From Cycloclasticus sp. (GTDB taxonomy: Bacteria > Pseudomonadota > Gammaproteobacteria > Methylococcales > Cycloclasticaceae), in NCBI GenBank assembly GCA_002700385.1, contig PADC01000006.1, positions 1 to 64,000 on the forward strand: 64,000 bases of DNA, given 5' to 3'. Positions 1-64,000 of the stretch are shown piece after piece. The notes beneath the pieces were generated by a model. It did not search any database. It was not told the DNA's origin and saw nothing but the letters and a program-made list of their open reading frames with translations. Position 1 is the first letter of the stretch. Each line of letters opens with the position of its first letter. The position numbers were made by a program, and so were the translations under genes.

Positions 1-198
1 GCTCCTCGGTAACCATTGGCTCCTCGGTAACCATTGGCTCCTCGGTAACCATTGGCTCCTCGGTAACCATTGGCTCCTCGGTAACCATTGGGTCCTCGGT
101 AACCATTGGGTCCTCGGTAACCATTGGCTCCTCGGTAACCATTGGGTCCTCGGTAACCATTGGCTCCTCGGTAACCATTGGCTCCTCGGTAACCATTG
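1..198 (-). repeat. 18-bp in-frame tandem repeat, at least 11 copies
   Basis: Eleven perfect-length 18-bp units (plus-strand gctcctcggtaaccattg) lie head to tail with no spacers and reach the window edge. They differ only at the second base (c or g), which changes GAG to GAC on the coding strand, so the product alternates MVTEEP (units 1-5, 8, 10, 11) and MVTEDP (units 6, 7, 9). The near-identity at DNA level suggests recent expansion by slippage or recombination. The encoded tail is acidic and Pro-spaced, like an extended stalk. Confidence 0.97.
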
Positions 199-1666
199 GG
201 TCATTAATAGTTATTGAGGAACTGACAGCCGATGAATTATCAACCACTGCTTTACCACCTTGCACACAGGTATTTAAAGTAGTATCAGTCAATGTATTCG
301 CTCCATATTTCTCAATACAATTATTGGTATTGGAAAGCAGCGCTATATCATTATTAGTAACAACAAAAGGGTTGACGCCACCAACTTCAATACCAGTACT
401 CGATAAACCAACCGCTTTTATTGAGTTAGCATCGATTTCCACATTTTTTGATTTTAAAGCATCTTCTCCGCGTACAGGCACTTTTATCCCCCAACTCATT
501 ACGCCAGAGTCATCAGTGATAATGTTATTCGTAATTATCACCCCTTCACAGGATGCGCATCCAATTCCAATATTACCCATATTCTCTAATTTATTATTTC
601 TAATAATCAACTTTTTAAATGCCTCCTCAGTAAAATATGCAGGGTCTACACTAATACCCCAGCACCTATCAGAAACCGCGCCAGCATCTTCATGTATATA
701 GTTCTTTTCAATTGTTAAATCATCAACTTGACCATGAACTACGAGAGAAACTCCTTGGCATTTACCATTCACCATCGTTGATCTATACAGTGTGTTTCCA
801 CTAATTAAAACATTAGTTGCTGGTGAAGATTTCCAAGGATTACTGAAATAAAGGTTGTGGTCAAAAACGGCTTTAGCGAAACCATTATTTTCAAATTTAT
901 TATTTATAATTTTACAGTCGCTGCAACCGCCTAACCAACCGCCACCAGCATTTGAAAATAAAAACGAATTTCGCAATGTCAAATTTTCATTAATTTTATT
1001 ACTACCAGAGTTAGGCGTATTTGAACCCGCGGAATACACACCTATTTTAAAACCTTCAATTTGAAGATTCTCCATAATGACATCATCAACATTATTATAA
1101 AACCTTATTCCTACACCAGAAGAAGTTGTGCTTTTTAAGATAAGATTACTAATACTATAACCCCCATCTTGGTCTGCATTACCACCCTCTTCAAAATTCA
1201 GAGCATTTACACCATGAGCAACTATAATTGGTCTTGATAACGATGTGTTTCCATAATCTGAAAGCGAACATGCGGTACTTTTACTACAACGAAAATTAGC
1301 CAACTTCCTGACTGTAGAAGTCTGAAAAACCCCTCCTCTACAAAAAAGAACACTTCCACCCGCGGACATCGATGTAAACACTTGCATAGCTTTATCGAAG
1401 GATTTAAAGGGATCGTTTGTTGATGTTCCGGAATTGTTATCATCACCCGTATCACAGACATAGTAATTATTCCCACTTCCTGTATAAAGTTGATTATCAA
1501 CGCTAGCAGACGTCGCAACAAAACCTGCAGCAGATGGTACTTTATTTAAATCAGCATTGATTTTATTAATGCTTACCTTTTCAAGTTCAGCCATTGAACA
1601 ACCAAACATCAAAAATGAGCCACATAATGTAACTGCCAATAATTGTTTTATATTTAGTTGCTGCAT
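1..1666 (-). CDS. Right-handed beta-helix surface protein with MVTEEP repeat tail (partial, C-terminus beyond window)
   Basis: The minus strand is open for 555 codons from an ATG at 1666 to the left edge without a stop. The start has GGAG about nine bases upstream. The N-terminus (MQQLNIKQLLAVTLC...) is a signal peptide ending in FGCS, a loose lipobox with Cys23, so it is probably a lipoprotein; SPase I cleavage after SMA is the alternative. Next comes an Asn/Gly-rich body typical of parallel beta-helix proteins: a DTGDDNNSGTSTNDPFKSFD entry motif, then recurring rungs such as IIRNNKLENMG and VIITNNIITDD. The body is followed by at least eleven tandem MVTEEP or MVTEDP units. It lies last in the XrtA-type EPS locus, 271 bp after the ATPase, so a role in binding, trimming or anchoring the exopolysaccharide is likely. 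No catalytic residues were recognised. The function is inferred from fold and position only. Confidence 0.85.
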   Translation of the reverse strand, partial: MQQLNIKQLLAVTLCGSFLMFGCSMAELEKVSINKINADLNKVPSAAGFVATSASVDNQLYTGSGNNYYVCDTGDDNNSGTSTNDPFKSFDKAMQVFTSMSAGGSVLFCRGGVFQTSTVRKLANFRCSKSTACSLSDYGNTSLSRPIIVAHGVNALNFEEGGNADQDGGYSISNLILKSTTSSGVGIRFYNNVDDVIMENLQIEGFKIGVYSAGSNTPNSGSNKINENLTLRNSFLFSNAGGGWLGGCSDCKIINNKFENNGFAKAVFDHNLYFSNPWKSSPATNVLISGNTLYRSTMVNGKCQGVSLVVHGQVDDLTIEKNYIHEDAGAVSDRCWGISVDPAYFTEEAFKKLIIRNNKLENMGNIGIGCASCEGVIITNNIITDDSGVMSWGIKVPVRGEDALKSKNVEIDANSIKAVGLSSTGIEVGGVNPFVVTNNDIALLSNTNNCIEKYGANTLTDTTLNTCVQGGKAVVDNSSAVSSSITINDPMVTEEPMVTEEPMVTEDPMVTEEPMVTEDPMVTEDPMVTEEPMVTEEPMVTEEPMVTEEPMVTEE

Positions 1667-1937
1667 ACCTAGATACTCCGTAATTTCATGTGAAGTCAAA
1701 TTATTTTGAGAAATAATAACGTTACTTAATACTATTAGTCATTTAGAAACGTAAACAAATTTATTGTATGAATAATGTTAGAAGATGTTGTATTTTTTTT
1801 ATGGATACTACATCACACTTTAACCTAGTTTGTTCATCTCGAACTATTAAAAACGTTGTGCCAAAGCTTAAAGTTTATTGACAACTTTTTAGTTGACCTA
1901 AAGTATGCAATATGAATATTAGTGAACAACTTTTCTT

Positions 1938-2828
1938 TTACACTAGGGTAATGTTGTATTTATTCTTTAATAAGCTCTTAACGCTTTCTACTTGAGGATT
2001 TGATTTATCAGAGGGTTTGATGATGCGTGAGACCTTTTTATCTATCATCATTTTTAAAACCGTCTCGATTTTAATCACTTTAGTGTTATCGGCAAAAGCA
2101 TACACTAATGCAAAATCACATAAGTTATTGATTCGTCTTGGTACACCTTCACTGTAACAAAATATAGCTGCACAAGCTTCATGAGTAAAAATGGAATCTA
2201 GCGCGCCCGCTTTAGTCAATCGGTGCATTATATACTTCTCTGTTTGTCGATAATCTAAGGCCTTTAAATGAAACTCCACGCCTATCCGTTGCGCAAACTG
2301 CTCTAGTTCAGGTTTGTTTAGTTTTTCGATTAACTCAGGCTGACCAGTTAATATTAGTTGAAGAAAAATATCATCATCTATATTTATGTTTGATAGCAAC
2401 CTCAATTCCTCAAGAGCTTTTACAGTTAGGTTTTGCGCTTCATCGATGATTAAAACGACACGCCTTCCTTCAGCGTATCTTTCTATTACAAAATTGACAT
2501 AGTCTCTGTACCTGCCGGCGTTATCAACAGAGTTAGATTTCACATCCAATGCATCTAACACCCATTCAAGTAAGCTACCAAATGACTCGTGAGTATTATT
2601 AATTAGCCCTATGAGACAATTGTCATCAATTTTATTTAATAACGCACGAATAAGCGTGGTTTTTCCTGCTCCAATTGCACCTGTTATAACTGTAAACCCC
2701 GCATGACTTGCAACGCCGTATTCAAGCATCGTAAGAGCTTTTTTATGATTAGGGCTTAGGTATAAAAAATCAGGGTCAGGGACTTGGTTAAATGGCTTAT
2801 TAGATAACCCAAAAAATTCGGTGTACAT
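1938..2828 (-). CDS. XrtA/PEP-CTERM locus ATPase (TIGR03015-like, ExeA-type AAA)
   Basis: This is a 296-residue AAA ATPase of the general secretion ExeA/GspA type that recurs in exosortase EPS loci. The N-terminus MYTEFFGLSNKPFNQVPDP is characteristic. Walker A is GAIGAGKTT at about residues 50-58 and Walker B is VVLIIDE at about 124-130, followed by AQNL. The C-terminal lid contains EGVPRRINNLCD, typical of this family. No signal peptide or membrane segment is seen, so it is cytoplasmic. It begins five bases after the tyrosine kinase stop, which places it in the same operon. The family's exact job in EPS assembly or surface-protein traffic is not settled; energising or regulating export is the usual suggestion. 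Confidence 0.9.
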   Translation of the reverse strand: MYTEFFGLSNKPFNQVPDPDFLYLSPNHKKALTMLEYGVASHAGFTVITGAIGAGKTTLIRALLNKIDDNCLIGLINNTHESFGSLLEWVLDALDVKSNSVDNAGRYRDYVNFVIERYAEGRRVVLIIDEAQNLTVKALEELRLLSNINIDDDIFLQLILTGQPELIEKLNKPELEQFAQRIGVEFHLKALDYRQTEKYIMHRLTKAGALDSIFTHEACAAIFCYSEGVPRRINNLCDFALVYAFADNTKVIKIETVLKMMIDKKVSRIIKPSDKSNPQVESVKSLLKNKYNITLV

Positions 2829-2833
2829 ATTTT

Positions 2834-3676
2834 TTAATAATTTTGATGTACAGGCGGCTTTTCAGATTTATTAAGAACACTCCCGACGAGAGGAGTTCCT
2901 TCCAATAACTGAATAGTTTTGACAATTTCAGATTCTTTATTTCTTCCGTCTTCAATAACGATAAGGCCACAATCTATAAAGTTAGAAGCCAACAGCACAT
3001 CATCAGTTTGAAGAACAGGTGGCATATCAAAAATTATCATTCTAGATCGATATCTAGCTTTTAATTCTGAAACCAGGTTTTTCATTCTAAAACCAGATAA
3101 TAATTCTGCCGAATCTTCTGCACGACCATCACCAGGAAGTATCACCAAACCATTAATACCTGGGTTGATTAGTATTTCAGGGAAATCCGCTTTGCTTTCA
3201 AGGTAATCTTTTAAACCAGCCTTAACATCAAAACCAAAGTATTTGTTTAAGCGAGGGTTACGTAAGTCCAAATCGACTAATAAAACTGTTTGATTAGTTT
3301 CCATGGCCATCGCAACAGCTAAATTAGAAGCCACTAAAGATTTACCTTCCCCTGCCGTTGGAGAAGTTACAGCAATTGTCTGCCAGTTTTTTTCACGCAT
3401 CTTTTTTAAAACTTGCGTACGTAACATTCTAAAAACGCCAGACTGTGGATTACTATATTGAGCAGCAATTACTCTATTATCTGCTAAAGTTTTTTCTGAA
3501 ACATTAACCACTTTCGTCTGTGAATAAGTGATTTCCTGAACCCCAGGAGCTTCTATCTCAGTCTTTTTTCTATCTGAGCCGGCAATATTCCCAGCAACAT
3601 TTTTTGGAAGATCATCACGCTGCTTTCCATCTTGTTTAGCCTTTGCCTTATCCAAGGCTTTTTGAATTCTATCCAT
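2834..3676 (-). CDS. EPS tyrosine autokinase, XrtA/PEP-CTERM type (TIGR03018-like)
   Basis: This 280-residue bacterial tyrosine (BY) kinase is a cytoplasmic ATPase that phosphorylates itself and pairs with the Wzz-like protein to control EPS chain export. Walker A (SPTAGEGKS) is at about 105-113, Walker A' (VLLVDLDLRNP) at about 131-141 and Walker B (MIIFDMPP) at about 213-220. The N-terminal 60 residues (MDRIQKALDKAKAKQ) are charged and helical, as usual for this family. The C-terminus ends in a single tyrosine (HQNY) rather than a tyrosine cluster, so the phospho-acceptor pattern differs from Wzc-type enzymes. It lies 32 bp after the chain-length gene and directly before the ATPase, in one operon. 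Confidence 0.9.
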   Translation of the reverse strand: MDRIQKALDKAKAKQDGKQRDDLPKNVAGNIAGSDRKKTEIEAPGVQEITYSQTKVVNVSEKTLADNRVIAAQYSNPQSGVFRMLRTQVLKKMREKNWQTIAVTSPTAGEGKSLVASNLAVAMAMETNQTVLLVDLDLRNPRLNKYFGFDVKAGLKDYLESKADFPEILINPGINGLVILPGDGRAEDSAELLSGFRMKNLVSELKARYRSRMIIFDMPPVLQTDDVLLASNFIDCGLIVIEDGRNKESEIVKTIQLLEGTPLVGSVLNKSEKPPVHQNY

Positions 3677-3708
3677 TTGCGTTATCTTCTTAGGTTGAAT
3701 ATAGTTAG

Positions 3709-5313
3709 TTACAATAAACTAATTACACGAAAAAATTTAAACCACAATATTTGAATATCCATTATTAAAAAATGGAAGCCCAAAAGTAATAAAGCCGCGA
3801 TGCCGATGAGCCAGTATAGTTTGGTATATCTATTAAATGGCTTTATAACTGTCTCACTTGCTACTTTTATGACAGGTACAACTACGAGAGGTGAATATCC
3901 AAAAATTCGACTTATATCCTTATAACCACGCACACCCCCCATCAACATTTCATACAATAATGCCAAACCAATACCTAATCCAAGGGAGGCAGCAAAGCCC
4001 ATTATAAATATTTTGAAACGGTTTGGCTTTTCAGGTTTACTTGGTAAGGATGGTGGCTCAATCAGTGTAAAACTCTCACCCTTATTTTCTGATTCAAGAT
4101 TTTGAGCTAACTCTGCTTGAAGTTCTTTTGCTCTCAACTCTTTGTATTTAGAAACATTATTATCATAATCTCGGACTAAGTCGCTATATGCTCGTTTTAC
4201 CTGATGAGTATCGGCAACCCTTTTTTCAAAGGAAGCTAGTTCTTCTTTTGCTTGTTTTTGTCTTTTAAGTAATCGTTTTATTTCTCGCTCAGTAGACCTT
4301 ATCTGCGATGATAATTTTAAAAATAATGGACTTTTATATTCATTCTTAGGCTCTCCATTATTTGTTATATTTTTTGTTTTCAACTCATCTTCAAGACTCT
4401 CAACAAGCCTTTTTAGTCGCTTAACGTCAGGATGATGTTCAGAATATTTGTCTTTTAATGAAGCAAGATTTCCCTTGGCCTGGGCAAGTTGTTGAGGAAC
4501 ACTAAGTGGGCCCGATTTTTGAGAAACTAAGATATCAAAATTAGCTAATTCTAAATTCATTGTGAGAATTTGATCTTTGAGACTAATTATCTGATTCTGC
4601 CCAACTACTAATTCTTGTTGTAATTTTTCAACCATTGATAAATTATAGGGAAGCAGCTCAGGTAAACTTTCACTATATGTTTCTTTAAAATCAGCTATCT
4701 TCTTTTCTAATAATTGAATTTTTTCCTCAAATTTATCTCCCTCTTCTTTTAGAAACCCTCTTGTTTCTGCGGCTCGAGCAGTTCGTGTTTTAACATTTTC
4801 ATCAAGAAACTGGGTCGTTAATTCATTGGCGACATTTTGTGCTGTCTTAGGACTCTTGTCCATAAATGACACTTTAAAAGCGATACTTGCACGTTTAGAT
4901 CGCCCGCTATTTGGGTCTGTTACATCAGCTCTTACCATATCAACTGACATATGTGTACGAAACAGCTCAACAATTGCCGTGTTTGTCGATTTACTAACCT
5001 CATTCGGATATAGGTTATATTTATTAACAATCTCCATTATTCTTGATTGCGTTAACAATTTTTGTTTAATAATTGCAATCCGCTGATCAGCATAACTGGT
5101 AACTGTTGAACGAACTAAATCACGAGGAATTTCTTGTGATTCTATAAGGATTAAACCGCTTGATTTATAAGTCGCTGGTAATAATAACGCAACCGCAACA
5201 GATACCAGCGTCAGTAATAACGCAGGGTAAAGAATTAATTTTTTATGTCGATTAAGGATTTCAAGATAATCACTTATTCCTTTAACTTCTTCTTCCATTT
5301 TTAACTCTGACAA
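3709..5313 (-). CDS. Polysaccharide chain-length determinant, Wzz/XrtA type (TIGR03007-like)
   Basis: This 534-residue inner-membrane co-polymerase controls EPS chain length and contacts the tyrosine kinase. One membrane segment lies near the N-terminus (about residues 30-50, ALLLTLVSVAVALLLP). A long periplasmic region of coiled coils follows (about 180-400, rich in E, K, L and Q, e.g. EEKIQLLEKKIADFK). Two further hydrophobic segments lie near the C-terminus (about 440-460 and 500-525), the first preceded by the family's Pro-rich motif PPSLPSKPEKPNRFK. No kinase domain is fused, and the separate kinase is the next gene. The start codon directly abuts the barrel gene's stop, so translation is probably coupled. 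Confidence 0.92.
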   Translation of the reverse strand: MSELKMEEEVKGISDYLEILNRHKKLILYPALLLTLVSVAVALLLPATYKSSGLILIESQEIPRDLVRSTVTSYADQRIAIIKQKLLTQSRIMEIVNKYNLYPNEVSKSTNTAIVELFRTHMSVDMVRADVTDPNSGRSKRASIAFKVSFMDKSPKTAQNVANELTTQFLDENVKTRTARAAETRGFLKEEGDKFEEKIQLLEKKIADFKETYSESLPELLPYNLSMVEKLQQELVVGQNQIISLKDQILTMNLELANFDILVSQKSGPLSVPQQLAQAKGNLASLKDKYSEHHPDVKRLKRLVESLEDELKTKNITNNGEPKNEYKSPLFLKLSSQIRSTEREIKRLLKRQKQAKEELASFEKRVADTHQVKRAYSDLVRDYDNNVSKYKELRAKELQAELAQNLESENKGESFTLIEPPSLPSKPEKPNRFKIFIMGFAASLGLGIGLALLYEMLMGGVRGYKDISRIFGYSPLVVVPVIKVASETVIKPFNRYTKLYWLIGIAALLLLGFHFLIMDIQILWFKFFRVISLL

Positions 5314-6471
5314 TTAGCGTGAAATCTGTAACCCATCCCAATCATAATTCAATGTGAGCATTATTGCGTTACTATCCACATCGGTTCCTACTTGAGAATC
5401 TTTTTGGTGACGGTATTTATAAGATAGACTCAGATTAACATTAGAAGAAAAATTCCAAGCAATTGAAGGACTCACACTAAAATTTTTTCGAATATCATTT
5501 GAATTTCCTCCAGATGCAGACCGTATTTCTTGATAAGTACTCGAAACTCTCGCAATTAGAGTTTCACTTAATTGCCTGGAAAAGGTGGCATTGATTTGGT
5601 CACGTTCGTTTACACCTCCATTATCTGATGCAAAAAGTGAACGTGAAATAGATAAATTTGCCGAATCTATATCAAATTTATAGCTAACATTAATATCCAG
5701 CGATGAACCGCTATCGGTATCATTTGTTTGTTTATCCTCAACTAAGCGAAAACCAACTTTACCTTTTAGTGCCCAAATCTCTGATAAATTATACGTTGAG
5801 ACAAGTGATAAATCATAGCTGTCATTGTCTGTTACAGTTGTCAACGAGCTAGACTTACTGTTATTCGCTGTCAAGTCAAGCCCCCCGTTTAAACGCTCTG
5901 TAAATTGATGCTGCCAACCTGTAGAAATGTATTTTGTTTCAGTATCACTAAAGTCAAGTGTTGAAAATTCCTTTTTACTATACCCACCCCTGAAGGAAAG
6001 AGAATCTCGCTCTGTCAGCTGATAAACGAATGAAGGTGTAATTGATCTCGTAGTTGAAGTAGAATCTGTTTCAAAATCGCCTGTATCGATCTCCGCTTCA
6101 CTCCTGCTAGCACTTTTCACATAGCTTAATCCAAGACCCCACTTGCTTCTTTCAGTTTGATGTGATGAATTAAATCTAAAAAAAGGGGTTTCATTATCTA
6201 AATACTTAGATGCTTCGTACCGATCAATTGCATAACCAACACTTAAGGAAACATTTGTTTGGTCTAAAGCATAAGACGTTACAAGAGTTGGAGTTACACT
6301 AGAGTGATAATCGCCAACCTTATTTGTATCACGCATAAATATGTTATCGTCGTATTCTAGAAAAGGGTTTAACGAACCAGAAATTGACCATTCAGCTGCT
6401 TGAAGTGAAACTATAGGCAGCGTGCATAAAAATGTTATTGGTATTATTGATTTCATCCGAATAACTCTCAT
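5314..6471 (-). CDS. Outer-membrane beta-barrel protein of XrtA/PEP-CTERM EPS locus
   Basis: This 385-residue predicted outer-membrane barrel has a signal peptide (MKSIIPITFLCTLPIVSLQA, cleaved before AEW) followed by alternating amphipathic strands full of aromatic and Ser/Thr/Asn residues. It ends in an aromatic-rich strand (LNYDWDGLQISR). Members of this group (TIGR03016-like) sit in exosortase EPS loci and are thought to form the outer-membrane exit channel for the polymer, much as BcsC-like barrels do. Its ATG overlaps the stop of the export gene by four bases (ATGA), indicating coupled translation. An internal ATG five codons in (6456) has better ribosome-site spacing and may be the true start. 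Confidence 0.82.
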   Translation of the reverse strand: MRVIRMKSIIPITFLCTLPIVSLQAAEWSISGSLNPFLEYDDNIFMRDTNKVGDYHSSVTPTLVTSYALDQTNVSLSVGYAIDRYEASKYLDNETPFFRFNSSHQTERSKWGLGLSYVKSASRSEAEIDTGDFETDSTSTTRSITPSFVYQLTERDSLSFRGGYSKKEFSTLDFSDTETKYISTGWQHQFTERLNGGLDLTANNSKSSSLTTVTDNDSYDLSLVSTYNLSEIWALKGKVGFRLVEDKQTNDTDSGSSLDINVSYKFDIDSANLSISRSLFASDNGGVNERDQINATFSRQLSETLIARVSSTYQEIRSASGGNSNDIRKNFSVSPSIAWNFSSNVNLSLSYKYRHQKDSQVGTDVDSNAIMLTLNYDWDGLQISR

Positions 6472-7025
6472 GGCACTACGATAACATCGCCACTTTGAAG
6501 CTTAATGTTGGTCGACAAATCACTTCCACTTTTAATATCCGCATAACGTACAGTTATGGCTTTTTCAGAACCTCCGATAGTCCTAAGCACTGTAATACTG
6601 TTTTCTTTTGCATATGGCGATAGCCCACCAGACAGACTTAATGCTTGCATAACACTAAACTGCTGACTCATTTCGAAACTGCCTGGATTTGATACCTTTC
6701 CCAAGACATGGATGGTATTACCACTAACTTGAGCTACGACAACTGAGACTGATGGATCAGTCAAAAATTTCTCAAGACTTTTTTTAAGCGCTGCTTCAAG
6801 TTCCCTAACACTTTTTCCCTCTGCATGTATTACACCCGCTAAAGGAAATGAAATAGTTCCATCCGGTAAGACAACCACCGACTTTTGAAGAGCATCCTCA
6901 TTCCAAACTGAAATATCGAGCACATCACCTGAATTTAATAAATACTTGCCAGAAGCCTGTACTGTATTACTGAACAGCGAAACACATAAAATAACAAAAC
7001 TTATATAAAGCTTAAAATTTTTCAT
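6468..7025 (-). CDS. Polysaccharide export protein, Wza/XrtA type (TIGR03027-like)
   Basis: This 185-residue periplasmic or outer-membrane export protein has a signal peptide (MKNFKLYISFVILCVSLFS, cleavage near VQA/SG). The poly_export domain opens with YLLNSGDVLDISVWNE, and a SLBB-like segment follows (VHVLGKV-type, here TIHVLGKVSNPGSFE) and ends LQSGDVIVVP. No lipobox Cys follows the signal, unlike Wza itself, so it is not obviously acylated. It is the first gene of the downstream EPS operon and overlaps the barrel gene by four bases. An AAAAAGG ribosome site precedes the ATG. It lies just past the terminator of the PEP-CTERM gene. Confidence 0.92.
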   Translation of the reverse strand: MKNFKLYISFVILCVSLFSNTVQASGKYLLNSGDVLDISVWNEDALQKSVVVLPDGTISFPLAGVIHAEGKSVRELEAALKKSLEKFLTDPSVSVVVAQVSGNTIHVLGKVSNPGSFEMSQQFSVMQALSLSGGLSPYAKENSITVLRTIGGSEKAITVRYADIKSGSDLSTNIKLQSGDVIVVP

Positions 7026-7072
7026 TTTAAATTCCTTTTTGTATTCCAGATATAAGTGTAGCTTATAAAATA

Positions 7073-7099
7073 TAAAAAAAGGAGCCGAAGCTCCCTTTT
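7073..7099 (-). terminator. Rho-independent terminator after the PEP-CTERM gene
   Basis: On the minus strand a perfect GGAGC-TTCG-GCTCC stem-loop (7081-7094) with a UUCG tetraloop is followed by seven or more T residues. It lies 32 bp past the stop of the PEP-CTERM gene and 50 bp before the export gene start. A T-run on the plus side also makes it roughly bidirectional, but no plus-strand gene uses it. Confidence 0.9.
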
Positions 7100-7130
7100 T
7101 ATTACATCAAAATATTTAGGAATCTTTGAA

Positions 7131-7628
7131 TTAAGCAGATAATTTACTACGTAAACCAAAAAAACCTAAAAGAGCAGGTGCAAATAAAAACAACGCTGCC
7201 GGAATTGGTGTTTCAATACGCAAATCATAATTACTGCCCGCATTCGCTGATACGATGTCTATGTAGATATCATAAATAGCGCCTGCTGATAAAACCCAGA
7301 AGTAATCAACAAAACCAAGCCCAGATACTGCTGAAATAGCTAAATTAACAATACCAGTACCATCATCAATTCCAACTGTTGTCCCTTTGGAAAGAGTATT
7401 AAACGTTAAAGACAAGTAGCCACCTGTTAAGCTATTAGATCTTACTCTATAATGATCAGAGACAGTTTCGCCTCCAGCCTTAGACGAATCCCAAGACGCT
7501 CTAACCACTTGGCCGCTCGATATTGAGACGGAGCCATCATTAGCTGGATGTCCTGCAAGCTGTAAAGTAGCAGCATTGACACTTGAAGCAAACAACAATC
7601 CTACAATTAAAAACATTACTTTTTTCAT
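7131..7628 (-). CDS. Secreted PEP-CTERM-like (VPxPA variant) surface protein
   Basis: This small exported protein (165 residues) has a signal peptide (MKKVMFLIVGLLFASSVNA) and an uncharacterised Ser/Gly-rich body that reads like a beta-sandwich. Its C-terminal sorting tail is TPIPAALFLFAPALLGFFG followed by LRSK. That tail has the three parts of exosortase substrates: a PxPA-type motif, a hydrophobic span and a basic end. It should therefore be cut and anchored or released by an XrtA-like exosortase. The start chosen is the ATG at 7628, preceded by AAAGGGAAA; an upstream in-frame ATG at 7667 would add a Lys-rich stretch ahead of the signal peptide and overlaps the riboswitch. It is a single-gene transcript: promoter, riboswitch, gene, terminator. 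What it binds is unknown. Confidence 0.85.
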   Translation of the reverse strand: MKKVMFLIVGLLFASSVNAATLQLAGHPANDGSVSISSGQVVRASWDSSKAGGETVSDHYRVRSNSLTGGYLSLTFNTLSKGTTVGIDDGTGIVNLAISAVSGLGFVDYFWVLSAGAIYDIYIDIVSANAGSNYDLRIETPIPAALFLFAPALLGFFGLRSKLSA

Positions 7629-7667
7629 AATTTTCCCTTTAAATTTAATAAACATCTTCTTAAACAA

Positions 7668-7762
7668 GTAATGTAACTCGGCAATCTTTAAAATAAATCC
7701 TTTAAAGACCCGTAGCTTTCCGTCCTTGGCTCACACCAAGTTTGGCCAATATCCATCGTTCA
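7668..7762 (-). promoter_or_regulatory. GEMM-I (cyclic di-GMP class I) riboswitch
   Basis: The leader RNA contains the GEMM-I landmarks in order. First is GGCCAAAC, then a stem CUUGG/CCAAG capped by a GNRA loop (GUGA). The core GGACGGAAAGCUACGGGUC follows (family consensus GGACGCAAAGCCACGGGUC). Next is a second helix UCUUUAAA/UUUAAAGA with an eight-base loop, then GCCGAGUUAC matching the conserved closing GCCGGGUUAC. It starts about 15 bases after the predicted transcription start and ends about 40 bases before the gene start, where a riboswitch controlling translation or early termination would sit. The ON or OFF sense cannot be read from sequence. Confidence 0.88.
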
Positions 7763-7782
7763 GGATTATAACCTACATTCAG

Positions 7783-7812
7783 ATTATAACAATAAATTAT
7801 TGGGCATGTAAA
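7783..7812 (-). promoter_or_regulatory. Sigma-70 promoter of the riboswitch/PEP-CTERM gene
   Basis: On the minus strand TTTACA (7812-7807, five of six to consensus) is separated by 18 bases from a perfect TATAAT (7788-7783). Initiation near 7776 would place the riboswitch at the very 5' end of the transcript. A second TATAAT-like box lies just downstream, at about 7765-7770. Confidence 0.75.
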
Positions 7813-8256
7813 AAATAATCTCAATAATCTATGCGACAACTTTAAAGTAAATTTCAGCCCTCATCTATGGTACTTTGGTACTAAAATTATTAATAAAATT
7901 AATTTTCCCCTAGAAATTAACCTGTCTCATCTACAAAAAATTAACTTTTGCTTTTTTTCATTCAAAAAAAGCAAATTTTATTCGTTAAATGAAAGTATAT
8001 TTAAGAACCCCCTACTTCGCCAGTGTATTTCTATCAATTACTTAGACCCAAAACCAAAAACTGCTCTCAGTGTCTCTATCAACAGCGCAGGTAATTTCTG
8101 TGTTACATAATTTACATAAAAACAAGCCAAATTGATCACTAGTGGATTAAATCAACTTCTTTGATTATGAAATGTTGATTATAACAACTAGAGTCATATA
8201 TCCAAGCCCCAAGTCGGGCAAATCAATACAAATCTCAAAGAAACTCTTTCCCAAAC
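7813..8256. other. AT-rich intergenic region
   Basis: About 440 bp lie between the PEP-CTERM promoter and the 3' end of the UPF0104 gene. No open frame with a plausible start and ribosome site is visible. The only clear structure is the 12-bp inverted repeat at 7947-7975. A short direct repeat, TTGATTAT, occurs twice six bases apart near 8159-8183. Confidence 0.7.
7947..7975. repeat. Perfect 12-bp inverted repeat, 5-base loop
   Basis: TTTGCTTTTTTT (7947-7958), loop CATTC, then AAAAAAAGCAAA (7964-7975). It is symmetric, so either strand gives a hairpin, with a U-rich strand on one side. Its position about 280 bp past the UPF0104 stop allows a weak terminator or a protein-binding palindrome. 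The stem is mostly A-U, so its stability as a terminator is doubtful. Confidence 0.6.
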
Positions 8257-9240
8257 TTACAAGGACGACTCAGATGATGAAAAAAACTTCTTATTTCCAT
8301 TAAGATAAAACACCAGCCCTAATAGACCGACAATGATCATAACAAGTCTCCAACCAAGGATAGTCTCAGCTCCACCGGTTAACCCTCCAAGAAGAAATAA
8401 ACTTTCCATTGCCGCTTCCCCAACACCTAAACCTCCAGGTGTGATAGGGAGAGAATTCGCCATATACCCCATTGGAACAAGTAATAACATTTTAAATTCA
8501 GCCCCTGATATATTTGTTGCTTGAGCAATAGCCAATGAGACGCCGACCATCAGAAGCTGTAGAAAATAAGACATTAACAAGGCTTTTATTAAAACATCAA
8601 GGCTAGCCCGATAATGATGGATAGTAAGTAATACACGGGATAAATGGCATCCAAAACTAATTTTATTATCCAACCAGTAGATTAACTTACTACCAGCTAA
8701 GTCCAATTTAGCCCCAAGAAAAGTAACTAAAATAATACATAAAGAAGTTGCAAATGATATAGCTAACAGTCCCTTTAAAATAACTTGAGACAGAATCAAC
8801 TCAATGAAAAAAGGGGCCAGTAACAATGGTAATGTTAACAATGAAAAAAGGCCGATAAATCGATCTAAAAATAAAATGGTAACAACTTCCGCCTTACTGC
8901 CAGGATTGTCTTTACTCGCATAATATATTTTCACCAAATCACCCCCTGTCGCACCAGGCAAATAGGTACTAAAAAACAAGCCTATCAAAGTCAGTTTAAT
9001 GGAGGCCATATATGAAAGGCTCATTTGGTGTACTTTAATTAGTATCTGCAAACGTAGAGCTTGAAGGATGGTCGCTGTAAAAAACAAAACAATGGCTAGC
9101 AGCGTATAGGGCCAAACTCTTAGCAAGCCAGACAGCGATGTCCAATCAATCGTTCCCATTTTTACAAGATACAAAAGCATTGCTACGGCTACGACTAGCC
9201 GTACAATTGTAAATACTGTTTTTGAACTTAATTTAAAAAT
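8257..9240 (-). CDS. UPF0104/LPG-synthase-like transmembrane protein, possible ATT start
   Basis: This polytopic inner-membrane protein belongs to the lysylphosphatidylglycerol synthase transmembrane (UPF0104, YbhN-like) family, common in polysaccharide and lipid loci. Family hallmarks are LRLQILIK, the TYLPGATGGDLVKIYY stretch, FLDRFIGLFSLL and the C-terminal PITPGGLGVGEAAME. About seven to eight membrane segments are visible. The first ATG is at 9180, but it cuts into the first membrane segment and has no ribosome site. The frame stays open upstream to 9252 and encodes the expected amphipathic start and segment (IFKLSSKTVFTIVRLVVAVA). No ATG, GTG or TTG lies there; the only candidate is ATT at 9240 with AGG six bases before it. 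That start would give 327 residues, normal for the family. The substrate is unknown. Confidence 0.82.
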   Translation of the reverse strand: MFKLSSKTVFTIVRLVVAVAMLLYLVKMGTIDWTSLSGLLRVWPYTLLAIVLFFTATILQALRLQILIKVHQMSLSYMASIKLTLIGLFFSTYLPGATGGDLVKIYYASKDNPGSKAEVVTILFLDRFIGLFSLLTLPLLLAPFFIELILSQVILKGLLAISFATSLCIILVTFLGAKLDLAGSKLIYWLDNKISFGCHLSRVLLTIHHYRASLDVLIKALLMSYFLQLLMVGVSLAIAQATNISGAEFKMLLLVPMGYMANSLPITPGGLGVGEAAMESLFLLGGLTGGAETILGWRLVMIIVGLLGLVFYLNGNKKFFSSSESSL

Positions 9241-9323
9241 ACGAAACCTAAATCATAAAGTATTTGGTCAAACTCACTCTTTATATCAACAAGCTAAAAT
9301 TACAAGGCACAATGCCTATAAAT

Positions 9324-10316
9324 TTATACTGCTAATGCCCGCTCTTTTTCCAAAAATTCTGTGTACCAAGCAATAGTATGCTGGATGCTTTCATTAAAAG
9401 TATGCGTAGGTTGCCATTTCAATAGTTTTTTCGCCTTTGAACAGTCTAGATACTGTTCACGAATTTCATGACTCGCTTGATTTAATATTTTAGGAACGAG
9501 TTCTGTTTTATCCATGGTTATTAAAATACGGTTTACTAATTCGATAACAGATAAGGGGGTTTCTGTTCCAAAATTAAAATCTTGCCCTACAATGCCTTCT
9601 TCAGGCAATCGTTCAGCCAATGTTAGATATGCATCCACCGCATCTTCAACATAAAAATAATCTCTTATAAATAAGCCGTTACTTCGAATAATTGGGGATT
9701 CATTATCAAATGCCGCCTGAATAGTCCCTGGAATGAGCCGGTTAAAATTTAGGTCTCCCGGGCCAAAAAGATTCCCACACCGCGTTACTGCAATTGGCGT
9801 GTTGTATGTGTGGAAATAAGACATCGATATCAGGTCAGTACACGATTTCGATACATCATAAGGAAAACGGCCCACCAGCGGAGTTTCTTCAGTATAAGGC
9901 AAATTATCATGCGAACCATATGCTTTATCACTGGATGCAATGATTACACGATCAATTAAGGATGGACACTGTCTACAGGCTTCTAATAAATTCCAAGTGC
10001 CTTTAATATTCGCTTCAAAAGTTGATAATGGTGAGCGAGATGCGGCACCGACAATTGTTTGGGCACCCAAATGGAATACCGTGTTAATCTCGTACTCGTT
10101 AAGGCCTCTGAGCAACAACTCATAATCAATTAACTCACCTCTAACTGTATTACACCGCATTAAGTTATCAGATTCTAATAACTTGCTGCCATGAACCCAG
10201 TCTCTGACTAAACAAGTTACATTAGCTCCTTGAGAAAGCAGCTTATCAACCATCGATGAGCCCAATAATCCTGAAGCGCCCGTTACAAAAACATTACGAT
10301 TTTTCCAAAAATTCAT
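9324..10316 (-). CDS. rfbG: CDP-glucose 4,6-dehydratase-like SDR
   Basis: This 330-residue extended short-chain dehydrogenase has the nucleotide-binding motif TGASGLLG at about 12-19, the catalytic SSDKAYG near 128-134 and YDVSK (Tyr153, Lys157). SSDKxY with a downstream YxxSK is typical of CDP-glucose and GDP-mannose 4,6-dehydratases, which make 4-keto-6-deoxy sugars. It overlaps the cytidylyltransferase gene by four bases, so CDP-glucose is the most likely substrate. It is the last gene of a four-gene cassette (SDR, C-methyltransferase, rfbF, rfbG). A CDP-sugar epimerase role cannot be excluded because it is slightly shorter than classical RfbG. Confidence 0.8.
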
Positions 10317-11077
10317 TTTTTAATTTCCCAAGGAGGGGTTCCTGTAGCCCAAAAATCCTCTAAAATCTGCTTTTCACGAAGTGTATCCATTGGTTGCCAA
10401 AAACCATCATGGCGATAAGCCATTAATTCATTCTCTAATGTAAGCTTTTCAAGTGGTTCCCTCTCAAGGATAGTGCTATCGTCCTGCAAAAAATCAAAGA
10501 CTGAAGGTTCAAAAACAAAAAAACCTCCGTTTATCCATCCTTCCTGTGGTTTTTCCGAAAACTCAACGACTGCTTCTTCATCTAGACTCATTGCCCCAAA
10601 ACGAGAAGGAGGATGGACCGCTGTTACCGTAGCTTTTTTTCCATGAGAACGGTGAAATTTTAACAGCTCATTTATATTGATATTACCCAATCCATCGCCA
10701 TAGGTAACCATGAAGGTTTCATCACCTATTAACTCACGCATTCTAAGAACCCTGCCCCCTGTCATCGTTCCTTGACCTGTATCAATCAGTCCTGTGCGCC
10801 AATTACTGCTATTGCTACCTATAATTTCTCGGGAGCCATCACTCTGGTCGACAAAAAAATCACTGTTATGAATAAAAAAGTTGGCGAAATATTCCTTAAT
10901 CAAATCGCCTTTATAACCACAAGCAACGAGAAAGTCTTTATAACCCTGAGAAGCATAAATATTCATAATATGCCAGAGGATAGGGCGTCCACCAATCTCA
11001 ACCATGGGTTTTGGTCTAAGACCAGTTTCTTCAGCAAGACGCGTACCCAGCCCCCCTGCCAGTATGATAGTTTTCAT
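10313..11077 (-). CDS. rfbF: Glucose-1-phosphate cytidylyltransferase
   Basis: This 254-residue nucleotidyltransferase makes CDP-glucose from CTP and glucose-1-phosphate, the first committed step to CDP-activated deoxysugars. The N-terminus [14 protein letters not shown] holds the GGxGTR nucleotide-binding loop. [18 protein letters not shown] and [12 protein letters not shown] (metal-binding Asp) are diagnostic of RfbF rather than RmlA, and [17 protein letters not shown] is also family-specific. Length matches the usual 255-260 residues. It lies 13 bp after the C-methyltransferase and overlaps the dehydratase gene by four bases. Confidence 0.95.
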
Positions 11078-11090
11078 GAATTTTCCTTTT

Positions 11091-12329
11091 TTATACTATT
11101 CTAGGTTTGGGTAAGGGGATAATAAACTGCCCTCCTCTAGCCTTGTATTCTTGCTGTTGTTCGATAATTTCATCGGCAAAATTCCACGCCAAAATTAACA
11201 CATAATCAGGTTGCCTTTCTAATAATGTTTCAACAGGCAAGACAGGTAAATGCATGCCAGGCGTATATAGGTCTTGTTTTAACGGACTTTTATCTACCGT
11301 ATATGGAACCAGGTCCGTGCTAATTTCACAGTAATTTAATAAAGTATTGCCTTTTGCAGGTGCGCCATATGCAGCTAATGACTTTCCTTTTTGTTTCAAG
11401 TCGTTCAATAAGCTGATTAACTCTGTCTTATTTGCTGCTACATCATCAGCAAATTCTTTATAACTATCAAATTGCGTTAATCCGCGAGTTTTTTCATTCT
11501 CAGCTTCTTTCAAAACTTCTTCAGAATGAATTTTATAATGTTCAATGGGGCCAGCATATACACGTATTGAACCTCCATGAACTTGGACATGATCAACTCG
11601 AGTAATAGCTAGACCAACAGCATCACAAAGAGTTAATAATGCTGTAATGGAAAAATAACACAGATGCTCATGATAAACCGTATCGTACTCTAGTCTCTCC
11701 ATAAACTCACCCAAGTACGGGACCTCAACAATCATTAGCCCATTTGACTTAAGTAAATGTTTGGCGCCTTTCAAAAAATCCTGAGTATCATCCACATGAG
11801 CTAAGACATTATTACCGATAACCACATCGGCCCTCCCATGAGATTTTCGAATAATTTGAGAGGTTTCATAGTTGAAAAAAGAATTGATAGTATCAATCCC
11901 AGCCTCGTTAGCCATCTTTGCTATATTAGTCGCAGGCTCAATCCCGATTGTATTAACACCTCTCGCTTGAAAGCATTTTAATAAGCTTCCGTCATTACTT
12001 GCTACCTCAGCCACGAGCCCATCTTTAATATCCATATACTCGATCACAGTATCGGCATACGCTACGTTATGCTTTGCTATGGTATCTGAAGTACCTGTGA
12101 CATAGATATAATTACGGAATAATACAGATGGATCTATGACATCAACCAACTGAACAAGCGAACAGTTCTCGCAAAAATACACATCTAGGGGATACTTTTT
12201 CTCATCGGCAAAATCACCAGATGACTTTAAGAAAGCATTTGCAAGTGGTTGATCACCCAAACTTAAAAAAAATTTTAAACTTTCCTTCTGGTTACAGCCA
12301 CGGCAAGTTTCACGAATTCCATGTGTCAA
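11091..12329 (-). CDS. NDP-hexose C-methyltransferase (TylC3/NovU family)
   Basis: This 412-residue SAM-dependent sugar C-methyltransferase has three parts. An N-terminal zinc-binding domain carries CxxC pairs at about 9-12 and 53-56. A Rossmann domain has motif I VAEVASNDGSLL at about 106-117, and the active-site YHEHLCYFS follows near residue 218. A C-terminal domain contains AYGAPAKGNTLLNY, which binds the nucleotide-sugar part in relatives. Such enzymes add a methyl group to C3 of a 4-keto-6-deoxy sugar. Encoded just before rfbF-rfbG, it points to a CDP-linked 3-C-methyl branched sugar. The start is TTG at 12329, preceded by AGGAG at ideal spacing. Confidence 0.9.
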   Translation of the reverse strand: MTHGIRETCRGCNQKESLKFFLSLGDQPLANAFLKSSGDFADEKKYPLDVYFCENCSLVQLVDVIDPSVLFRNYIYVTGTSDTIAKHNVAYADTVIEYMDIKDGLVAEVASNDGSLLKCFQARGVNTIGIEPATNIAKMANEAGIDTINSFFNYETSQIIRKSHGRADVVIGNNVLAHVDDTQDFLKGAKHLLKSNGLMIVEVPYLGEFMERLEYDTVYHEHLCYFSITALLTLCDAVGLAITRVDHVQVHGGSIRVYAGPIEHYKIHSEEVLKEAENEKTRGLTQFDSYKEFADDVAANKTELISLLNDLKQKGKSLAAYGAPAKGNTLLNYCEISTDLVPYTVDKSPLKQDLYTPGMHLPVLPVETLLERQPDYVLILAWNFADEIIEQQQEYKARGGQFIIPLPKPRIV

Positions 12330-12375
12330 AGTTCACTCCTTTAACTCAATACTATTGAATTTAAATATTATACGA

Positions 12376-13371
12376 TCAGTTTAAGAACTTAACGCATCGA
12401 CCGATTCCTTCTGCGATACTTAAAGATGGAACCCAGCCTGTTTGCTGCTTAAGCAACGCGTTAGTAACCGGCAAATGTTGCATCTCTTCCTTGCGAACAG
12501 GGATCTCACCGAATTTTAAATTTTTAAAATCAATTGTCAATATACTTGCAGCAATTTCAACAAAACTTCTAACGGAATTCAACTGCCCGGTTGCTAAATT
12601 GATAACACGGTCATTATTAACTGCTTCTGATTTATTAATCACCCCTATGCGTAAAAGGCCCTCGACAACATCTTCCACATAGGTAAAATCTCTTTTTTGC
12701 TGCCCTTCTGTTAATGGCAATGACTGATTCTTCGCTAAATTTAATAGGGACGGTAATAATCGACTGTTATGTTCGCCTGGACCATAGACTGAAAACAATC
12801 TGACCGTTACCCCTTTAAGACCGTATTGTTCACAGCTCATCGCTAAACGCTTCGTACCTAAAAGTTTAGACTCCCCATACAGTGTGGTTGGAACACAAGC
12901 GATACTCTCAGATAAATCGCTGGAGTCTTTCCCGTATTCAAGAGCAGATCCAACGTGAACAATATCTTGCCCCACCCAATTATCACCTTTAGCTGTAGCC
13001 ATAGCTTTACAAACTATTGACACTAAATCAGCGTTAATGGTGTAGGCAAGATTTTGATCACGCTGACTTGGATTAACACCATACCCGGCAAGATTAAACA
13101 CAACATCGGGCGAGATTTTTTTAAAAATATTTATTAAGGACTCTGCGTCATCTACCAAATTCAGCTCAAACACCACTCCACTTACGCCAAACTGATCAAA
13201 AATTCTTTTCGCTGCATGTTTATCACGCACGAATAAAAAAATATTTGCGCCAATTTTGCTTAGCGCTCGTGCTAACCAGCGACCAATAAAACCAGAGGCT
13301 CCTAGTATAACTACATTCTTATCTTTATATGACTTATACACATCAGTATAACTAAAAGTTCTCGTTAGCAA
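12376..13371 (-). CDS. NAD-dependent epimerase/dehydratase (SDR), CDP-sugar cassette
   Basis: This 331-residue extended SDR has GASGFIG at about 24-30 for NAD(P), a Ser in VGSALEYG near 142 and the catalytic pair YGESK (Tyr165, Lys169). RDFTYVEDVVEGLLR is the usual sugar-nucleotide epimerase signature. It leads the cassette followed by the C-methyltransferase and rfbF-rfbG, so it probably reduces or epimerises the 4-keto sugar after C-methylation. The exact product cannot be read. The start is TTG at 13371 with AGGGCGG upstream. The gene begins a minus-strand operon divergent from the PhyH-Rieske gene. Confidence 0.85.
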   Translation of the reverse strand: MLTRTFSYTDVYKSYKDKNVVILGASGFIGRWLARALSKIGANIFLFVRDKHAAKRIFDQFGVSGVVFELNLVDDAESLINIFKKISPDVVFNLAGYGVNPSQRDQNLAYTINADLVSIVCKAMATAKGDNWVGQDIVHVGSALEYGKDSSDLSESIACVPTTLYGESKLLGTKRLAMSCEQYGLKGVTVRLFSVYGPGEHNSRLLPSLLNLAKNQSLPLTEGQQKRDFTYVEDVVEGLLRIGVINKSEAVNNDRVINLATGQLNSVRSFVEIAASILTIDFKNLKFGEIPVRKEEMQHLPVTNALLKQQTGWVPSLSIAEGIGRCVKFLN

Positions 13372-13838
13372 TTTATACCGCCCTTATTAACTTCATTATT
13401 CCCCATGCAATGGCAAAGTATATCTAAATAGTTTCATTGTGATAGGCACCGGTTAGGATAAAACTTAATAGTTCTTTGGCAATCAATCGTTCCTGCTATA
13501 TGTTACTACTACTTAAGATGGACACATTCAAACATTATTCAAGAAGCCCATTAAAGTTTGAAAAAGGAATGCAACTTTAAAAGAGAACTAACAAAATATA
13601 ACGTGCAAAATCAAACCCCTCTCCATTAACATACACTGGATTAATTTTTTCTAACACCTTTGTTGAACTCTTGATAAACAAGCGATAACAATTATTTTAC
13701 ATCCGGAAAATTACACGGTCCATCTTGATGCAGAAAAATACAATTGCCTATAATAGCCTTATTTCCTATAAGTTATTGCCTTTTTAAGAATATAAAAATA
13801 GTATTAAAATGTTAAAAAATAAATCTTAAAGGTTTTCA
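13372..13838. other. Divergent intergenic region
   Basis: About 470 AT-rich bases separate the CDP-sugar operon (minus) from the PhyH-Rieske gene (plus). No credible small gene is seen. It holds a plus-strand promoter at 13725-13754. On the minus side a TATACT box near 13415-13420 has no convincing -35. Confidence 0.65.
13725..13754 (+). promoter_or_regulatory. Promoter of the PhyH-Rieske gene
   Basis: TTGATG (13725-13730, four of six) and a perfect TATAAT (13749-13754) are spaced by 18 bases, 85 bases before the ATG. The long leader shows no obvious riboswitch fold. Confidence 0.6.
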
Positions 13839-15086
13839 ATGTCAAACTTAACGGCCGTAGAACTACAAGCCAAAGACCGCCCTTTTACTCAACTAGCTGA
13901 GAGAATTTTGGATGGCGAGTACTTCATGATTCGAAACTGCCTTCCACAACTAGAACTACTTGACACCCTGACAAATGCAAGCTACCAAGGCATCCTGGAA
14001 ACTGTGGGAAAGGAAAAAGCCGATGAAGTCATGGAAAATGGCTTTGATAAAATTCATCAATATATTACTCCTGAAGATATTCCTAGAGTAACTGATGCAG
14101 CCTATGAATTCATCGAGCCCAAAACCTTAGAATTCTTGAAAAAGTTTGTGTCCAATATCATTGGAAAAACAGACCGGTTTTATTTTGAACGTAAAGCTAA
14201 TGTACGCTTTCATATTCCTCATGATATTGCCGCACCCTATTTAGCAAAGTACCAGCAATTCTCCCACAAAAGAGGTGATGGCAAAATCACGCCACACAGA
14301 GCTCACCGAGATGATTGGGTTGATTGTCCATCCAATTTAATCAACATTTGGATTGCAGTTGGGCCCGTAAGAAAAGGCAATGGACTTACGTTATACCCCG
14401 AAACTTATCGGTCAAATTTAAAAAATGATGGACCCTATATTGCGAGTGATGAGAACCCCGGGCTAGCTACTACTTTTAATATGGAACCAGGAGATGTGAT
14501 TCTTTTTCACGGTAGCCATGTTCATGGTTCTGAAATTAACGTAACAGATACAACAAGGCATGTTATCAGTTTTAGAATTGCCCTTGATAAACCGATATAC
14601 AGTTATGGTCACCATCACCACTATGCATGGTCACCTCTAGCAGGTGGTATTTTTGATATGTTTGCTGAAATCCCTCAAAATATGGCTTGGAGTTATGTCA
14701 AATATAAAATTTTTCAAGCTAATCGTAAGCTTAAAGGTCTCATTGGAATTAAACCCATAAAATCAAGGCCTAAAACTCAAGTAGATCATACACTTAAAAA
14801 GCCAATTCCCCTTTCTGATCTTAAACCGGGCGTCATCTTACCTTGGTCTACATCAATTTGTGTTACCCGTGAAGAGAGCGGAAATATTTTAGCCTTCAGC
14901 CGGCATTGCCCCCACGAGGGTGCTGACTTAGCTTACGGCGTAATAAGCGACAATCAAGTTAAATGCCCTTGGCACAACCTCAGTATTAACCCTTCAACTG
15001 GGGAAACTGCTTGTCAATCACTGAATCATTTAAAAACTTATCCTACAGAAATTAATAATAATGAGGTAACCGTTATAGAAAATTAA
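13839..15086 (+). CDS. PhyH-family Fe(II)/2-oxoglutarate dioxygenase fused to a Rieske [2Fe-2S] domain
   Basis: This 415-residue two-domain protein is unusual. Residues about 20-255 form a phytanoyl-CoA dioxygenase-like fold. The iron facial triad is readable as His156-x-Asp158 (PHRAHRDDW) and His229 (HGSHVHGSE), and Arg240 or Arg246 is a candidate 2-oxoglutarate anchor. Residues about 325-415 form a Rieske domain with both ligand boxes intact, Cys357-x-His359 and Cys376-x2-His379, sixteen residues apart. A linker of about 70 residues contains a natural HHHH and a Lys-rich stretch. The first domain should hydroxylate a substrate using O2 and 2-oxoglutarate; the second could feed electrons or sense redox state. 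No reductase gene is adjacent. Its place among sugar-modification genes suggests a glycan, nucleotide-sugar or lipid substrate. It is a single gene with its own promoter and no signal peptide. Confidence 0.85.
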   Translation: MSNLTAVELQAKDRPFTQLAERILDGEYFMIRNCLPQLELLDTLTNASYQGILETVGKEKADEVMENGFDKIHQYITPEDIPRVTDAAYEFIEPKTLEFLKKFVSNIIGKTDRFYFERKANVRFHIPHDIAAPYLAKYQQFSHKRGDGKITPHRAHRDDWVDCPSNLINIWIAVGPVRKGNGLTLYPETYRSNLKNDGPYIASDENPGLATTFNMEPGDVILFHGSHVHGSEINVTDTTRHVISFRIALDKPIYSYGHHHHYAWSPLAGGIFDMFAEIPQNMAWSYVKYKIFQANRKLKGLIGIKPIKSRPKTQVDHTLKKPIPLSDLKPGVILPWSTSICVTREESGNILAFSRHCPHEGADLAYGVISDNQVKCPWHNLSINPSTGETACQSLNHLKTYPTEINNNEVTVIEN

Positions 15087-15469
15087 TTCGTAAGGGCTTT
15101 AGCCTGACTTGATGGTAGCAATGACCTATTCGATAGACCTCCTCACAAATTTGTAAAAATTTATCCAACACCCGACTTGATCCTATAGATTGTCCTTAGA
15201 TCCATTAAACACGACAAACTCAAACAAGATTCAACGTCTTCTAAATAAAAGGCCCGTTTACCCCACAGAAGTCTTGAAGCCGTTACCTATTGTTTGCCAT
15301 AAAAGGGCTTTACCATTTTTTTCATCCAGATAACTATTTTCAACCTTAGTAATTGAAAAATTCTTTCATTTATGACAACTTGTACCTCCGTTAAAGCCTT
15401 AGTTAAGTATTTCTTTACTGAAACACACAAGCTACAAGCAAAAACCATTCAAGGATCAAAGGTTTCAAC
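15087..15469. other. Intergenic region
   Basis: About 380 bp lie between two plus-strand genes. I see no open frame with a start and ribosome site, no convincing terminator after the PhyH-Rieske gene and no promoter good enough to name. Confidence 0.6.
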
Positions 15470-16243
15470 ATGACAATAAGCTCAAAAGCTGCCTCATTAA
15501 TCCGTAACACTGCTACAGTTATATTGCCCTTATCTATAAGGATGCACATAAGAAAAATACAGCGTCAGTTTAAACTTCAATCATCGCCTGTGGGGTCGGT
15601 TAATTTTGGTGGTTTACGTAGACTCACTCCTATAAGTCCCATTTTTGGTATCGACCGAGACCTCATTAATATTGATCGATACTACATAGAAAAATTTTTA
15701 TCACTCCATACAGCCGATATAAAAGGTCGGGTGCTCGAAATGGGAGAGCCGCTTTATACAAAGAAATTTGGTGCAGAGAAAGTAACAAGAAGTGATGTTT
15801 TAAATTATGTCGAAGGAAACCCTAAAGCAAACATAGTCGCAGATTTAACGAAAGCTGAGAATATTGCTGACAACACTTACGACTGCATCATAATAACCCA
15901 GACTTTACAGATGATTTATGATGTTCAAGCTGCTGTTGAAACTCTCCACAGAATATTAAAACCTGGTGGCGTCGTTCTTGTAACCTCTCATGGTATTACG
16001 AAAGTCGCTAGACGAGAGGGAATCGATTCATGGGGTGAGTATTGGCATTTTACTTATCAATCGAAAAAACACCTTTTCGAACAATTTTTCCATTCAAAAA
16101 GTATTCATATCTCAACCTATGGCAATATTTTAACGACGATTGCTTCGTTGCATGGATTAGCAGCAAACGAATTAGATCAGAATGAACTGGACTATTGCGA
16201 CCCTGACTACGAAGCTTTAGTCACGGTCAGAGCCACAAAGTGA
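15470..16243 (+). CDS. Class I SAM-dependent methyltransferase
   Basis: This 257-residue protein has a Rossmann methyltransferase core: motif I-like GRVLEMGEPLYTKKFG at about 86-101, then DVLNYVEGNPKANIVADLT, TQTLQMIYDV and LHRILKPGGVVLV, the last being the usual motif after the acidic loop. Motif I has Met-Gly-Glu in place of a Gly-rich GxGxG, as in the methyltransferases that accompany glycosyltransferases in EPS loci. The N-terminal 50 residues are basic and moderately hydrophobic and may touch the membrane. O-methylation of a glycan residue is the likely role. It precedes the pyruvyl transferase by 168 bp on the same strand. Confidence 0.85.
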   Translation: MTISSKAASLIRNTATVILPLSIRMHIRKIQRQFKLQSSPVGSVNFGGLRRLTPISPIFGIDRDLINIDRYYIEKFLSLHTADIKGRVLEMGEPLYTKKFGAEKVTRSDVLNYVEGNPKANIVADLTKAENIADNTYDCIIITQTLQMIYDVQAAVETLHRILKPGGVVLVTSHGITKVARREGIDSWGEYWHFTYQSKKHLFEQFFHSKSIHISTYGNILTTIASLHGLAANELDQNELDYCDPDYEALVTVRATK

Positions 16244-16411
16244 ATGTGAATTAAAAGATCCTTATTAAACAAAAAAGCCTTTTAATATCAGCAACCCCAA
16301 CGTAATCGAGCTGATAAATTCTTCTAACGAAATTCAATATCTTTTTTTAAAAAAAATCATACATAAGATAATAATTAGAATTAAAAGCCTTCGATACTTT
16401 CTGCTAAACTC

Positions 16412-17992
16412 ATGGCTTATAATAATTCTACAACTAAAGGCCCAATCTTCGTGCAAACAAAGACTATTACGCTAACTGAAAATGCCACTTGTGAAGTACA
16501 TAGACTAATTTCAGGTTTGGAAACAGAGCTCAATAGTTTTTTAGAGCAATCAACACGAGCATCAAGTGAGTATAAAATTATCTGGTCTGTACCAGTTACC
16601 TCTCAAACCGTTCACTGCATAGTTACGCTTTACCTTTTTGCTACGGATCAAGGCTTCACAGTACAATTGGAGCAGGCTGAAGGTTTAACTGAACAACAAA
16701 CCATTTTCCACAATGATTTCATAACACGTGGATTACCTCAAAGAGAGTCGAAAGTCGAACAAACCAAACTTTTTCTAAATGAAAATTGGGCATTGTTAGT
16801 GGACACCATTAATATAATATATCGACTGCCTTCAATACTAAAGTCACCAATCACTATTAACACAAAAGATTGTAAAACGGCTTTACTGATTGGTATGTAT
16901 GGGGGTGAGCATGTAGGTGACGCAGCCATCTTAGGTGGTGTTTTATTTAGGCTGCATAATGATTTCGGTATAACCCAAGCTGAACTTCTTAGTCATCGCC
17001 CTTGCCATACTCAGCGATTATTAGATGGCTTACAGGTACCTGTTTCAGTCACTGTGCTTTCATCAACTAACAAACAAGTGTCAAAATCATTAAAAAAAGT
17101 CGATATGTTAGTCTTCGCCGGGGGACCTATTATGGACCAACCTAGAGTGCTAGCAAAACAAATAGCTGTTGCAGGCGCCGCTAGAAACAAAAATTTACCC
17201 ATTATTATTGATCGCGTTGGTGTCGGTCCTTTTAAACGTAAAGTTAGCAGGTTCGTTGCTAGAAAAATTGTGAAATTAGCAAGCAATCTGTCTGTGAGAA
17301 CTACTGCTGCTGCGAAAGATCCAATCGTTTCAGATTTAAACCCTCAGGTAATTCAAGATCCAGCTTTTGATTACTTGGCTTCACGCTCTGAATTAACATT
17401 GCTCAATTCAGATGACGAATATAATGTTGAACAACTACTATCTGGGACTGAAAATAAATACCGGGTTGGAATAAATTTAAGACCTATCCGGCATTTATGG
17501 AGCCCGAAAGGCGAAAATTATTCGTCAAAAATAGCAGAGCAATTTATTAACCGATTTGCAAAGAGTTTAATCACCTATTCCGAACAATCTGACACCCCGC
17601 CAATCTTTATATTCTTTTCAATGAATCCTCAGGAGTTTGGTATGTCTGATTTAAGAATCGCTTATTTATTACATTGCAAGCTAGGTGATAAGGTCGACTA
17701 TCGAATTTGGGAAGGTGACCCAGATGTTGATGGCATCATCCATCTTATCAGACAATTAGATGCCGCTATTACTATGAGATTCCACGCTTGCATCTTTTCT
17801 TTATCTCAAGAAATTCCAACTCTTGGTATTGATTATTACCCAGGTCAAGGAGGCAAGGTTGAACAACTGTTCGTCGATGCAAAAAAACCTGAAGACGCAT
17901 GCAGAATGGATGATTTCACAACTAATTGGCTCTTAAATGGACTTGATCGGCATGCCCCTTTAATGACCAAGTCCTTGAATAATAGGAAGTAA
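16412..17992 (+). CDS. Polysaccharide pyruvyl transferase family protein
   Basis: This 526-residue member of the PssP/WcaK/CsaB family (PF04230) is expected to add a pyruvate ketal to a sugar from phosphoenolpyruvate. The family domain runs from about residue 155 (LLIGMYGGEHVGDAAIL) through LVFAGGPIMDQPRV to the C-terminal AITMRFHACIFSLS and PTLGIDYYPGQGGKV, whose Arg-Phe-His is the conserved active-site region. The first 150 residues match no domain I know; they read as an alpha/beta extension without membrane segments and make the protein longer than usual relatives (300-400 residues). The ATG has a poor ribosome site, so the exact start is uncertain. Confidence 0.85.
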   Translation: MAYNNSTTKGPIFVQTKTITLTENATCEVHRLISGLETELNSFLEQSTRASSEYKIIWSVPVTSQTVHCIVTLYLFATDQGFTVQLEQAEGLTEQQTIFHNDFITRGLPQRESKVEQTKLFLNENWALLVDTINIIYRLPSILKSPITINTKDCKTALLIGMYGGEHVGDAAILGGVLFRLHNDFGITQAELLSHRPCHTQRLLDGLQVPVSVTVLSSTNKQVSKSLKKVDMLVFAGGPIMDQPRVLAKQIAVAGAARNKNLPIIIDRVGVGPFKRKVSRFVARKIVKLASNLSVRTTAAAKDPIVSDLNPQVIQDPAFDYLASRSELTLLNSDDEYNVEQLLSGTENKYRVGINLRPIRHLWSPKGENYSSKIAEQFINRFAKSLITYSEQSDTPPIFIFFSMNPQEFGMSDLRIAYLLHCKLGDKVDYRIWEGDPDVDGIIHLIRQLDAAITMRFHACIFSLSQEIPTLGIDYYPGQGGKVEQLFVDAKKPEDACRMDDFTTNWLLNGLDRHAPLMTKSLNNRK

Positions 17993-18066
17993 TCTCTAAC
18001 AATTGAGTCATCATTACTGTCTCAAGACCAGGGTGCATTATGTGCCTCCTTACAAAATCCCGAAAT

Positions 18067-19527
18067 TTACTCTTTTATTACTTGTTTTTTACCGGCGATC
18101 TCATAATGTTTGTCATTTTTGATTTTAGACAAAGCATGCATATCACCGATTAATGTTTTATCTACAAAAGGTGCCAGACCAAGATAAAGAACAATACCGA
18201 CAATGCTTGCTATCATTGAATCATCGCCAAAAAACTGAACCAAAAATAGAATCATAAGAGCTATAAAAAATGGGCGCCATGCAATATCAATTGAAGGAAT
18301 ACGAGCAACCAACTTACTTGCATACATATGCGCAACTAGCCATACCATGCCTGAACAAAAGACCATTGTAATCGCCCCTCCTGAAGGGCCGTAACTTGGG
18401 ATAAGCAACAATCCAACAACTACGGTTGTAACAGTACCCGCTAATTGCGCATAACACACATACCGTTGTTTATCTTTAGCGATTAAAGCCCAACGTGCAT
18501 GGCCATTTAACAATGTCAACGGTAAGCTCCATATTAAAACAGCCATTGGCAATGCTGCCTCGACAAAATTCTCACCAAAGACAATAAAAGATACCCATTC
18601 GGCGAATAAACTAATCACTAAGGCGATAAATATACCCGCCCAAGCAGTAACTCGAAATGAAGGCCATACTATTTTATTAAATGCTAAAGCAGAATGATGT
18701 AAACGATATGAAACGGCTGGAAACAAATTAAAGTGATAAACCATACTAAAAGTAATGATTGCATTAACAATTCGATGTGCGGAACCCATCCAAGCTGTCG
18801 CAGCACCACCCACCATAAGAGCAACTATTAAAGTAGGAAGGTATTGGTTTAAAGCCCAAATGACATTGCTAGCGCCCACTGCGAAAGCTTTCTTTACCAT
18901 CTTAAGTATTATTTGAGGATTTATTCTTATACCAATAGGAACACTCAAACCCCTTTGTATTACTAAAAAATAAAAAGCCATAACAGCCGCTGAAGCAACT
19001 TCTATGTAGGCCACTTTAATTAAATCATCAGGCGATTTAACAAACAAAACAACGCAAACAAAATAAAAAACCATTTTTAAAGCCTGATTTAATGAAACCA
19101 CGCTCATCTTTTCCATTCCCTGAAATAACCAACTTTGATTCCAAACAATACCAAATAAAGCAAAAGCAGTAATGAAAATCAATTCTTTAGTTTCAGGAGA
19201 ATGACTCATTATTTCTGCAATACCCCACATAACAGGCACAGCAATTAAAGCCAATACAAGACGACTTCCGGGAATCCATCTAGCATATAAATTGGTACTT
19301 TCTGGATTTCGGCTAATCTCCCTAGCACCTATCGGTCCAAATCCAAATTGTACTAATAGTGTTAATATCGAAAGTAAAGCCAGTGCAACTTCCACAGAGC
19401 CATAAGCCTTAGGGCCTAAGGTTCTTGCTAGATAAGCAAACGCAACAAGGCCGGCAATTTTTCCAATCATTTCCCCACCAGATAAGAATATAAAATCCCA
19501 TAGGGCTTTAAATTTTGAGTTATTCAT
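18067..19527 (-). CDS. Oligosaccharide-unit flippase (Wzx-like, MOP superfamily)
   Basis: This 486-residue integral membrane protein has about twelve to fourteen hydrophobic spans and the N-terminal signature of polysaccharide flippases (SGGEMIGKIAGLVAFAYLAR, then LGPKAYGSVEVALALLSI). It moves lipid-linked oligosaccharide units across the inner membrane. The tail (KNDKHYEIAGKKQVIKE) is cytoplasmic and charged. It converges on the pyruvyl transferase gene and follows the GT4 gene by 99 bp on the same strand. No Wzy polymerase was recognised with confidence, although the two large membrane proteins further along could fill that role. Confidence 0.9.
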   Translation of the reverse strand: MNNSKFKALWDFIFLSGGEMIGKIAGLVAFAYLARTLGPKAYGSVEVALALLSILTLLVQFGFGPIGAREISRNPESTNLYARWIPGSRLVLALIAVPVMWGIAEIMSHSPETKELIFITAFALFGIVWNQSWLFQGMEKMSVVSLNQALKMVFYFVCVVLFVKSPDDLIKVAYIEVASAAVMAFYFLVIQRGLSVPIGIRINPQIILKMVKKAFAVGASNVIWALNQYLPTLIVALMVGGAATAWMGSAHRIVNAIITFSMVYHFNLFPAVSYRLHHSALAFNKIVWPSFRVTAWAGIFIALVISLFAEWVSFIVFGENFVEAALPMAVLIWSLPLTLLNGHARWALIAKDKQRYVCYAQLAGTVTTVVVGLLLIPSYGPSGGAITMVFCSGMVWLVAHMYASKLVARIPSIDIAWRPFFIALMILFLVQFFGDDSMIASIVGIVLYLGLAPFVDKTLIGDMHALSKIKNDKHYEIAGKKQVIKE

Positions 19528-19626
19528 ACAGTGAATTCAGCAACATATAAAATTTTTTTCACCATAGGTTTACATTGATATTCATTATTCTTTTATGCCG
19601 TTCTCTCATGATTAAAGTACTAAAAT

Positions 19627-20877
19627 TTATGAATCTAACTTCTTGATAATGGATTTATTATTATTTTTAATTGCCACTCTTTTTATGATTGAAAAATAAG
19701 CCTGCATTGATGCTTCTTGACTCCACCTGTCCTCATAAGCTTTTCTACCAGCCACTCCCATCGTATCTCTTAATGACTGATTATTAATCAACTGATGCAT
19801 TGCTTCTCTTAATTGAGAGGTGTTATTAAAAATAAACCCTGCCTTACTGTAAGCGACGATTTCCGGGAATGGGCCAAGATCACGAGCAATGATGGGTGTT
19901 TTCGTCCTAAACGCTTCTAAAACGACCAAGGGGAAAACTTCATAACAGATGGAAGGCATTATGGCTGCAATTGCATTGGAATATAATGGAATGATTTCTG
20001 TAGGTGGTAACCAACCTAAAAAATGCACATGAGTATAGCCGTCAGCCAGTTTTCTTAGTTCTTTCTCATACACCCCAGATCCAACTATCACTAATTCAGC
20101 AGGTGCCGACTCATTATTAAAAAGGGGTATAACATCTTGAAGACCTTTTATAATTTCGAGTCTTCCTACAAACAAAAAATAAGGTTTTTGTCTAACAATC
20201 GTATCACTTTTTCTAGTTAATAAATTATCAGGTATATAAGAAGGTAAAACTTCCATCTCTCTAACTAATCCAAACTCTTTATGTTTTTTAGCACTAAAAT
20301 CACTTGGTGAACAAAGGGCATCAACGTGTTTCATTTTTCGTTTCAATAAACCTAACTTTCGCCAAAGTTGCGGCGGACGTTTAAAATTCAAAGAACATTT
20401 CAAACACTCCCTACCATCACAAACTTCCTTGTTATGTCTCCATAGAACATGGTTAGGGCAAACTAACCAATGTTCATGAGCCGTGTAGATTTTAATGGCA
20501 TGCCCATAAGCCAATATGCCGGGACCGCCCACAAGAGAAATATTGTGAAAATGAATGACGTCAAAATTACCGTTAGATATTATTTTTCGAATTTCTCGCC
20601 CATGAACAATAGGGAAGCCAGTCTGTTGCGTTAAAAAGCAGGAAAGACCAGGATGTTTGCTTTGAAGACCATGGACTGTTAAACCTTCTGGTTCATCGAT
20701 CAGTTCCGGGGTAACGCCATTACTGAGAATTTTATAAGCATCGATATCATGAATAACCTCAACTTCATTGCCATTATCAACAAGTGTATGGCATAACTGC
20801 CTCACATAATTGGCATCTCCACCGAAGTGATAAGGTGGATAAAAAGTTGTTATCATGACAAATCGCAGTCCAGCCAT
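19627..20877 (-). CDS. Glycosyltransferase family 4
   Basis: This GT-B glycosyltransferase has an N-terminal acceptor domain opening FVMITTFYPPYHFGGDANYV and a C-terminal donor domain with YFLFVGRLEIIKG, VIVGSG and the E-x7-E motif in YEVFPLVVLEAF. A mid-protein Cys/His cluster (CPNHVLWRH...CDGRECLKC) is shared by a subset of GT4 enzymes. It should add a sugar to the lipid-linked unit in the cytoplasm. The frame opens at GTG 20892; the ATG at 20877 is preferred because GGAG lies nine bases upstream and it matches the family N-terminus. It heads the GT4-flippase pair. Confidence 0.9.
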   Translation of the reverse strand: MAGLRFVMITTFYPPYHFGGDANYVRQLCHTLVDNGNEVEVIHDIDAYKILSNGVTPELIDEPEGLTVHGLQSKHPGLSCFLTQQTGFPIVHGREIRKIISNGNFDVIHFHNISLVGGPGILAYGHAIKIYTAHEHWLVCPNHVLWRHNKEVCDGRECLKCSLNFKRPPQLWRKLGLLKRKMKHVDALCSPSDFSAKKHKEFGLVREMEVLPSYIPDNLLTRKSDTIVRQKPYFLFVGRLEIIKGLQDVIPLFNNESAPAELVIVGSGVYEKELRKLADGYTHVHFLGWLPPTEIIPLYSNAIAAIMPSICYEVFPLVVLEAFRTKTPIIARDLGPFPEIVAYSKAGFIFNNTSQLREAMHQLINNQSLRDTMGVAGRKAYEDRWSQEASMQAYFSIIKRVAIKNNNKSIIKKLDS

Positions 20878-20892
20878 CTCCATCAGCTCCAC

Positions 20893-21489
20893 TATTCAGT
20901 ATTAACAATGTTGTTATCGACTGGCCAAAGAATAGTCCAATTATTCAATAAATCACCAATCATTTTTAATGCGCACAGCCCTATATTGTATGTCTTAATT
21001 CAATTTATGACCATGAATCAAAGAACACAAAATAAACAAAGCATAACAAACTTGCACTATAAAATTTCTGCTTAATCAATATAGGCTAATACTCATTGGT
21101 TATTTATGGTGAGTAGAAATATAGATAATATCAAGCTGGTGAAAAGAATTCGATTAATATTCAAATCAATGACTTAGGAAAAAAATGTTCGTATTATTTT
21201 TTATAAAAAAGCTAGGGATCAAACTTACCCTAATAAAATTTTAATACCCTCCTCTCTCTTAAGTATTTTCTTTAAACAATCCAATATGAGTAAAATATCA
21301 TTTCATTTGTAATATGGTGTAAGGGCACTCATAATTTACATTTTTGAAGCGAAAAATACTATATGTGGCAGAGAAAAAAACGCGTCATTTATATCGCGCA
21401 AATAACAACTCCATCTTTATAGTTTAAACACTTTGCCGCAGTCTGAGTGGATTACATTAAATGTCTTTTAAATACTTTATGGTGAAATA
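20893..21489. other. Divergent AT-rich intergenic region
   Basis: About 600 bp lie between the GT4 gene (minus) and the deacetylase gene (plus). A plus-strand open frame through 21075 lacks a ribosome site and starts inside the GT4 gene, so I do not count it. No promoter passes a reasonable -35/-10 match and no stable hairpin is seen. Sequence composition is strongly A/T. Confidence 0.6.
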
Positions 21490-22227
21490 ATGAGAGCAAT
21501 CCTGACTTTTCATAGTATTGATGATTCTGGTTCAATAATTTCTTATCCAAGAAAGAAATTTTCTACATTATTAGAAAAACTAAGAAAAAGCGATATTCCT
21601 ATTTTGAGCCTTGATGAAATCTTAGCGAGCCCCTCAAAGCAAGGTGTAGCGATCACTTTTGATGATGGAATGCGCTCAGTATACAAAGACGCCTTGCCTA
21701 TTTTGAAAGAATATAATGCGCCTGCGCACGTCTTTATTGCAACAGCCGCCATTAAAAATTCGGATAGCTCAGAGCAAGTAATTAATATTGAAGACTATGA
21801 CATGCTCAGTTGGGGAGAAATAGAAAAACTCCTAGCTAGTGGTATTCAGATAGAAGCCCATACTCACCGCCACCCTGATATGAGAACGATCAGCAGAGAA
21901 CAAATCCTTGAAGAATTTCATTTATCGCATGAAATTTTAGCATCAAAAATTGGAGTTAAACCCAATTATTTTGCCTACCCTTTTGGATACCATAATCAAT
22001 TAGCCAGGGATTGTGCCTCTGAATTTTATACAGCCAGTTTAACCACTGAACTAAAGCCTTTACCGAAAAGCTATGATATAGCGGCAATACCCAGATTAGA
22101 CAGTTTTTATTTTCAAACATCAAAAACAATAAACAAACTAGATACTCCCCTAATGGAAGTTTACTTAAAACTCAGAAACTTTATGAGAAATCTTAAAGGC
22201 TCGCAGTGCAAAGCAACGGCAGTATAA
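21490..22227 (+). CDS. Polysaccharide deacetylase (NodB, CE4 family)
   Basis: This 245-residue CE4 deacetylase removes acetyl groups from amino sugars or other O/N-acetylated glycans. Motif 1, TFDDG, is at 56-60, with Asp59 as base and Asp58 as metal ligand. Motif 2, HTHRHPDM, is at 124-131 and supplies both His ligands. The motif 3 region FAYPFGYHN follows. No signal peptide is present (MRAILTFHSIDD), so it would act in the cytoplasm or leave by another route. It is a single plus-strand gene between two minus-strand groups. The ATG has a GGTGAAAT stretch before it. Confidence 0.9.
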   Translation: MRAILTFHSIDDSGSIISYPRKKFSTLLEKLRKSDIPILSLDEILASPSKQGVAITFDDGMRSVYKDALPILKEYNAPAHVFIATAAIKNSDSSEQVINIEDYDMLSWGEIEKLLASGIQIEAHTHRHPDMRTISREQILEEFHLSHEILASKIGVKPNYFAYPFGYHNQLARDCASEFYTASLTTELKPLPKSYDIAAIPRLDSFYFQTSKTINKLDTPLMEVYLKLRNFMRNLKGSQCKATAV

Positions 22228-22271
22228 ATGCCTACGAAAAATCCATTTTCGAATTTTAAAATACTAAATGG

Positions 22272-22291
22272 AACAAGTGATAAAACTTGTT
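22272..22291. terminator. Weak hairpin between convergent genes
   Basis: AACAAGT-GATAAA-ACTTGTT forms a seven-pair stem between the deacetylase stop and the converging membrane-protein gene. No clear U-run follows on either strand, so a terminator role is only possible. Confidence 0.3.
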
Positions 22292-22358
22292 GAGAAATTA
22301 TTTTCCAACCCAAAACAATCTATCCAAGCATAGAAAACACTTGAATCACTATAAATTC

Positions 22359-24248
22359 TTAAGGCAATTGCACTACCTTATACACTTCATCTGTATAAAC
22401 TATGGGCAATAAACTCTTTGTTTCCTTGTATAAAACAGCAAAGTTTGCACCGTACCGTTCCCCTAAGCGCTTTAATTTCTTATCAGATATACTCTTGTAG
22501 GCTGCATCTAGTTCTTTTGCCGCTTTAAATCCGCCCCTAGAAACATGCCCATATACATCAACAATTCTTTCATACCATTTTTTCATAGACTGGTCTTGAA
22601 AAGGAATAGATTTAAAATCAACAACTAATGCTCGCTCACCGATAACCCTTACTATACCAAATTCGGGTGGCGTTATTAAAAGTGCATCTTCCGGCGTCAC
22701 TTTCAATAATGCGCGAGCAATCATGGCTTTAGAATTATGCTGATCACTATGATCAAATACTGGCACGAAATCTGGGGATTCTTCTAATCCGCGAAACTGT
22801 GTTAACACGATAATAAGAGCCGAGATCAAGGCTACTGAAAATACTTTAGCGCCAAAAGCAGCCCTATCTAACATAAAAGTAATTACCAGAATATAAGCAA
22901 AAACAAGAAAGATGAATTCAGATATGTCCCCATACAAAAACCATAGGAAAATCGAGAAAATAACAAATAAAACTATCAATACTGTAGGTTTAATTTTCAC
23001 CCAGCTCCATGGCTTGTAACGAAAAACAACGAATGAGAGTGAAGTCAAAAGAGGCTGAGTAGTTCCAGTAGAAAAAAGACTGATTAAAGTTAATGGAAGC
23101 CTTACAGTATTATTCGATTGGAGTAGAAAATGCGAAAAAACAGCACCAAACAGTAAGAACCCAAGCCATTTTATAATAAACAATAGACGAAAAAGTTGAA
23201 GGGTCAATACTGCTCTAACAGGCAAAATCTCGGAAAAATAAGATGCAATCAAGCAACAAACCAAAACTGCTGATAAAAGAATAAATACAATAATCGAGGT
23301 TCTGTATGGCACTGTTTTAAACCAATAGTTAAATGCTACCCCCATAGCAATTAAGAAAAAAGTCAGCGCCACAAAATCATTTAGACGAAAATGACTTGGC
23401 AAATAATGGTGCGGCGCACGAAATGTTACCAAGATATTGTAAAACTCACCTAATGGCAGATGACCACCTGAATTCACTTGTTGGTATGGCAACCACCAAA
23501 ATATAGTTAAGCAACCACCTAAAATAAAAACTCCTGGCAGTGTATTTTTAAAAGCCCTTGCCCAATTTAATTTCTTCAGAAATGTAAAGAATGAATATTT
23601 ATTCGAGGACGGCATCAAAAGAGTCAAAAAAGCAACACCCAGTGATAACCCTCCACATTCAGCACCGTATAAAGGGTGGGGTAAACTTGAAATAGATGCA
23701 AATATGGCAGCATAAATTGGCTGGCCTTTAAACCCCATGACTAAAGCAAGTAATGAACCTGGAATTGCTAAACTAGCTGGTTGAAAAATTTCATATCGTA
23801 TTTGAGTAGCATCACCAAGGTGAAAACTTGCAAGGCCTAATACCATTACTGCGGACAATGAAGCGCCTAATCGATTAGCCCCTATAACCCTTCTAGCCGC
23901 CCATAAAGTTACACCAACCAGAGCTAAATCACTAAGAAAAGTTAACCCTACATAAACCCAAGGGATAGGAAAAAATTTACAAAAAAAACCTACAAATAAG
24001 ATGAAATAAGTACGTGGACCAAACTCTTCTGTGGTTGATAAAAAAAAGTCATTGGTAAGATATGAAGGGGAAATCTGCCGAGCAATAATAGGTAATTGTT
24101 CTAATTGATTACCTACTGCAAACTTGTAAGATAAAACTGTAGAGATTAAAGCCAATAATAATGAAAAACAAAGATCATCGGTACTGATGCCTTTTTTGTC
24201 TTGGAAAGAGTTTCTGAATAACCTTGCAAAAAGAAAATTTAAACCCAC
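22359..24248 (-). CDS. Large integral membrane protein (DUF6798-like), polysaccharide locus
   Basis: This 629-residue polytopic membrane protein has about twelve to fourteen hydrophobic spans and a soluble C-terminal domain of about 110 residues. That domain reads ALLKVTPEDALLITPPEFG, ERALVVDFKSIPF, then KKWYERIVDVYG, a layout I associate with DUF6798 proteins. No GT-C catalytic motif (DxD or ED in the first loop) is obvious, although FGPRTYF follows the first span. It is encoded 32 bp after a polyprenyl-phosphate-hexose-synthase-like GT2, so it may use the lipid-linked sugar made there as a GT-C transferase or a polymerase. The start is GTG at 24248. The function is inferred from context. 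Confidence 0.7.
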   Translation of the reverse strand: MGLNFLFARLFRNSFQDKKGISTDDLCFSLLLALISTVLSYKFAVGNQLEQLPIIARQISPSYLTNDFFLSTTEEFGPRTYFILFVGFFCKFFPIPWVYVGLTFLSDLALVGVTLWAARRVIGANRLGASLSAVMVLGLASFHLGDATQIRYEIFQPASLAIPGSLLALVMGFKGQPIYAAIFASISSLPHPLYGAECGGLSLGVAFLTLLMPSSNKYSFFTFLKKLNWARAFKNTLPGVFILGGCLTIFWWLPYQQVNSGGHLPLGEFYNILVTFRAPHHYLPSHFRLNDFVALTFFLIAMGVAFNYWFKTVPYRTSIIVFILLSAVLVCCLIASYFSEILPVRAVLTLQLFRLLFIIKWLGFLLFGAVFSHFLLQSNNTVRLPLTLISLFSTGTTQPLLTSLSFVVFRYKPWSWVKIKPTVLIVLFVIFSIFLWFLYGDISEFIFLVFAYILVITFMLDRAAFGAKVFSVALISALIIVLTQFRGLEESPDFVPVFDHSDQHNSKAMIARALLKVTPEDALLITPPEFGIVRVIGERALVVDFKSIPFQDQSMKKWYERIVDVYGHVSRGGFKAAKELDAAYKSISDKKLKRLGERYGANFAVLYKETKSLLPIVYTDEVYKVVQLP

Positions 24249-24280
24249 AGTACTATGCCATTTGAATTATCTTTTTAATA

Positions 24281-25048
24281 CTAATGAGACGTTTTTTTAT
24301 GATCTTTAAAAGTTAGCTTTTTCCAATAGTTTAATGAAGGTGAAAATCTAAAAATTAATATATATTTAAAAAATTCAATGCAAGTAGCTGGTTTCACATG
24401 ACTTAAGCCATTACTTCGTTTTCTGGCAAATACATTAAGCTCTAATATATGCACTTTGAGATAATGTGCTTTAATCATCAACTCCATATCAAGCAACCAA
24501 TTGGTTGACTTAAGATCCATTAATTGGAGTAATTCTGCAGGCAAGATTTTAGGGGAACCATTGATATCAATCGATTCAAGGCTTGGCCAAAGTGTTCTCA
24601 CAAACATATTAAACATAGACGAAACGATCTTTCTTACCAAGCCATCCATACGAAATCTACGCCGAACCTTTCCAACTACATTTCCATCACTCGACAATAA
24701 AGCTTCGAATAACCTTAGAACATCCTCTGCATCCACTTGTCCATCGGCTGGAATCATACCCACCCATGGAGCTTTAGCAACCTTAATCCCTTCTAAAATA
24801 CCATTACCATAACCATTGTTTACATCCACTCGGTGGTAAACAATAGCGGGGTATTTTTCAGAGAATTTTTTGATAATATCACCCGTTGAATCATTAGACC
24901 CATTATCAACAGCAATTAATTCAAGTTGGTATTCAGAATCATTAAATGCAGACACCAATTTTTCAAGCGTATAACCTAATATGTCCTCTTCATTGTAACA
25001 AGGCATAACCATTGACAAATCGGCGGGAAAAGTCGTTTCCTTCGGCAT
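24281..25048 (-). CDS. Glycosyltransferase family 2 (DPM1/polyprenyl-phosphate hexose synthase-like)
   Basis: This 255-residue GT-A enzyme opens LSMVMPCYNEEDILGYTLEK and carries AVDNGSNDST and NGYGNGILEGIKVA, which mark dolichol- or undecaprenyl-phosphate sugar synthases. The DxD-equivalent is PADGQVDAED. No C-terminal membrane spans are present, as in DPM1 soluble forms. It most likely charges undecaprenyl phosphate with a hexose for the adjacent membrane protein, which would use it in the periplasm. The ribosome site AGAGGGA lies six bases before the ATG. A moderate promoter is seen at 25100-25127. Confidence 0.88.
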   Translation of the reverse strand: MPKETTFPADLSMVMPCYNEEDILGYTLEKLVSAFNDSEYQLELIAVDNGSNDSTGDIIKKFSEKYPAIVYHRVDVNNGYGNGILEGIKVAKAPWVGMIPADGQVDAEDVLRLFEALLSSDGNVVGKVRRRFRMDGLVRKIVSSMFNMFVRTLWPSLESIDINGSPKILPAELLQLMDLKSTNWLLDMELMIKAHYLKVHILELNVFARKRSNGLSHVKPATCIEFFKYILIFRFSPSLNYWKKLTFKDHKKTSH

Positions 25049-25416
25049 TAATATCCCTCTTTAAATTGTAATCCCTGAGTAGGTGTCATTAGAGTTTATA
25101 TAATAGTCTATATAAAACTTTAGGCAAGTATAGACATTCGATGAAATCGATTATATTCATCGCTGTAATTAAGACTTGAGCTATTAAAATTTAAAATACT
25201 AAATTGAGTTATTCTATACCACCAAATGACAGTATGATATTTTGTAAAGATAAAACATGAACATAATTTTGATGTCTAGGAACAACCAAAATAACAACTA
25301 TAATTTACCATATTAAAAACTAAGGTTTGAGTGCCTATGGCATTAATTCTGCACCACTTGACTTACTTTTTTGCTCGTAATGGTCAACAAGGATGAAAGT
25401 CTAAATTAATTAAGCA
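25049..25416. other. Divergent intergenic region
   Basis: About 370 AT-rich bases lie between the minus GT2 gene and the plus FAD oxidoreductase. A minus promoter candidate is at 25100-25127. For the plus side no -10/-35 pair is convincing. No small gene is seen. Confidence 0.6.
25100..25127 (-). promoter_or_regulatory. Candidate promoter of the GT2/membrane-protein pair
   Basis: TTGCCT (25127-25122) and TATTAT (25105-25100) are separated by 16 bases, giving a start near 25093 and a leader of about 45 bases. The -35 is imperfect. Confidence 0.4.
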
Positions 25417-26577
25417 ATGGAATTACATAAAAAATATTATGACGCAATTGTTATAGGTGGAGGGTTTTACGGCTGTTCCATAGCTATTGAATTAAAAAAA
25501 AGTGGCAAATCTGTCGCCTTACTGGAGAAAGAACCTGATTTAATGCAAAGAGCCTCCTACGCAAATCAAGCACGTATACATCAGGGCTATCACTATCCTA
25601 GGAGCATCCTCACTGCTTTTCGTTCTAGGGTTAATTTTGACAAATTTACTAAAGAATTCAGCGAATGCGTACATTCGAATTTTGATAAATATTATATTAT
25701 TGGAAAAAAAACATCTCACATTAATGCTGAACAGTTCCAATTATTTTGCAATCGCATTGGCGCTCCTCTGCAAAAAGCGCCTAAAAAAATAAATGACTTT
25801 TTTAACCCAGAACTTGTCGAAAAAGTTTATAAAGTTCAAGAGTATGCATTTAATACCGTTAAATTAAAAGAAATCATGCTTGATTTATTGAACCTAGCAA
25901 AAGTTGATATTGAATTAAACAGTACCGTTGTTGACATTTCTCAGCCCACAGAGCTACTAAAATTAAATTATTTCAATGAAAAAAATGAAAATAGCCTAGA
26001 AGCCAAATACATTATCAATTGCACTTATTCCGGCATCAATCAGATAAATAACAACTCTGGCTTAACCACTGTTCCTTTGAAACATGAACTGACTGAAATG
26101 GCATTATTGAAAATACCCGAAGAACTAAAGAATACAGGTTTCACCGTCATGGATGGCCCTTTTTTTTCAATTATGCCTTTCCCTGCACGAGACCTTCATA
26201 CATTAAGCCATGTTCGCTACACCCCTCATTGTTATTGGCAAGAAGGTAATCAAAAATCACGTACTGGCACACAACCTTTATTAAATATTCATTCTATAGA
26301 GGATAAAAATAAAATTCATAGACAAAGCTCTTATGCCCATATGATTAAAGACGCTGAACGATATATGCCGATCTTAAAAGAATGCCAATACTTTGATTCT
26401 ATTTGGGAAACTAAAACCGTTTTACCGCAGAGCGAGGTTGATGATAGCCGACCAATTCTATTTCAACGTGATGAGACACTTAGCAACGTTGTATCAGTCA
26501 TGGGGGGCAAAATTGATAATATTTTTGACATTAGGGAAAAGTTAAGAATATTACTAAACAAAGAATGGAGTGAATAA
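25417..26577 (+). CDS. FAD-dependent oxidoreductase (DAO superfamily)
   Basis: This 386-residue flavoenzyme has the Rossmann FAD motif GGGFYG at about 14-19 (DAIVIGGGFYGCSIAIELKK) and the signature ASYANQARIHQGYHYPRS near 50. That block is seen in oxidoreductases of the D-amino-acid/L-2-hydroxyacid oxidase superfamily found in polysaccharide clusters. The C-terminal VSVMGGKIDNIFDI closes the FAD site. The substrate cannot be read. Its stop overlaps the next gene's start by one base (TAATG), so it is translationally coupled to a GT2 and probably acts on the sugar or lipid that GT2 handles. The composition is more A/T-rich than the housekeeping half of the window. Confidence 0.8.
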   Translation: MELHKKYYDAIVIGGGFYGCSIAIELKKSGKSVALLEKEPDLMQRASYANQARIHQGYHYPRSILTAFRSRVNFDKFTKEFSECVHSNFDKYYIIGKKTSHINAEQFQLFCNRIGAPLQKAPKKINDFFNPELVEKVYKVQEYAFNTVKLKEIMLDLLNLAKVDIELNSTVVDISQPTELLKLNYFNEKNENSLEAKYIINCTYSGINQINNNSGLTTVPLKHELTEMALLKIPEELKNTGFTVMDGPFFSIMPFPARDLHTLSHVRYTPHCYWQEGNQKSRTGTQPLLNIHSIEDKNKIHRQSSYAHMIKDAERYMPILKECQYFDSIWETKTVLPQSEVDDSRPILFQRDETLSNVVSVMGGKIDNIFDIREKLRILLNKEWSE

Positions 26578-27572
26578 TGAAAGTAGATAGGTTTGTCTCA
26601 GTTATAGCACCTTTATATAACGTTGAAAAAATAATAGCACTTTACATTAAAGATACGGTTGATGTCTTAAATAAACATTTTACAAACTTTGAATTAGTGC
26701 TAGTTGATGATGGTTCTCAAGACAATACGGTCGACGTGGTTACGTCGCTACTCAAACAATATGAAGGTATAAGGCTAATAAGACTGTCTAGAGAGTTCGG
26801 CGAAGAAATTGCTATTACTGCAGGGCTTGATACCGTTATTGGTGATTTTACCATCGTCATGCTTCCACATATGGATCCAGCAAATAAAATACCTGAATTA
26901 GTAAAGCAGTGTATCGATGGGACAGATGTTGTATTTGGCGTGAGACGAACTACAAAAGATAAAGGTTGGCTTACTCTAAAAGCAACAGCCCTCTTTTTTT
27001 GGTATTGCAACAAAATCCTAAAGCTTAATTTGACTGAAAATGCAACTCAATTTCGATGCATGAGCAGACAGGCGGTCAATGCCATCATCCAAATTAAAGA
27101 TTCATCACAATACCTTCGCCTTACCAGTTCTTTTGTGGGGTACACCCGAAAGGCATTTATTTACGATCCGGTATACCTCGGTAAAAGTTCTCGTGAAACC
27201 GGTTTTATTGCATCTTTCAAACAAGCACAGACAATTATCATGGAGAACTCTGTTCATCCGTTACGTTTTGTAAGCTGGCTTGGGTTATTTGCGGCTATCA
27301 GCAATTTGTTTTATATCGGCTACATTATCGCAGTGTATACGTTTAAAGATGATGTGATGGCAGGATGGACAACATTGTCTCTTCAAAATGGAAGTCAATT
27401 CTTTTTTATTGCTATCATACTAACAGCTCTATGTGAATATACAGGAAGAGTATTAAATCGTTTGCAAAATCGCCCCCTATATCATCAAATGAGTGAACGA
27501 AATAGCAATATATTGTTAGTTAATAGAGACAGGCATAATATTGTAGAAAACTCCGAGTCTAAAGATTTATAA
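26577..27572 (+). CDS. Glycosyltransferase family 2, GtrB-like with C-terminal membrane spans
   Basis: This 331-residue GT2 has a GT-A domain (SVIAPLYNVEKIIALYIKD, ELVLVDDGSQDNT, LSREFGEEIAITAGL) followed by two membrane segments at about 238-258 and 272-295. That architecture matches GtrB/ArnC-like undecaprenyl-phosphate sugar transferases. The metal-binding region reads MLPHMDP instead of the usual DxDLQDP, so the catalytic Asp pattern is altered. It is coupled to the FAD oxidoreductase upstream and followed by an SDR 145 bp later. A membrane-side sugar-lipid step is the likely role. Confidence 0.85.
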   Translation: MKVDRFVSVIAPLYNVEKIIALYIKDTVDVLNKHFTNFELVLVDDGSQDNTVDVVTSLLKQYEGIRLIRLSREFGEEIAITAGLDTVIGDFTIVMLPHMDPANKIPELVKQCIDGTDVVFGVRRTTKDKGWLTLKATALFFWYCNKILKLNLTENATQFRCMSRQAVNAIIQIKDSSQYLRLTSSFVGYTRKAFIYDPVYLGKSSRETGFIASFKQAQTIIMENSVHPLRFVSWLGLFAAISNLFYIGYIIAVYTFKDDVMAGWTTLSLQNGSQFFFIAIILTALCEYTGRVLNRLQNRPLYHQMSERNSNILLVNRDRHNIVENSESKDL

Positions 27573-27716
27573 ATATCACGTTAATAACTTTTTTCATTCT
27601 GTATCTCAGGTCTACTGGACTCACTTGAGATAACAGAAAGAAATTTCAACAATAAGTAGTTATTTAAACTTCATACATAATATACAGCAACACTTTCTAA
27701 TAAAAACAGGGAAGAT

Positions 27717-28493
27717 ATGACAAAGGCATTGATAGGTTATACAGGTTTTGTTGGCTCCAACTTATTAAGCCAGCAAACGTTTAATGATTGTTACAACTCT
27801 ATGAATATCAGCGAAATACAGAATAAAAATTATGAGCAGGTTTTTTGCGCAGGCGTATCCGCCACAAAATGGATAGCAAATCGTGACCCTATAAATGATC
27901 GTATCAATATTCAAAGTTTGATTAAACATCTTAAAACAATCAAGGTTGAAAAATTCATTCTAATTTCAACTATAGATGTTTACCCGAACCCAATTGACGT
28001 TGATGAAAATTCAATAATTACGCTTAATGACTGCCAACCTTATGGAAAACATCGACTTGAGCTGGAGAATTTTATAAAAAATGAATTCGACTCAATTATT
28101 ATTAGGTTACCCGGGTTATTTGGTACCGGTTTAAAAAAAAATATTATTTATGATTTTCTTAACGACAATAACATTGAACAAATAAACCCGAATGGTATTT
28201 TCCAATTTTATAGCCTTGATCATTTGACTAATGATATACAAAAAGCCCTGAAAAATAATTTAGAGGTGCTTAATATTAGTTCTGAGCCAACTAGCGTTCA
28301 AGAAATAGCAGAAATATGTTTAGGACGTAAATTAATCAATGATAGCAATATTCCAGGGGCTAAATATGATTATAAAAGTAGTCAAGCACAACTTTATGGC
28401 GGAAAAAATGGTTATCTATACAATAAACAACAAGTACTATCCGACTTAAAAAAGTTTGTCGACCGGACAAAAACTCAATTAAGGCACAGTTAA
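27717..28493 (+). CDS. Short NAD(P)-binding SDR (sugar-nucleotide epimerase-like, atypical active site)
   Basis: This 258-residue protein has the SDR nucleotide motif GYTGFVGSN at about 7-15, then ISTIDVYPN with Ser84/Thr85 and PYGKHRLELENF. Tyr109 is followed four residues on by Arg113 in place of the usual Lys of YxxxK. The protein is about 60 residues shorter than typical epimerases and lacks much of the substrate domain. It may still reduce or epimerise a sugar, or act as a NAD(P)-binding partner. Its start has GGGAAG before the ATG. It is the third plus-strand gene after the FAD oxidoreductase and GT2. Confidence 0.75.
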   Translation: MTKALIGYTGFVGSNLLSQQTFNDCYNSMNISEIQNKNYEQVFCAGVSATKWIANRDPINDRINIQSLIKHLKTIKVEKFILISTIDVYPNPIDVDENSIITLNDCQPYGKHRLELENFIKNEFDSIIIRLPGLFGTGLKKNIIYDFLNDNNIEQINPNGIFQFYSLDHLTNDIQKALKNNLEVLNISSEPTSVQEIAEICLGRKLINDSNIPGAKYDYKSSQAQLYGGKNGYLYNKQQVLSDLKKFVDRTKTQLRHS

Positions 28494-28521
28494 TACCAGC
28501 AGGCTATTCACTCTAATGATA

Positions 28522-29310
28522 CTAACGTTTTATTTTTTTAAGGTAACTTCGAGTCATACAATAGATTAACGTTAAAAAGTAGGGTTTAAATAATTTATTC
28601 ATATAAAAACTGGAATCGCCTGCATCTCTTTGTATCCAGTCAGTAGGAACTACAGCATAATTCCAACCACTTAATGTAGCTGAAACCGACAGCTCAATAG
28701 TAATATTAAATTGCCCGGTAATAAGAGGTTGAATGTCATCAATCACATGGCGCCGATAGCATTTAAAGCCATTTGTAAAATCATTATATTGACTCTTCAG
28801 AAGCCATGACAAAAAATGATTTGCCGTGCGGTTAACCAATAATTTAAATTTTGGATACCCTGTGACTCTAGCTCCCGGCATGAATCGGCTGCCAAAGGCG
28901 CATTCATAGCCCTCTTGTATTTTTTCAAAATAGCGCACTATATCTTTTGGCGAATCTGAGCCATCTGACGTAACTATTACAACAGCATCTCCTTGGTATA
29001 CATCCAGACCTTTTCTAATGGCATGTCCATACCCCCCAGGCCCATCATTATTGACATGTTTGATCACATCATATAAAGCCGAAATTTTAGTTAAAATTGC
29101 CTCTGTTTGATCAGTGCTACCATCGTTTATAACAACAATTTCATATTGAAAATCACTTTTATCAAGGTGTGATATTAAATCAATCAAGGTTTTTTCAATT
29201 ACATCATCTTCATTATAGGCAGGCATAACGATTGAAAAAAGCTGTGCCGGTTGCAAGTGATCAGATTTCTGTCTTAAGGAACTTTTGTTTACTTCTTTCT
29301 CATTCATCAT
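28522..29310 (-). CDS. Glycosyltransferase family 2 (DPM1-like)
   Basis: This 262-residue GT-A glycosyltransferase contains FSIVMPAYNEDDVIEKTL, VVINDGSTDQT, GGYGHAIRKGLDVYQGD and the DxD-type TSDGSDSP. FTNGFKCYRRHVI is typical of dolichyl/undecaprenyl-phosphate hexose synthases. No C-terminal membrane spans are seen. It follows the TIM-barrel gene by eight bases in a two-gene minus-strand unit driven by the promoter at 30247-30274, and probably supplies a lipid-linked sugar. Confidence 0.88.
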   Translation of the reverse strand: MMNEKEVNKSSLRQKSDHLQPAQLFSIVMPAYNEDDVIEKTLIDLISHLDKSDFQYEIVVINDGSTDQTEAILTKISALYDVIKHVNNDGPGGYGHAIRKGLDVYQGDAVVIVTSDGSDSPKDIVRYFEKIQEGYECAFGSRFMPGARVTGYPKFKLLVNRTANHFLSWLLKSQYNDFTNGFKCYRRHVIDDIQPLITGQFNITIELSVSATLSGWNYAVVPTDWIQRDAGDSSFYMNKLFKPYFLTLIYCMTRSYLKKIKR

Positions 29311-29318
29311 TGTTTAAT

Positions 29319-30125
29319 TTAACCGTACCATTCAGTAACACGTGATACGGCTTCTTTAATACTCCTCTGAGGATTATCTGATCTACGCATTTCAATAGAA
29401 AGCCAGCCATCATAAGCTATATCCTTTAGCGCTTTGCCAATAGCAGCATGATTAAGTTCGGGTTTAGAAAAATCTCCAAGGTTGGGTTCCGTGATATGGA
29501 AGTGTTTAATATGGTCAACGCAACTATAAATAGCATCAACCACATCATCTCCCTCAAGATGGATACATGCCGTATCTAAATGCAGTGAAATCCCAGGATG
29601 AGATACCTCTTTTACCATTTCAAAAACTTCATACCAACGTGTCATGAAGTTGCAGCCGTAAACAGATGGATTTGGCTCTAGACAAAGTTTCACATTCGAT
29701 TTTGCACAAACCGCTCCTGCTCGTTGGAAAAAATCTGCGCCGTTAACAAATGCCTGTTCTGATGAAAGGTCGCCAGAATCGCGGTTTTTAGGTGAACCAA
29801 ATACCATTATTTCCGCGCCTAATACACTAGCCAATGAAGCAACTCGTTCAAGGTGAGCAAGCAATTCTATTTGCGAATGACTTTCCCCAAAAACTTTCAT
29901 CTCAGGCTTGGCAAATAATATAGCCTGTAAAGCAGGGATTACAAAACCCTGGTTTTGATAATTTTGTTTTGTTATCAAAGCTTGCTTTCGGTCAGCACCT
30001 TTCCATTCTGGCCATATTTTTGTCGGGGCTACTTCAATTCCTGTTACACCATTAGAGAGCAGAATATCAAAAATTTCTTGTTCTTCTTCAATATTCCATG
30101 CGATATTTGAAACCGATAATTTCAT
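29319..30125 (-). CDS. Sugar phosphate isomerase/epimerase (xylose isomerase-like TIM barrel)
   Basis: This 268-residue TIM barrel of the AP endonuclease 2/xylose isomerase-like superfamily carries ligand-type acids and His in order: Glu near KLCLEPNPSVYG, Asp/His in SLHLDTACIHLEGDD, His in IKHFHITEPNLGDF, and a final Glu in GWLSIEMRR. These match the metal site used by sugar isomerases and epimerases. The substrate is not evident. It leads a pair with a GT2, which suggests it makes or interconverts the sugar that GT2 transfers. Confidence 0.85.
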   Translation of the reverse strand: MKLSVSNIAWNIEEEQEIFDILLSNGVTGIEVAPTKIWPEWKGADRKQALITKQNYQNQGFVIPALQAILFAKPEMKVFGESHSQIELLAHLERVASLASVLGAEIMVFGSPKNRDSGDLSSEQAFVNGADFFQRAGAVCAKSNVKLCLEPNPSVYGCNFMTRWYEVFEMVKEVSHPGISLHLDTACIHLEGDDVVDAIYSCVDHIKHFHITEPNLGDFSKPELNHAAIGKALKDIAYDGWLSIEMRRSDNPQRSIKEAVSRVTEWYG

Positions 30126-30246
30126 GAAAAAATTCTTAAATAATTGTCGAAATCTTCTGCTACATAGGGCAGACCAAAGTTACGGAATTTTTAACCCACT
30201 ACTGCTCCATGTAAAGATGCAACTGTATGATTAGCTTTAAAAATTA

Positions 30247-30274
30247 AGTATATTTTATAAAGCCTTGCTGTCAA
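30247..30274 (-). promoter_or_regulatory. Strong promoter for the TIM-barrel/GT2 pair
   Basis: A perfect TTGACA (30274-30269) lies 16 bases from TATACT (30252-30247, five of six). The -35 overlaps the TGA stop of the upstream membrane-protein gene. The leader would be about 115 bases. Confidence 0.7.
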
Positions 30275-32175
30275 CGCCTTTCTAAAATAACTGTATCACC
30301 AAACTTTTCTTTTTTAATATAATACCGGGATAGGTAAACTCCCAAGTTTTGTCGCCACATCTCACGTTTTATTTTCTTTTCAATAAACTTCTGAGAATAA
30401 TGAATACTGGAAAGCCATGATCCTATCCTTTTTGTAATTGAGAGAATCGGTTGACTTTCCGGAATTGATTTATTTTCGTAAAGGAAGTTATAAGATTCTT
30501 CACTCATAACGACAAGCGTATTATTGTTTTCGCTTAAAAAATCCCTCATTGGTTTTAATTGATCTGTATACATTAATTGATAAAAGGAATACCCTTGCGG
30601 CACTACACCCAGTCGAATTCCCATTCCCCACCTGTCTTCATAAAATACAACCGGTAATGAACGTATAGAAGGCTGATTAAAAAAATTGGCGATAGAAACA
30701 GCTTGCTGCTCCACGGCAGTATTTTCCTTTAGCGTACTAAAAACTCGACTAGAAATTTGGCCAGAAGCATGAACTCCGCTAGCCATATCTCGAGCACCAT
30801 TAACTAAACCACTAACAAAGTAGCTAGTGGTTGGCAAAACACCAATAAGTCGAGTCAACACGGCTACAACAATTAACAGCCAAGCTACTTTTTGAGTATT
30901 AAAACAAAAACTAAAAACTTGAGTTTTTGGTCTCCATAGAAAAAAAATAATAAGGGGTATAAAAGGCAAAGTGAGATGCCAAATATCAGCACGTTGAATA
31001 GCTATTCTAAGTGAACCTAAGCAAAAGAAAAGGCAGCCTAGCAAGAGTCTGTCACCATAAATCAAGGGACTACGCAGCATTTTAATTAACCCCGAACCCA
31101 CGGTAATAACAGCGATAGACAACAATGCAAAAAGCACTAGCGAATTTAATGTCCAGTAAAAACGAAAATTACCTAACCCAGTGCTCTGCGCATAACTCAA
31201 CGTATGGTTAATGGCTTGCATATAATCACTGAAACTGTCTCCAGTAAGTGCTGTAGAAACAATGAGCCCGAGTAATATCGCTGTTAAACCAAAACAACAA
31301 CAAGAATAAAAAGCTTTTTTTCGATATTGAAGAAAAAATGAAGAGCAGTAAATAGCTATTATAGAGATTAGCGCAATAATTCCATACTCATAAGAATAGG
31401 CAAGTTGAATCGCAACTAATCCGCCAGCTATTAAACCATATAACACATTATGCGGTTTTGCAGACACCACCATAATTGCAAGAATAGAGAACATAATTCT
31501 CCATCCTATATAATTTAGCCCCAGCAGAGAGTCAAAGCTAAATAGTGCAAATAACAAAAAGGCTAAATACCTTTCTCGAAAATCACGAATATGATATTGA
31601 AATAATAATAAAGCAATTATAAAAAATGATACCTGCAAACAAACCAGCAATGAGTAATAACTTTGTAATGAATAGCCAACTATATTTATCCAATAATGGC
31701 CAAGATAGATCATTAATGGCCCATATAAAAATTCAAAATCACGGTATGGAATTTGCCCACTTTGCATCCGCAATAACACATTCATAAAATACTGATCCTC
31801 AATATAGCTTCCATATCGAGCTAAAAAAGCAGGCCAATAAATGAATGCTACAAGGCTTCCCACCGTTAAGCATGATAGCCAACATTTTTTTAATGAAACG
31901 GTATTCTTCTTATCACAGCTATCTATAGAGGGCGTTCTTTCTGTTTTCCAGCTTATCCATTCTCGTGTATTTGCAATAGCAAAAAAAAGAAAACCAAAAA
32001 CAGACCAAACTGCAATTACAAGATATGCAAGCTTGATGTTATAACCCAAATGCGCAGCAACATTAGGAAGGGTTGCATCTGGCGGAAATGCTTCCGGAAG
32101 AAAAGACAACAAAATGACATAACCGAACCAGAAGGTTAAAATTATTAAATGATTCGAACGGAAATTCATGAACAT
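30271..32175 (-). CDS. GT-C-like integral membrane protein
   Basis: This 634-residue protein has about twelve hydrophobic spans. In the first large periplasmic loop it carries RYGSYIEDQYFMNVLLRM, with an acidic pair (Glu-Asp) where GT-C glycosyltransferases keep their catalytic acid, followed by GQIPYRDFEFLYGP, also common in GT-C enzymes. A C-terminal soluble segment starts near residue 490. It probably transfers a sugar from undecaprenyl phosphate in the periplasm. It lies 38 bp after manC and ends inside the promoter of the next minus-strand pair. The family was not identified by name, and the GT-C call rests on the topology and these two motifs. Confidence 0.68.
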   Translation of the reverse strand: MFMNFRSNHLIILTFWFGYVILLSFLPEAFPPDATLPNVAAHLGYNIKLAYLVIAVWSVFGFLFFAIANTREWISWKTERTPSIDSCDKKNTVSLKKCWLSCLTVGSLVAFIYWPAFLARYGSYIEDQYFMNVLLRMQSGQIPYRDFEFLYGPLMIYLGHYWINIVGYSLQSYYSLLVCLQVSFFIIALLLFQYHIRDFRERYLAFLLFALFSFDSLLGLNYIGWRIMFSILAIMVVSAKPHNVLYGLIAGGLVAIQLAYSYEYGIIALISIIAIYCSSFFLQYRKKAFYSCCCFGLTAILLGLIVSTALTGDSFSDYMQAINHTLSYAQSTGLGNFRFYWTLNSLVLFALLSIAVITVGSGLIKMLRSPLIYGDRLLLGCLFFCLGSLRIAIQRADIWHLTLPFIPLIIFFLWRPKTQVFSFCFNTQKVAWLLIVVAVLTRLIGVLPTTSYFVSGLVNGARDMASGVHASGQISSRVFSTLKENTAVEQQAVSIANFFNQPSIRSLPVVFYEDRWGMGIRLGVVPQGYSFYQLMYTDQLKPMRDFLSENNNTLVVMSEESYNFLYENKSIPESQPILSITKRIGSWLSSIHYSQKFIEKKIKREMWRQNLGVYLSRYYIKKEKFGDTVILERR

Positions 32176-32213
32176 TACATCATCGTTATCGAAATTTTAT
32201 AAAGTTATACTAA

Positions 32214-33614
32214 TCAAGTTCGGCTGTAATTGTCTTCAAAACGAATAATATCGTCTTCACCAAGATAACTACCTGACTGTACTTCGATCATTTCCAACGC
32301 TACTCTACCTGGATTATGTAAACGATGCTTTGCGCCAATAGGGATATAGGTAGATTGGTTTTCTGAAAGCAGCATGACTTTGTCATCACACGTCACTTCA
32401 GCAGTGCCACTTACAACAATCCAATGTTCAGCTCGATGGTGGTGCATTTGTAATGAAAGTGAAGCACCCGGGTTCACTGTAATCCGTTTGACTTGAAATC
32501 GCTCACCAAGGTCTATCGAATCATAATGGCCCCAAGGGCGGTAACATAAGCGGTGGTTATCTGCTTCATCGCGTTGGTTTTCTAATAATTGATTGACGAT
32601 ACGTTTAACATGCTGGGTTTTGTCTTTGCTGGCCACCATAACCGCATCAGCGGTTTCAACAACAATAATATTATCCAGCCCTAATACTGACACAAGGCGG
32701 TGTTCACTGTGTATATAAGAATTCTCCACTTCATCAACCAGGACATCACCTTGCACAACATTCTTTTTAGCATCTTGACTGCTACATGCCCATAAAGATT
32801 CCCATGATCCAACATCACTCCACCCTGCATCTAAAGGTACAACGACTGCTTTATTCGTATGTTCCATTACTGCGTAATCGATAGAGTCCGCACGACAATT
32901 CGTAAACGCTGTAGTATCGAGGCGAATGAAGTCTAAATCCTTTGTCCCTTTGGACAACGCTTCTTGACAACTGGATAAAATATCTGGCGCATGTTTTTCT
33001 AATTCTAAAATAAGTGTCGATGCTTTAAACATGAACATACCGCTATTCCAATAATAGTGGCCTGAATTCATATACTCTGTCGCTTTTTCATAGTCAGGCT
33101 TTTCAATAAACGCTTCTACGGGGCTGATTGTGTTTTTTGCGTCCGCTTGTATATAACCATATCCGGTGTGAGGTGAGGTAGGAACAATTCCAAAAGTAAC
33201 TAACGCTCCTTCTTCTGCTTGTTTCTTTGCATCGCTTATTACCTGCTGAAACCTTGCGACATCATTTATTGTGTGATCTGCGGCAAGCACGAGTAAAACA
33301 GGATCATCCCCATTCTCTTGGGCTTTAAGAGCAGCGATCGCTAAAGCTGGTGCCGTATTTCGCCCCACTGGCTCTAAAATAATGTTTGAGGAATGAATGC
33401 TTAATTCATGCAATTGCTCCGCCACCATAAACCGATGCTCGTTATTGCAAATAACAATTGGCGCCTGAATATCTTGTACGCCATTTAAACGCTCCAGCGT
33501 TTCTTGAAACATCGTGTTTTCACCAAACAAAGCTAAAAATTGCTTTGGTTTGTGCTTTCTTGATAGAGGCCACAAGCGAGTGCCGCTTCCTCCGGCCATA
33601 ATCACTGGAATCAT
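32214..33614 (-). CDS. manC: Mannose-1-phosphate guanylyltransferase / mannose-6-phosphate isomerase
   Basis: This bifunctional 466-residue AlgA/ManC-type enzyme forms GDP-mannose from mannose-1-phosphate and, through its C-terminal cupin, interconverts fructose-6-phosphate and mannose-6-phosphate. The N-terminal nucleotidyltransferase has MAGGSGTRLWPLSRKHKPKQ and VLVLAADHTI; FIEKPDYEKA follows. The C-terminal type II isomerase has RPWGHYDSIDLGERFQVKR and the His-rich LQMHHHRAEHWIVVSG metal site. It lies 28 bp after the FKBP gene and 38 bp before the GT-C-like protein, so it may be cotranscribed with both. GDP-mannose would feed the polysaccharide genes. Confidence 0.95.
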   Translation of the reverse strand: MIPVIMAGGSGTRLWPLSRKHKPKQFLALFGENTMFQETLERLNGVQDIQAPIVICNNEHRFMVAEQLHELSIHSSNIILEPVGRNTAPALAIAALKAQENGDDPVLLVLAADHTINDVARFQQVISDAKKQAEEGALVTFGIVPTSPHTGYGYIQADAKNTISPVEAFIEKPDYEKATEYMNSGHYYWNSGMFMFKASTLILELEKHAPDILSSCQEALSKGTKDLDFIRLDTTAFTNCRADSIDYAVMEHTNKAVVVPLDAGWSDVGSWESLWACSSQDAKKNVVQGDVLVDEVENSYIHSEHRLVSVLGLDNIIVVETADAVMVASKDKTQHVKRIVNQLLENQRDEADNHRLCYRPWGHYDSIDLGERFQVKRITVNPGASLSLQMHHHRAEHWIVVSGTAEVTCDDKVMLLSENQSTYIPIGAKHRLHNPGRVALEMIEVQSGSYLGEDDIIRFEDNYSRT

Positions 33615-33642
33615 AAATTTCCCTTTTAAATAATCGATTTTT

Positions 33643-34119
33643 TTAATTAATAGCGATTAACTCAACATCAAAGATCAGCGTAGAGCCTCCTTTGATCCTT
33701 CCCATCGATTTATTACCGTATGCCAGGTGGCTAGGAATAAAGAAACGGGTTTTATCACCAACCACCATTAATTGAACGCCTTCTGTCCACCCTTTTATTA
33801 CCTGGTTGAGGGCAAAACTAATGGGTTCACCTCGTTCGATGGAACTATCGAAAACCGTTCCATCTAATAACGTCCCGTGATAATGAACAGTGACGGTATC
33901 CGCTGCCTTTGGGCGCACATCTCCATTACCCGATCTGAAGGTTTTATACTGTAAGCCAGATGCAGTCGTTACAACACCCTCTTGCATGGCATTTTTTGCT
34001 AAAAACTCTTCTCCGGCTGTCACATTTTCTTGCACAATGCCTTTATTTGTACCGTTTAAAAAAAATTGCACTAGATAAAAAATTAAAAAAATAACGACAA
34101 TGATGATTAAGATTTTCAT
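33643..34119 (-). CDS. FKBP-type peptidyl-prolyl isomerase, membrane-anchored
   Basis: This 158-residue protein has an N-terminal membrane anchor (about 1-22, KILIIIVVIFLIFYLVQFFL) and a C-terminal FKBP domain from about residue 68. That domain holds VTVHYHGTLLDGTVFDSS, the FK506-pocket residues in GWTEGVQLM and SHLAYGN. It catalyses cis-trans isomerisation of prolyl bonds, probably on the periplasmic face. It is ten bases after the BON gene in a long minus-strand run from ftsK to the GT-C-like gene. Confidence 0.9.
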   Translation of the reverse strand: MKILIIIVVIFLIFYLVQFFLNGTNKGIVQENVTAGEEFLAKNAMQEGVVTTASGLQYKTFRSGNGDVRPKAADTVTVHYHGTLLDGTVFDSSIERGEPISFALNQVIKGWTEGVQLMVVGDKTRFFIPSHLAYGNKSMGRIKGGSTLIFDVELIAIN

Positions 34120-34129
34120 TAATTATCCG

Positions 34130-34474
34130 CTAGTTGATAACCGCTAATTTAGAAATAACGTTTTTAACCCCTTTTACCGTTCTAGCTAATTGAATAGCGC
34201 GATTTAATTGACTGCTATTCTTAACATGTCCATGCAAGGTAACAACACTTCGGTAGGTATCAACATTGATATCAAAAGCTTCTATTTGCTCATCTTTAAT
34301 GAGGGTAGCCTTTACGCTGGCTGTAATAGCAATATCTTCCGATATGACACCAATGGGCCTTTCATCTGTTCCAACCGCATAACCGCCTGCGCCCGCCCCA
34401 CCAATAAGGACCGTCGTACATCCAGTCAGCAGAAGTGTAAAGAAAATAGAAAATATAACCGATAAAACGTTCAT
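34130..34474 (-). CDS. BON-domain outer-membrane lipoprotein
   Basis: This 114-residue protein begins with a lipoprotein signal whose lipobox is LLTGC (about 15-19), followed by a Gly-rich linker. A single BON domain follows (DIAITASVKATLIKDEQ, NVDTYRSVVTLHGHVKN, VKGVKNVISKLAVIN). DolP and OsmY have two BON domains; here only one is present. BON proteins bind phospholipid and help envelope stability. It lies 40 bp after rarA and 10 bp before the FKBP gene. Confidence 0.88.
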   Translation of the reverse strand: MNVLSVIFSIFFTLLLTGCTTVLIGGAGAGGYAVGTDERPIGVISEDIAITASVKATLIKDEQIEAFDINVDTYRSVVTLHGHVKNSSQLNRAIQLARTVKGVKNVISKLAVIN

Positions 34475-34514
34475 TGTTTTGGTCTCATGTTTATAAAAAA
34501 GGTAACGTTAACAT

Positions 34515-35825
34515 TTAGCCATGACCCTGTTTTTCAGCTTGTTTATTGAGTTCCCTCAAATAATTAAGTTTTTCCCCAATCTTTATTTCCAAGCCTCTGT
34601 CTACCGGTTCATAAAATTTTGAGCCGATAAGCGGCTCAGGTAGGTACGTTTCTCCAGCAGCAAATGCATCGGGTTCATTATGCGCATATCGATACCCAGC
34701 GTGATACCCTTCATCCTTCATCAATTTTGTTGGCGCATTTCGAAGGGGGTATGGCACGTCTAAACTACCTGTTTGCTTAATTATAGCTTCTACAGCATGA
34801 TATGCTTTATAAACCGCATTACTTTTTGCAGCACAAGCCAAATAAATCACCGCCTGAGCAAGGGCTAATTCGCCTTCAGGGCTTCCCAGTTTTTCCTGTG
34901 TTTCCCAGGCATTGAGTGCTATCTGTAATCCTCGAGGGTCGGCATTACCTATATCTTCAGACGCCATGCGCACAATACGCCGTGCAACATATAAAGGATC
35001 ACAACCGCCGTCCAGCATGCGTTTTAACCAATAAAGAGAGGCATCAGGGTCACTGCCTCGAACAGATTTATGCAGCGCAGATATTTGATTATAAAAATCC
35101 TCTCCATAACGATCAAAACGACGGACACCCTCTAGCACCACCTCTTCTACCAGTGCTTTAGAAATGCGCATATTGCCACTTACCTCGGCTAATTGAGCAC
35201 AAAGCTCGGTAAAATTTAGTAAGCGTCTTGCATCTTGGTCTGAGGCCTGTAGCAATATTTCAATCGCCTCCTCATCGATAGAAAACTTATCAGCAAGCCC
35301 ATTTTCTTTATCTGATAACGCCTTCTCGAGAATTGATTTTAAATCCTCTGTTGCCAGAGACTTTAGCGTATACACGCGCGTTCGCGATAAAAGCGCATTA
35401 TTAAGTGAAAAAGAGGGGTTTTCCGTCGTTGCTCCAATAAAGGTAAAAACACCCGCCTCGACGTGAGGTAAAAAAGCATCTTGTTGTGACTTATTAAAAC
35501 GATGAACTTCATCAACAAAAAGGATGGTATTTTTTTGAAATTCAAAACGATTTTTTTTAGCCTCTTCAACTACATTTCTAATGTCCTTCACACCAGATAA
35601 AACAGCTGATAAAGCAATAAAGTTTGCATCTGCCTTTTGAGCGATTATTTTTGCTAATGTGGTTTTACCTACGCCAGGCGGACCCCACAAAATAAATGAG
35701 TGCAACTGGCCCGTTGCAATGGCTTCATAAAGGGGCTTACCTTGAGATAGAAGATGATGTTGTCCTGAAAACGTTTCTAAGGATTTTGGCCTAAGACGGT
35801 CAGCTAACGGTTCTGCCGCGTTCAT
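34515..35825 (-). CDS. rarA: Replication-associated recombination protein A
   Basis: This 436-residue AAA+ ATPase is of the MgsA/RarA/WRNIP1 family, related to clamp loaders, and acts at stalled replication forks. Walker A is GPPGVGKTT at about 48-56; the Walker B region is ILFVDEVHRFNKSQQD; sensor 1 is IGATTENPSFSLN; the C-terminal tetramerisation part carries SVRGSDPDASLYWLKRML. Length matches E. coli RarA (447). The ATG overlaps the lolA stop by four bases, as expected from the conserved ftsK-lolA-rarA order. Confidence 0.96.
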   Translation of the reverse strand: MNAAEPLADRLRPKSLETFSGQHHLLSQGKPLYEAIATGQLHSFILWGPPGVGKTTLAKIIAQKADANFIALSAVLSGVKDIRNVVEEAKKNRFEFQKNTILFVDEVHRFNKSQQDAFLPHVEAGVFTFIGATTENPSFSLNNALLSRTRVYTLKSLATEDLKSILEKALSDKENGLADKFSIDEEAIEILLQASDQDARRLLNFTELCAQLAEVSGNMRISKALVEEVVLEGVRRFDRYGEDFYNQISALHKSVRGSDPDASLYWLKRMLDGGCDPLYVARRIVRMASEDIGNADPRGLQIALNAWETQEKLGSPEGELALAQAVIYLACAAKSNAVYKAYHAVEAIIKQTGSLDVPYPLRNAPTKLMKDEGYHAGYRYAHNEPDAFAAGETYLPEPLIGSKFYEPVDRGLEIKIGEKLNYLRELNKQAEKQGHG

Positions 35826-36451
35826 TGTTCTACAATTTCATTGAATACATCAGCGCCTTCGGGCACTGCAAATTCAAACCTGTTCGTGTCTATTGATGTA
35901 TCCACCATAACATCAGTAAATGTTAAATACGTGGTTTGCCCAAAATTATCCTTCAAGCGCATTTTTGATAACAAACCGTTTTTAAAACCCACCTCAATGA
36001 ACTCAAAACTATTCGCTTCGGCATTAGGAATAAGTCTTAGCCATTGTAAATTGTCTAAACCGTCCACCGGTGTGACGTCAAAAGCGGTATCAAGCGAGGT
36101 GGCGCCAACAATCACTGCCAAAGGGGAGCTTTCAATTGACTGGGATGCTTCTTTAATCGTGACCTGTTCAAGATCTTCATCGTAAATCCACAGCTTTTCA
36201 CCATTGGATATAATTTTTTGTACATAAGGTGTCGAATAATGCCAACGAAACCGGTTTGGTTTTTGTATCCAAAATTCACCCGCTGACGATTGAATATACT
36301 GGCTTTTTTCACTACTGATCATTTGGGTAAACTGGCCTGTCAAACTCTTATAATTTTCGAGGTAACGTTGAAGACGGGGTTTATTACTGTCGGCGAAACT
36401 CTGCATCATGCCAAACAGCATCAAGATTGTACTTAACATTACTCGCATCAT
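35822..36451 (-). CDS. lolA: Outer-membrane lipoprotein carrier protein
   Basis: This 209-residue periplasmic chaperone ferries lipoproteins from LolCDE to LolB. The signal peptide (MMRVMLSTILMLFGMMQSFA) is followed by LENYKSLTGQFTQMI, SAGEFWIQKPNRFRWHY and YDEDLEQVTIKEASQ, all typical LolA blocks that line the hydrophobic cavity. It begins 13 bp after ftsK and overlaps rarA by four bases. It should serve the lipoproteins predicted in this window (BON protein, possibly the beta-helix protein). Confidence 0.95.
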   Translation of the reverse strand: MMRVMLSTILMLFGMMQSFADSNKPRLQRYLENYKSLTGQFTQMISSEKSQYIQSSAGEFWIQKPNRFRWHYSTPYVQKIISNGEKLWIYDEDLEQVTIKEASQSIESSPLAVIVGATSLDTAFDVTPVDGLDNLQWLRLIPNAEANSFEFIEVGFKNGLLSKMRLKDNFGQTTYLTFTDVMVDTSIDTNRFEFAVPEGADVFNEIVEQ

Positions 36452-36464
36452 TGCCTATTCCTAT

Positions 36465-38765
36465 TTAAAGTTCAGGTGGGGGTGGTGCCAGCACTTCGCG
36501 AGATCCATTTGATTGCAAGGGGCCAACAACACCACAACGCTCCATTTCTTCAATCATTCTGGCTGCACGGTTATAGCCCACTCTCAATTGGCGCTGAACA
36601 CCTGAAATAGACGCTCGACGAGTTTCCGTGACAATTTTCAAGGCCTGATCATACAATTCATCGGTATTTTCAGTATTCCCACCAGACCCTCCTCCATCGA
36701 ATTCTGCTGGATCCGAGGCTGTAAGAATGCCATCTATATAGTTAGTTTTGCCTGATTTTTTCAGTTGTTTAACAACTTTGTGGACTTCATGATCATCAAC
36801 AAACGCCCCATGGACACGCTGAGGCAAACCTGATCCTGGCGGCAAATACAGCATATCGCCATTACCCAGCAGGGATTCAGCACCACCCTGATCCAGGATA
36901 GTCCGCGAATCAATCTTAGACGACACCTGAAAGGCAATACGGGAAGGAATATTCGCTTTAATAAGTCCAGTTAATACATCAACGGAGGGACGCTGAGTCG
37001 CCAATACCAAATGCAACCCTGATGCACGGGCTTTTTGCGCCAATCGGGCGATCAGCTCCTCCACTTTCTTACCCACGACCATCATCATATCGGCCAGTTC
37101 ATCGATAATAATGACGATTTGAGGTAATTCGCTAAGCGTGGCGGACTCCTCTTCAATTTCATCTATAAAGGGTGTCGGTTCCCAAAGTGGGTCTGCCAAG
37201 GGTTTTCCTTCCTTAATTGCTTCTCTAACTTTTTTGTTGTAACCGCCTAAGTTCCTAACGCCTAGCAGCGACATTAATTTATATCGTCTCTCCATTTCAG
37301 CTACAGACCAACGTAGCGCATTAGAGGCTTCTTTCATATCGGTGACGACAGGCGTTAATAAGTGCGGGATTCCTTCGTAAACGGATAATTCCAGCATTTT
37401 TGGGTCAATCATGATCATCCGGACTTGATCAGGGGTTGCTTTGTATAACAGACTCAAAATCATCGCATTAATGGCCACTGATTTACCTGACCCTGTTGTT
37501 CCAGCTACCAAGAGATGAGGCATTTTGGCCAAATCTGCCACGGTTGGTTGACCGGATATATCTTTTCCTAACACCAGTGTTAAAGGCGAGCTTGATTTTT
37601 CATAAGCTTCTGATGAAAGAATTTCACTCAACCTGACCATTTCGCGAGATTCATTAGGTATTTCAAGGCCAATCACCGATTTACCCGGGATCACCTCAAC
37701 CACTCTGACACTGTGTGTTGACATAGAACGCGCTAAATCTTGAGCAAGCCCGCTAATGCGGCTGGCCTTTATACCTGGTGCAGGCTGGATTTCAAAACGC
37801 GTGATAACGGGACCGGGGTGAACAGCCACCACATCAACATCGACACCAAAATCCTGCAGCTTTAGTTCGACTAATTTAGACAACGCTTCAAGAGCCGCTT
37901 TTGAATAACCCTCTACTTGCTCAGTGGCTTCATCTAACAAAGCCAAGCCCGGTAAAGCGCCCGATGGTTCATCAAACATCACCACCTGTTTTTCTTTCTC
38001 AACACGCTCACTGCTCTTTATTTCTTTTACAACAGGTTCGATGCGTGCCTTCGGTTTCGCGTCAAATATTTTTGATTGCTTTTTAAACGTATCAACGCGT
38101 TTCTTTTTTACCGTGTCGGATGTTTTTCGTTCTTTGCTGTTTTCAATATAACTTTGAACAGCTTGAAAAGCTTTAACTGTTATGGCACCCATTTTATCCA
38201 TCAAAGAAAGCCAGGATAATCCGGTAGACAGCGTGATACCAATCAGAAAAAAGGTTAGCAAAATCAGCGTTGCACCTTGAAATGCAAACAGATTAGTCAA
38301 TGCATTGGACAGTTCCAACCCAATGATACCGCCGGGTGAGTTAGGAATAGTCAGCCAACTTTGATAATAATGCATATCAAGTAAACCGGAACCAGCGAGC
38401 AAAAAAACTATAAAACTAATCCAACGGATCAGCTGATGTACCAGTGTATCAACATGTTCTGAGCGCGCTTCAGATAAAAACTTCCACGCACTGCTCATCA
38501 GCATTAAAGGGAAAGTAAAGGCCATAAAACCGATGATTGATAACATGAAATCAGCAATCCATGCACCAACGCGGCCGGTGATATTTAATACTTGCTGATC
38601 AGTCCCCCGGTATGTCCAACCGGGATCATTCACATCGTAACTAAACAGCGAGCCAAGCATGAACAAGCTAATAGTTATTAACACTAAAAATGCTGATTCT
38701 TTTAATAACTTAACAACCTGCTGATGCGCTGGTGAGGAAGTTGATGTTGTGCTCGTTTGCTTCAC
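36465..38765 (-). CDS. ftsK: DNA translocase FtsK
   Basis: This 766-residue septal DNA pump clears chromosome termini and activates XerCD at dif. Four membrane spans lie in the first 190 residues, then a short Lys-rich linker (about 205-265) much shorter than in E. coli, then the alpha/beta motor with Walker [10 protein letters not shown] at 421-429 and Walker [14 protein letters not shown]. The C-terminal gamma domain (about 700-766, [20 protein letters not shown]) recognises KOPS. Length fits the short FtsK forms of many gammaproteobacteria. A (GCTTA)3 pentamer lies just upstream at about 38806-38820. Confidence 0.97.
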
Positions 38766-38946
38766 TTAAATGTTATATAAACTCGTTGAATGAATCACCA
38801 TACCTTGCTTAGCTTAGCTTAGTCTGTTAGCCAAAAGAGCGTTACCTTTTAAACTAAGAAGGTTATTTCGACATATCTTATCACTTCCACTTGAAATGTT
38901 TAGTGTTTAGACATGCCATCAGCTGTATCAGCCGACTGCTTCATTT

Positions 38947-39720
38947 TTATGAAACAACGTAAACATCATACCGCGTATTGAGACTTTTAACGGCATAACT
39001 GGGCAATTCATTATTCAAGTAGCCAGCAGATTTTGGCCGTTTAACGACAACTCGATGGGTGGCCCCTTTTAAGGCCGCTAACAGTAATTCCCCCTCATTG
39101 TCGGAATGGCCTGCTAGCAGCTGCAATATTTGCATTTCTTTCTTTATTTTTGCTGATTTTTTTCTTTCCGGATACATGGGGTCTAAATAGATAACTTCTG
39201 GCAAAGAGTGTTTAGGTGAGCCTAAATAACGTAGGTAATCCAGTGTGTTTTTATGAAGGCACGTCATCCGACTGGCTATTTTGGTAGTAGCAGCACAATC
39301 AGCAGCGCGATAAACAGCATCGGCTAACAAACCGTAGATAACCGGATGCTGCTCACATAAAGTAACATGAGCACCTAAGCTAGCTAAAACAAAAGCATCC
39401 CTTCCTAGCCCAGCGGTCGCATCAAGAATACGCCAACTCGGGTGTTTATCAAGGCCACACGCTTTCGCCAACGGTTGGTTTTTTCCCCCACCATATTGCC
39501 GTCGATGATTGGCCTTTCCTGCAATAAAATCAAGTTTTAAGGAAAGAGGAGTCTCGTTGTTTTTAAGCGTGATGGTTAACGATTGATCTTGGTAGCATAG
39601 AAAACTCTGTTCAACATGATCTGCAGAAATAACATGGTAGCAACCTTTCTCTATCAGGCCATTAATAACGGGCGTTGCCGTCGAATCGTTAATGAGAATG
39701 GGGAATGAATTCGATAACAA
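38947..39720 (-). CDS. rsmJ: 16S rRNA (guanine1516-N2)-methyltransferase
   Basis: This class I SAM methyltransferase modifies G1516 of 16S rRNA. Motif I is DATAGLGRDAFVLASLGAHV and the catalytic region is YLDPMYPERKKSAKIKKEM, both diagnostic of RsmJ (YhiQ). GGGKNQPLAKACGL precedes motif I as in relatives. The frame opens with TTG at 39744; TTG at 39720 has AGG six bases upstream and gives the family-like N-terminus, so it is preferred. The gene is monocistronic, between ftsK and the tRNA cluster. Confidence 0.9.
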   Translation of the reverse strand: MLSNSFPILINDSTATPVINGLIEKGCYHVISADHVEQSFLCYQDQSLTITLKNNETPLSLKLDFIAGKANHRRQYGGGKNQPLAKACGLDKHPSWRILDATAGLGRDAFVLASLGAHVTLCEQHPVIYGLLADAVYRAADCAATTKIASRMTCLHKNTLDYLRYLGSPKHSLPEVIYLDPMYPERKKSAKIKKEMQILQLLAGHSDNEGELLLAALKGATHRVVVKRPKSAGYLNNELPSYAVKSLNTRYDVYVVS

Positions 39721-39810
39721 AACTGACCTGATAAATAAATTCAAAACTTGATTTTAATTTAAAGACTCAGCAAGTGGAATGATCGTGGATAAGTAATTAT
39801 AAATCGGCAA

Positions 39811-39887
39811 TGGGGTGGATGAAGGGACTCGAACCCTCGACAACCTGAGTCACAGTCAGGGGCTCTACCAACTGAGCTACACCCACC
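39811..39887 (-). tRNA. tRNA-His (GTG)
   Basis: A complete cloverleaf on the minus strand with anticodon GUG in the loop CUGUGAC, T-arm GGGTTCGAGTCC and encoded CCA. The extra 5' G (-1) pairs with discriminator C73, the identity element of tRNA-His. It is the last gene of the Pro-Arg-His transcript. Confidence 0.97.
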
Positions 39888-39908
39888 ATTGACGATTACT
39901 ATAACTTA

Positions 39909-39985
39909 TGGCGCGCTTGACAGGACTCGAACCTGTTACCCTCGGCTTAGAAGGCCGATGCTCTATCCAGATGAGCTACAAGCGC
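39909..39985 (-). tRNA. tRNA-Arg (TCT)
   Basis: A complete cloverleaf with anticodon UCU in loop CUUCUAA, acceptor GCGCTTG pairing CAAGCGC, discriminator G and encoded CCA. It lies 21 bp before tRNA-His. Confidence 0.97.
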
Positions 39986-40002
39986 TTCAACATAAGTAAA
40001 GT

Positions 40003-40079
40003 TGGTCGGGGTGGAGAGATTCGAACTCCCGACCCACTGCTCCCAAAGCAGTTGCGCTACCAGGCTGCGCTACACCCCG
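40003..40079 (-). tRNA. tRNA-Pro (TGG)
   Basis: A complete cloverleaf with anticodon UGG in loop UUUGGGA, acceptor CGGGGTG pairing CACCCCG, D-arm GTAGCGCAGCCTGGTAGCGC and encoded CCA. It is the first gene of the three-tRNA transcript. Confidence 0.97.
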
Positions 40080-40131
40080 ACTAAATCCAAAAATCACCGC
40101 ATAAATAATGCAATAACTTTGTAGGTGGGCG

Positions 40132-40160
40132 ATAATACGGCACACGAGAATTTAGGTCAA
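40132..40160 (-). promoter_or_regulatory. Promoter of the Pro-Arg-His tRNA operon
   Basis: TTGACC (40160-40155, five of six), a 17-base spacer and TATTAT (40137-40132, five of six) are followed at once by a GC-rich discriminator (CGCCCACC), the form typical of stringently controlled stable-RNA promoters. Transcription would start near 40125, about 45 bases before tRNA-Pro. Confidence 0.75.
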
Positions 40161-40205
40161 TGTTTCTTTAAAAAAAGACCCCTACAAAGTTAAAAATATT
40201 CATAT

Positions 40206-41060
40206 ATGACATTTCAAAAAATAGACGGAAAAAAAATTTCGGCTGAACTTCGTACCGCCATTAAAAAGCAAACAGATATCCGAATTGAACGCGGTTTTTC
40301 CAAACCCGGGCTGGCTGTCATTTTAGTGGGTGAAAACCCTGCTTCTGAAGTTTATGTCCGAAATAAATGTAATGCCTGTGAAGAAGTTGGGTTTTATTCC
40401 TTATCTAAAACCTTCCCCTATGGCGTCACTGAAGAAGAGTTACTTAACTTGATTGATGACTTAAACCACAACTCGACAATTAATGGGATACTTGTCCAGC
40501 TTCCTTTGCCTCAACATATCAATGAGGAAAAAATCATTGAAGCCATTGACCCGTTAAAAGATGTTGATGGCTTTCACCCCTACAACATAGGCCGTCTTGC
40601 CTTACGGATGCCCGTTTTAAGATCTTGCACACCCAAAGGCATTATGACTTTATTAAAAAGTACGGGTGTTGCGCTTGAAGGAAAAGAAGCCGTCGTTATT
40701 GGGGCTTCCAATATTGTTGGCCGCCCTGTTTCACTTGAATTATTAATGGCACGTTGCACCGTAACAACCTGTCATAGCCGAACAATCAACCTGAAAGAGC
40801 ATATTAAACGCGCAGATATTGTCATTGCTGCGGTGGGTATTCCGGGTTTTGTTAAAGGTGAATGGCTTAAACAAGGAGCCATTGTGATCGACGTTGGCAT
40901 TAATCGTTTAGAATCTGGCCAACTTGTCGGTGATGTTGATTATGCAGAAGCCACTAAAAATGCCAGTTGGATAACACCCGTCCCCGGTGGAGTTGGGCCG
41001 ATGACCATTGCATCTTTACTCGAAAACACGCTACAAGCAGCAGAGTTACAAAGCAGTTAA
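40206..41060 (+). CDS. folD: Methylenetetrahydrofolate dehydrogenase/cyclohydrolase
   Basis: This 284-residue bifunctional enzyme converts 5,10-methylene-THF to 10-formyl-THF. It shows [18 protein letters not shown] (with the catalytic Lys), [21 protein letters not shown] and the Rossmann motif [13 protein letters not shown], and ends in [16 protein letters not shown]. Its TAA shares bases with the stop of the convergent cysS. It is divergent from the tRNA operon across 126 bp. Confidence 0.97.
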
Positions 41061-42454
41061 GCTGACGCTCTGCGCCATGTAGTCTCTTTGCCGGCGTCTT
41101 CAAGAATAACCCCCTGATCTTTGAGTTCATCACGGATTTGATCCGCTAGTGCCCAATTTTTATCTAATTTCGCTTGCAGACGTCTTGCTATCGCTTTTTC
41201 TATTGCGTCTGATTTGATGGTACTTTTTGCCCCCATATCAGAATGCAAAAATTCCTCTGGATCTTGACCAATCAACCCCAGTGGCTCACCCATTTTTAAC
41301 AGATCACTCGCCAATTTAGAGGCCTCATCAGGAGCCGTCATTTTCAGTTTATTTAATTCATTGGCGCACTCAAACATAACTGAAATGGCTTTCGCTGTAT
41401 TAAAATCATCATTCATCGCCTTTTCAAAACGTTCTATATACGGTGATTTAATGCTGTTCTCTACCGCATCCACATGCCGTAAAGCTGTATATAAACGCTC
41501 GATAGCTGCTCGCGATTCTTTTAATTGATCATCAGAATAATTCAGTGCACTGCGGTAATGGCTTGATAGCACAAAAAAACGAATCTCCTCTCCACGATAT
41601 TGCTTGAGCACATCGCGAACGGTAAAGAAATTACCTAAAGATTTTGACATTTTCTCATCATCAATCCTGACAAAACCGTTATGCATCCAAGTGTTAACGT
41701 ATTTTTCGCCGGTTGCCGCTTCCGATTGAGCAATTTCATTCTCATGATGAGGGAATTGTAAATCCATACCACCACCATGAATATCAAAGTGATTACCTAA
41801 ACAACAGGTAGCCATTGCAGAGCATTCTATATGCCAACCAGGTCGCCCATCTCCCCAGGGGGATTCCCATGATGGCTCACCTTCCTTAGCCGATTTCCAC
41901 AAAACAAAATCAAAAGGGTTTAATTTATTTTCATCGACATCAATACGTTCACCCGCATTCATATCATCTAATTGACGCTTAGACAATTGGCCATAGTTTT
42001 TAAAAGAGTCGACTGCATAATAAACATCACCATTTGCCCCAATATAGGCGTGCTCTTTTTTTATCAACGTTTTAATCATCGCGATCATATCGTCAATCGA
42101 GTCAGTCGCAAGAGGCTCAAGATCAGGATGACGTACATTTAAGGCCGCTTCATCCTTGTGCATTTCATCAATAAAACGCTTCGTTAATTGGCTATAATTT
42201 TCATTATTTTCAATAGACCTGGCGATAATTTTATCATCAATATCAGTAATATTACGTACATACTTAACCTGATATCCCAAGTATCTTAAATAACGTGAAA
42301 CCATGTCAAACACCACCATGACTCGAGCATGACCAATGTGACAAAAATCATATACAGTCATGCCACAAACATAAAGATTCACATGACCTTCGTTTATTGG
42401 AACAAACACTTCTTTTTGTCTTGTTAAAGTATTGTGTATTTTTAGTACGCTCAT
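41057..42454 (-). CDS. cysS: Cysteinyl-tRNA synthetase
   Basis: This class I aminoacyl-tRNA synthetase charges tRNA-Cys. It has the HIGH-type GHARVM, zinc ligands including Cys in YVCGMTVYD and [11 protein letters not shown], the KMSKS loop ([10 protein letters not shown]) and a C-terminal DALR-like domain. The frame opens at TTG 42466, but ATG 42454 ([13 protein letters not shown]) matches the family start. It converges with folD and the two stop codons overlap. Confidence 0.96.
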
Positions 42455-42659
42455 AAGGACAGCCAAAATTAATTAAGGGCGAATAATAACCGATAAAATC
42501 AGTCTCATCATACTCAGCTTGCGATAAAAATGGCTAAACTTGCCATGTATCCATTTTATTGACGAAAATCTGCTAATACGAAAGAAAACACATCCACTTT
42601 ATAAAAATAAAATAAAAAGATAAGATGTGCGACTTAATTTATCGCAGGAGGTTTTACCG

Positions 42660-43259
42660 ATGTTCAATAAGTTAATTCAATTTACGAAGGTGACAATAGC
42701 TTGCGCCCTTCTATTTTCAACAGCAACCCACGCAGCGGATAAAAACAATATGAGCACAACAACCATCAAATTAACAACAAACCAAGGTGAGATCACTTTA
42801 GAACTCGATGCTGAAAAAGCACCAAACACCGTCAAAAACTTTGTAACGTATGTGGAAGAAGGCTTTTATGAAGGCGTTATCTTCCACCGCATCATCTCAA
42901 ATTTCATGGCGCAAGGCGGCGGTTTCACAACTGACTTCAAACAAAAAGACACGCATCCTCCAATAGAAAATGAAGCCGACAATGGCCTTAAAAATGATCG
43001 TGGCACGATTGCTATGGCAAGAACAAGTGATCCACATTCTGCAACGGGTCAATTTTTTATCAACCTAGTTGATAATGATTTTTTAAACCATTCTTCAAAA
43101 ACTTCTCAAGGCTGGGGTTATGCTGTTTTTGGTAAAGTGACTGAAGGCATGGATGTGGTTGATAAAATGGCTGCTATTCCAACTGGCTCTGGCGGCATGT
43201 TTCCCACCGATGTACCAAAAGAAGAGGTTATTATAGAAAAAGCGGAAGTGATCAAATAA
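42660..43259 (+). CDS. Periplasmic cyclophilin-type peptidyl-prolyl isomerase
   Basis: This 199-residue PPIase has a signal peptide (MFNKLIQFTKVTIACALLF, cut near THA/AD). The cyclophilin domain starts near residue 33, with VIFHRIISNFMAQGGG, RGTIAMARTSDPHSATGQFF and the C-terminal GYAVFGKVTEGMDVVDK. The start at 42660 is preceded by a strong AGGAGG eight bases away, which rules out the upstream GTG at 42627. lpxH begins three bases after its stop, so the two are cotranscribed, an arrangement common in gammaproteobacteria (ppiB-lpxH). Confidence 0.95.
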   Translation: MFNKLIQFTKVTIACALLFSTATHAADKNNMSTTTIKLTTNQGEITLELDAEKAPNTVKNFVTYVEEGFYEGVIFHRIISNFMAQGGGFTTDFKQKDTHPPIENEADNGLKNDRGTIAMARTSDPHSATGQFFINLVDNDFLNHSSKTSQGWGYAVFGKVTEGMDVVDKMAAIPTGSGGMFPTDVPKEEVIIEKAEVIK

Positions 43260-43262
43260 CCC

Positions 43263-43988
43263 GTGTCATCGCACGTCCATTTCATTTCGGATTTACATTT
43301 AACGCAAGATAGGCCAGAAAACACACAACGCTTTTTGGCTTATCTTGATTCGTTAAAGGCAAATGTTTCTGATCTTTATATTCTTGGTGACCTTTTTGAT
43401 GTTTGGGTCGGTGATGATGACCCGACACCGCCTAATACACAAGTCAAACAACAGCTGTCTAAATCTATTGGCAAGGGCCTTAAAGTCTACTTCTTGGCCG
43501 GCAACAGAGATTTTTTAATCGGCCAACACTTCTTCAACGACACTCAAGTTATCAGCTTAGAGGATGAATGTGTCATTGATGTATTTGGTGTTAAAACATT
43601 GTTAATGCACGGTGATTTACTGTGTACAGATGATCTTGAATACCAACAATTCAGGCAATTGACTCATAACCCTGCTTGGCAAGAAAACACGCTCTCCAAG
43701 CCATTGACAGAACGTTTAGCACTCGCTCAACATTACCGGCAAGAAAGTCATTTAAATAAAAATAACAAATCCAGCGAGATTATGGATGTCAATGAACTGA
43801 CCGTTATTGACACTTTAAAAAAACATCATGCTCAGCGCTTGATTCATGGGCATACTCACCGGCCTAACATACATACTCATACCGTGAATGGCCAGGATGT
43901 TGAACGTTTTGTACTTGCCGAATGGGATACCTGTGGCAGTGTTCTTGATTGGAGTGAAAGCGGGTATCAGATAATTGAATTAGCTTGA
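43263..43988 (+). CDS. lpxH: UDP-2,3-diacylglucosamine diphosphatase
   Basis: This 241-residue calcineurin-like phosphoesterase makes lipid X for lipid A. Metal-site motifs are FISDLHL, ILGDLFDVWVGDDD, GNRD (AGNRDFLIG) and the C-terminal HGHTHRP. It starts with GTG, three bases after the cyclophilin stop. The length equals E. coli LpxH (240), and the gene confirms an LPS-bearing Gram-negative host. Confidence 0.96.
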   Translation: MSSHVHFISDLHLTQDRPENTQRFLAYLDSLKANVSDLYILGDLFDVWVGDDDPTPPNTQVKQQLSKSIGKGLKVYFLAGNRDFLIGQHFFNDTQVISLEDECVIDVFGVKTLLMHGDLLCTDDLEYQQFRQLTHNPAWQENTLSKPLTERLALAQHYRQESHLNKNNKSSEIMDVNELTVIDTLKKHHAQRLIHGHTHRPNIHTHTVNGQDVERFVLAEWDTCGSVLDWSESGYQIIELA

Positions 43989-44026
43989 TTAGCTCTAGAC
44001 GCAAGTTGTTACCGTCAATTCTTCCC

Positions 44027-44836
44027 TCATCTTCGTTTATCTAAACGGTCTAACTCAGCTAATTCACTATCAGTAAAACCTGCTCTACGCCTTAGCGGTT
44101 TATTAAAAGGCCCCAGTATCTGCCCTTTTAAAAAATGCTCAACATGTTCAAAGAATACCTCTTCTCGGTTTATGCCATCACGCTGGCAAACGAAATCAAG
44201 CCATTTAGTCCCATACTCAACATGCGTTACTTCATCTTCCAATATCACTTCTAATATTTCTGCCGTAGCGGTATCTTTTTGCGCATTCAGTTTATCTAAC
44301 ATGGCAGGAGTTACATCAAGGCCTCGCGCTTCAAGATAACGAGGAACCATAGATAAGCGAGCCACTAAATTATTCTCCGTTTTAACAGCCATACTCCACA
44401 AGCCATCGTGGGACGGGATATCACCATAACGACAATCGTAATGCGCCAAATGCTTACACAGCATATTAAAGTGTTTACATTCATCGTTCGCAACATAGAG
44501 CCAATCAGTATAAAACGGCTCGGGCATGTTTTTAAATCGATAAGCAATGTCTAACGCTAACTTAATAGCATTGAATTCAATATGTGCAATGGCATGGATA
44601 AAAGACCGCTTTCCAGCATCAGTGCCTAGACGCCTTCTAGGTAAATCTCTTGGCGGTACACAACGCGGTTTTTCGGGAAAACACACCCGATCAATTGGCT
44701 GTATAACCCTGTTTGATGAGCCTAAAAAAGCAGTTTTATCGTGTGATAACTTAAAGGCTTTATGTGTCAATTCTGTCGTTTCATCTATTGATGACGTAAA
44801 CAGTGCTTTTTCAATGATTTCAAAAATTTCAGACAT
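44027..44836 (-). CDS. DUF455 family ferritin-like protein
   Basis: This 269-residue all-helical protein of the DUF455 ferritin-like family carries paired metal-type ligands: HIEFNAIKLALD (Glu/His), DWLYVANDECKHFNML (Glu, His) and VILEDEVTHVEYG (Glu, Glu, His). RRRLGTDAGKRSFIHAIAH is a family block. A di-iron oxygenase or hydroxylase role, similar in fold to MiaE, is possible; the substrate is not known. It is transcribed divergently from sthA, 87 bp away. Confidence 0.85.
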   Translation of the reverse strand: MSEIFEIIEKALFTSSIDETTELTHKAFKLSHDKTAFLGSSNRVIQPIDRVCFPEKPRCVPPRDLPRRRLGTDAGKRSFIHAIAHIEFNAIKLALDIAYRFKNMPEPFYTDWLYVANDECKHFNMLCKHLAHYDCRYGDIPSHDGLWSMAVKTENNLVARLSMVPRYLEARGLDVTPAMLDKLNAQKDTATAEILEVILEDEVTHVEYGTKWLDFVCQRDGINREEVFFEHVEHFLKGQILGPFNKPLRRRAGFTDSELAELDRLDKRR

Positions 44837-44923
44837 GCACGAGTACCTTTAGCTAAAAACAGATTTTATCGTATCTGTTGTATACTTGTTGCATTGTTTG
44901 TAAATAAAAAATGAGCACAACTT

Positions 44924-46336
44924 ATGAGTAAATTTGACTACGATGTCATCGTTGTCGGTACGGGCCCTGGTGGTGAAGGCGCCGCAATGAAAGCATGTAA
45001 AGAAGGTAAAAGAGTAGCCATTATTGAAAAGCATGAACAGGTCGGTGGCGGTTGTACGCATTGGGGAACCATACCCTCCAAGGCCCTTCGTCAAGCAGTC
45101 CAACGGGTTATTCAATTTAACCGAAACCGTTGGTTCAAAGAAGCCTGTGGCGGGCCGCTTCACTTAACCTTCCCGCAGCTTTTAAGTTCTGCCGCTGATG
45201 TTATAAAAAAACAAGTCAACATGAGAGGTAGTTTTTATGAGCGTAACAATCTCGACTTAATCTACGGAACCGCGAGTTTTGTAGATGAACATACCATGCA
45301 AATTAAATCGCTTAAAAAAGAAACTACAAAAACCATAACTGCCAATGTTTTTGTTCTGGCACCCGGGTCACATCCTTACCGACCTGACGATGTTGATTTC
45401 ACCCATCATAATATTTTTGATAGCGATACCATCTTAGATTTAGGCTTCACACCCCGTTCAATTACTATTTATGGTGCCGGTGTTATCGGTTCTGAATATG
45501 CCTCTATTTTTCAGGGGTTGGGTGTAAAAGTTAACCTCATTAATACCCAAGCGACTTTACTTGCTTTTTTAGATGAAGAGATTACACATGCCTTAAGTCA
45601 TGATATGCGAAATCAGGGTGTTGTCATTCGCTCTAGTGAAGAGTACGAATCCATCATTCCTGAAGATAAAAGCGTCGTCACACAATTAATGTCTGGCAAA
45701 AAAATTAAAACCGATATTTTTCTTTGGGCTAATGGTAGAACCGGTAATTTTCATGACTTAGCACTTGAAAACGTTGGAATCACACCCAATTCCAGAGGTC
45801 AAATAAATGTTAATGATAATTACCAGGTAGACGGTAAAGAACACATCTATGCGGTGGGTGATTTTATTGGCTATCCGAGCCTCGCAAGCGCTGCTTATGA
45901 CCAAGGGCGATTTGCAGCAACACACATTGTTGATGGATCTTGTGATGTTAAGTTAGTTAAAGATATACCAACGGGGATTTATACCAACCCTGAAATCAGC
46001 TCTGTCGGCTATACAGAAAAAGAACTTACTGAACAAAAAGTGCCGTACGAAACGGGTTACTCCAGATTTGATTCCCTCGCCAGAGCACAAATCTCTGGTG
46101 AAACGCAGGGTTTGCTAAAAATTATTTTTCATTCAGAAACACTGCAAATTTTAGGTGTCCATTGTTTTGGTGATCAAGCGGCAGAAATTATCCACATTGG
46201 CCAAGCCATTATGTCACAAGAAGGCGAAGCGAATAGTCTGCTCTATTTTACAAACACAACATTTAATTACCCAACAATGGCAGAAGCCTACCGCGTTGCT
46301 GCGTTGAATGGTTTAAATCGACTAGATAACCATTAA
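44924..46336 (+). CDS. sthA: Soluble pyridine nucleotide transhydrogenase
   Basis: This 470-residue FAD enzyme moves reducing equivalents between NADPH and NAD. The FAD motif is [15 protein letters not shown] (about 11-25). [13 protein letters not shown] near 44-56 has only one Cys of the disulfide pair found in lipoamide dehydrogenase, which is the SthA hallmark. The second Rossmann motif is [14 protein letters not shown], and [20 protein letters not shown] is the FAD-closing block. Length matches E. coli SthA (466). A TATACT -10-like box lies upstream, but no good -35. Confidence 0.95.
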
Positions 46337-46395
46337 TTTACTGTTCATTTTTATCCCGTATAGTAGATTCAATATTAATAAGGCACGGTGAAAAT

Positions 46396-47085
46396 ATGAA
46401 CAAATGGATTCTATTGATAAGCTTAAGTGTATTGTTAAGCCCTGCTAGCGCTCACGAAGTCCAAATTGAAGGACTTGTTAATTTACAAGCAACCGCCAGC
46501 CAAGAAGTTAAAACAGATACGATGATTGCCACTGTCGCCGTTGAAGCAGAAAATTACGACCCTGCTGTACTCGCCCAAACGATTAATAAAAAAATGGCTT
46601 GGGCGATCGCTATCGCAAAAAAACACCCCGATGTCACCACCAAAGGTGGGCAATATACTTCGCACCAAATCTTCAATAAACGGATTTTCAAAGCATGGCG
46701 CGGTATGCAAAGTATCACTTTAGAAAGCAAGAACAGTGCTTCATTAGGCAAACTGATAGGCCTATTACAGGAAAAACTGTTAATCAAATCCATTCGCTAT
46801 CAAGTCTCTACAGAAAAAATAGATGCTGTTAATAAAAGCCTTGTTAAACAAGCTATCCAAAACTTTAAAACAAAGGCTGCGCTAATTACCAAAGAGTTTG
46901 ATAAAAATAAATACGTTATCCATCAAATTAACATCAATCAGAATAATCAGCACAGCCCCGTATATTACGCAAAGTCCCGGGGGATGGCAGATTCGGCCAT
47001 GGTCGAATCTGTGCCTGCAAACTTGCAACAAAACAGCTCAAAAATTCAGGTTAATATTAACGGAAATATTAGATTAATCAATTAG
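46396..47085 (+). CDS. SIMPL (DUF541) periplasmic protein
   Basis: This 229-residue secreted protein has a signal peptide (MNKWILLISLSVLLSPASA, cut before HEV) and a SIMPL domain with the typical opening VNLQATASQEVKTDTMIATV and QSITLESKNSASLGKLIG. The family is widespread, forms oligomeric rings in some species and is poorly understood; stress protection is sometimes proposed. It has its own short leader after sthA (59 bp) and ends before a strong shared terminator. Confidence 0.85.
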   Translation: MNKWILLISLSVLLSPASAHEVQIEGLVNLQATASQEVKTDTMIATVAVEAENYDPAVLAQTINKKMAWAIAIAKKHPDVTTKGGQYTSHQIFNKRIFKAWRGMQSITLESKNSASLGKLIGLLQEKLLIKSIRYQVSTEKIDAVNKSLVKQAIQNFKTKAALITKEFDKNKYVIHQININQNNQHSPVYYAKSRGMADSAMVESVPANLQQNSSKIQVNINGNIRLIN

Positions 47086-47165
47086 TTAAAATATCATCTT
47101 AATTTATTTTGTCAGACTAATAAAAAAACCATTGTTAGTCCTAAAATCAGGCGTTAACAAACAAT

Positions 47166-47195
47166 AAAAAAGACGCTGTTTTCAGCGTCTTTTTT
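47166..47195. terminator. Bidirectional rho-independent terminator
   Basis: A perfect 13-pair hairpin AAAAAAGACGCTG-TTTT-CAGCGTCTTTTTT serves both the SIMPL gene (plus) and acnB (minus), with a U-run on either transcript. Confidence 0.95.
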
Positions 47196-47216
47196 AGTTT
47201 TTCAAATAACCAATTT

Positions 47217-49814
47217 TTAATTATTAACTGCAATTTCTACCTTATCAGCAATATTTTGATAGGTATCAATTTGATCAAAGTTTAGATATCGGTAAGTTTC
47301 GGCAGCCATTGTATCTATTTTTTGTGCATATTCCATGTATTCTTCTTTGCTTGGAATTTTACCTAAAATCGCGCCAATCGCAGCCAGTTCAGCAGAAGCT
47401 AAAAAGACATTAGCGCCCGTTCCTAAACGATTTGGGAAATTACGTGTTGAGGTGGAAATAGCCGTTGAGTTTTCAGCAATACGCGCCTGATTACCCATGC
47501 ACAATGAACAACCTGGCATTTCAGTACGTGCACCTGCTGAGCCATATGTAAAGTAATACCCTTCTTCTGTTAATTGAGCCGCATCCATTTTTGTTGGTGG
47601 CGCAATCCACAAGCGCGTTGGAATAACACCGCCGAATTCTTTGAGCAAATTACCTGCAGCACGGAAATGGCCTATGTTTGTCATGCATGAACCAATAAAG
47701 ACCTCATCGACATGGGTACCCGCTACATCAGATAAAGTTTTCACATCGTCGGGGTCATTCGGGCACGCAAGAATCGGCTCATGGATATCACTCATGTTAA
47801 TTTCAATAATTTCTGCGTATTCCGCGTCAGCATCCGCTTCCATTAATTCTGGATTGTCTAACCAGGCTTCCATCGCGGTAATACGACGCTCAATCGTTCT
47901 AACATCACCGTAACCTTCAGCAATCATCCATTTCAACATCGTAATGTTTGAATTCAGGTATTCAATAATGGGCTCTTTATTCAGCTTAATGGTACAACCA
48001 GCGGCTGATCGCTCAGCAGAAGCATCCGATAGCTCAAACGCTTGTTCTACTTTTAAGTCAGGCAACCCTTCAATTTCAAGAATTCTGCCTGAAAAAGCAT
48101 TGACTTTACCCTCTTTAGCCACCGTCAATAAACCTTTTTCAATAGCAGCCAGTGGAATGGCGTTAACCATATCCCGTAAAGTAATACCGGGTTGCATTTC
48201 GCCCGTAAAACGAACCAAAATTGATTCTGGCATATCAAGGGGCATCACGCCTGTTGCAGCAGCAAAAGCCACTAAGCCGGAGCCAGCAGGAAATGAAATA
48301 CCTAATGGAAAACGTGTGTGTGAATCGCCGCCCGTCCCGACCGTATCAGGTAACAACATCCGGTTTAGCCATGAATGAATAATCCCATCCCCAGGGCGTA
48401 AAGAAACACCGCCACGGTTCATGATGAAGTCCGGTAGCGTATGGTGTGTATTGACATCAACAGGTTTAGGATAAGCCGCTGTATGACAGAATGATTGCAT
48501 CACCAAATCAGCAGAAAACCCAAGACAGGCCAAATCTTTCAATTCATCACGTGTCATTGGCCCCGTTGTATCCTGTGAGCCCACGGTTGTCATGTGTGGT
48601 TCACAATACACACCCGCTCTAATGCCATCTACACCACATGCTTTGCCGACCATTTTTTGAGCCAGCGTATACCCTTTTCCACTGTCTTCATGTGATTCTG
48701 GTGTACGGAATAAATCAGATGCGCCTAAGCCCAGCGATTTACGCGCCCGCAAGGTTAATCCGCGGCCAATAATTAAAGGAATACGACCGCCTGCTTGCAC
48801 TTCATCCAATAACACATTGGATTTTAATGTAAATTCACCTAAAACCTCATCTGTGCCGCTTTTAGTGACCTTGCCCTCGTAAGGATAAATGTCAATAACA
48901 TCATTCATATTGAAGTTAGAGACATCCATTTCTATTGGTAGAGCACCAGAGTCTTCCATTGTATTAAAGAAAATAGGGGCGATTTTTCCGCCGATACAAA
49001 CACCTCCACCACGTTTGTTTGGTACATAGGGGATATCATCGCCCATAAACCATAAAACAGAGTTGGTTGCTGATTTTCTTGAAGATCCTGTACCAACAAC
49101 ATCACCAACATAGGCCAATGGAATACCGTCTTTTTCCATCTCCTCAATGAGAGTTATGGGGCCTTTTTCACCGGGAACATCTGGCGTAATACCATCTCGC
49201 GGCATTTTAAGCATTGCTAACGCATGAAGCGGAATATCAGGTCTAGACCAAGCGTCTGGCGCAGGTGATAAGTCATCTGTATTGGTTTCACCGGTTACTT
49301 CAAAAACCTTAACCGTCAATTTTTCAGCTAAAGGCGCTTTGCTGGTAAACCACTCAGCATCAGCCCATGATTGAATAACCCGTTTAGCTGCTGCATTGCC
49401 TGCTTCTGCCTTTTCTTGAACATCATGAAAGGCATCAAAAACAAGTAAAATATGAGACAGTTGATCTGCGGCTATGTCTGCTAGTTCAGCACTATCAAGA
49501 AGCTCTACCAACGGCATGATATTGTAACCACCCAGCATCGTTCCCAATAATTCGGTTGCCTTAACAGCATCAATTAATGGAGAGGATGCTTCGCCTTTTG
49601 TGATCGCCGCTAAAAAACTCGCTTTTACGTAGGCGGCTTCATCTACACCAGCAGGCACACGATGCGTGATTAAATCAAGTAAAACCGTTTCTTCACCAGC
49701 CGGCGGGGTTTTTAATAATTCAACAAGGCCAGCCACTTGGTCAGCATTTAATGGCTTAGGGACAATACCTATTGCCGCACGTTCTTCTACATGTTTACGG
49801 TATTCTTCTAACAC
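47217..49814 (-). CDS. acnB: Aconitate hydratase B
   Basis: This 865-residue [4Fe-4S] enzyme of the TCA cycle interconverts citrate and isocitrate. The N-terminal HEAT-like domain ([20 protein letters not shown]) is specific to AcnB. Cluster ligands are Cys in [14 protein letters not shown] and the pair [14 protein letters not shown] near the C-terminus; active-site blocks include [13 protein letters not shown] and [10 protein letters not shown]. Length equals E. coli AcnB (865). It is monocistronic, and its 3' end shares the bidirectional terminator. Confidence 0.97.
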
Positions 49815-49899
49815 AGATAACTCCTACGTTTAAAAATTGGGCTTTTAGCAAGCAGGGCTTACAAAACGAGATAAACATTTTAGCATTTAGTCGTTAAAA

Positions 49900-49928
49900 T
49901 TGACAGGATTAGCCCTTGGGTGTATTCA
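49900..49928 (+). promoter_or_regulatory. Promoter of the NRDE gene
   Basis: A perfect TTGACA (49900-49905), 17 bases, then TATTCA (49923-49928). Transcription would begin near 49935, about 30 bases before the ATG. Confidence 0.6.
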
Positions 49929-49965
49929 TTTAATACGGACTTTAAAATAACACCTGTTGCTCATT

Positions 49966-50733
49966 ATGTGTCTTATATTATTTAAGTATCAACCCGATCA
50001 GGAAGACAAATTAATACTACTCTCTAACCGTGACGAGTATCACCGGCGAGATTCTCGCCCTGCAGGGTTTTGGCCGCACCACCCCTCTATTTTTGGAGGA
50101 ATTGATCAGGTTGCTGGCGGTAGTTGGTTGAGCACCGACACATCAGGTCGTTTGGCAGGGCTAACGAATATTCGAAAACCGCCCTTTGAAAACTCTTCAA
50201 AACTCTCGCGAGGCCACCTCGTTAGGGATTTTCTTTCCCAACCGCTGAGTGCCGTTGAATTTATCAGCCAATTAAAACATCGAAGTCATCACTATGGTCT
50301 ATTCAATTTGCTACTGATGGATCATACGGGATTATGGCATTATTCCAATGATTCACATCAAACCACTAAAGTCTCGGCGGGGTTTCATGGACTCAGTAAT
50401 GCGACGCTTGATAGCCCTTGGCCAAAATTAATATCGGCCTTACCTGCTTTTAAGCAAGCCTTAGCAAAAAATAAAATAAATCACCAAGAACTAATTTCAC
50501 TCATGCAATCACAAACCAAACCACAAGATGAGGCATTACCCAATACCGGCATCAGTTTGGAATTTGAACGTTTTTTATCACCGATTTTTATACAAGGTGA
50601 ACGATACGGCACGCGCTGCACAACACTGCTGACCATAAACCAGACAACCAGTCATTTTGTGGAGATTAGCTACTCCCCCATTGGAAGTGTTACTAATGAA
50701 GTTGAACAAAAGATTCGCCTTATTGAACATTAA
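49966..50733 (+). CDS. NRDE (TANGO2-like) family protein
   Basis: This 255-residue protein begins MCLILFKYQP and carries SNRDEYHRRDSRPAGFW, the NRDE motif that names the family, and GGSWLSTDTSGRLAGLTN. The invariant Cys2 resembles an Ntn-hydrolase nucleophile, and the mammalian homologue TANGO2 is linked to heme and lipid handling, but bacterial substrates are unclear. The start is the ATG at 49966, placing Cys second; an in-frame TTG at 49957 would bury it. Confidence 0.9.
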   Translation: MCLILFKYQPDQEDKLILLSNRDEYHRRDSRPAGFWPHHPSIFGGIDQVAGGSWLSTDTSGRLAGLTNIRKPPFENSSKLSRGHLVRDFLSQPLSAVEFISQLKHRSHHYGLFNLLLMDHTGLWHYSNDSHQTTKVSAGFHGLSNATLDSPWPKLISALPAFKQALAKNKINHQELISLMQSQTKPQDEALPNTGISLEFERFLSPIFIQGERYGTRCTTLLTINQTTSHFVEISYSPIGSVTNEVEQKIRLIEH

Positions 50734-50764
50734 AGCTAAGGACGAGCCTTATATTAAATTAGCG

Positions 50765-51484
50765 TTAGCTTAACTCAACATTGTGATAGACGCGCTGCAC
50801 ATCATCCAAGTCATCCAGCATCGCGAGAAACTTTTCAAATAAAGCCACATCGTCGCCCTTTAACGTGATGTAAGTATTTGGGATAAATTGAATCTCATCC
50901 ACTGCAAAATCAACCTCACCGCAACAGTCAATAATTGCTTTTTTTGCCTTAAAGTAATCCGTGTGCGGGGCAAATACAGATAACGTCCCCTCTTCATTTT
51001 CTATATCCATCACATCAACATCGGCATCCATCAAGGCTTCAAATACGCTGTCTTCATCATCATATTTAAAAACCAGAATAGACGAATGTTCAAACAGGTG
51101 ACTCACGCTACCTTGTGTACCAATCTTACAGTCCGTTTTGGTAAATGCCTGGCGCACGTCACCAAAGGTACGATTTGGGTTATCTGTTAAGCATTCAATA
51201 ATTGCCATGCTGCCACCCGGCCCGTACCCTTCATAACGAGCAGGCGCAAAGTCTTCACCTCCGCCACCGCTAGCTTTATCAATCGCTTTTTCAATGACAT
51301 GCGCGGGAACCTGATCTTTTTTTGCGCGATCTATCAAACTACGAAGTGCTAAGTTTCCATTTGGGTCTGTACCGCCCGATTTAGCAATCACATAAATTTC
51401 ACGACCATAACGACTATAGACCTTGGCTTTCATGTCCGAGGTTTTCGCCATTGAAACTTTACGATTTTGGTAAGCTCTACCCAT
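50765..51484 (-). CDS. YebC/PmpR family protein
   Basis: This 239-residue member of the YebC/PmpR/TACO1 family shows [53 protein letters not shown] and [15 protein letters not shown]. The N-terminus [15 protein letters not shown] is typical of the YeeN/YebC-II branch. Members act as DNA-binding regulators or as factors that help ribosomes at proline stretches; which applies here is not visible. It lies after metZ on the same strand, separated by a hairpin. Confidence 0.9.
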
Positions 51485-51518
51485 AGAATTAACGCCTTAA
51501 AATAAAATTATTAACTGA

Positions 51519-51542
51519 CTAAAGCGCATTGACACGCTTTAG
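51519..51542 (-). terminator. Hairpin between metZ and the YebC-family gene
   Basis: An eight-pair stem CTAAAGCG/CGCTTTAG with an eight-base loop lies 22 bases after the metZ stop. The downstream minus-strand sequence is T-rich but interrupted, so termination would be partial. Confidence 0.5.
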
Positions 51543-51563
51543 AGCCTTAACCTCGCTTTCTTC

Positions 51564-52757
51564 TCAAAGCGAAGCCAACCCCCTGTTTAAATCTGTCTTT
51601 ATATCTTCAATGTTTTCTAAACCAACCCCTAATCTCACCAAAGAATCGGTGATTCCCGCTTTAGCGCGTTCTTCTTCTGTTAAACGGCCATGTGTCGTGG
51701 TTGAAGGGTGCGTAATCATACTTTTAACATCACCTAGATTCGCTGTTATTGAAATCATTTTCGTCTCATCGATGACTTTCCAGGCATTTTCTTTACCGCC
51801 TTTAACTTCAAAACTCACAATGCCACCAAACCCGGTTTGTTGTTGTCTGGCTAACTCATGCTGTGGATGACTTTTAAGCCCTGTATAATATACTTTCTCT
51901 ACAGCTGGTTGTTGTTCAAGCCAGTGTGCAATGGCTAAAGCATTTGAACAATGTTTTTCCATACGCAACGATAAGGTTTCTAATCCTTTATGAAAAACCC
52001 AGGCGTTAAAGGGGCTCATAGTGTGCCCGGCTGTCCGTAAAATGGGATAAATTTTTTCTTCTATCAATGCATGATCACCAACGACTGCTCCGCCAACACA
52101 ACGCCCTTGCCCATCAATATATTTAGTGGCTGAGTGCACAACTAAATCGGCCCCTAAGCTCAGCGGTTTTTGTAATGCGGGCGTGCAATAAACATTATCC
52201 ACAATCAACAACGCTTCATTTTCATGGGCTAGATCAGCCAGTAGTTTAATATCTGCAACGGTTCCCAGCGGATTTGAAGGTGTTTCCAAAAAGAAAAACC
52301 GGGTGTTTGCCTTTACTGCTGAACGCCAAGCATTCAGATCATCCAAATCGACAAAACTTGTTTCAATGGCAAATTTTTGCATGATATTTTTGAACATCAA
52401 GGCCGTATTACCAAAGACACTGCGTGAACAAATGACATGATCACCTGCTTTTAATAAACCGAGGCAGATGACGTTAATGGCCGCCATTCCTGATGAGGTG
52501 GCCATCGCACGCTCCGCTCCTTCCATCACAGCTAAGCGCTTTTCAAAAGCGCTAACGGTTGGGTTGGTAAATCGTGAATAGATGTTTCCCGCTGTTTTAC
52601 CGGAAAATCGTTCATAGGCTTCTTGAGCGCTCGAAAAAACATAACTTGAAGTTGGGAAAATTGCATCGCTGTGTTCATTTTCTGGCGTTCTATGTTGGCC
52701 CGCTCTCACACCTTGGGTTTCTACAGAATAATTTTGCCAATCGTTATCAAACATCAA
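51564..52757 (-). CDS. metZ: O-succinylhomoserine sulfhydrylase
   Basis: This 397-residue PLP enzyme of methionine synthesis replaces the succinyl group of O-succinylhomoserine with sulfide to give homocysteine. The PLP lysine is in VVHSATKYIDGQGR, with the preceding VDNVYCTPALQKPLSLGAD. ETQGVRAGQHRTPENEHSDA is the MetZ-type N-terminus. It is 12 bp after purF, the same order as in pseudomonads (purF-metZ). Cystathionine gamma-synthase is a less likely alternative. Confidence 0.92.
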   Translation of the reverse strand: MMFDNDWQNYSVETQGVRAGQHRTPENEHSDAIFPTSSYVFSSAQEAYERFSGKTAGNIYSRFTNPTVSAFEKRLAVMEGAERAMATSSGMAAINVICLGLLKAGDHVICSRSVFGNTALMFKNIMQKFAIETSFVDLDDLNAWRSAVKANTRFFFLETPSNPLGTVADIKLLADLAHENEALLIVDNVYCTPALQKPLSLGADLVVHSATKYIDGQGRCVGGAVVGDHALIEEKIYPILRTAGHTMSPFNAWVFHKGLETLSLRMEKHCSNALAIAHWLEQQPAVEKVYYTGLKSHPQHELARQQQTGFGGIVSFEVKGGKENAWKVIDETKMISITANLGDVKSMITHPSTTTHGRLTEEERAKAGITDSLVRLGVGLENIEDIKTDLNRGLASL

Positions 52758-52769
52758 TAAGCCTTTAGT

Positions 52770-54278
52770 TTAATGTGTGTTATGTAATTCAATCACCGAT
52801 GAATCAAATTCATTTATAGCTTTATGACCGTCTGAACGAGTCAGTCCCTGTTCTTTTAAATACTCATCACTCACCGTTCCAGTGACATAATTTTGGGTAA
52901 AGCAAGCCGCATCAAAGTCAGTAATTTCAGGGTTACGTTTTCTAACAGATTCAAATAAATCCTCTAAATCTTGATAAATCAGCCAGTCTGCGCCGATAGC
53001 TTGCTGTACTTCATCAGATGTACGATCATGCGCGACCAGTTCTTCTACAGCAGGCATATCAATCCCATAAACATTGGGATAACGTACTGCAGGCGCAGCA
53101 GAAGCAAAATAAACTTTTTTAGCACCTGCTTCTCTTGCTAACTTGATAATTTGCCCTGAGGTTGTGCCTCGCACAATTGAATCATCAACTAATAGAACAT
53201 TTTTATCTTTAAATTCAAGATCAATGGCGTTTAGCTTACGACGGACAGAATTTTTACGTTCTTGCTGGCCAGGCATGATAAATGTACGACCAATATATCT
53301 GTTTTTAATAAATCCTTCCCTGTACTTCACCTCCAATCGGTTAGCCAGCTGCAATGCCGACGTTCGACTCGTATCTGGAATAGGAATCACCACATCAATG
53401 TCATGATCAGGTTTAATCCGTAAAATTTTATCTGCCAACTTTTCGCCCATACGTAAACGTGATTTGTAAACAGACACATTATCAATAATCGAATCAGGGC
53501 GGGCTAAGTATACATATTCAAAAATACACGGCGTCAGTTTTGGGTTTTCTGCACACTGCTGAGTATGTATAACGCCACCTTTTTTTATAAAAATCGCTTC
53601 ACCCGGGGCAATATCCCGAATAAGTTTAAAATTTTGCGCATCCATGGCTACAGATTCAGAAGCAATCATGTAGTCACTTCCTTCATCGGTTTCACGTATA
53701 CCAAAACAAATGGGGCGTATACCATTGGGGTCACGAAACCCAACAACACCAAAACCCGTTATCATTGCCACCACAGCATAAGCACCTTCACAGCGTTTAT
53801 GGACACCTTTAACGGCTTCAAACACATCATTTTCATTCAACTTTAACTTGCCTAAACGCTGTAACTCATGAGCAAAAACATTCAGCAAGATTTCAGAGTC
53901 CGAGTTTGTGTTGATATGGCGTTGATCTTCAATAAATAATTCTTTTTTAAGCCTCGCCGCGTTGGTTAAATTACCATTGTGTGCCAAGGTAATCCCAAAC
54001 GGTGAATTAACATAAAAAGGCTGTGCTTCAGCGGAGCTTGAACACCCTGCCGTAGGATAGCGCACGTGAGCAATCCCCATATTGCCGGTAAGCTCCAGCA
54101 TATGACTGGTTCTAAATACATCCCTGACCAACCCATTGGCTTTTCTTAAATGAAGTTGACTCCCTTCACAAGTCACAATACCCGCAGCATCTTGGCCACG
54201 GTGTTGTAAAACAGTTAATGCTTCGTACAACTCTTGATTAACGTTTTGGTGAGCTACAATGCCAGCAATTCCGCACAT
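52770..54278 (-). CDS. purF: Amidophosphoribosyltransferase
   Basis: This 502-residue enzyme catalyses the first committed step of purine synthesis, PRPP plus glutamine to phosphoribosylamine. Cys2 of [10 protein letters not shown] is the glutaminase nucleophile. Other glutaminase residues include AHVRYPTAG and LAHNGNLTN. The PRPP loop is [13 protein letters not shown]. Length matches E. coli PurF (505). It follows cvpA by 25 bp in a classic cvpA-purF operon. Confidence 0.97.
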
Positions 54279-54303
54279 ACTTAATTCGGTCCTCTACTAA
54301 AAC

Positions 54304-54816
54304 TTAATATGAAAAATACCCAGTAACACCTTCTGGTATCTGCTCTCTTAACCAGACCGACAACTCTTGAAAAGGTCCAATCAAAGATGATTCAACCCAC
54401 CAAGGATCCTGTGGCAAAGGCGTGAGTCCCGCTAACAAGACTAAAACCGCCATAACGACCATGCCTCGCGCAATACCAAAAAGAAAACCTGCAAATCTGT
54501 CCATCCCCGTTAGCCCCGTTTTATCAACCAGTTGACTGAGTAAAAAAGACAGCATTGCCCCTAACATTAAGGTCAACAGCAATAAAATAATAAACGCAGC
54601 AGCGATTCGAACCGATGGCATCTCTATATAGTCAACCAAATAGACTGAAAACGGTTGGCTAAATCGGATACCAATAATAATCGAGATAACCCATGTCCCT
54701 AACGAAAAGGCTTCTTTAACAAGACCCCTAAACAGACCTATAAACGCAGAGATGAGAATAATACCAATAATGACATAATCAACCCAAATTAATTGGTTCA
54801 AAATACTAGCAGACAT
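54304..54816 (-). CDS. cvpA: CvpA family membrane protein
   Basis: This 170-residue inner-membrane protein has four hydrophobic spans and the family start WVDYVIIGIILISAFIGLFRG. It is related to the colicin V production protein; in free-living bacteria it is tied to envelope homeostasis. It sits between the SPOR gene and purF, as in E. coli (dedD-cvpA-purF). Confidence 0.93.
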   Translation of the reverse strand: MSASILNQLIWVDYVIIGIILISAFIGLFRGLVKEAFSLGTWVISIIIGIRFSQPFSVYLVDYIEMPSVRIAAAFIILLLLTLMLGAMLSFLLSQLVDKTGLTGMDRFAGFLFGIARGMVVMAVLVLLAGLTPLPQDPWWVESSLIGPFQELSVWLREQIPEGVTGYFSY

Positions 54817-54826
54817 CTTCTACACC

Positions 54827-55357
54827 CTATGGATATTGCACAACTATTGTATTTAAGAGCTTTTGTTCTTCTTTCAGCTTTTTATTGACCGCCTCTGCTT
54901 TCTCTCTACTCAATTCCGGGCCGACTCTAACTCTATACACATCACCATTTTTTCCAGTAGATTCTTCAACAAAAGCGGTAAAGCCTGCCGTCTTTAATTT
55001 AGTCGTTAAATCCTCAGCATTTTTTTTATCCGAGAAACTTCCCACTTGAACAACCCAAGCCGAAATACCTTCGACAGTTTCAATTTTTGGTGCTGGTGGA
55101 ATACTGGGTTTTTCGCCCTTAATTATTCTTACGCCCGATTCTTTAGAAATGGATACTTCTGCTAATTGCTCAGGTTCATGATCAGGCAACGCCAATAATG
55201 GGACGTCTAAATCTTTCGGTGCCTCGGGAATATCTATTGAGATGACTTCTGATTCTGTTGGGTCATGGCCTACCAGCATTGGTATAAAAATAACGGCCAA
55301 TGAAATGAGAATAGTCGCGCCAATCAAACGTTGTTTTAAAGGTTGTTCCATAAGCAT
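54827..55357 (-). CDS. SPOR-domain cell-division protein (DedD-like)
   Basis: This protein of about 176 residues has one N-terminal membrane span (KQRLIGATILISLAVIFIPML), a periplasmic Pro/Glu-rich linker and a C-terminal SPOR domain (about 100-176, WVVQVGSFSDKKNAEDLTTK, then YRVRVGPELSREKAE). SPOR domains bind denuded glycan at the septum. The frame opens at TTG 55360; ATG 55357 or 55351 is more likely the start. It lies between folC and cvpA. Confidence 0.9.
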   Translation of the reverse strand: MLMEQPLKQRLIGATILISLAVIFIPMLVGHDPTESEVISIDIPEAPKDLDVPLLALPDHEPEQLAEVSISKESGVRIIKGEKPSIPPAPKIETVEGISAWVVQVGSFSDKKNAEDLTTKLKTAGFTAFVEESTGKNGDVYRVRVGPELSREKAEAVNKKLKEEQKLLNTIVVQYP

Positions 55358-55390
55358 CAAGCGAGCGAAGTTAATAAAAGCTTCTTGGCA

Positions 55391-56671
55391 TTATAACGCT
55401 TCTAAACAAGCTTCTACCACATAAAAAGAGCCGAAACATATAACTAAATCGTCTTCATTTAATCGATTTTCAGCCCCCGTAAATGCTTGACTTATTGTTT
55501 GATACCTTGAGCAATTTTGCCTTAATTTACCGGATAAAAATTGATCTAAATCTGTCACTGATATGGAACGCGCGTTTTCTATTGGGGCAATATGCCATTG
55601 ATCAATCAATCCAATGAAGGGCTCAACAACTTGATCGAATTGTTTATCTGCAAACACAGAAAAAACAGCATGCACTGTACCTGTACCGTGTTGTTTTCTT
55701 ATAAAACGCGCTAACGCAATGGCCGATTCGGCGTTATGAGCAACATCTAAAAAAACATCTGGCGAACTCCTGATTTGCTGCAAACGACCCATTAATGCAA
55801 TATGTTGCAGGCCATACTCAATATTTTTCTTGCTGACGGGAATTTTTTCTTGTATTTTCGCCAATAGATGAATGCAAGCCGCAGCGTTTTGGATTTGGTG
55901 CTGCCCCTGCAGAGACGGCAATGGGTAGAAGCCAGCCAATGCGTGATCGGCTGTTAAACACCAACCTTGACCCTTACGCTTAAAATCAAAGTCTCGACCG
56001 GCTAAACTTAATGCGGTATCTAATTTTTTTGCATAATCAATCAAACTTCTTGGGACTGTTTTGTCACCGCAACAAGCCGGTTGTTTTGGTCTAAAAACAC
56101 CCGCTTTTTCAAGGGCGATTTTTTCTCGGTCGTCACCTAACCAATCAATGTGATCGATTGAGATGCTGCTAATAATCGTCGCATCGGCATCAACAATATT
56201 AACCGCATCAAGCCGCCCTCCCAAACCCACCTCAAGAATTTGCACCTCAACGCTTTCATCGTCAAAGATATCCAGAGCCGCCAGCGTTCCAAATTCAAAA
56301 TAACTTAAACTAATATCACCGCGAGCGTCATCTATTTTAGAAAAAGAAGACGTTAACACGCCATCTGAGACGGGATTTCCGTTCAATCTGATGCGTTCAT
56401 TGTAACGAAGTAAATGTGGGGTGCTGTACACGCCAACTCGATACCCGGCATGAACGAGGATAGCCTCAAGCAACGCCACACAAGACCCCTTACCATTTGT
56501 TCCTGCAACCGTTATGGTAAAGATTGTTTTTGATGTTTTATTTTTTAATCTTTGATAAGCAGCCGAAACACGCTCAAGACCTAAATCTACGTCTTTAACA
56601 TGACCATGTTCTTGCCAACTTAACCAGTCACCAAGAGAGGACTCAGCAGTTAAACGAGATTGTTGATTAAT
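55391..56671 (-). CDS. folC: Dihydrofolate/folylpolyglutamate synthase, ATT start likely
   Basis: This bifunctional enzyme makes dihydrofolate from dihydropteroate and adds glutamate tails. The first ordinary start (GTG at 56479) falls after the nucleotide P-loop. The open frame extends up to the accD stop and encodes all expected N-terminal blocks: SSLGDWLSWQEHGH, DVDLGLERVSAAYQ and the P-loop VAGTNGKGS at about 55-63. In that stretch there is no ATG, GTG, TTG or CTG. ATT at 56671, two bases after the accD stop, gives 426 residues, the size of E. coli FolC (422), and an N-terminus like its MIIKRTPQ. Translation is probably coupled to accD. C-terminal blocks include YSTPHLLRYNERIRL and DVAHNAESA. 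Confidence 0.93.
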   Translation of the reverse strand: MNQQSRLTAESSLGDWLSWQEHGHVKDVDLGLERVSAAYQRLKNKTSKTIFTITVAGTNGKGSCVALLEAILVHAGYRVGVYSTPHLLRYNERIRLNGNPVSDGVLTSSFSKIDDARGDISLSYFEFGTLAALDIFDDESVEVQILEVGLGGRLDAVNIVDADATIISSISIDHIDWLGDDREKIALEKAGVFRPKQPACCGDKTVPRSLIDYAKKLDTALSLAGRDFDFKRKGQGWCLTADHALAGFYPLPSLQGQHQIQNAAACIHLLAKIQEKIPVSKKNIEYGLQHIALMGRLQQIRSSPDVFLDVAHNAESAIALARFIRKQHGTGTVHAVFSVFADKQFDQVVEPFIGLIDQWHIAPIENARSISVTDLDQFLSGKLRQNCSRYQTISQAFTGAENRLNEDDLVICFGSFYVVEACLEAL

Positions 56672-56673
56672 AG

Positions 56674-57588
56674 CTACGCTTCACTATGGTCAGTGACAAC
56701 GTCCGCAACAGGAACATCAATGCTCTTTATAGCTTGAGCGCCCGCATGCAATAAAGAAAAAATCTCAGACACTTTCTCACGCATTTCTCTCCGATCAACA
56801 ATCATGTCTATTGCACCGTGTTCAAGTAAGAATTCACTTCGCTGAAAACCTTCCGGCAATTTTTCGCTCACCGTTTGTTCAATAACTCGTTGTCCAGCAA
56901 AGCCGACCAGTGCATCAGGCTCGGCGATATGAATATCACCCAACATGGCTAAACTGGCGGACACACCACCCATTGTTGGGTCAGTTAAAACCGATATAAA
57001 TGGAATTTTTTTCTCAGCTAATTGTGCAAGCGCCGCACTCGTTTTAGCCATTTGAAATAAAGAAAACAACGACTCCTGCATCCTAGCGCCACCACTTGAG
57101 GAAAAACAAATGAGCGGTATATTTTTTTCGATTGAACGATTCACAGCACGAACAAAACGTTCACCAACGACTGATCCCATTGAGCCCCCCATGAAAGAAA
57201 AATCAAAAGCGGCTGCGACCAAATCTTTACCGAGAACTTTACCTTGCATGACAATTAAAGCATCTGTTTCACCAGTGGCTTTAACAGCAGCGGAATGACG
57301 ATCTTTATATTTTTTACTGTCTTTAAACTTTAAAGGATCTTGCGCTCTAACGTTAGCACCTATTTCTTCTCTACCTTCTTCATCTAGAAAAAGTTCAAGC
57401 CGCGCTCGACCACTTAATCGTTGATGATGATTGCATTTTGGGCAAACATGGAAATTGCTTTCTAGATCTGTCTTATAAAGGACACTTTGGCAGCCATCAC
57501 ACTTGCACCATAAACCTTCAGGGACTGAGCCTTTAGTTTTACCACTTAATTTTATGCCCGAAGGTATTAATTTTTCAAACCAACTCAT
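56674..57588 (-). CDS. accD: Acetyl-CoA carboxylase carboxyltransferase subunit beta
   Basis: This 304-residue subunit transfers carboxyl from biotin to acetyl-CoA in fatty-acid synthesis. The N-terminal zinc ribbon has CxxC pairs at about 30-33 and 49-52. The crotonase-like core holds [18 protein letters not shown] and [18 protein letters not shown]. Length equals E. coli AccD. It follows trpA by 19 bp and its stop lies two bases from the ATT start assigned to folC. Confidence 0.97.
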
Positions 57589-57607
57589 AAATCACCTAAT
57601 GTTTAAA

Positions 57608-58420
57608 TTACTGTATTGCCGAGTCCATTGCATTACGCATATCATTTAACAAATCGGATATAGCCTGTTGTCCTTGCCTTTCATCGCCAACGTAGTCAGT
57701 AATGCAGTTTATTAACGCACTTCCTACAACAACGCCATCGCCTATTTTAGCAATTTTAGCCGCAATGTCCGCATTTTTAACACCAAAACCGACGGCAATA
57801 GGTAAAGAAGTCAACTGTTTAATTTGCCGAATTTTTTGCTCAACATGCTCAAGTTCTAGATGCCCTGCCCCGGTAACGCCTTTTAAAGACACATAATAAA
57901 TATATCCCTTGGCCACTGCCGATACTTTTTTAATGCGGCTTTCGTTACTGGTCGGCGACAGCAAGAAAATAGGCGCTATATCGTATCGCGCGTAAGCCTC
58001 AATCAAATCAGCACTTTCCTCCGGTGGAATATCGACTGTTAACACGCCATCCACACCCGCCTCGGATGCTGCTTTAGAAAACACTTCATAGCCCATAAAT
58101 TCAATAGGGTTGAGATACCCCATCAGTATCACCGGTGTTTTTTGATTCGTTTTTCTAAAGCTTTTAACGATGTCTATGACGCCTTTTAGAGACATTCCGT
58201 TAGCTAAGGCTCTTTCGCTTGCTTGTTGAATAACCTCACCATCCGCCATCGGGTCAGAAAAAGGAACACCCAATTCAATCATACTCGCGCCCGCATCTAC
58301 CATTTGATGCATACACGATAAGGTAAAGTCAGCATTTGGATCACCCGCCGTGATAAAAGGAATCAATGCTTTTTGATGTGATAATTGCAGTGATTTAAAA
58401 CACTCATCTAAACGGCTCAC
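57608..58420 (-). CDS. trpA: Tryptophan synthase alpha subunit
   Basis: This 270-residue TIM barrel cleaves indole-glycerol phosphate. Active-site Glu is in [15 protein letters not shown] and Asp in [29 protein letters not shown] and [11 protein letters not shown] follow. It overlaps trpB by four bases, fitting the obligate TrpA-TrpB complex. Confidence 0.97.
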
Positions 58421-59646
58421 AGTTCAATCCCCTCTAATTTTGCAATCGTAAAAATGTCTTTATCGCCACGACCCGACAAATTAACTAATACAGACTGATC
58501 TGGACTCATTGTTTTAGCAAGTTTAACTGCATAAGCAACCGCATGACTTGATTCTAAAGCTGGAATAATGCCTTCAACGCGGGTCAACCGATGGAAGGCC
58601 TCCAATGCCTCATCATCTTTAATACTGACATATTCGGCACGGCCAATATCTTTCAACCAGGAATGTTCTGGCCCAACGCCTGGATAATCAAGCCCAGCAG
58701 AAACGGAATTCGTTTCTATTATTTCACCATTAACATCCGCCATTAAATAGGTTCTGTTGCCGTGAAGTACTCCCGGTTTACCAGCACATAACGGTGCTGA
58801 ATGGTGACCTGTTTCTATACCTAAACCAGCCGCTTCGACCCCATAGATAGAAACACTTTCATCTTCAATAAATGGATAAAAAAGACCAATGGCGTTAGAA
58901 CCACCCCCTACACACGCAACGATGGCATCGGGTAAACGGCCTGTTTTATTTATCATTTGCTCACGAGATTCACGGCCGATAATGGTTTGAAAATCTCTCA
59001 CCATGGCCGGGTATGGATGCGGACCCGCGACAGTGCCAATGATGTAGTAGGTGTTATCAATGTTGGTAACCCAATCCCTTAAGGCTTCATTTAACGCGTC
59101 TTTTAATGTTTGTGAGCCTGAAGTAACTGCAACAACTTTGGCACCTAATAACTTCATTCGGTATACATTCGGCGATTGCCGCTGAATATCTTCTGCTCCC
59201 ATGTAAACAACACATTCAAGTCCAAGTCGAGCGGCTACCGTAGCCGTTGCAACCCCGTGTTGGCCGGCTCCTGTTTCGGCAATAATCCGCGTCTTACCCA
59301 TGCGCTTTGCCAATAAAGCTTGCCCGATGGTGTTATTAATTTTATGTGCGCCAGTATGATTTAAGTCTTCCCTTTTTAAATAGATTTGAGCACCCCCCGT
59401 TTCATGACTTAAACGCTCGGCATGATAAATAGGCGACGGGCGTCCAACATAATCGTGCAAATCTGCATCTAATTCAGCAAGAAAGTTAGGGTCTTGAATA
59501 TATTTAGCATAAGCTTCTTTCAGTTCCTCAATCGATTCCATCAAGGTTTCGGCTACAAAAAGACCACCATAAGGGCCAAAATGACCTCTTTCATCGGGTA
59601 AATTGTAATCAGTCACTTTCGCTTGTTTAGTCTTACTCGTTGGCAC
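58417..59646 (-). CDS. trpB: Tryptophan synthase beta subunit
   Basis: This 409-residue PLP enzyme joins indole and serine. The PLP lysine is in [15 protein letters not shown]; the catalytic Glu lies in [15 protein letters not shown] and the phosphate loop is [10 protein letters not shown]. It overlaps trpF by 14 bases upstream and trpA by four downstream. Confidence 0.97.
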
Positions 59647-60262
59647 GTTTTACCTCGTTCATAAATTGTTGTATTAATAAGTGATCTTTGATGCCTTTAC
59701 TTTGCTCGACACCACTACTGACATCAACGGCATAAGGCTGGGTATTTTTAACCGCTGTGTAAATATTCTGCTGATTAAGACCACCGGCTAAAATAATCGG
59801 CAGGCGACATTTTTTTGGAATCAACGTCCAATCAAACACGTGGCCTGTTCCACCATAGAGACTCGTATCAAAAGCATCTAACAACAAACCAGAAGCCGAG
59901 TTATACCGCTTAGAAATATCACTTAAATCTGTCGATTCGCGCATTCTAATCGCTTTTAAATACGGCTTGTTAAAAGAACGACAGAAAGCTTCATCTTCAT
60001 CACCATGAAATTGAATAAGATCAACTGAAAGCTTCTCTAACACCCTATTCACATATTCACTTTTTGGATTAACAAAAAGCGCTACCTTATTGATAAATGG
60101 TGGTATTTTTTCAAATATTTTACGCGCTTCAACGATACCCAAATAACGCGGACTTGGCTCATAAAAAACAAAACCCAATGCATCTGCCCCATGCTCAATA
60201 GCCGATAAAGCATCATCAAGACGGGTGATTCCACAAATTTTTACGCGCGTTCTTAAAGGCAT
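59633..60262 (-). CDS. trpF: Phosphoribosylanthranilate isomerase
   Basis: This 209-residue TIM-barrel isomerase of tryptophan synthesis has the catalytic Cys in [12 protein letters not shown] and an Asp in [25 protein letters not shown] and [11 protein letters not shown] close the phosphate site. It is a stand-alone TrpF, as in most gammaproteobacteria outside the enterics. It follows truA by 14 bp and overlaps trpB. Confidence 0.96.
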
Positions 60263-60276
60263 TAAATTATTAAACG

Positions 60277-61077
60277 TTATTTATTTTCTATTGCTTGACT
60301 AAAAGGGGCAAAGGCCTCCTCCATCTCAAGCCCGTACTCTTTTGGGTAGTACACGCCCTTAAAGTACAAACCGTTTGGTAGAGCCGTAACACCGGCTTGT
60401 TTTCTGTCTTTGGCCCTCAATACGTTTTGGACATAAACAGGCGGCTTCTCTCCTTTCCCAACAGGTAGCAAAGTACCGACAATATTTCTGACCATATGAT
60501 GTAAAAAAGCGCTCGCAATAATATCAATACTAATTTTATCACCAGAACGTTTAATAACAATCGAATGAATTTGTTTAATTGGGGATTTTGCCTGACAAGC
60601 TTGTGCCCTAAATGAAGTAAAGTCGTGGTTTCCGATTAAAAAATTAGCCCCTTCTTGCATCAAAGACGCGTCCAGGGGTTGAAAAATTGTGGTCACATGA
60701 TGTCGATCTATGGCGGATTTAACCCATCGATTTAAAATCTCATACCGGTAATACCGTGCTGCTGCTGTATACCTCGCGTGAAAATGATCAGGGACTGATT
60801 TTATCCAAAGAATACGAATATCATCAGGCAAATTCGCATTGCAACCAAAAACCCACTGGTGCATTCCCCTATCTTTATCTGTTTCAAAATGTATGACTTG
60901 TTGAAGCGCGTGTACCCCAGCATCCGTGCGGCCTGCACAAACCACCGACACAGGGTGAGAAGCCAACAAAGAAAGTGCGACTTCAACTTTTTCTTGCACG
61001 GTATCTCGGGTGTTTTTTTGACGTTGCCAGCCGTGATAACAACTGCCGTCGTACTCAACCCCTAAAGCCAACTTCAT
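60277..61077 (-). CDS. truA: tRNA pseudouridine synthase A
   Basis: This 266-residue enzyme modifies U38-U40 of the tRNA anticodon stem. The catalytic Asp is in CAGRTDAGVHALQQ. The N-terminus MKLALGVEYDGSCYHGWQRQ and FLHHMVRNIVGTLLPVG are diagnostic. It lies 13 bp after pdxJ and 14 bp before trpF. Confidence 0.96.
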   Translation of the reverse strand: MKLALGVEYDGSCYHGWQRQKNTRDTVQEKVEVALSLLASHPVSVVCAGRTDAGVHALQQVIHFETDKDRGMHQWVFGCNANLPDDIRILWIKSVPDHFHARYTAAARYYRYEILNRWVKSAIDRHHVTTIFQPLDASLMQEGANFLIGNHDFTSFRAQACQAKSPIKQIHSIVIKRSGDKISIDIIASAFLHHMVRNIVGTLLPVGKGEKPPVYVQNVLRAKDRKQAGVTALPNGLYFKGVYYPKEYGLEMEEAFAPFSQAIENK

Positions 61078-61090
61078 TCAATAAAACCCA

Positions 61091-61831
61091 TTAGCACGAC
61101 CGCGCAGCGCGCATCAGGTTTTTCATGTCGCGTACGGCCCTGTCTAAACCACTCATAACGGCTCTGGCAATAATTGAATGCCCGATGTTAAGTTCAACTA
61201 TTTGCGGAATTTTCGCTATGGCCTCTACGTTATGATAATGCAAGCCGTGACCGGCATTAACCTGAATACCTAGATCATGAGCATAAGCGGCGGCCTCAAC
61301 AAGGCGTTCGTACTCCTTTAGCTGCTCTGATTCGTTTTGCGCATCGGCATAACACCCTGTATGCAATTCGAGCATCGTAGCGCCTGTTGCTTTAACCGCT
61401 TCTATTTGCTGCTTATCGGGGTCTATAAACGGTGAAACAAGAACACCGGCTGAAGAAAGCGTTAAGCAAGCCTTTTCTATACGCTCAAAATTACCGCTCA
61501 CATCCAAACCGCCTTCTGTCGTCAATTCTTCTCTTTTTTCTGGTACCAAACAACAAGATGCTGGTGCCACATCGCATGCTATATCAATCATCTCTTGAGT
61601 AACAGCATGCTCAAGGTTCAATCGGGTATGGATACTGGAAGCAATATCTCTGACATCTCTGTCTTTTATGTGACGCCGATCTTCACGCAAATGGATGGTA
61701 ATACCATCAGCACCAGCCCGCTCAGCAATAAAAGCGGCCTCCAGCGGAGATGGATAATCAGTACCGCGAGCATTTCTTAACGTAGCGACATGATCAATAT
61801 TCACACCCAGTAGAATCGTTTTTTTTTGCAT
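61091..61831 (-). CDS. pdxJ: Pyridoxine 5'-phosphate synthase
   Basis: This 246-residue TIM barrel makes pyridoxine 5'-phosphate from 1-deoxyxylulose 5-phosphate and an aminoacetone phosphate. It shows [38 protein letters not shown]-type [16 protein letters not shown] and [12 protein letters not shown], all family blocks with the catalytic His, Arg and Glu. It follows recO by 17 bp in the conserved rnc-era-recO-pdxJ order. The next gene is truA rather than acpS. Confidence 0.97.
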
Positions 61832-61848
61832 AATGAGTCGTTCTTAAA

Positions 61849-62544
61849 TTAATTGAATAAGTCGCGGCTTTTCAATATTTTACCATCCAACTGACTGTCA
61901 ATTAAACGCCTCATAAGCCGCTTTGCCTGCTTCAGTTCCGTTTTATCTTTAAGCGTATTGTTGTTTAAATGAATAAGCGTACTCCCGAGAATTGCCTCGG
62001 GGTGCTGAGCGTTATTTTCACGCTTAGCCCCATAACCGGGCTGATAAAAGTAGTATTGATCTGGTTCAATAGGTAATTGGTTATCGGCCTCATATTCCAA
62101 CGCTAAACCGTAGCCCATTTCGTTCAATAGCGTTTTTTCAAATTGTCTTAATACCGCCTCTATGTTTTCTGTATTCGATAACGCTGTCAAACTCATATTA
62201 AACATATCGAACAACCTCGGATGAGCATCATGTTTGTGAAAAAAATTTAAAATAAGCTCATTCATATAAAAACCACAATATAGAGAACGCCCTTTAAGCG
62301 ATGGAAGTATGACCCGCTCGTCTACTGATGTCAGTGTTTTAAGGTCACTCTTTCCTACCCAGGATAAGGTTAATGATCGAAAGGGCTGTAGTAATGAGCC
62401 GTATTTGGAGACAGTTGCTTTTGAACCTTTTGAAAGAATTGAAACAAGGCCGAAATCACGTGTAAAAACTTGATGAATAAGGCTGTTTTCTTTGAATGAT
62501 TGGCTCTTTAAGATAAAACCGATTTGATGTTCAACTCGATTCAT
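61849..62544 (-). CDS. recO: DNA repair protein RecO
   Basis: This protein of about 231 residues loads RecA in the RecFOR pathway. An N-terminal OB fold reads HQIGFILKSQSFKENSLIHQ and FGLVSILSKGSKATVSK. The C-terminal helical part has the family's LLNEMGYGLALE. The zinc Cys cluster present in some RecO proteins is absent. The frame opens at TTG 62556, but ATG 62544 with AGGTAAG upstream gives the usual start. Confidence 0.92.
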   Translation of the reverse strand: MNRVEHQIGFILKSQSFKENSLIHQVFTRDFGLVSILSKGSKATVSKYGSLLQPFRSLTLSWVGKSDLKTLTSVDERVILPSLKGRSLYCGFYMNELILNFFHKHDAHPRLFDMFNMSLTALSNTENIEAVLRQFEKTLLNEMGYGLALEYEADNQLPIEPDQYYFYQPGYGAKRENNAQHPEAILGSTLIHLNNNTLKDKTELKQAKRLMRRLIDSQLDGKILKSRDLFN

Positions 62545-62588
62545 CTTACCTATCAACTAAACATGAATGATTAAATCGGTAAAGCAAA

Positions 62589-63491
62589 TTACTCAACGTC
62601 TCGGTAACCTAAACTGATAAGTTCGCGTTCATTATCAGACCAATTTTTTTTAACTTTAACCCACAAGTTGAGATAAACTTTTGTATCCAGCATTTTTTCT
62701 ATATCTAAGCGTGCTTGCTGCCCAATTTCTTTTAGTCCAGCCCCTTTTTCGCCGATAACTATATTTTTTTGACCTTCTCGCTCAACCCAAATAACTGCGT
62801 AAATTCGCGTTATTTTTTCTTCAACTTTATATTGGTCGATACTAATGCTCACGGAATGAGGGATCTCTTGACCTAACCGCCTGATCAACTTTTCACGAAT
62901 AATTTCTGTCACCATAAAACGTTCAGAACTATCCGTAACTTGATCTTCTGGAAACATCAACTCTCCTTCGGGCAAAAGGTTGATCAGTAATTCTTCAAAT
63001 TCCCCTAGCTGCTTACCTGTTAAAGCGGAAATAGGAATAATTGATTTAAAATCGTGCTGAAGACTAATAGTCTGGATAAACGGTAACAACGCTTCCTTAT
63101 CATTGATTTTATCAATTTTATTAATCGCCAACACGACTGGCGCACCTTCGCTTTTTAATTTTTCAAGAATCGAAATATCAATGTTATCCCACTGCATATC
63201 GTCTTTGACCCAAACAATGACATCCACGCCCATCAAACTCGTATCAGCCGTTTTATTTAAGTATTTATTCAATGCCCTTTTACCGCCGAGGTGCATGCCG
63301 GGGGTATCAACGTAAACGACTTGCGAGTCTTCAGTCGTCTTAATACCTAAAATGCGATGACGCGTGGTTTGCGGTCTTCTAGAGGTGATACTAATTTTTT
63401 GCCCTAATAGCTTATTTAGCAGTGTTGATTTACCCGCATTTGGGGCGCCAATAAGAGCTACAAAGCCACTTTTAAACACTTGATTGGGCAT
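62589..63491 (-). CDS. era: GTPase Era
   Basis: This 300-residue GTPase helps 30S ribosome maturation. G1 is GAPNAGKST at about 15-23, with G2 SITSRRPQTTRHRI, G3 DTPG, G4 NKID and G5 SALTG. The C-terminal KH domain contains IVIGEKGAGLKEIGQQARLD. Its ATG overlaps the rnc stop by one base (TAATG), consistent with an rnc-era operon. Confidence 0.97.
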   Translation of the reverse strand: MPNQVFKSGFVALIGAPNAGKSTLLNKLLGQKISITSRRPQTTRHRILGIKTTEDSQVVYVDTPGMHLGGKRALNKYLNKTADTSLMGVDVIVWVKDDMQWDNIDISILEKLKSEGAPVVLAINKIDKINDKEALLPFIQTISLQHDFKSIIPISALTGKQLGEFEELLINLLPEGELMFPEDQVTDSSERFMVTEIIREKLIRRLGQEIPHSVSISIDQYKVEEKITRIYAVIWVEREGQKNIVIGEKGAGLKEIGQQARLDIEKMLDTKVYLNLWVKVKKNWSDNERELISLGYRDVE

Positions 63492-64000
63492 TAGCGTAAT
63501 TTCTCTAAAACTTGTGAGGCCGCTTTTTGTTCTGCTTTTTTTCGAGAACTTGCTGTTGCATACGTTGGTGGGTTAATGCCGATAACATCACATTCCACTT
63601 TAAATTGCTGGTCATGATCTAAACCCGAAGTAGATACCACCGTATATTTAGGAACGGCTACCCCTTTGGCTTGTAAATATTCTTGCAGCTGAGTTTTAGG
63701 GTCTTTTGTAGCCGTTTCTATCGTTAACTCGTCGAGTTGTTGTTTAAAGATGCTAAGCACCCAAGATGTGGTTTGGCGGAGTCCTTTATCTTTATACATC
63801 GCGCCGATTATAGCCTCTACTGCATCTGATAAAATTGAAGCCCGGCGCTTTCCACCACTTTTCATTTCTCCTTGACCAAGCACTAATTCATCACTGATAT
63901 CCAGCTTTTTTGCAATATTAGCCAACGAATCCCTATTAACAAGATGAGCCCTTAAACGACTCATAACCCCTTCATCAACGTTTGGGAAACGCGTGTAAAT
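63491..64000 (-). CDS. rnc: Ribonuclease III (partial, N-terminus beyond window)
   Basis: This is the C-terminal 169 codons of RNase III. The frame is open through the right edge (IYTRFPNVDEGVMSRLRAHL), so the real start lies outside. Seen are the catalytic-domain segment SILSDAVEAIIGAMYKD and the dsRNA-binding domain (KTQLQEYLQAKGVAVPKY, then SSRKKAEQKAASQVLEKL). It matures rRNA and cuts structured mRNA. The window cuts off the HNERLEFLGDSVL signature region. Confidence 0.95.
   Translation of the reverse strand: MYTRFPNVDEGVMSRLRAHLVNRDSLANIAKKLDISDELVLGQGEMKSGGKRRASILSDAVEAIIGAMYKDKGLRQTTSWVLSIFKQQLDELTIETATKDPKTQLQEYLQAKGVAVPKYTVVSTSGLDHDQQFKVECDVIGINPPTYATASSRKKAEQKAASQVLEKLR

Follow-up and report, generated by a model that had tools for sequence, protein, structure and literature searches.

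The fusion gene and its domains

The window (the whole stretch of 64,000 nucleotides of Cycloclasticus DNA that we analyzed) carries a gene whose product joins a PhyH-type half, of the 2-oxoglutarate (2OG) oxygenase kind, to a C-terminal Rieske half; this gene and its neighbors are listed in Table 1. In our reading of the open reading frames, it runs in a single frame from ATG to stop without internal stops, and the opposite strand holds many stops. Both domains of the product (P0001) exceed the curated gathering cut-offs of Pfam, with 38.2 bits for PF05721 (cut-off 22, E 2.5e-9) and 44.8 bits for PF00355 (cut-off 20.3, E 1.2e-11). With an uninterrupted frame and both cut-offs passed, the initial annotation was right to describe a true PhyH–Rieske fusion in one chain of 415 residues.

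Table 1. Features of the fusion locus, with coordinates of the window
Feature	Coordinates	Strand	Basis
PhyH–Rieske fusion gene (415 aa)	13839..15086	+	ORF, Pfam
PhyH core (residues 144-242; H156, D158, H229, R240)	14268..14564	+	PF05721; alignment with 2a1x, MysH, AndA
Interdomain linker (residues 257-335; starts GHHHHY, a motif also in the planctomycete orthologue)	14607..14843	+	Alignment
Predicted Rieske [2Fe-2S] domain (residues 336-402; C357, H359, C376, H379; further conserved C392)	14844..15044	+	PF00355
SAM methyltransferase, between the fusion and the pyruvyltransferase-like gene	15470..16243	+	Pfam Methyltransf_23 / _11
Polysaccharide pyruvyltransferase-like protein	16412..17992	+	PF04230, 4e-17
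Divergent sugar block (CDP-glucose-type dehydratase, nucleotidyltransferase, sugar C-methyltransferase, epimerase)	9324..13371	-	Pfam
Wzx-type flippase	18067..19527	-	PF01943, 6.8e-29
LPG_synthase_TM (UPF0104-type) membrane protein	8257..9180	-	Pfam

The putative Fe(II) facial triad (HxD...H) of P0001 consists of His156, Asp158, and His229, and the predicted cluster ligands are Cys357, His359, Cys376, and His379 in the canonical spacing C-x-H-x16-C-x2-H; all seven residues lie where they had been placed before. Moreover, Arg240, eleven residues after His229, aligns in the family profile with the 2OG-binding arginine of human PhyH (PDB ID: 2a1x), and the PhyH half as a whole can be aligned with human PhyH, AndA, and MysH. 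The Rieske half is similar to the ferredoxins of oxygenases, among them the naphthalene dioxygenase ferredoxin (1.5e-6 against the PDB sequences). The gene is present as one copy in its genome, with a GC content of 39.7% against 39.0% for the window. An AlphaFold model made from two sequences had a pLDDT of 53, which is too low for a metal-metal distance to be read from it.

Full-length relatives and conservation

Besides P0001, we found six full-length fusions, namely one in a Planctomycetota MAG (OFTM109, locus L065, 4765-6081), one of 461 residues in a genome of the same class as the window, though of a different family (G071), and four of 387-436 residues in family f146 (G535 and three more genomes). 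All six pass the cut-offs of PF05721 and PF00355, with Rieske scores of 24-42 bits, and a domain search for the two families in a single protein, as had been suggested for P0001, is thereby positive for the window and six relatives. Identity to P0001 in the seven-sequence alignment is 22-41%, and the planctomycete protein, compared on its own, is about 42% identical over the full length and 50% over the PhyH core. In this alignment, every one of the seven proteins has the facial triad, the 2OG arginine, and the four cluster ligands unchanged, and the same holds for Cys392 (P0001 numbering), although the short tails of the f146 proteins make its match there uncertain. The spacing between the two pairs of Rieske ligands is x16 in P0001, L065, and P0003, and x17-18 in f146. 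Between L072 and L074, which are 92% identical, we obtained dN/dS values of 0.03 for the PhyH half and 0.02 for the Rieske half, and the latter is thus under strongly purifying selection. A further copy in the window's genus (G005) is 82% identical and is cut by the contig end after residue 200; ending before the Rieske part, it provides no test of that part.

These relatives bear directly on the most trivial explanation, a sequencing or assembly error that joined neighboring genes. Rarity is the one point in its favor, whereas a single open frame recurs in seven separate assemblies and the stop of one f146 fusion (L078) overlaps the start of the next gene, so that we regard an artefact as having practically no chance of being true and a frameshift or assembly join as ruled out by seven independent open fusions. 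In fact, such a join and the loss of the Rieske ligands had both been named beforehand as grounds for abandoning the idea, and the outcome was favorable on either count, since orthologues in two phyla are fused and keep the ligands.

The f146 proteins (L047, L072, L073, and L074) end 10-11 residues past the last histidine ligand, and this shortened 'mini-Rieske' retains all four ligands and has two extra cysteines, in the motif CPxHR(L/M)Cx(5)C. In L078 the overlapping gene encodes a flippase, and since its start coincides with the fusion's end, the short end is real, although stable binding of a [2Fe-2S] cluster by this version is uncertain. A relative from Embleya (L045, 9905-10876) belongs to the same PhyH subfamily and is without a Rieske domain, which is therefore not obligatory.

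Both variants would suit a degenerate or structural Rieske part, retained for folding or for docking to membrane enzymes and devoid of a working cluster. Of such a relic, however, one would expect ligand loss, and the CxH...CxxH pattern is invariant in all seven proteins with a dN/dS of 0.02, which leaves this explanation improbable. Ligands that persist even in the mini-Rieske, which is expected to be a poor ferredoxin, also agree with a redox or oxygen gate, where the cluster would sense redox state or oxidative damage and switch the hydroxylase via the linker. Modification of the polysaccharide would then track oxygen or redox state, and electron delivery to the catalytic iron would be unnecessary. 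Against this stand the usual role of Rieske domains as electron carriers and the annotated neighbors, among which we noticed neither a regulatory domain nor a gene for a regulator, and we judge a gate to be rather unlikely.

Distribution and phylogeny

The fusion is rare, and its distribution is patchy. Among 18 genomes of the window's genus, two have it (counting the truncated G005), and it occurs in 4 of 148 genomes of family f146, in 1 of 198 from the order of G535, and in 1 of 343 Planctomycetota, and a family-profile search of a sample of the class returned 2 of 229 (the window's own genome and G071). These counts are lower bounds, because the genomes were sampled and the pattern scan across 84,980 species used restrictive patterns.

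The PhyH tree separates the ordinary PhyH proteins from the seven fusions, the single-domain Embleya protein, and one PhyH on a long branch (support 97/96), and it does not reject a single clade of the fusions (p-AU 0.43). Of the seven fused Rieske domains, six group together with support (97/99) in a tree that includes 27 other Rieske domains; the seventh, that of P0003, has a long branch, its membership in the clade not being rejected (p-AU 0.20). A single old fusion event with a later loss in the Embleya lineage explains these trees most simply; a second, separate gain in G071 is a conceivable alternative.

Viral contigs gave zero matches in single-protein pattern scans and in alignment-based scans, the genome_contigs collection gave nothing in single-protein pattern scans, and the one match in the plasmid collection was the Embleya relative without a Rieske domain. 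A phage origin, with no phage match, is thus unsupported, and a defence role was likewise set aside, there being no PADLOC match.

Comparison with known enzymes

With the PhyH family (PF05721), as represented by human phytanoyl-CoA 2-hydroxylase, AndA, and MysH, the fusions share the triad, the arginine at position +11 from the distal histidine, and the core motifs. However, the solved chains of these three enzymes have no Rieske domain, and the fusions form a distant subfamily with its own N-terminal region and a glycan-locus context. Similarly, NdoA, HcaC, AndAb, and the MocE-family ferredoxins (TIGR02377) have the same Rieske ligand motif and a similar sequence, but they are separate proteins that serve Rieske oxygenases, whereas the Rieske domain of the window is joined to a 2OG oxygenase. 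Against the NCBIfam models of stand-alone ferredoxins (TIGR02377, HcaC, and AndAb), P0001 scores 28.8-32.9 bits, below the cut-offs of 113-150; the highest of these values is for TIGR02377 (cut-off 136).

Rieske oxygenases such as NDO, KshA, and SxtT likewise combine a Rieske cluster and a mononuclear iron in one chain. The fusion differs from these in having a catalytic domain of the PhyH/cupin type with a 2OG site and a C-terminal Rieske domain; in terminal Rieske oxygenases the catalytic domain comes after the Rieske domain, and here the PhyH half precedes it. According to PMC12445004, a Rieske oxygenase system that is self-sufficient has yet to be identified in nature. In the saxitoxin pathway, SxtS (PhyH) and SxtH/SxtT (Rieske) bring both chemistries into one pathway (PMC2684587), though the genes are separate and the product is unrelated. 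The sporadic carbohydrate cluster 2OG-Fe(II) oxygenases (TIGR04324) are also 2OG oxygenases of carbohydrate loci, but their model lacks a Rieske domain and P0001 matches it weakly (5.4e-6 over 38 residues, 26.1 bits against a cut-off of 150).

Among the PDB sequences, chains match either half of P0001 and none spans both, and the open literature searched, which leaves most subscription journals outside, yielded no characterized PhyH–Rieske enzyme. This agrees with the initial annotation, which knew of no such enzyme. Databases may well contain uncharacterized entries that combine the two domains. The domains themselves are known, and it is their pairing that is conserved and uncharacterized.

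Genomic context

In the window, glycosyltransferases also flank the fusion. In the planctomycete locus, the gene directly adjoining the fusion (L065, 6020-7945) is a homologue of the pyruvyltransferase-like gene of the window (35% identity over 525 residues, E 2e-101), and a homologue of the LPG_synthase_TM protein lies nearby (33% over 300 residues). The fusion is flanked by a sulfotransferase and a flippase in three f146 genomes and followed by a flippase in G535, while in G071 it is adjoined by an FAD oxidoreductase and by a glycosyltransferase-like gene, the latter judged by eye. Hence, at every locus with readable neighbors, the gene content looks like that of a surface-glycan locus. The neighbor survey that had been recommended thus turned up surface-glycan genes, and of the substrates first put forward (a glycan, a nucleotide sugar, or a lipid) a glycan is supported, in either a nucleotide-sugar or a lipid-linked form.

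The neighbors also include oxidoreductases that could be partners for a tethered ferredoxin, the Rieske domain then supplying electrons to another oxidoreductase of the gene cluster and being fused for co-production only. Candidates are two DAO-type FAD oxidoreductases, one in the window locus (25417-26574) and one beside the G071 fusion, and the nitroreductase-like gene near the f146 fusions. However, a redox partner gene common to the fusion loci was sought and not found, and the two DAO proteins (the second at L080, 2141-3388) are alike only in a flavin-binding start of 49 residues (45% identity). Moreover, no Rieske oxygenase was recognized among the neighbors examined at the fusion loci. 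For these reasons the probability of such a separate partner seems low, and since no Rieske oxygenase is recognized beside any fusion, the Rieske domain most likely works for the chain that carries it.

Proposed function

The 2OG oxygenases are thought to be independent of an electron partner, and yet many of them become inactive as Fe(III) when no reductant is added. As a tentative proposal, to which we give somewhat less than an even chance, the fusion may be a cytoplasmic PhyH-type 2OG hydroxylase of surface-polysaccharide precursors whose tethered Rieske domain re-reduces its own iron. Here, we infer the metal occupancy, the substrate, the electron donor, and the reactivation step. The catalytic half would convert 2OG and O2 to succinate, CO2, and a ferryl species, and the ferryl would oxidize the substrate, a sugar or lipid-linked precursor of the surface polysaccharide. 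An uncoupled cycle would leave Fe(III), to which the reduced Rieske [2Fe-2S] cluster would donate one electron, restoring Fe(II), and a general cellular reductase would then recharge the cluster. The tethered cluster would thereby take the role that ascorbate has for eukaryotic 2OG oxygenases, but within the molecule.

Such a one-electron re-reduction is possible given the ligand sets of both centers, and it is the most economical role when the literature on 2OG and Rieske oxygenases is put together. In its favor are the invariant residues of both metal sites, the low dN/dS, the likeness of the Rieske half to oxygenase ferredoxins, the glycan context, and the lack of a recognized Rieske oxygenase among the neighbors examined. 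In the former, the ferryl is made via decarboxylation of 2OG, and uncoupled cycles lead to Fe(III), a change reversed by ascorbate (PMC4261134); with O2, PHD2 forms an Fe(III)-2OG complex that is inactive and that ascorbate, unlike thiols, slowly rescues (PMC11525979). In Rieske oxygenases, electrons cross about 12 Å from the Rieske cluster to the mononuclear iron of the neighboring subunit (PMC12445004). The reactivation reading is weakened by the Embleya relative, by most 2OG enzymes needing no such domain, by an f146 Rieske part so short that cluster binding is uncertain, and by the failure to find a dedicated reductase near the fusions.

Two redox centers conserved jointly in one chain could also mean that the Rieske electrons join the productive cycle, as in a hybrid of 2OG and Rieske oxygenases. 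Electrons might replace 2OG in O2 activation or steer the outcome to another oxidation, and a hybrid of this kind could activate O2 by 2OG or by electrons derived from NAD(P)H, or reach outcomes beyond either class. Indeed, in Rieske oxygenases the cluster supplies electrons to a catalytic iron that is mononuclear (PMC12445004) and has a 2-His-1-carboxylate triad as its ligands (PMC3475032). Yet full conservation of the 2OG-binding arginine is what continued use of 2OG would predict, and no dedicated reductase gene lies nearby, and we consider both electron-fed chemistry and a hybrid of such wide scope to be improbable.

As a conserved natural enzyme with a putative built-in one-electron carrier, the fusion would make the reductant question of 2OG oxygenases directly testable by mutation of the four cluster ligands. 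Biocatalysis would gain a self-maintaining scaffold from it, and it would add a previously unrecognized step to the biosynthesis of bacterial surface polysaccharides.

Further features of the loci

The pyruvyltransferase-like proteins of the window and L065, which are kept across phyla, have a long N-terminal part that has no Pfam match. The divergent sugar block of the window resembles a branched deoxysugar pathway, and a set of genes at 1938-7025, next to the fusion locus, resembles the XrtA/PEP-CTERM exopolysaccharide export system (ATPase, tyrosine autokinase, chain-length determinant, outer-membrane protein, and export protein), with all members below the NCBIfam cut-offs. The nitroreductase-like proteins near the f146 fusions (L077, 13986-14708; L078, 4379-5413; L079, 162-1229) are homologues, PF00881 having been tested in L078 only. 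Finally, the glycosyltransferase-like and DUF6798 genes at 22359-25048 of the window have homologues beside the G005 fragment (L081, 948-3633) that are 85% and 72% identical, respectively, and the two regions are probably the same locus, rearranged.
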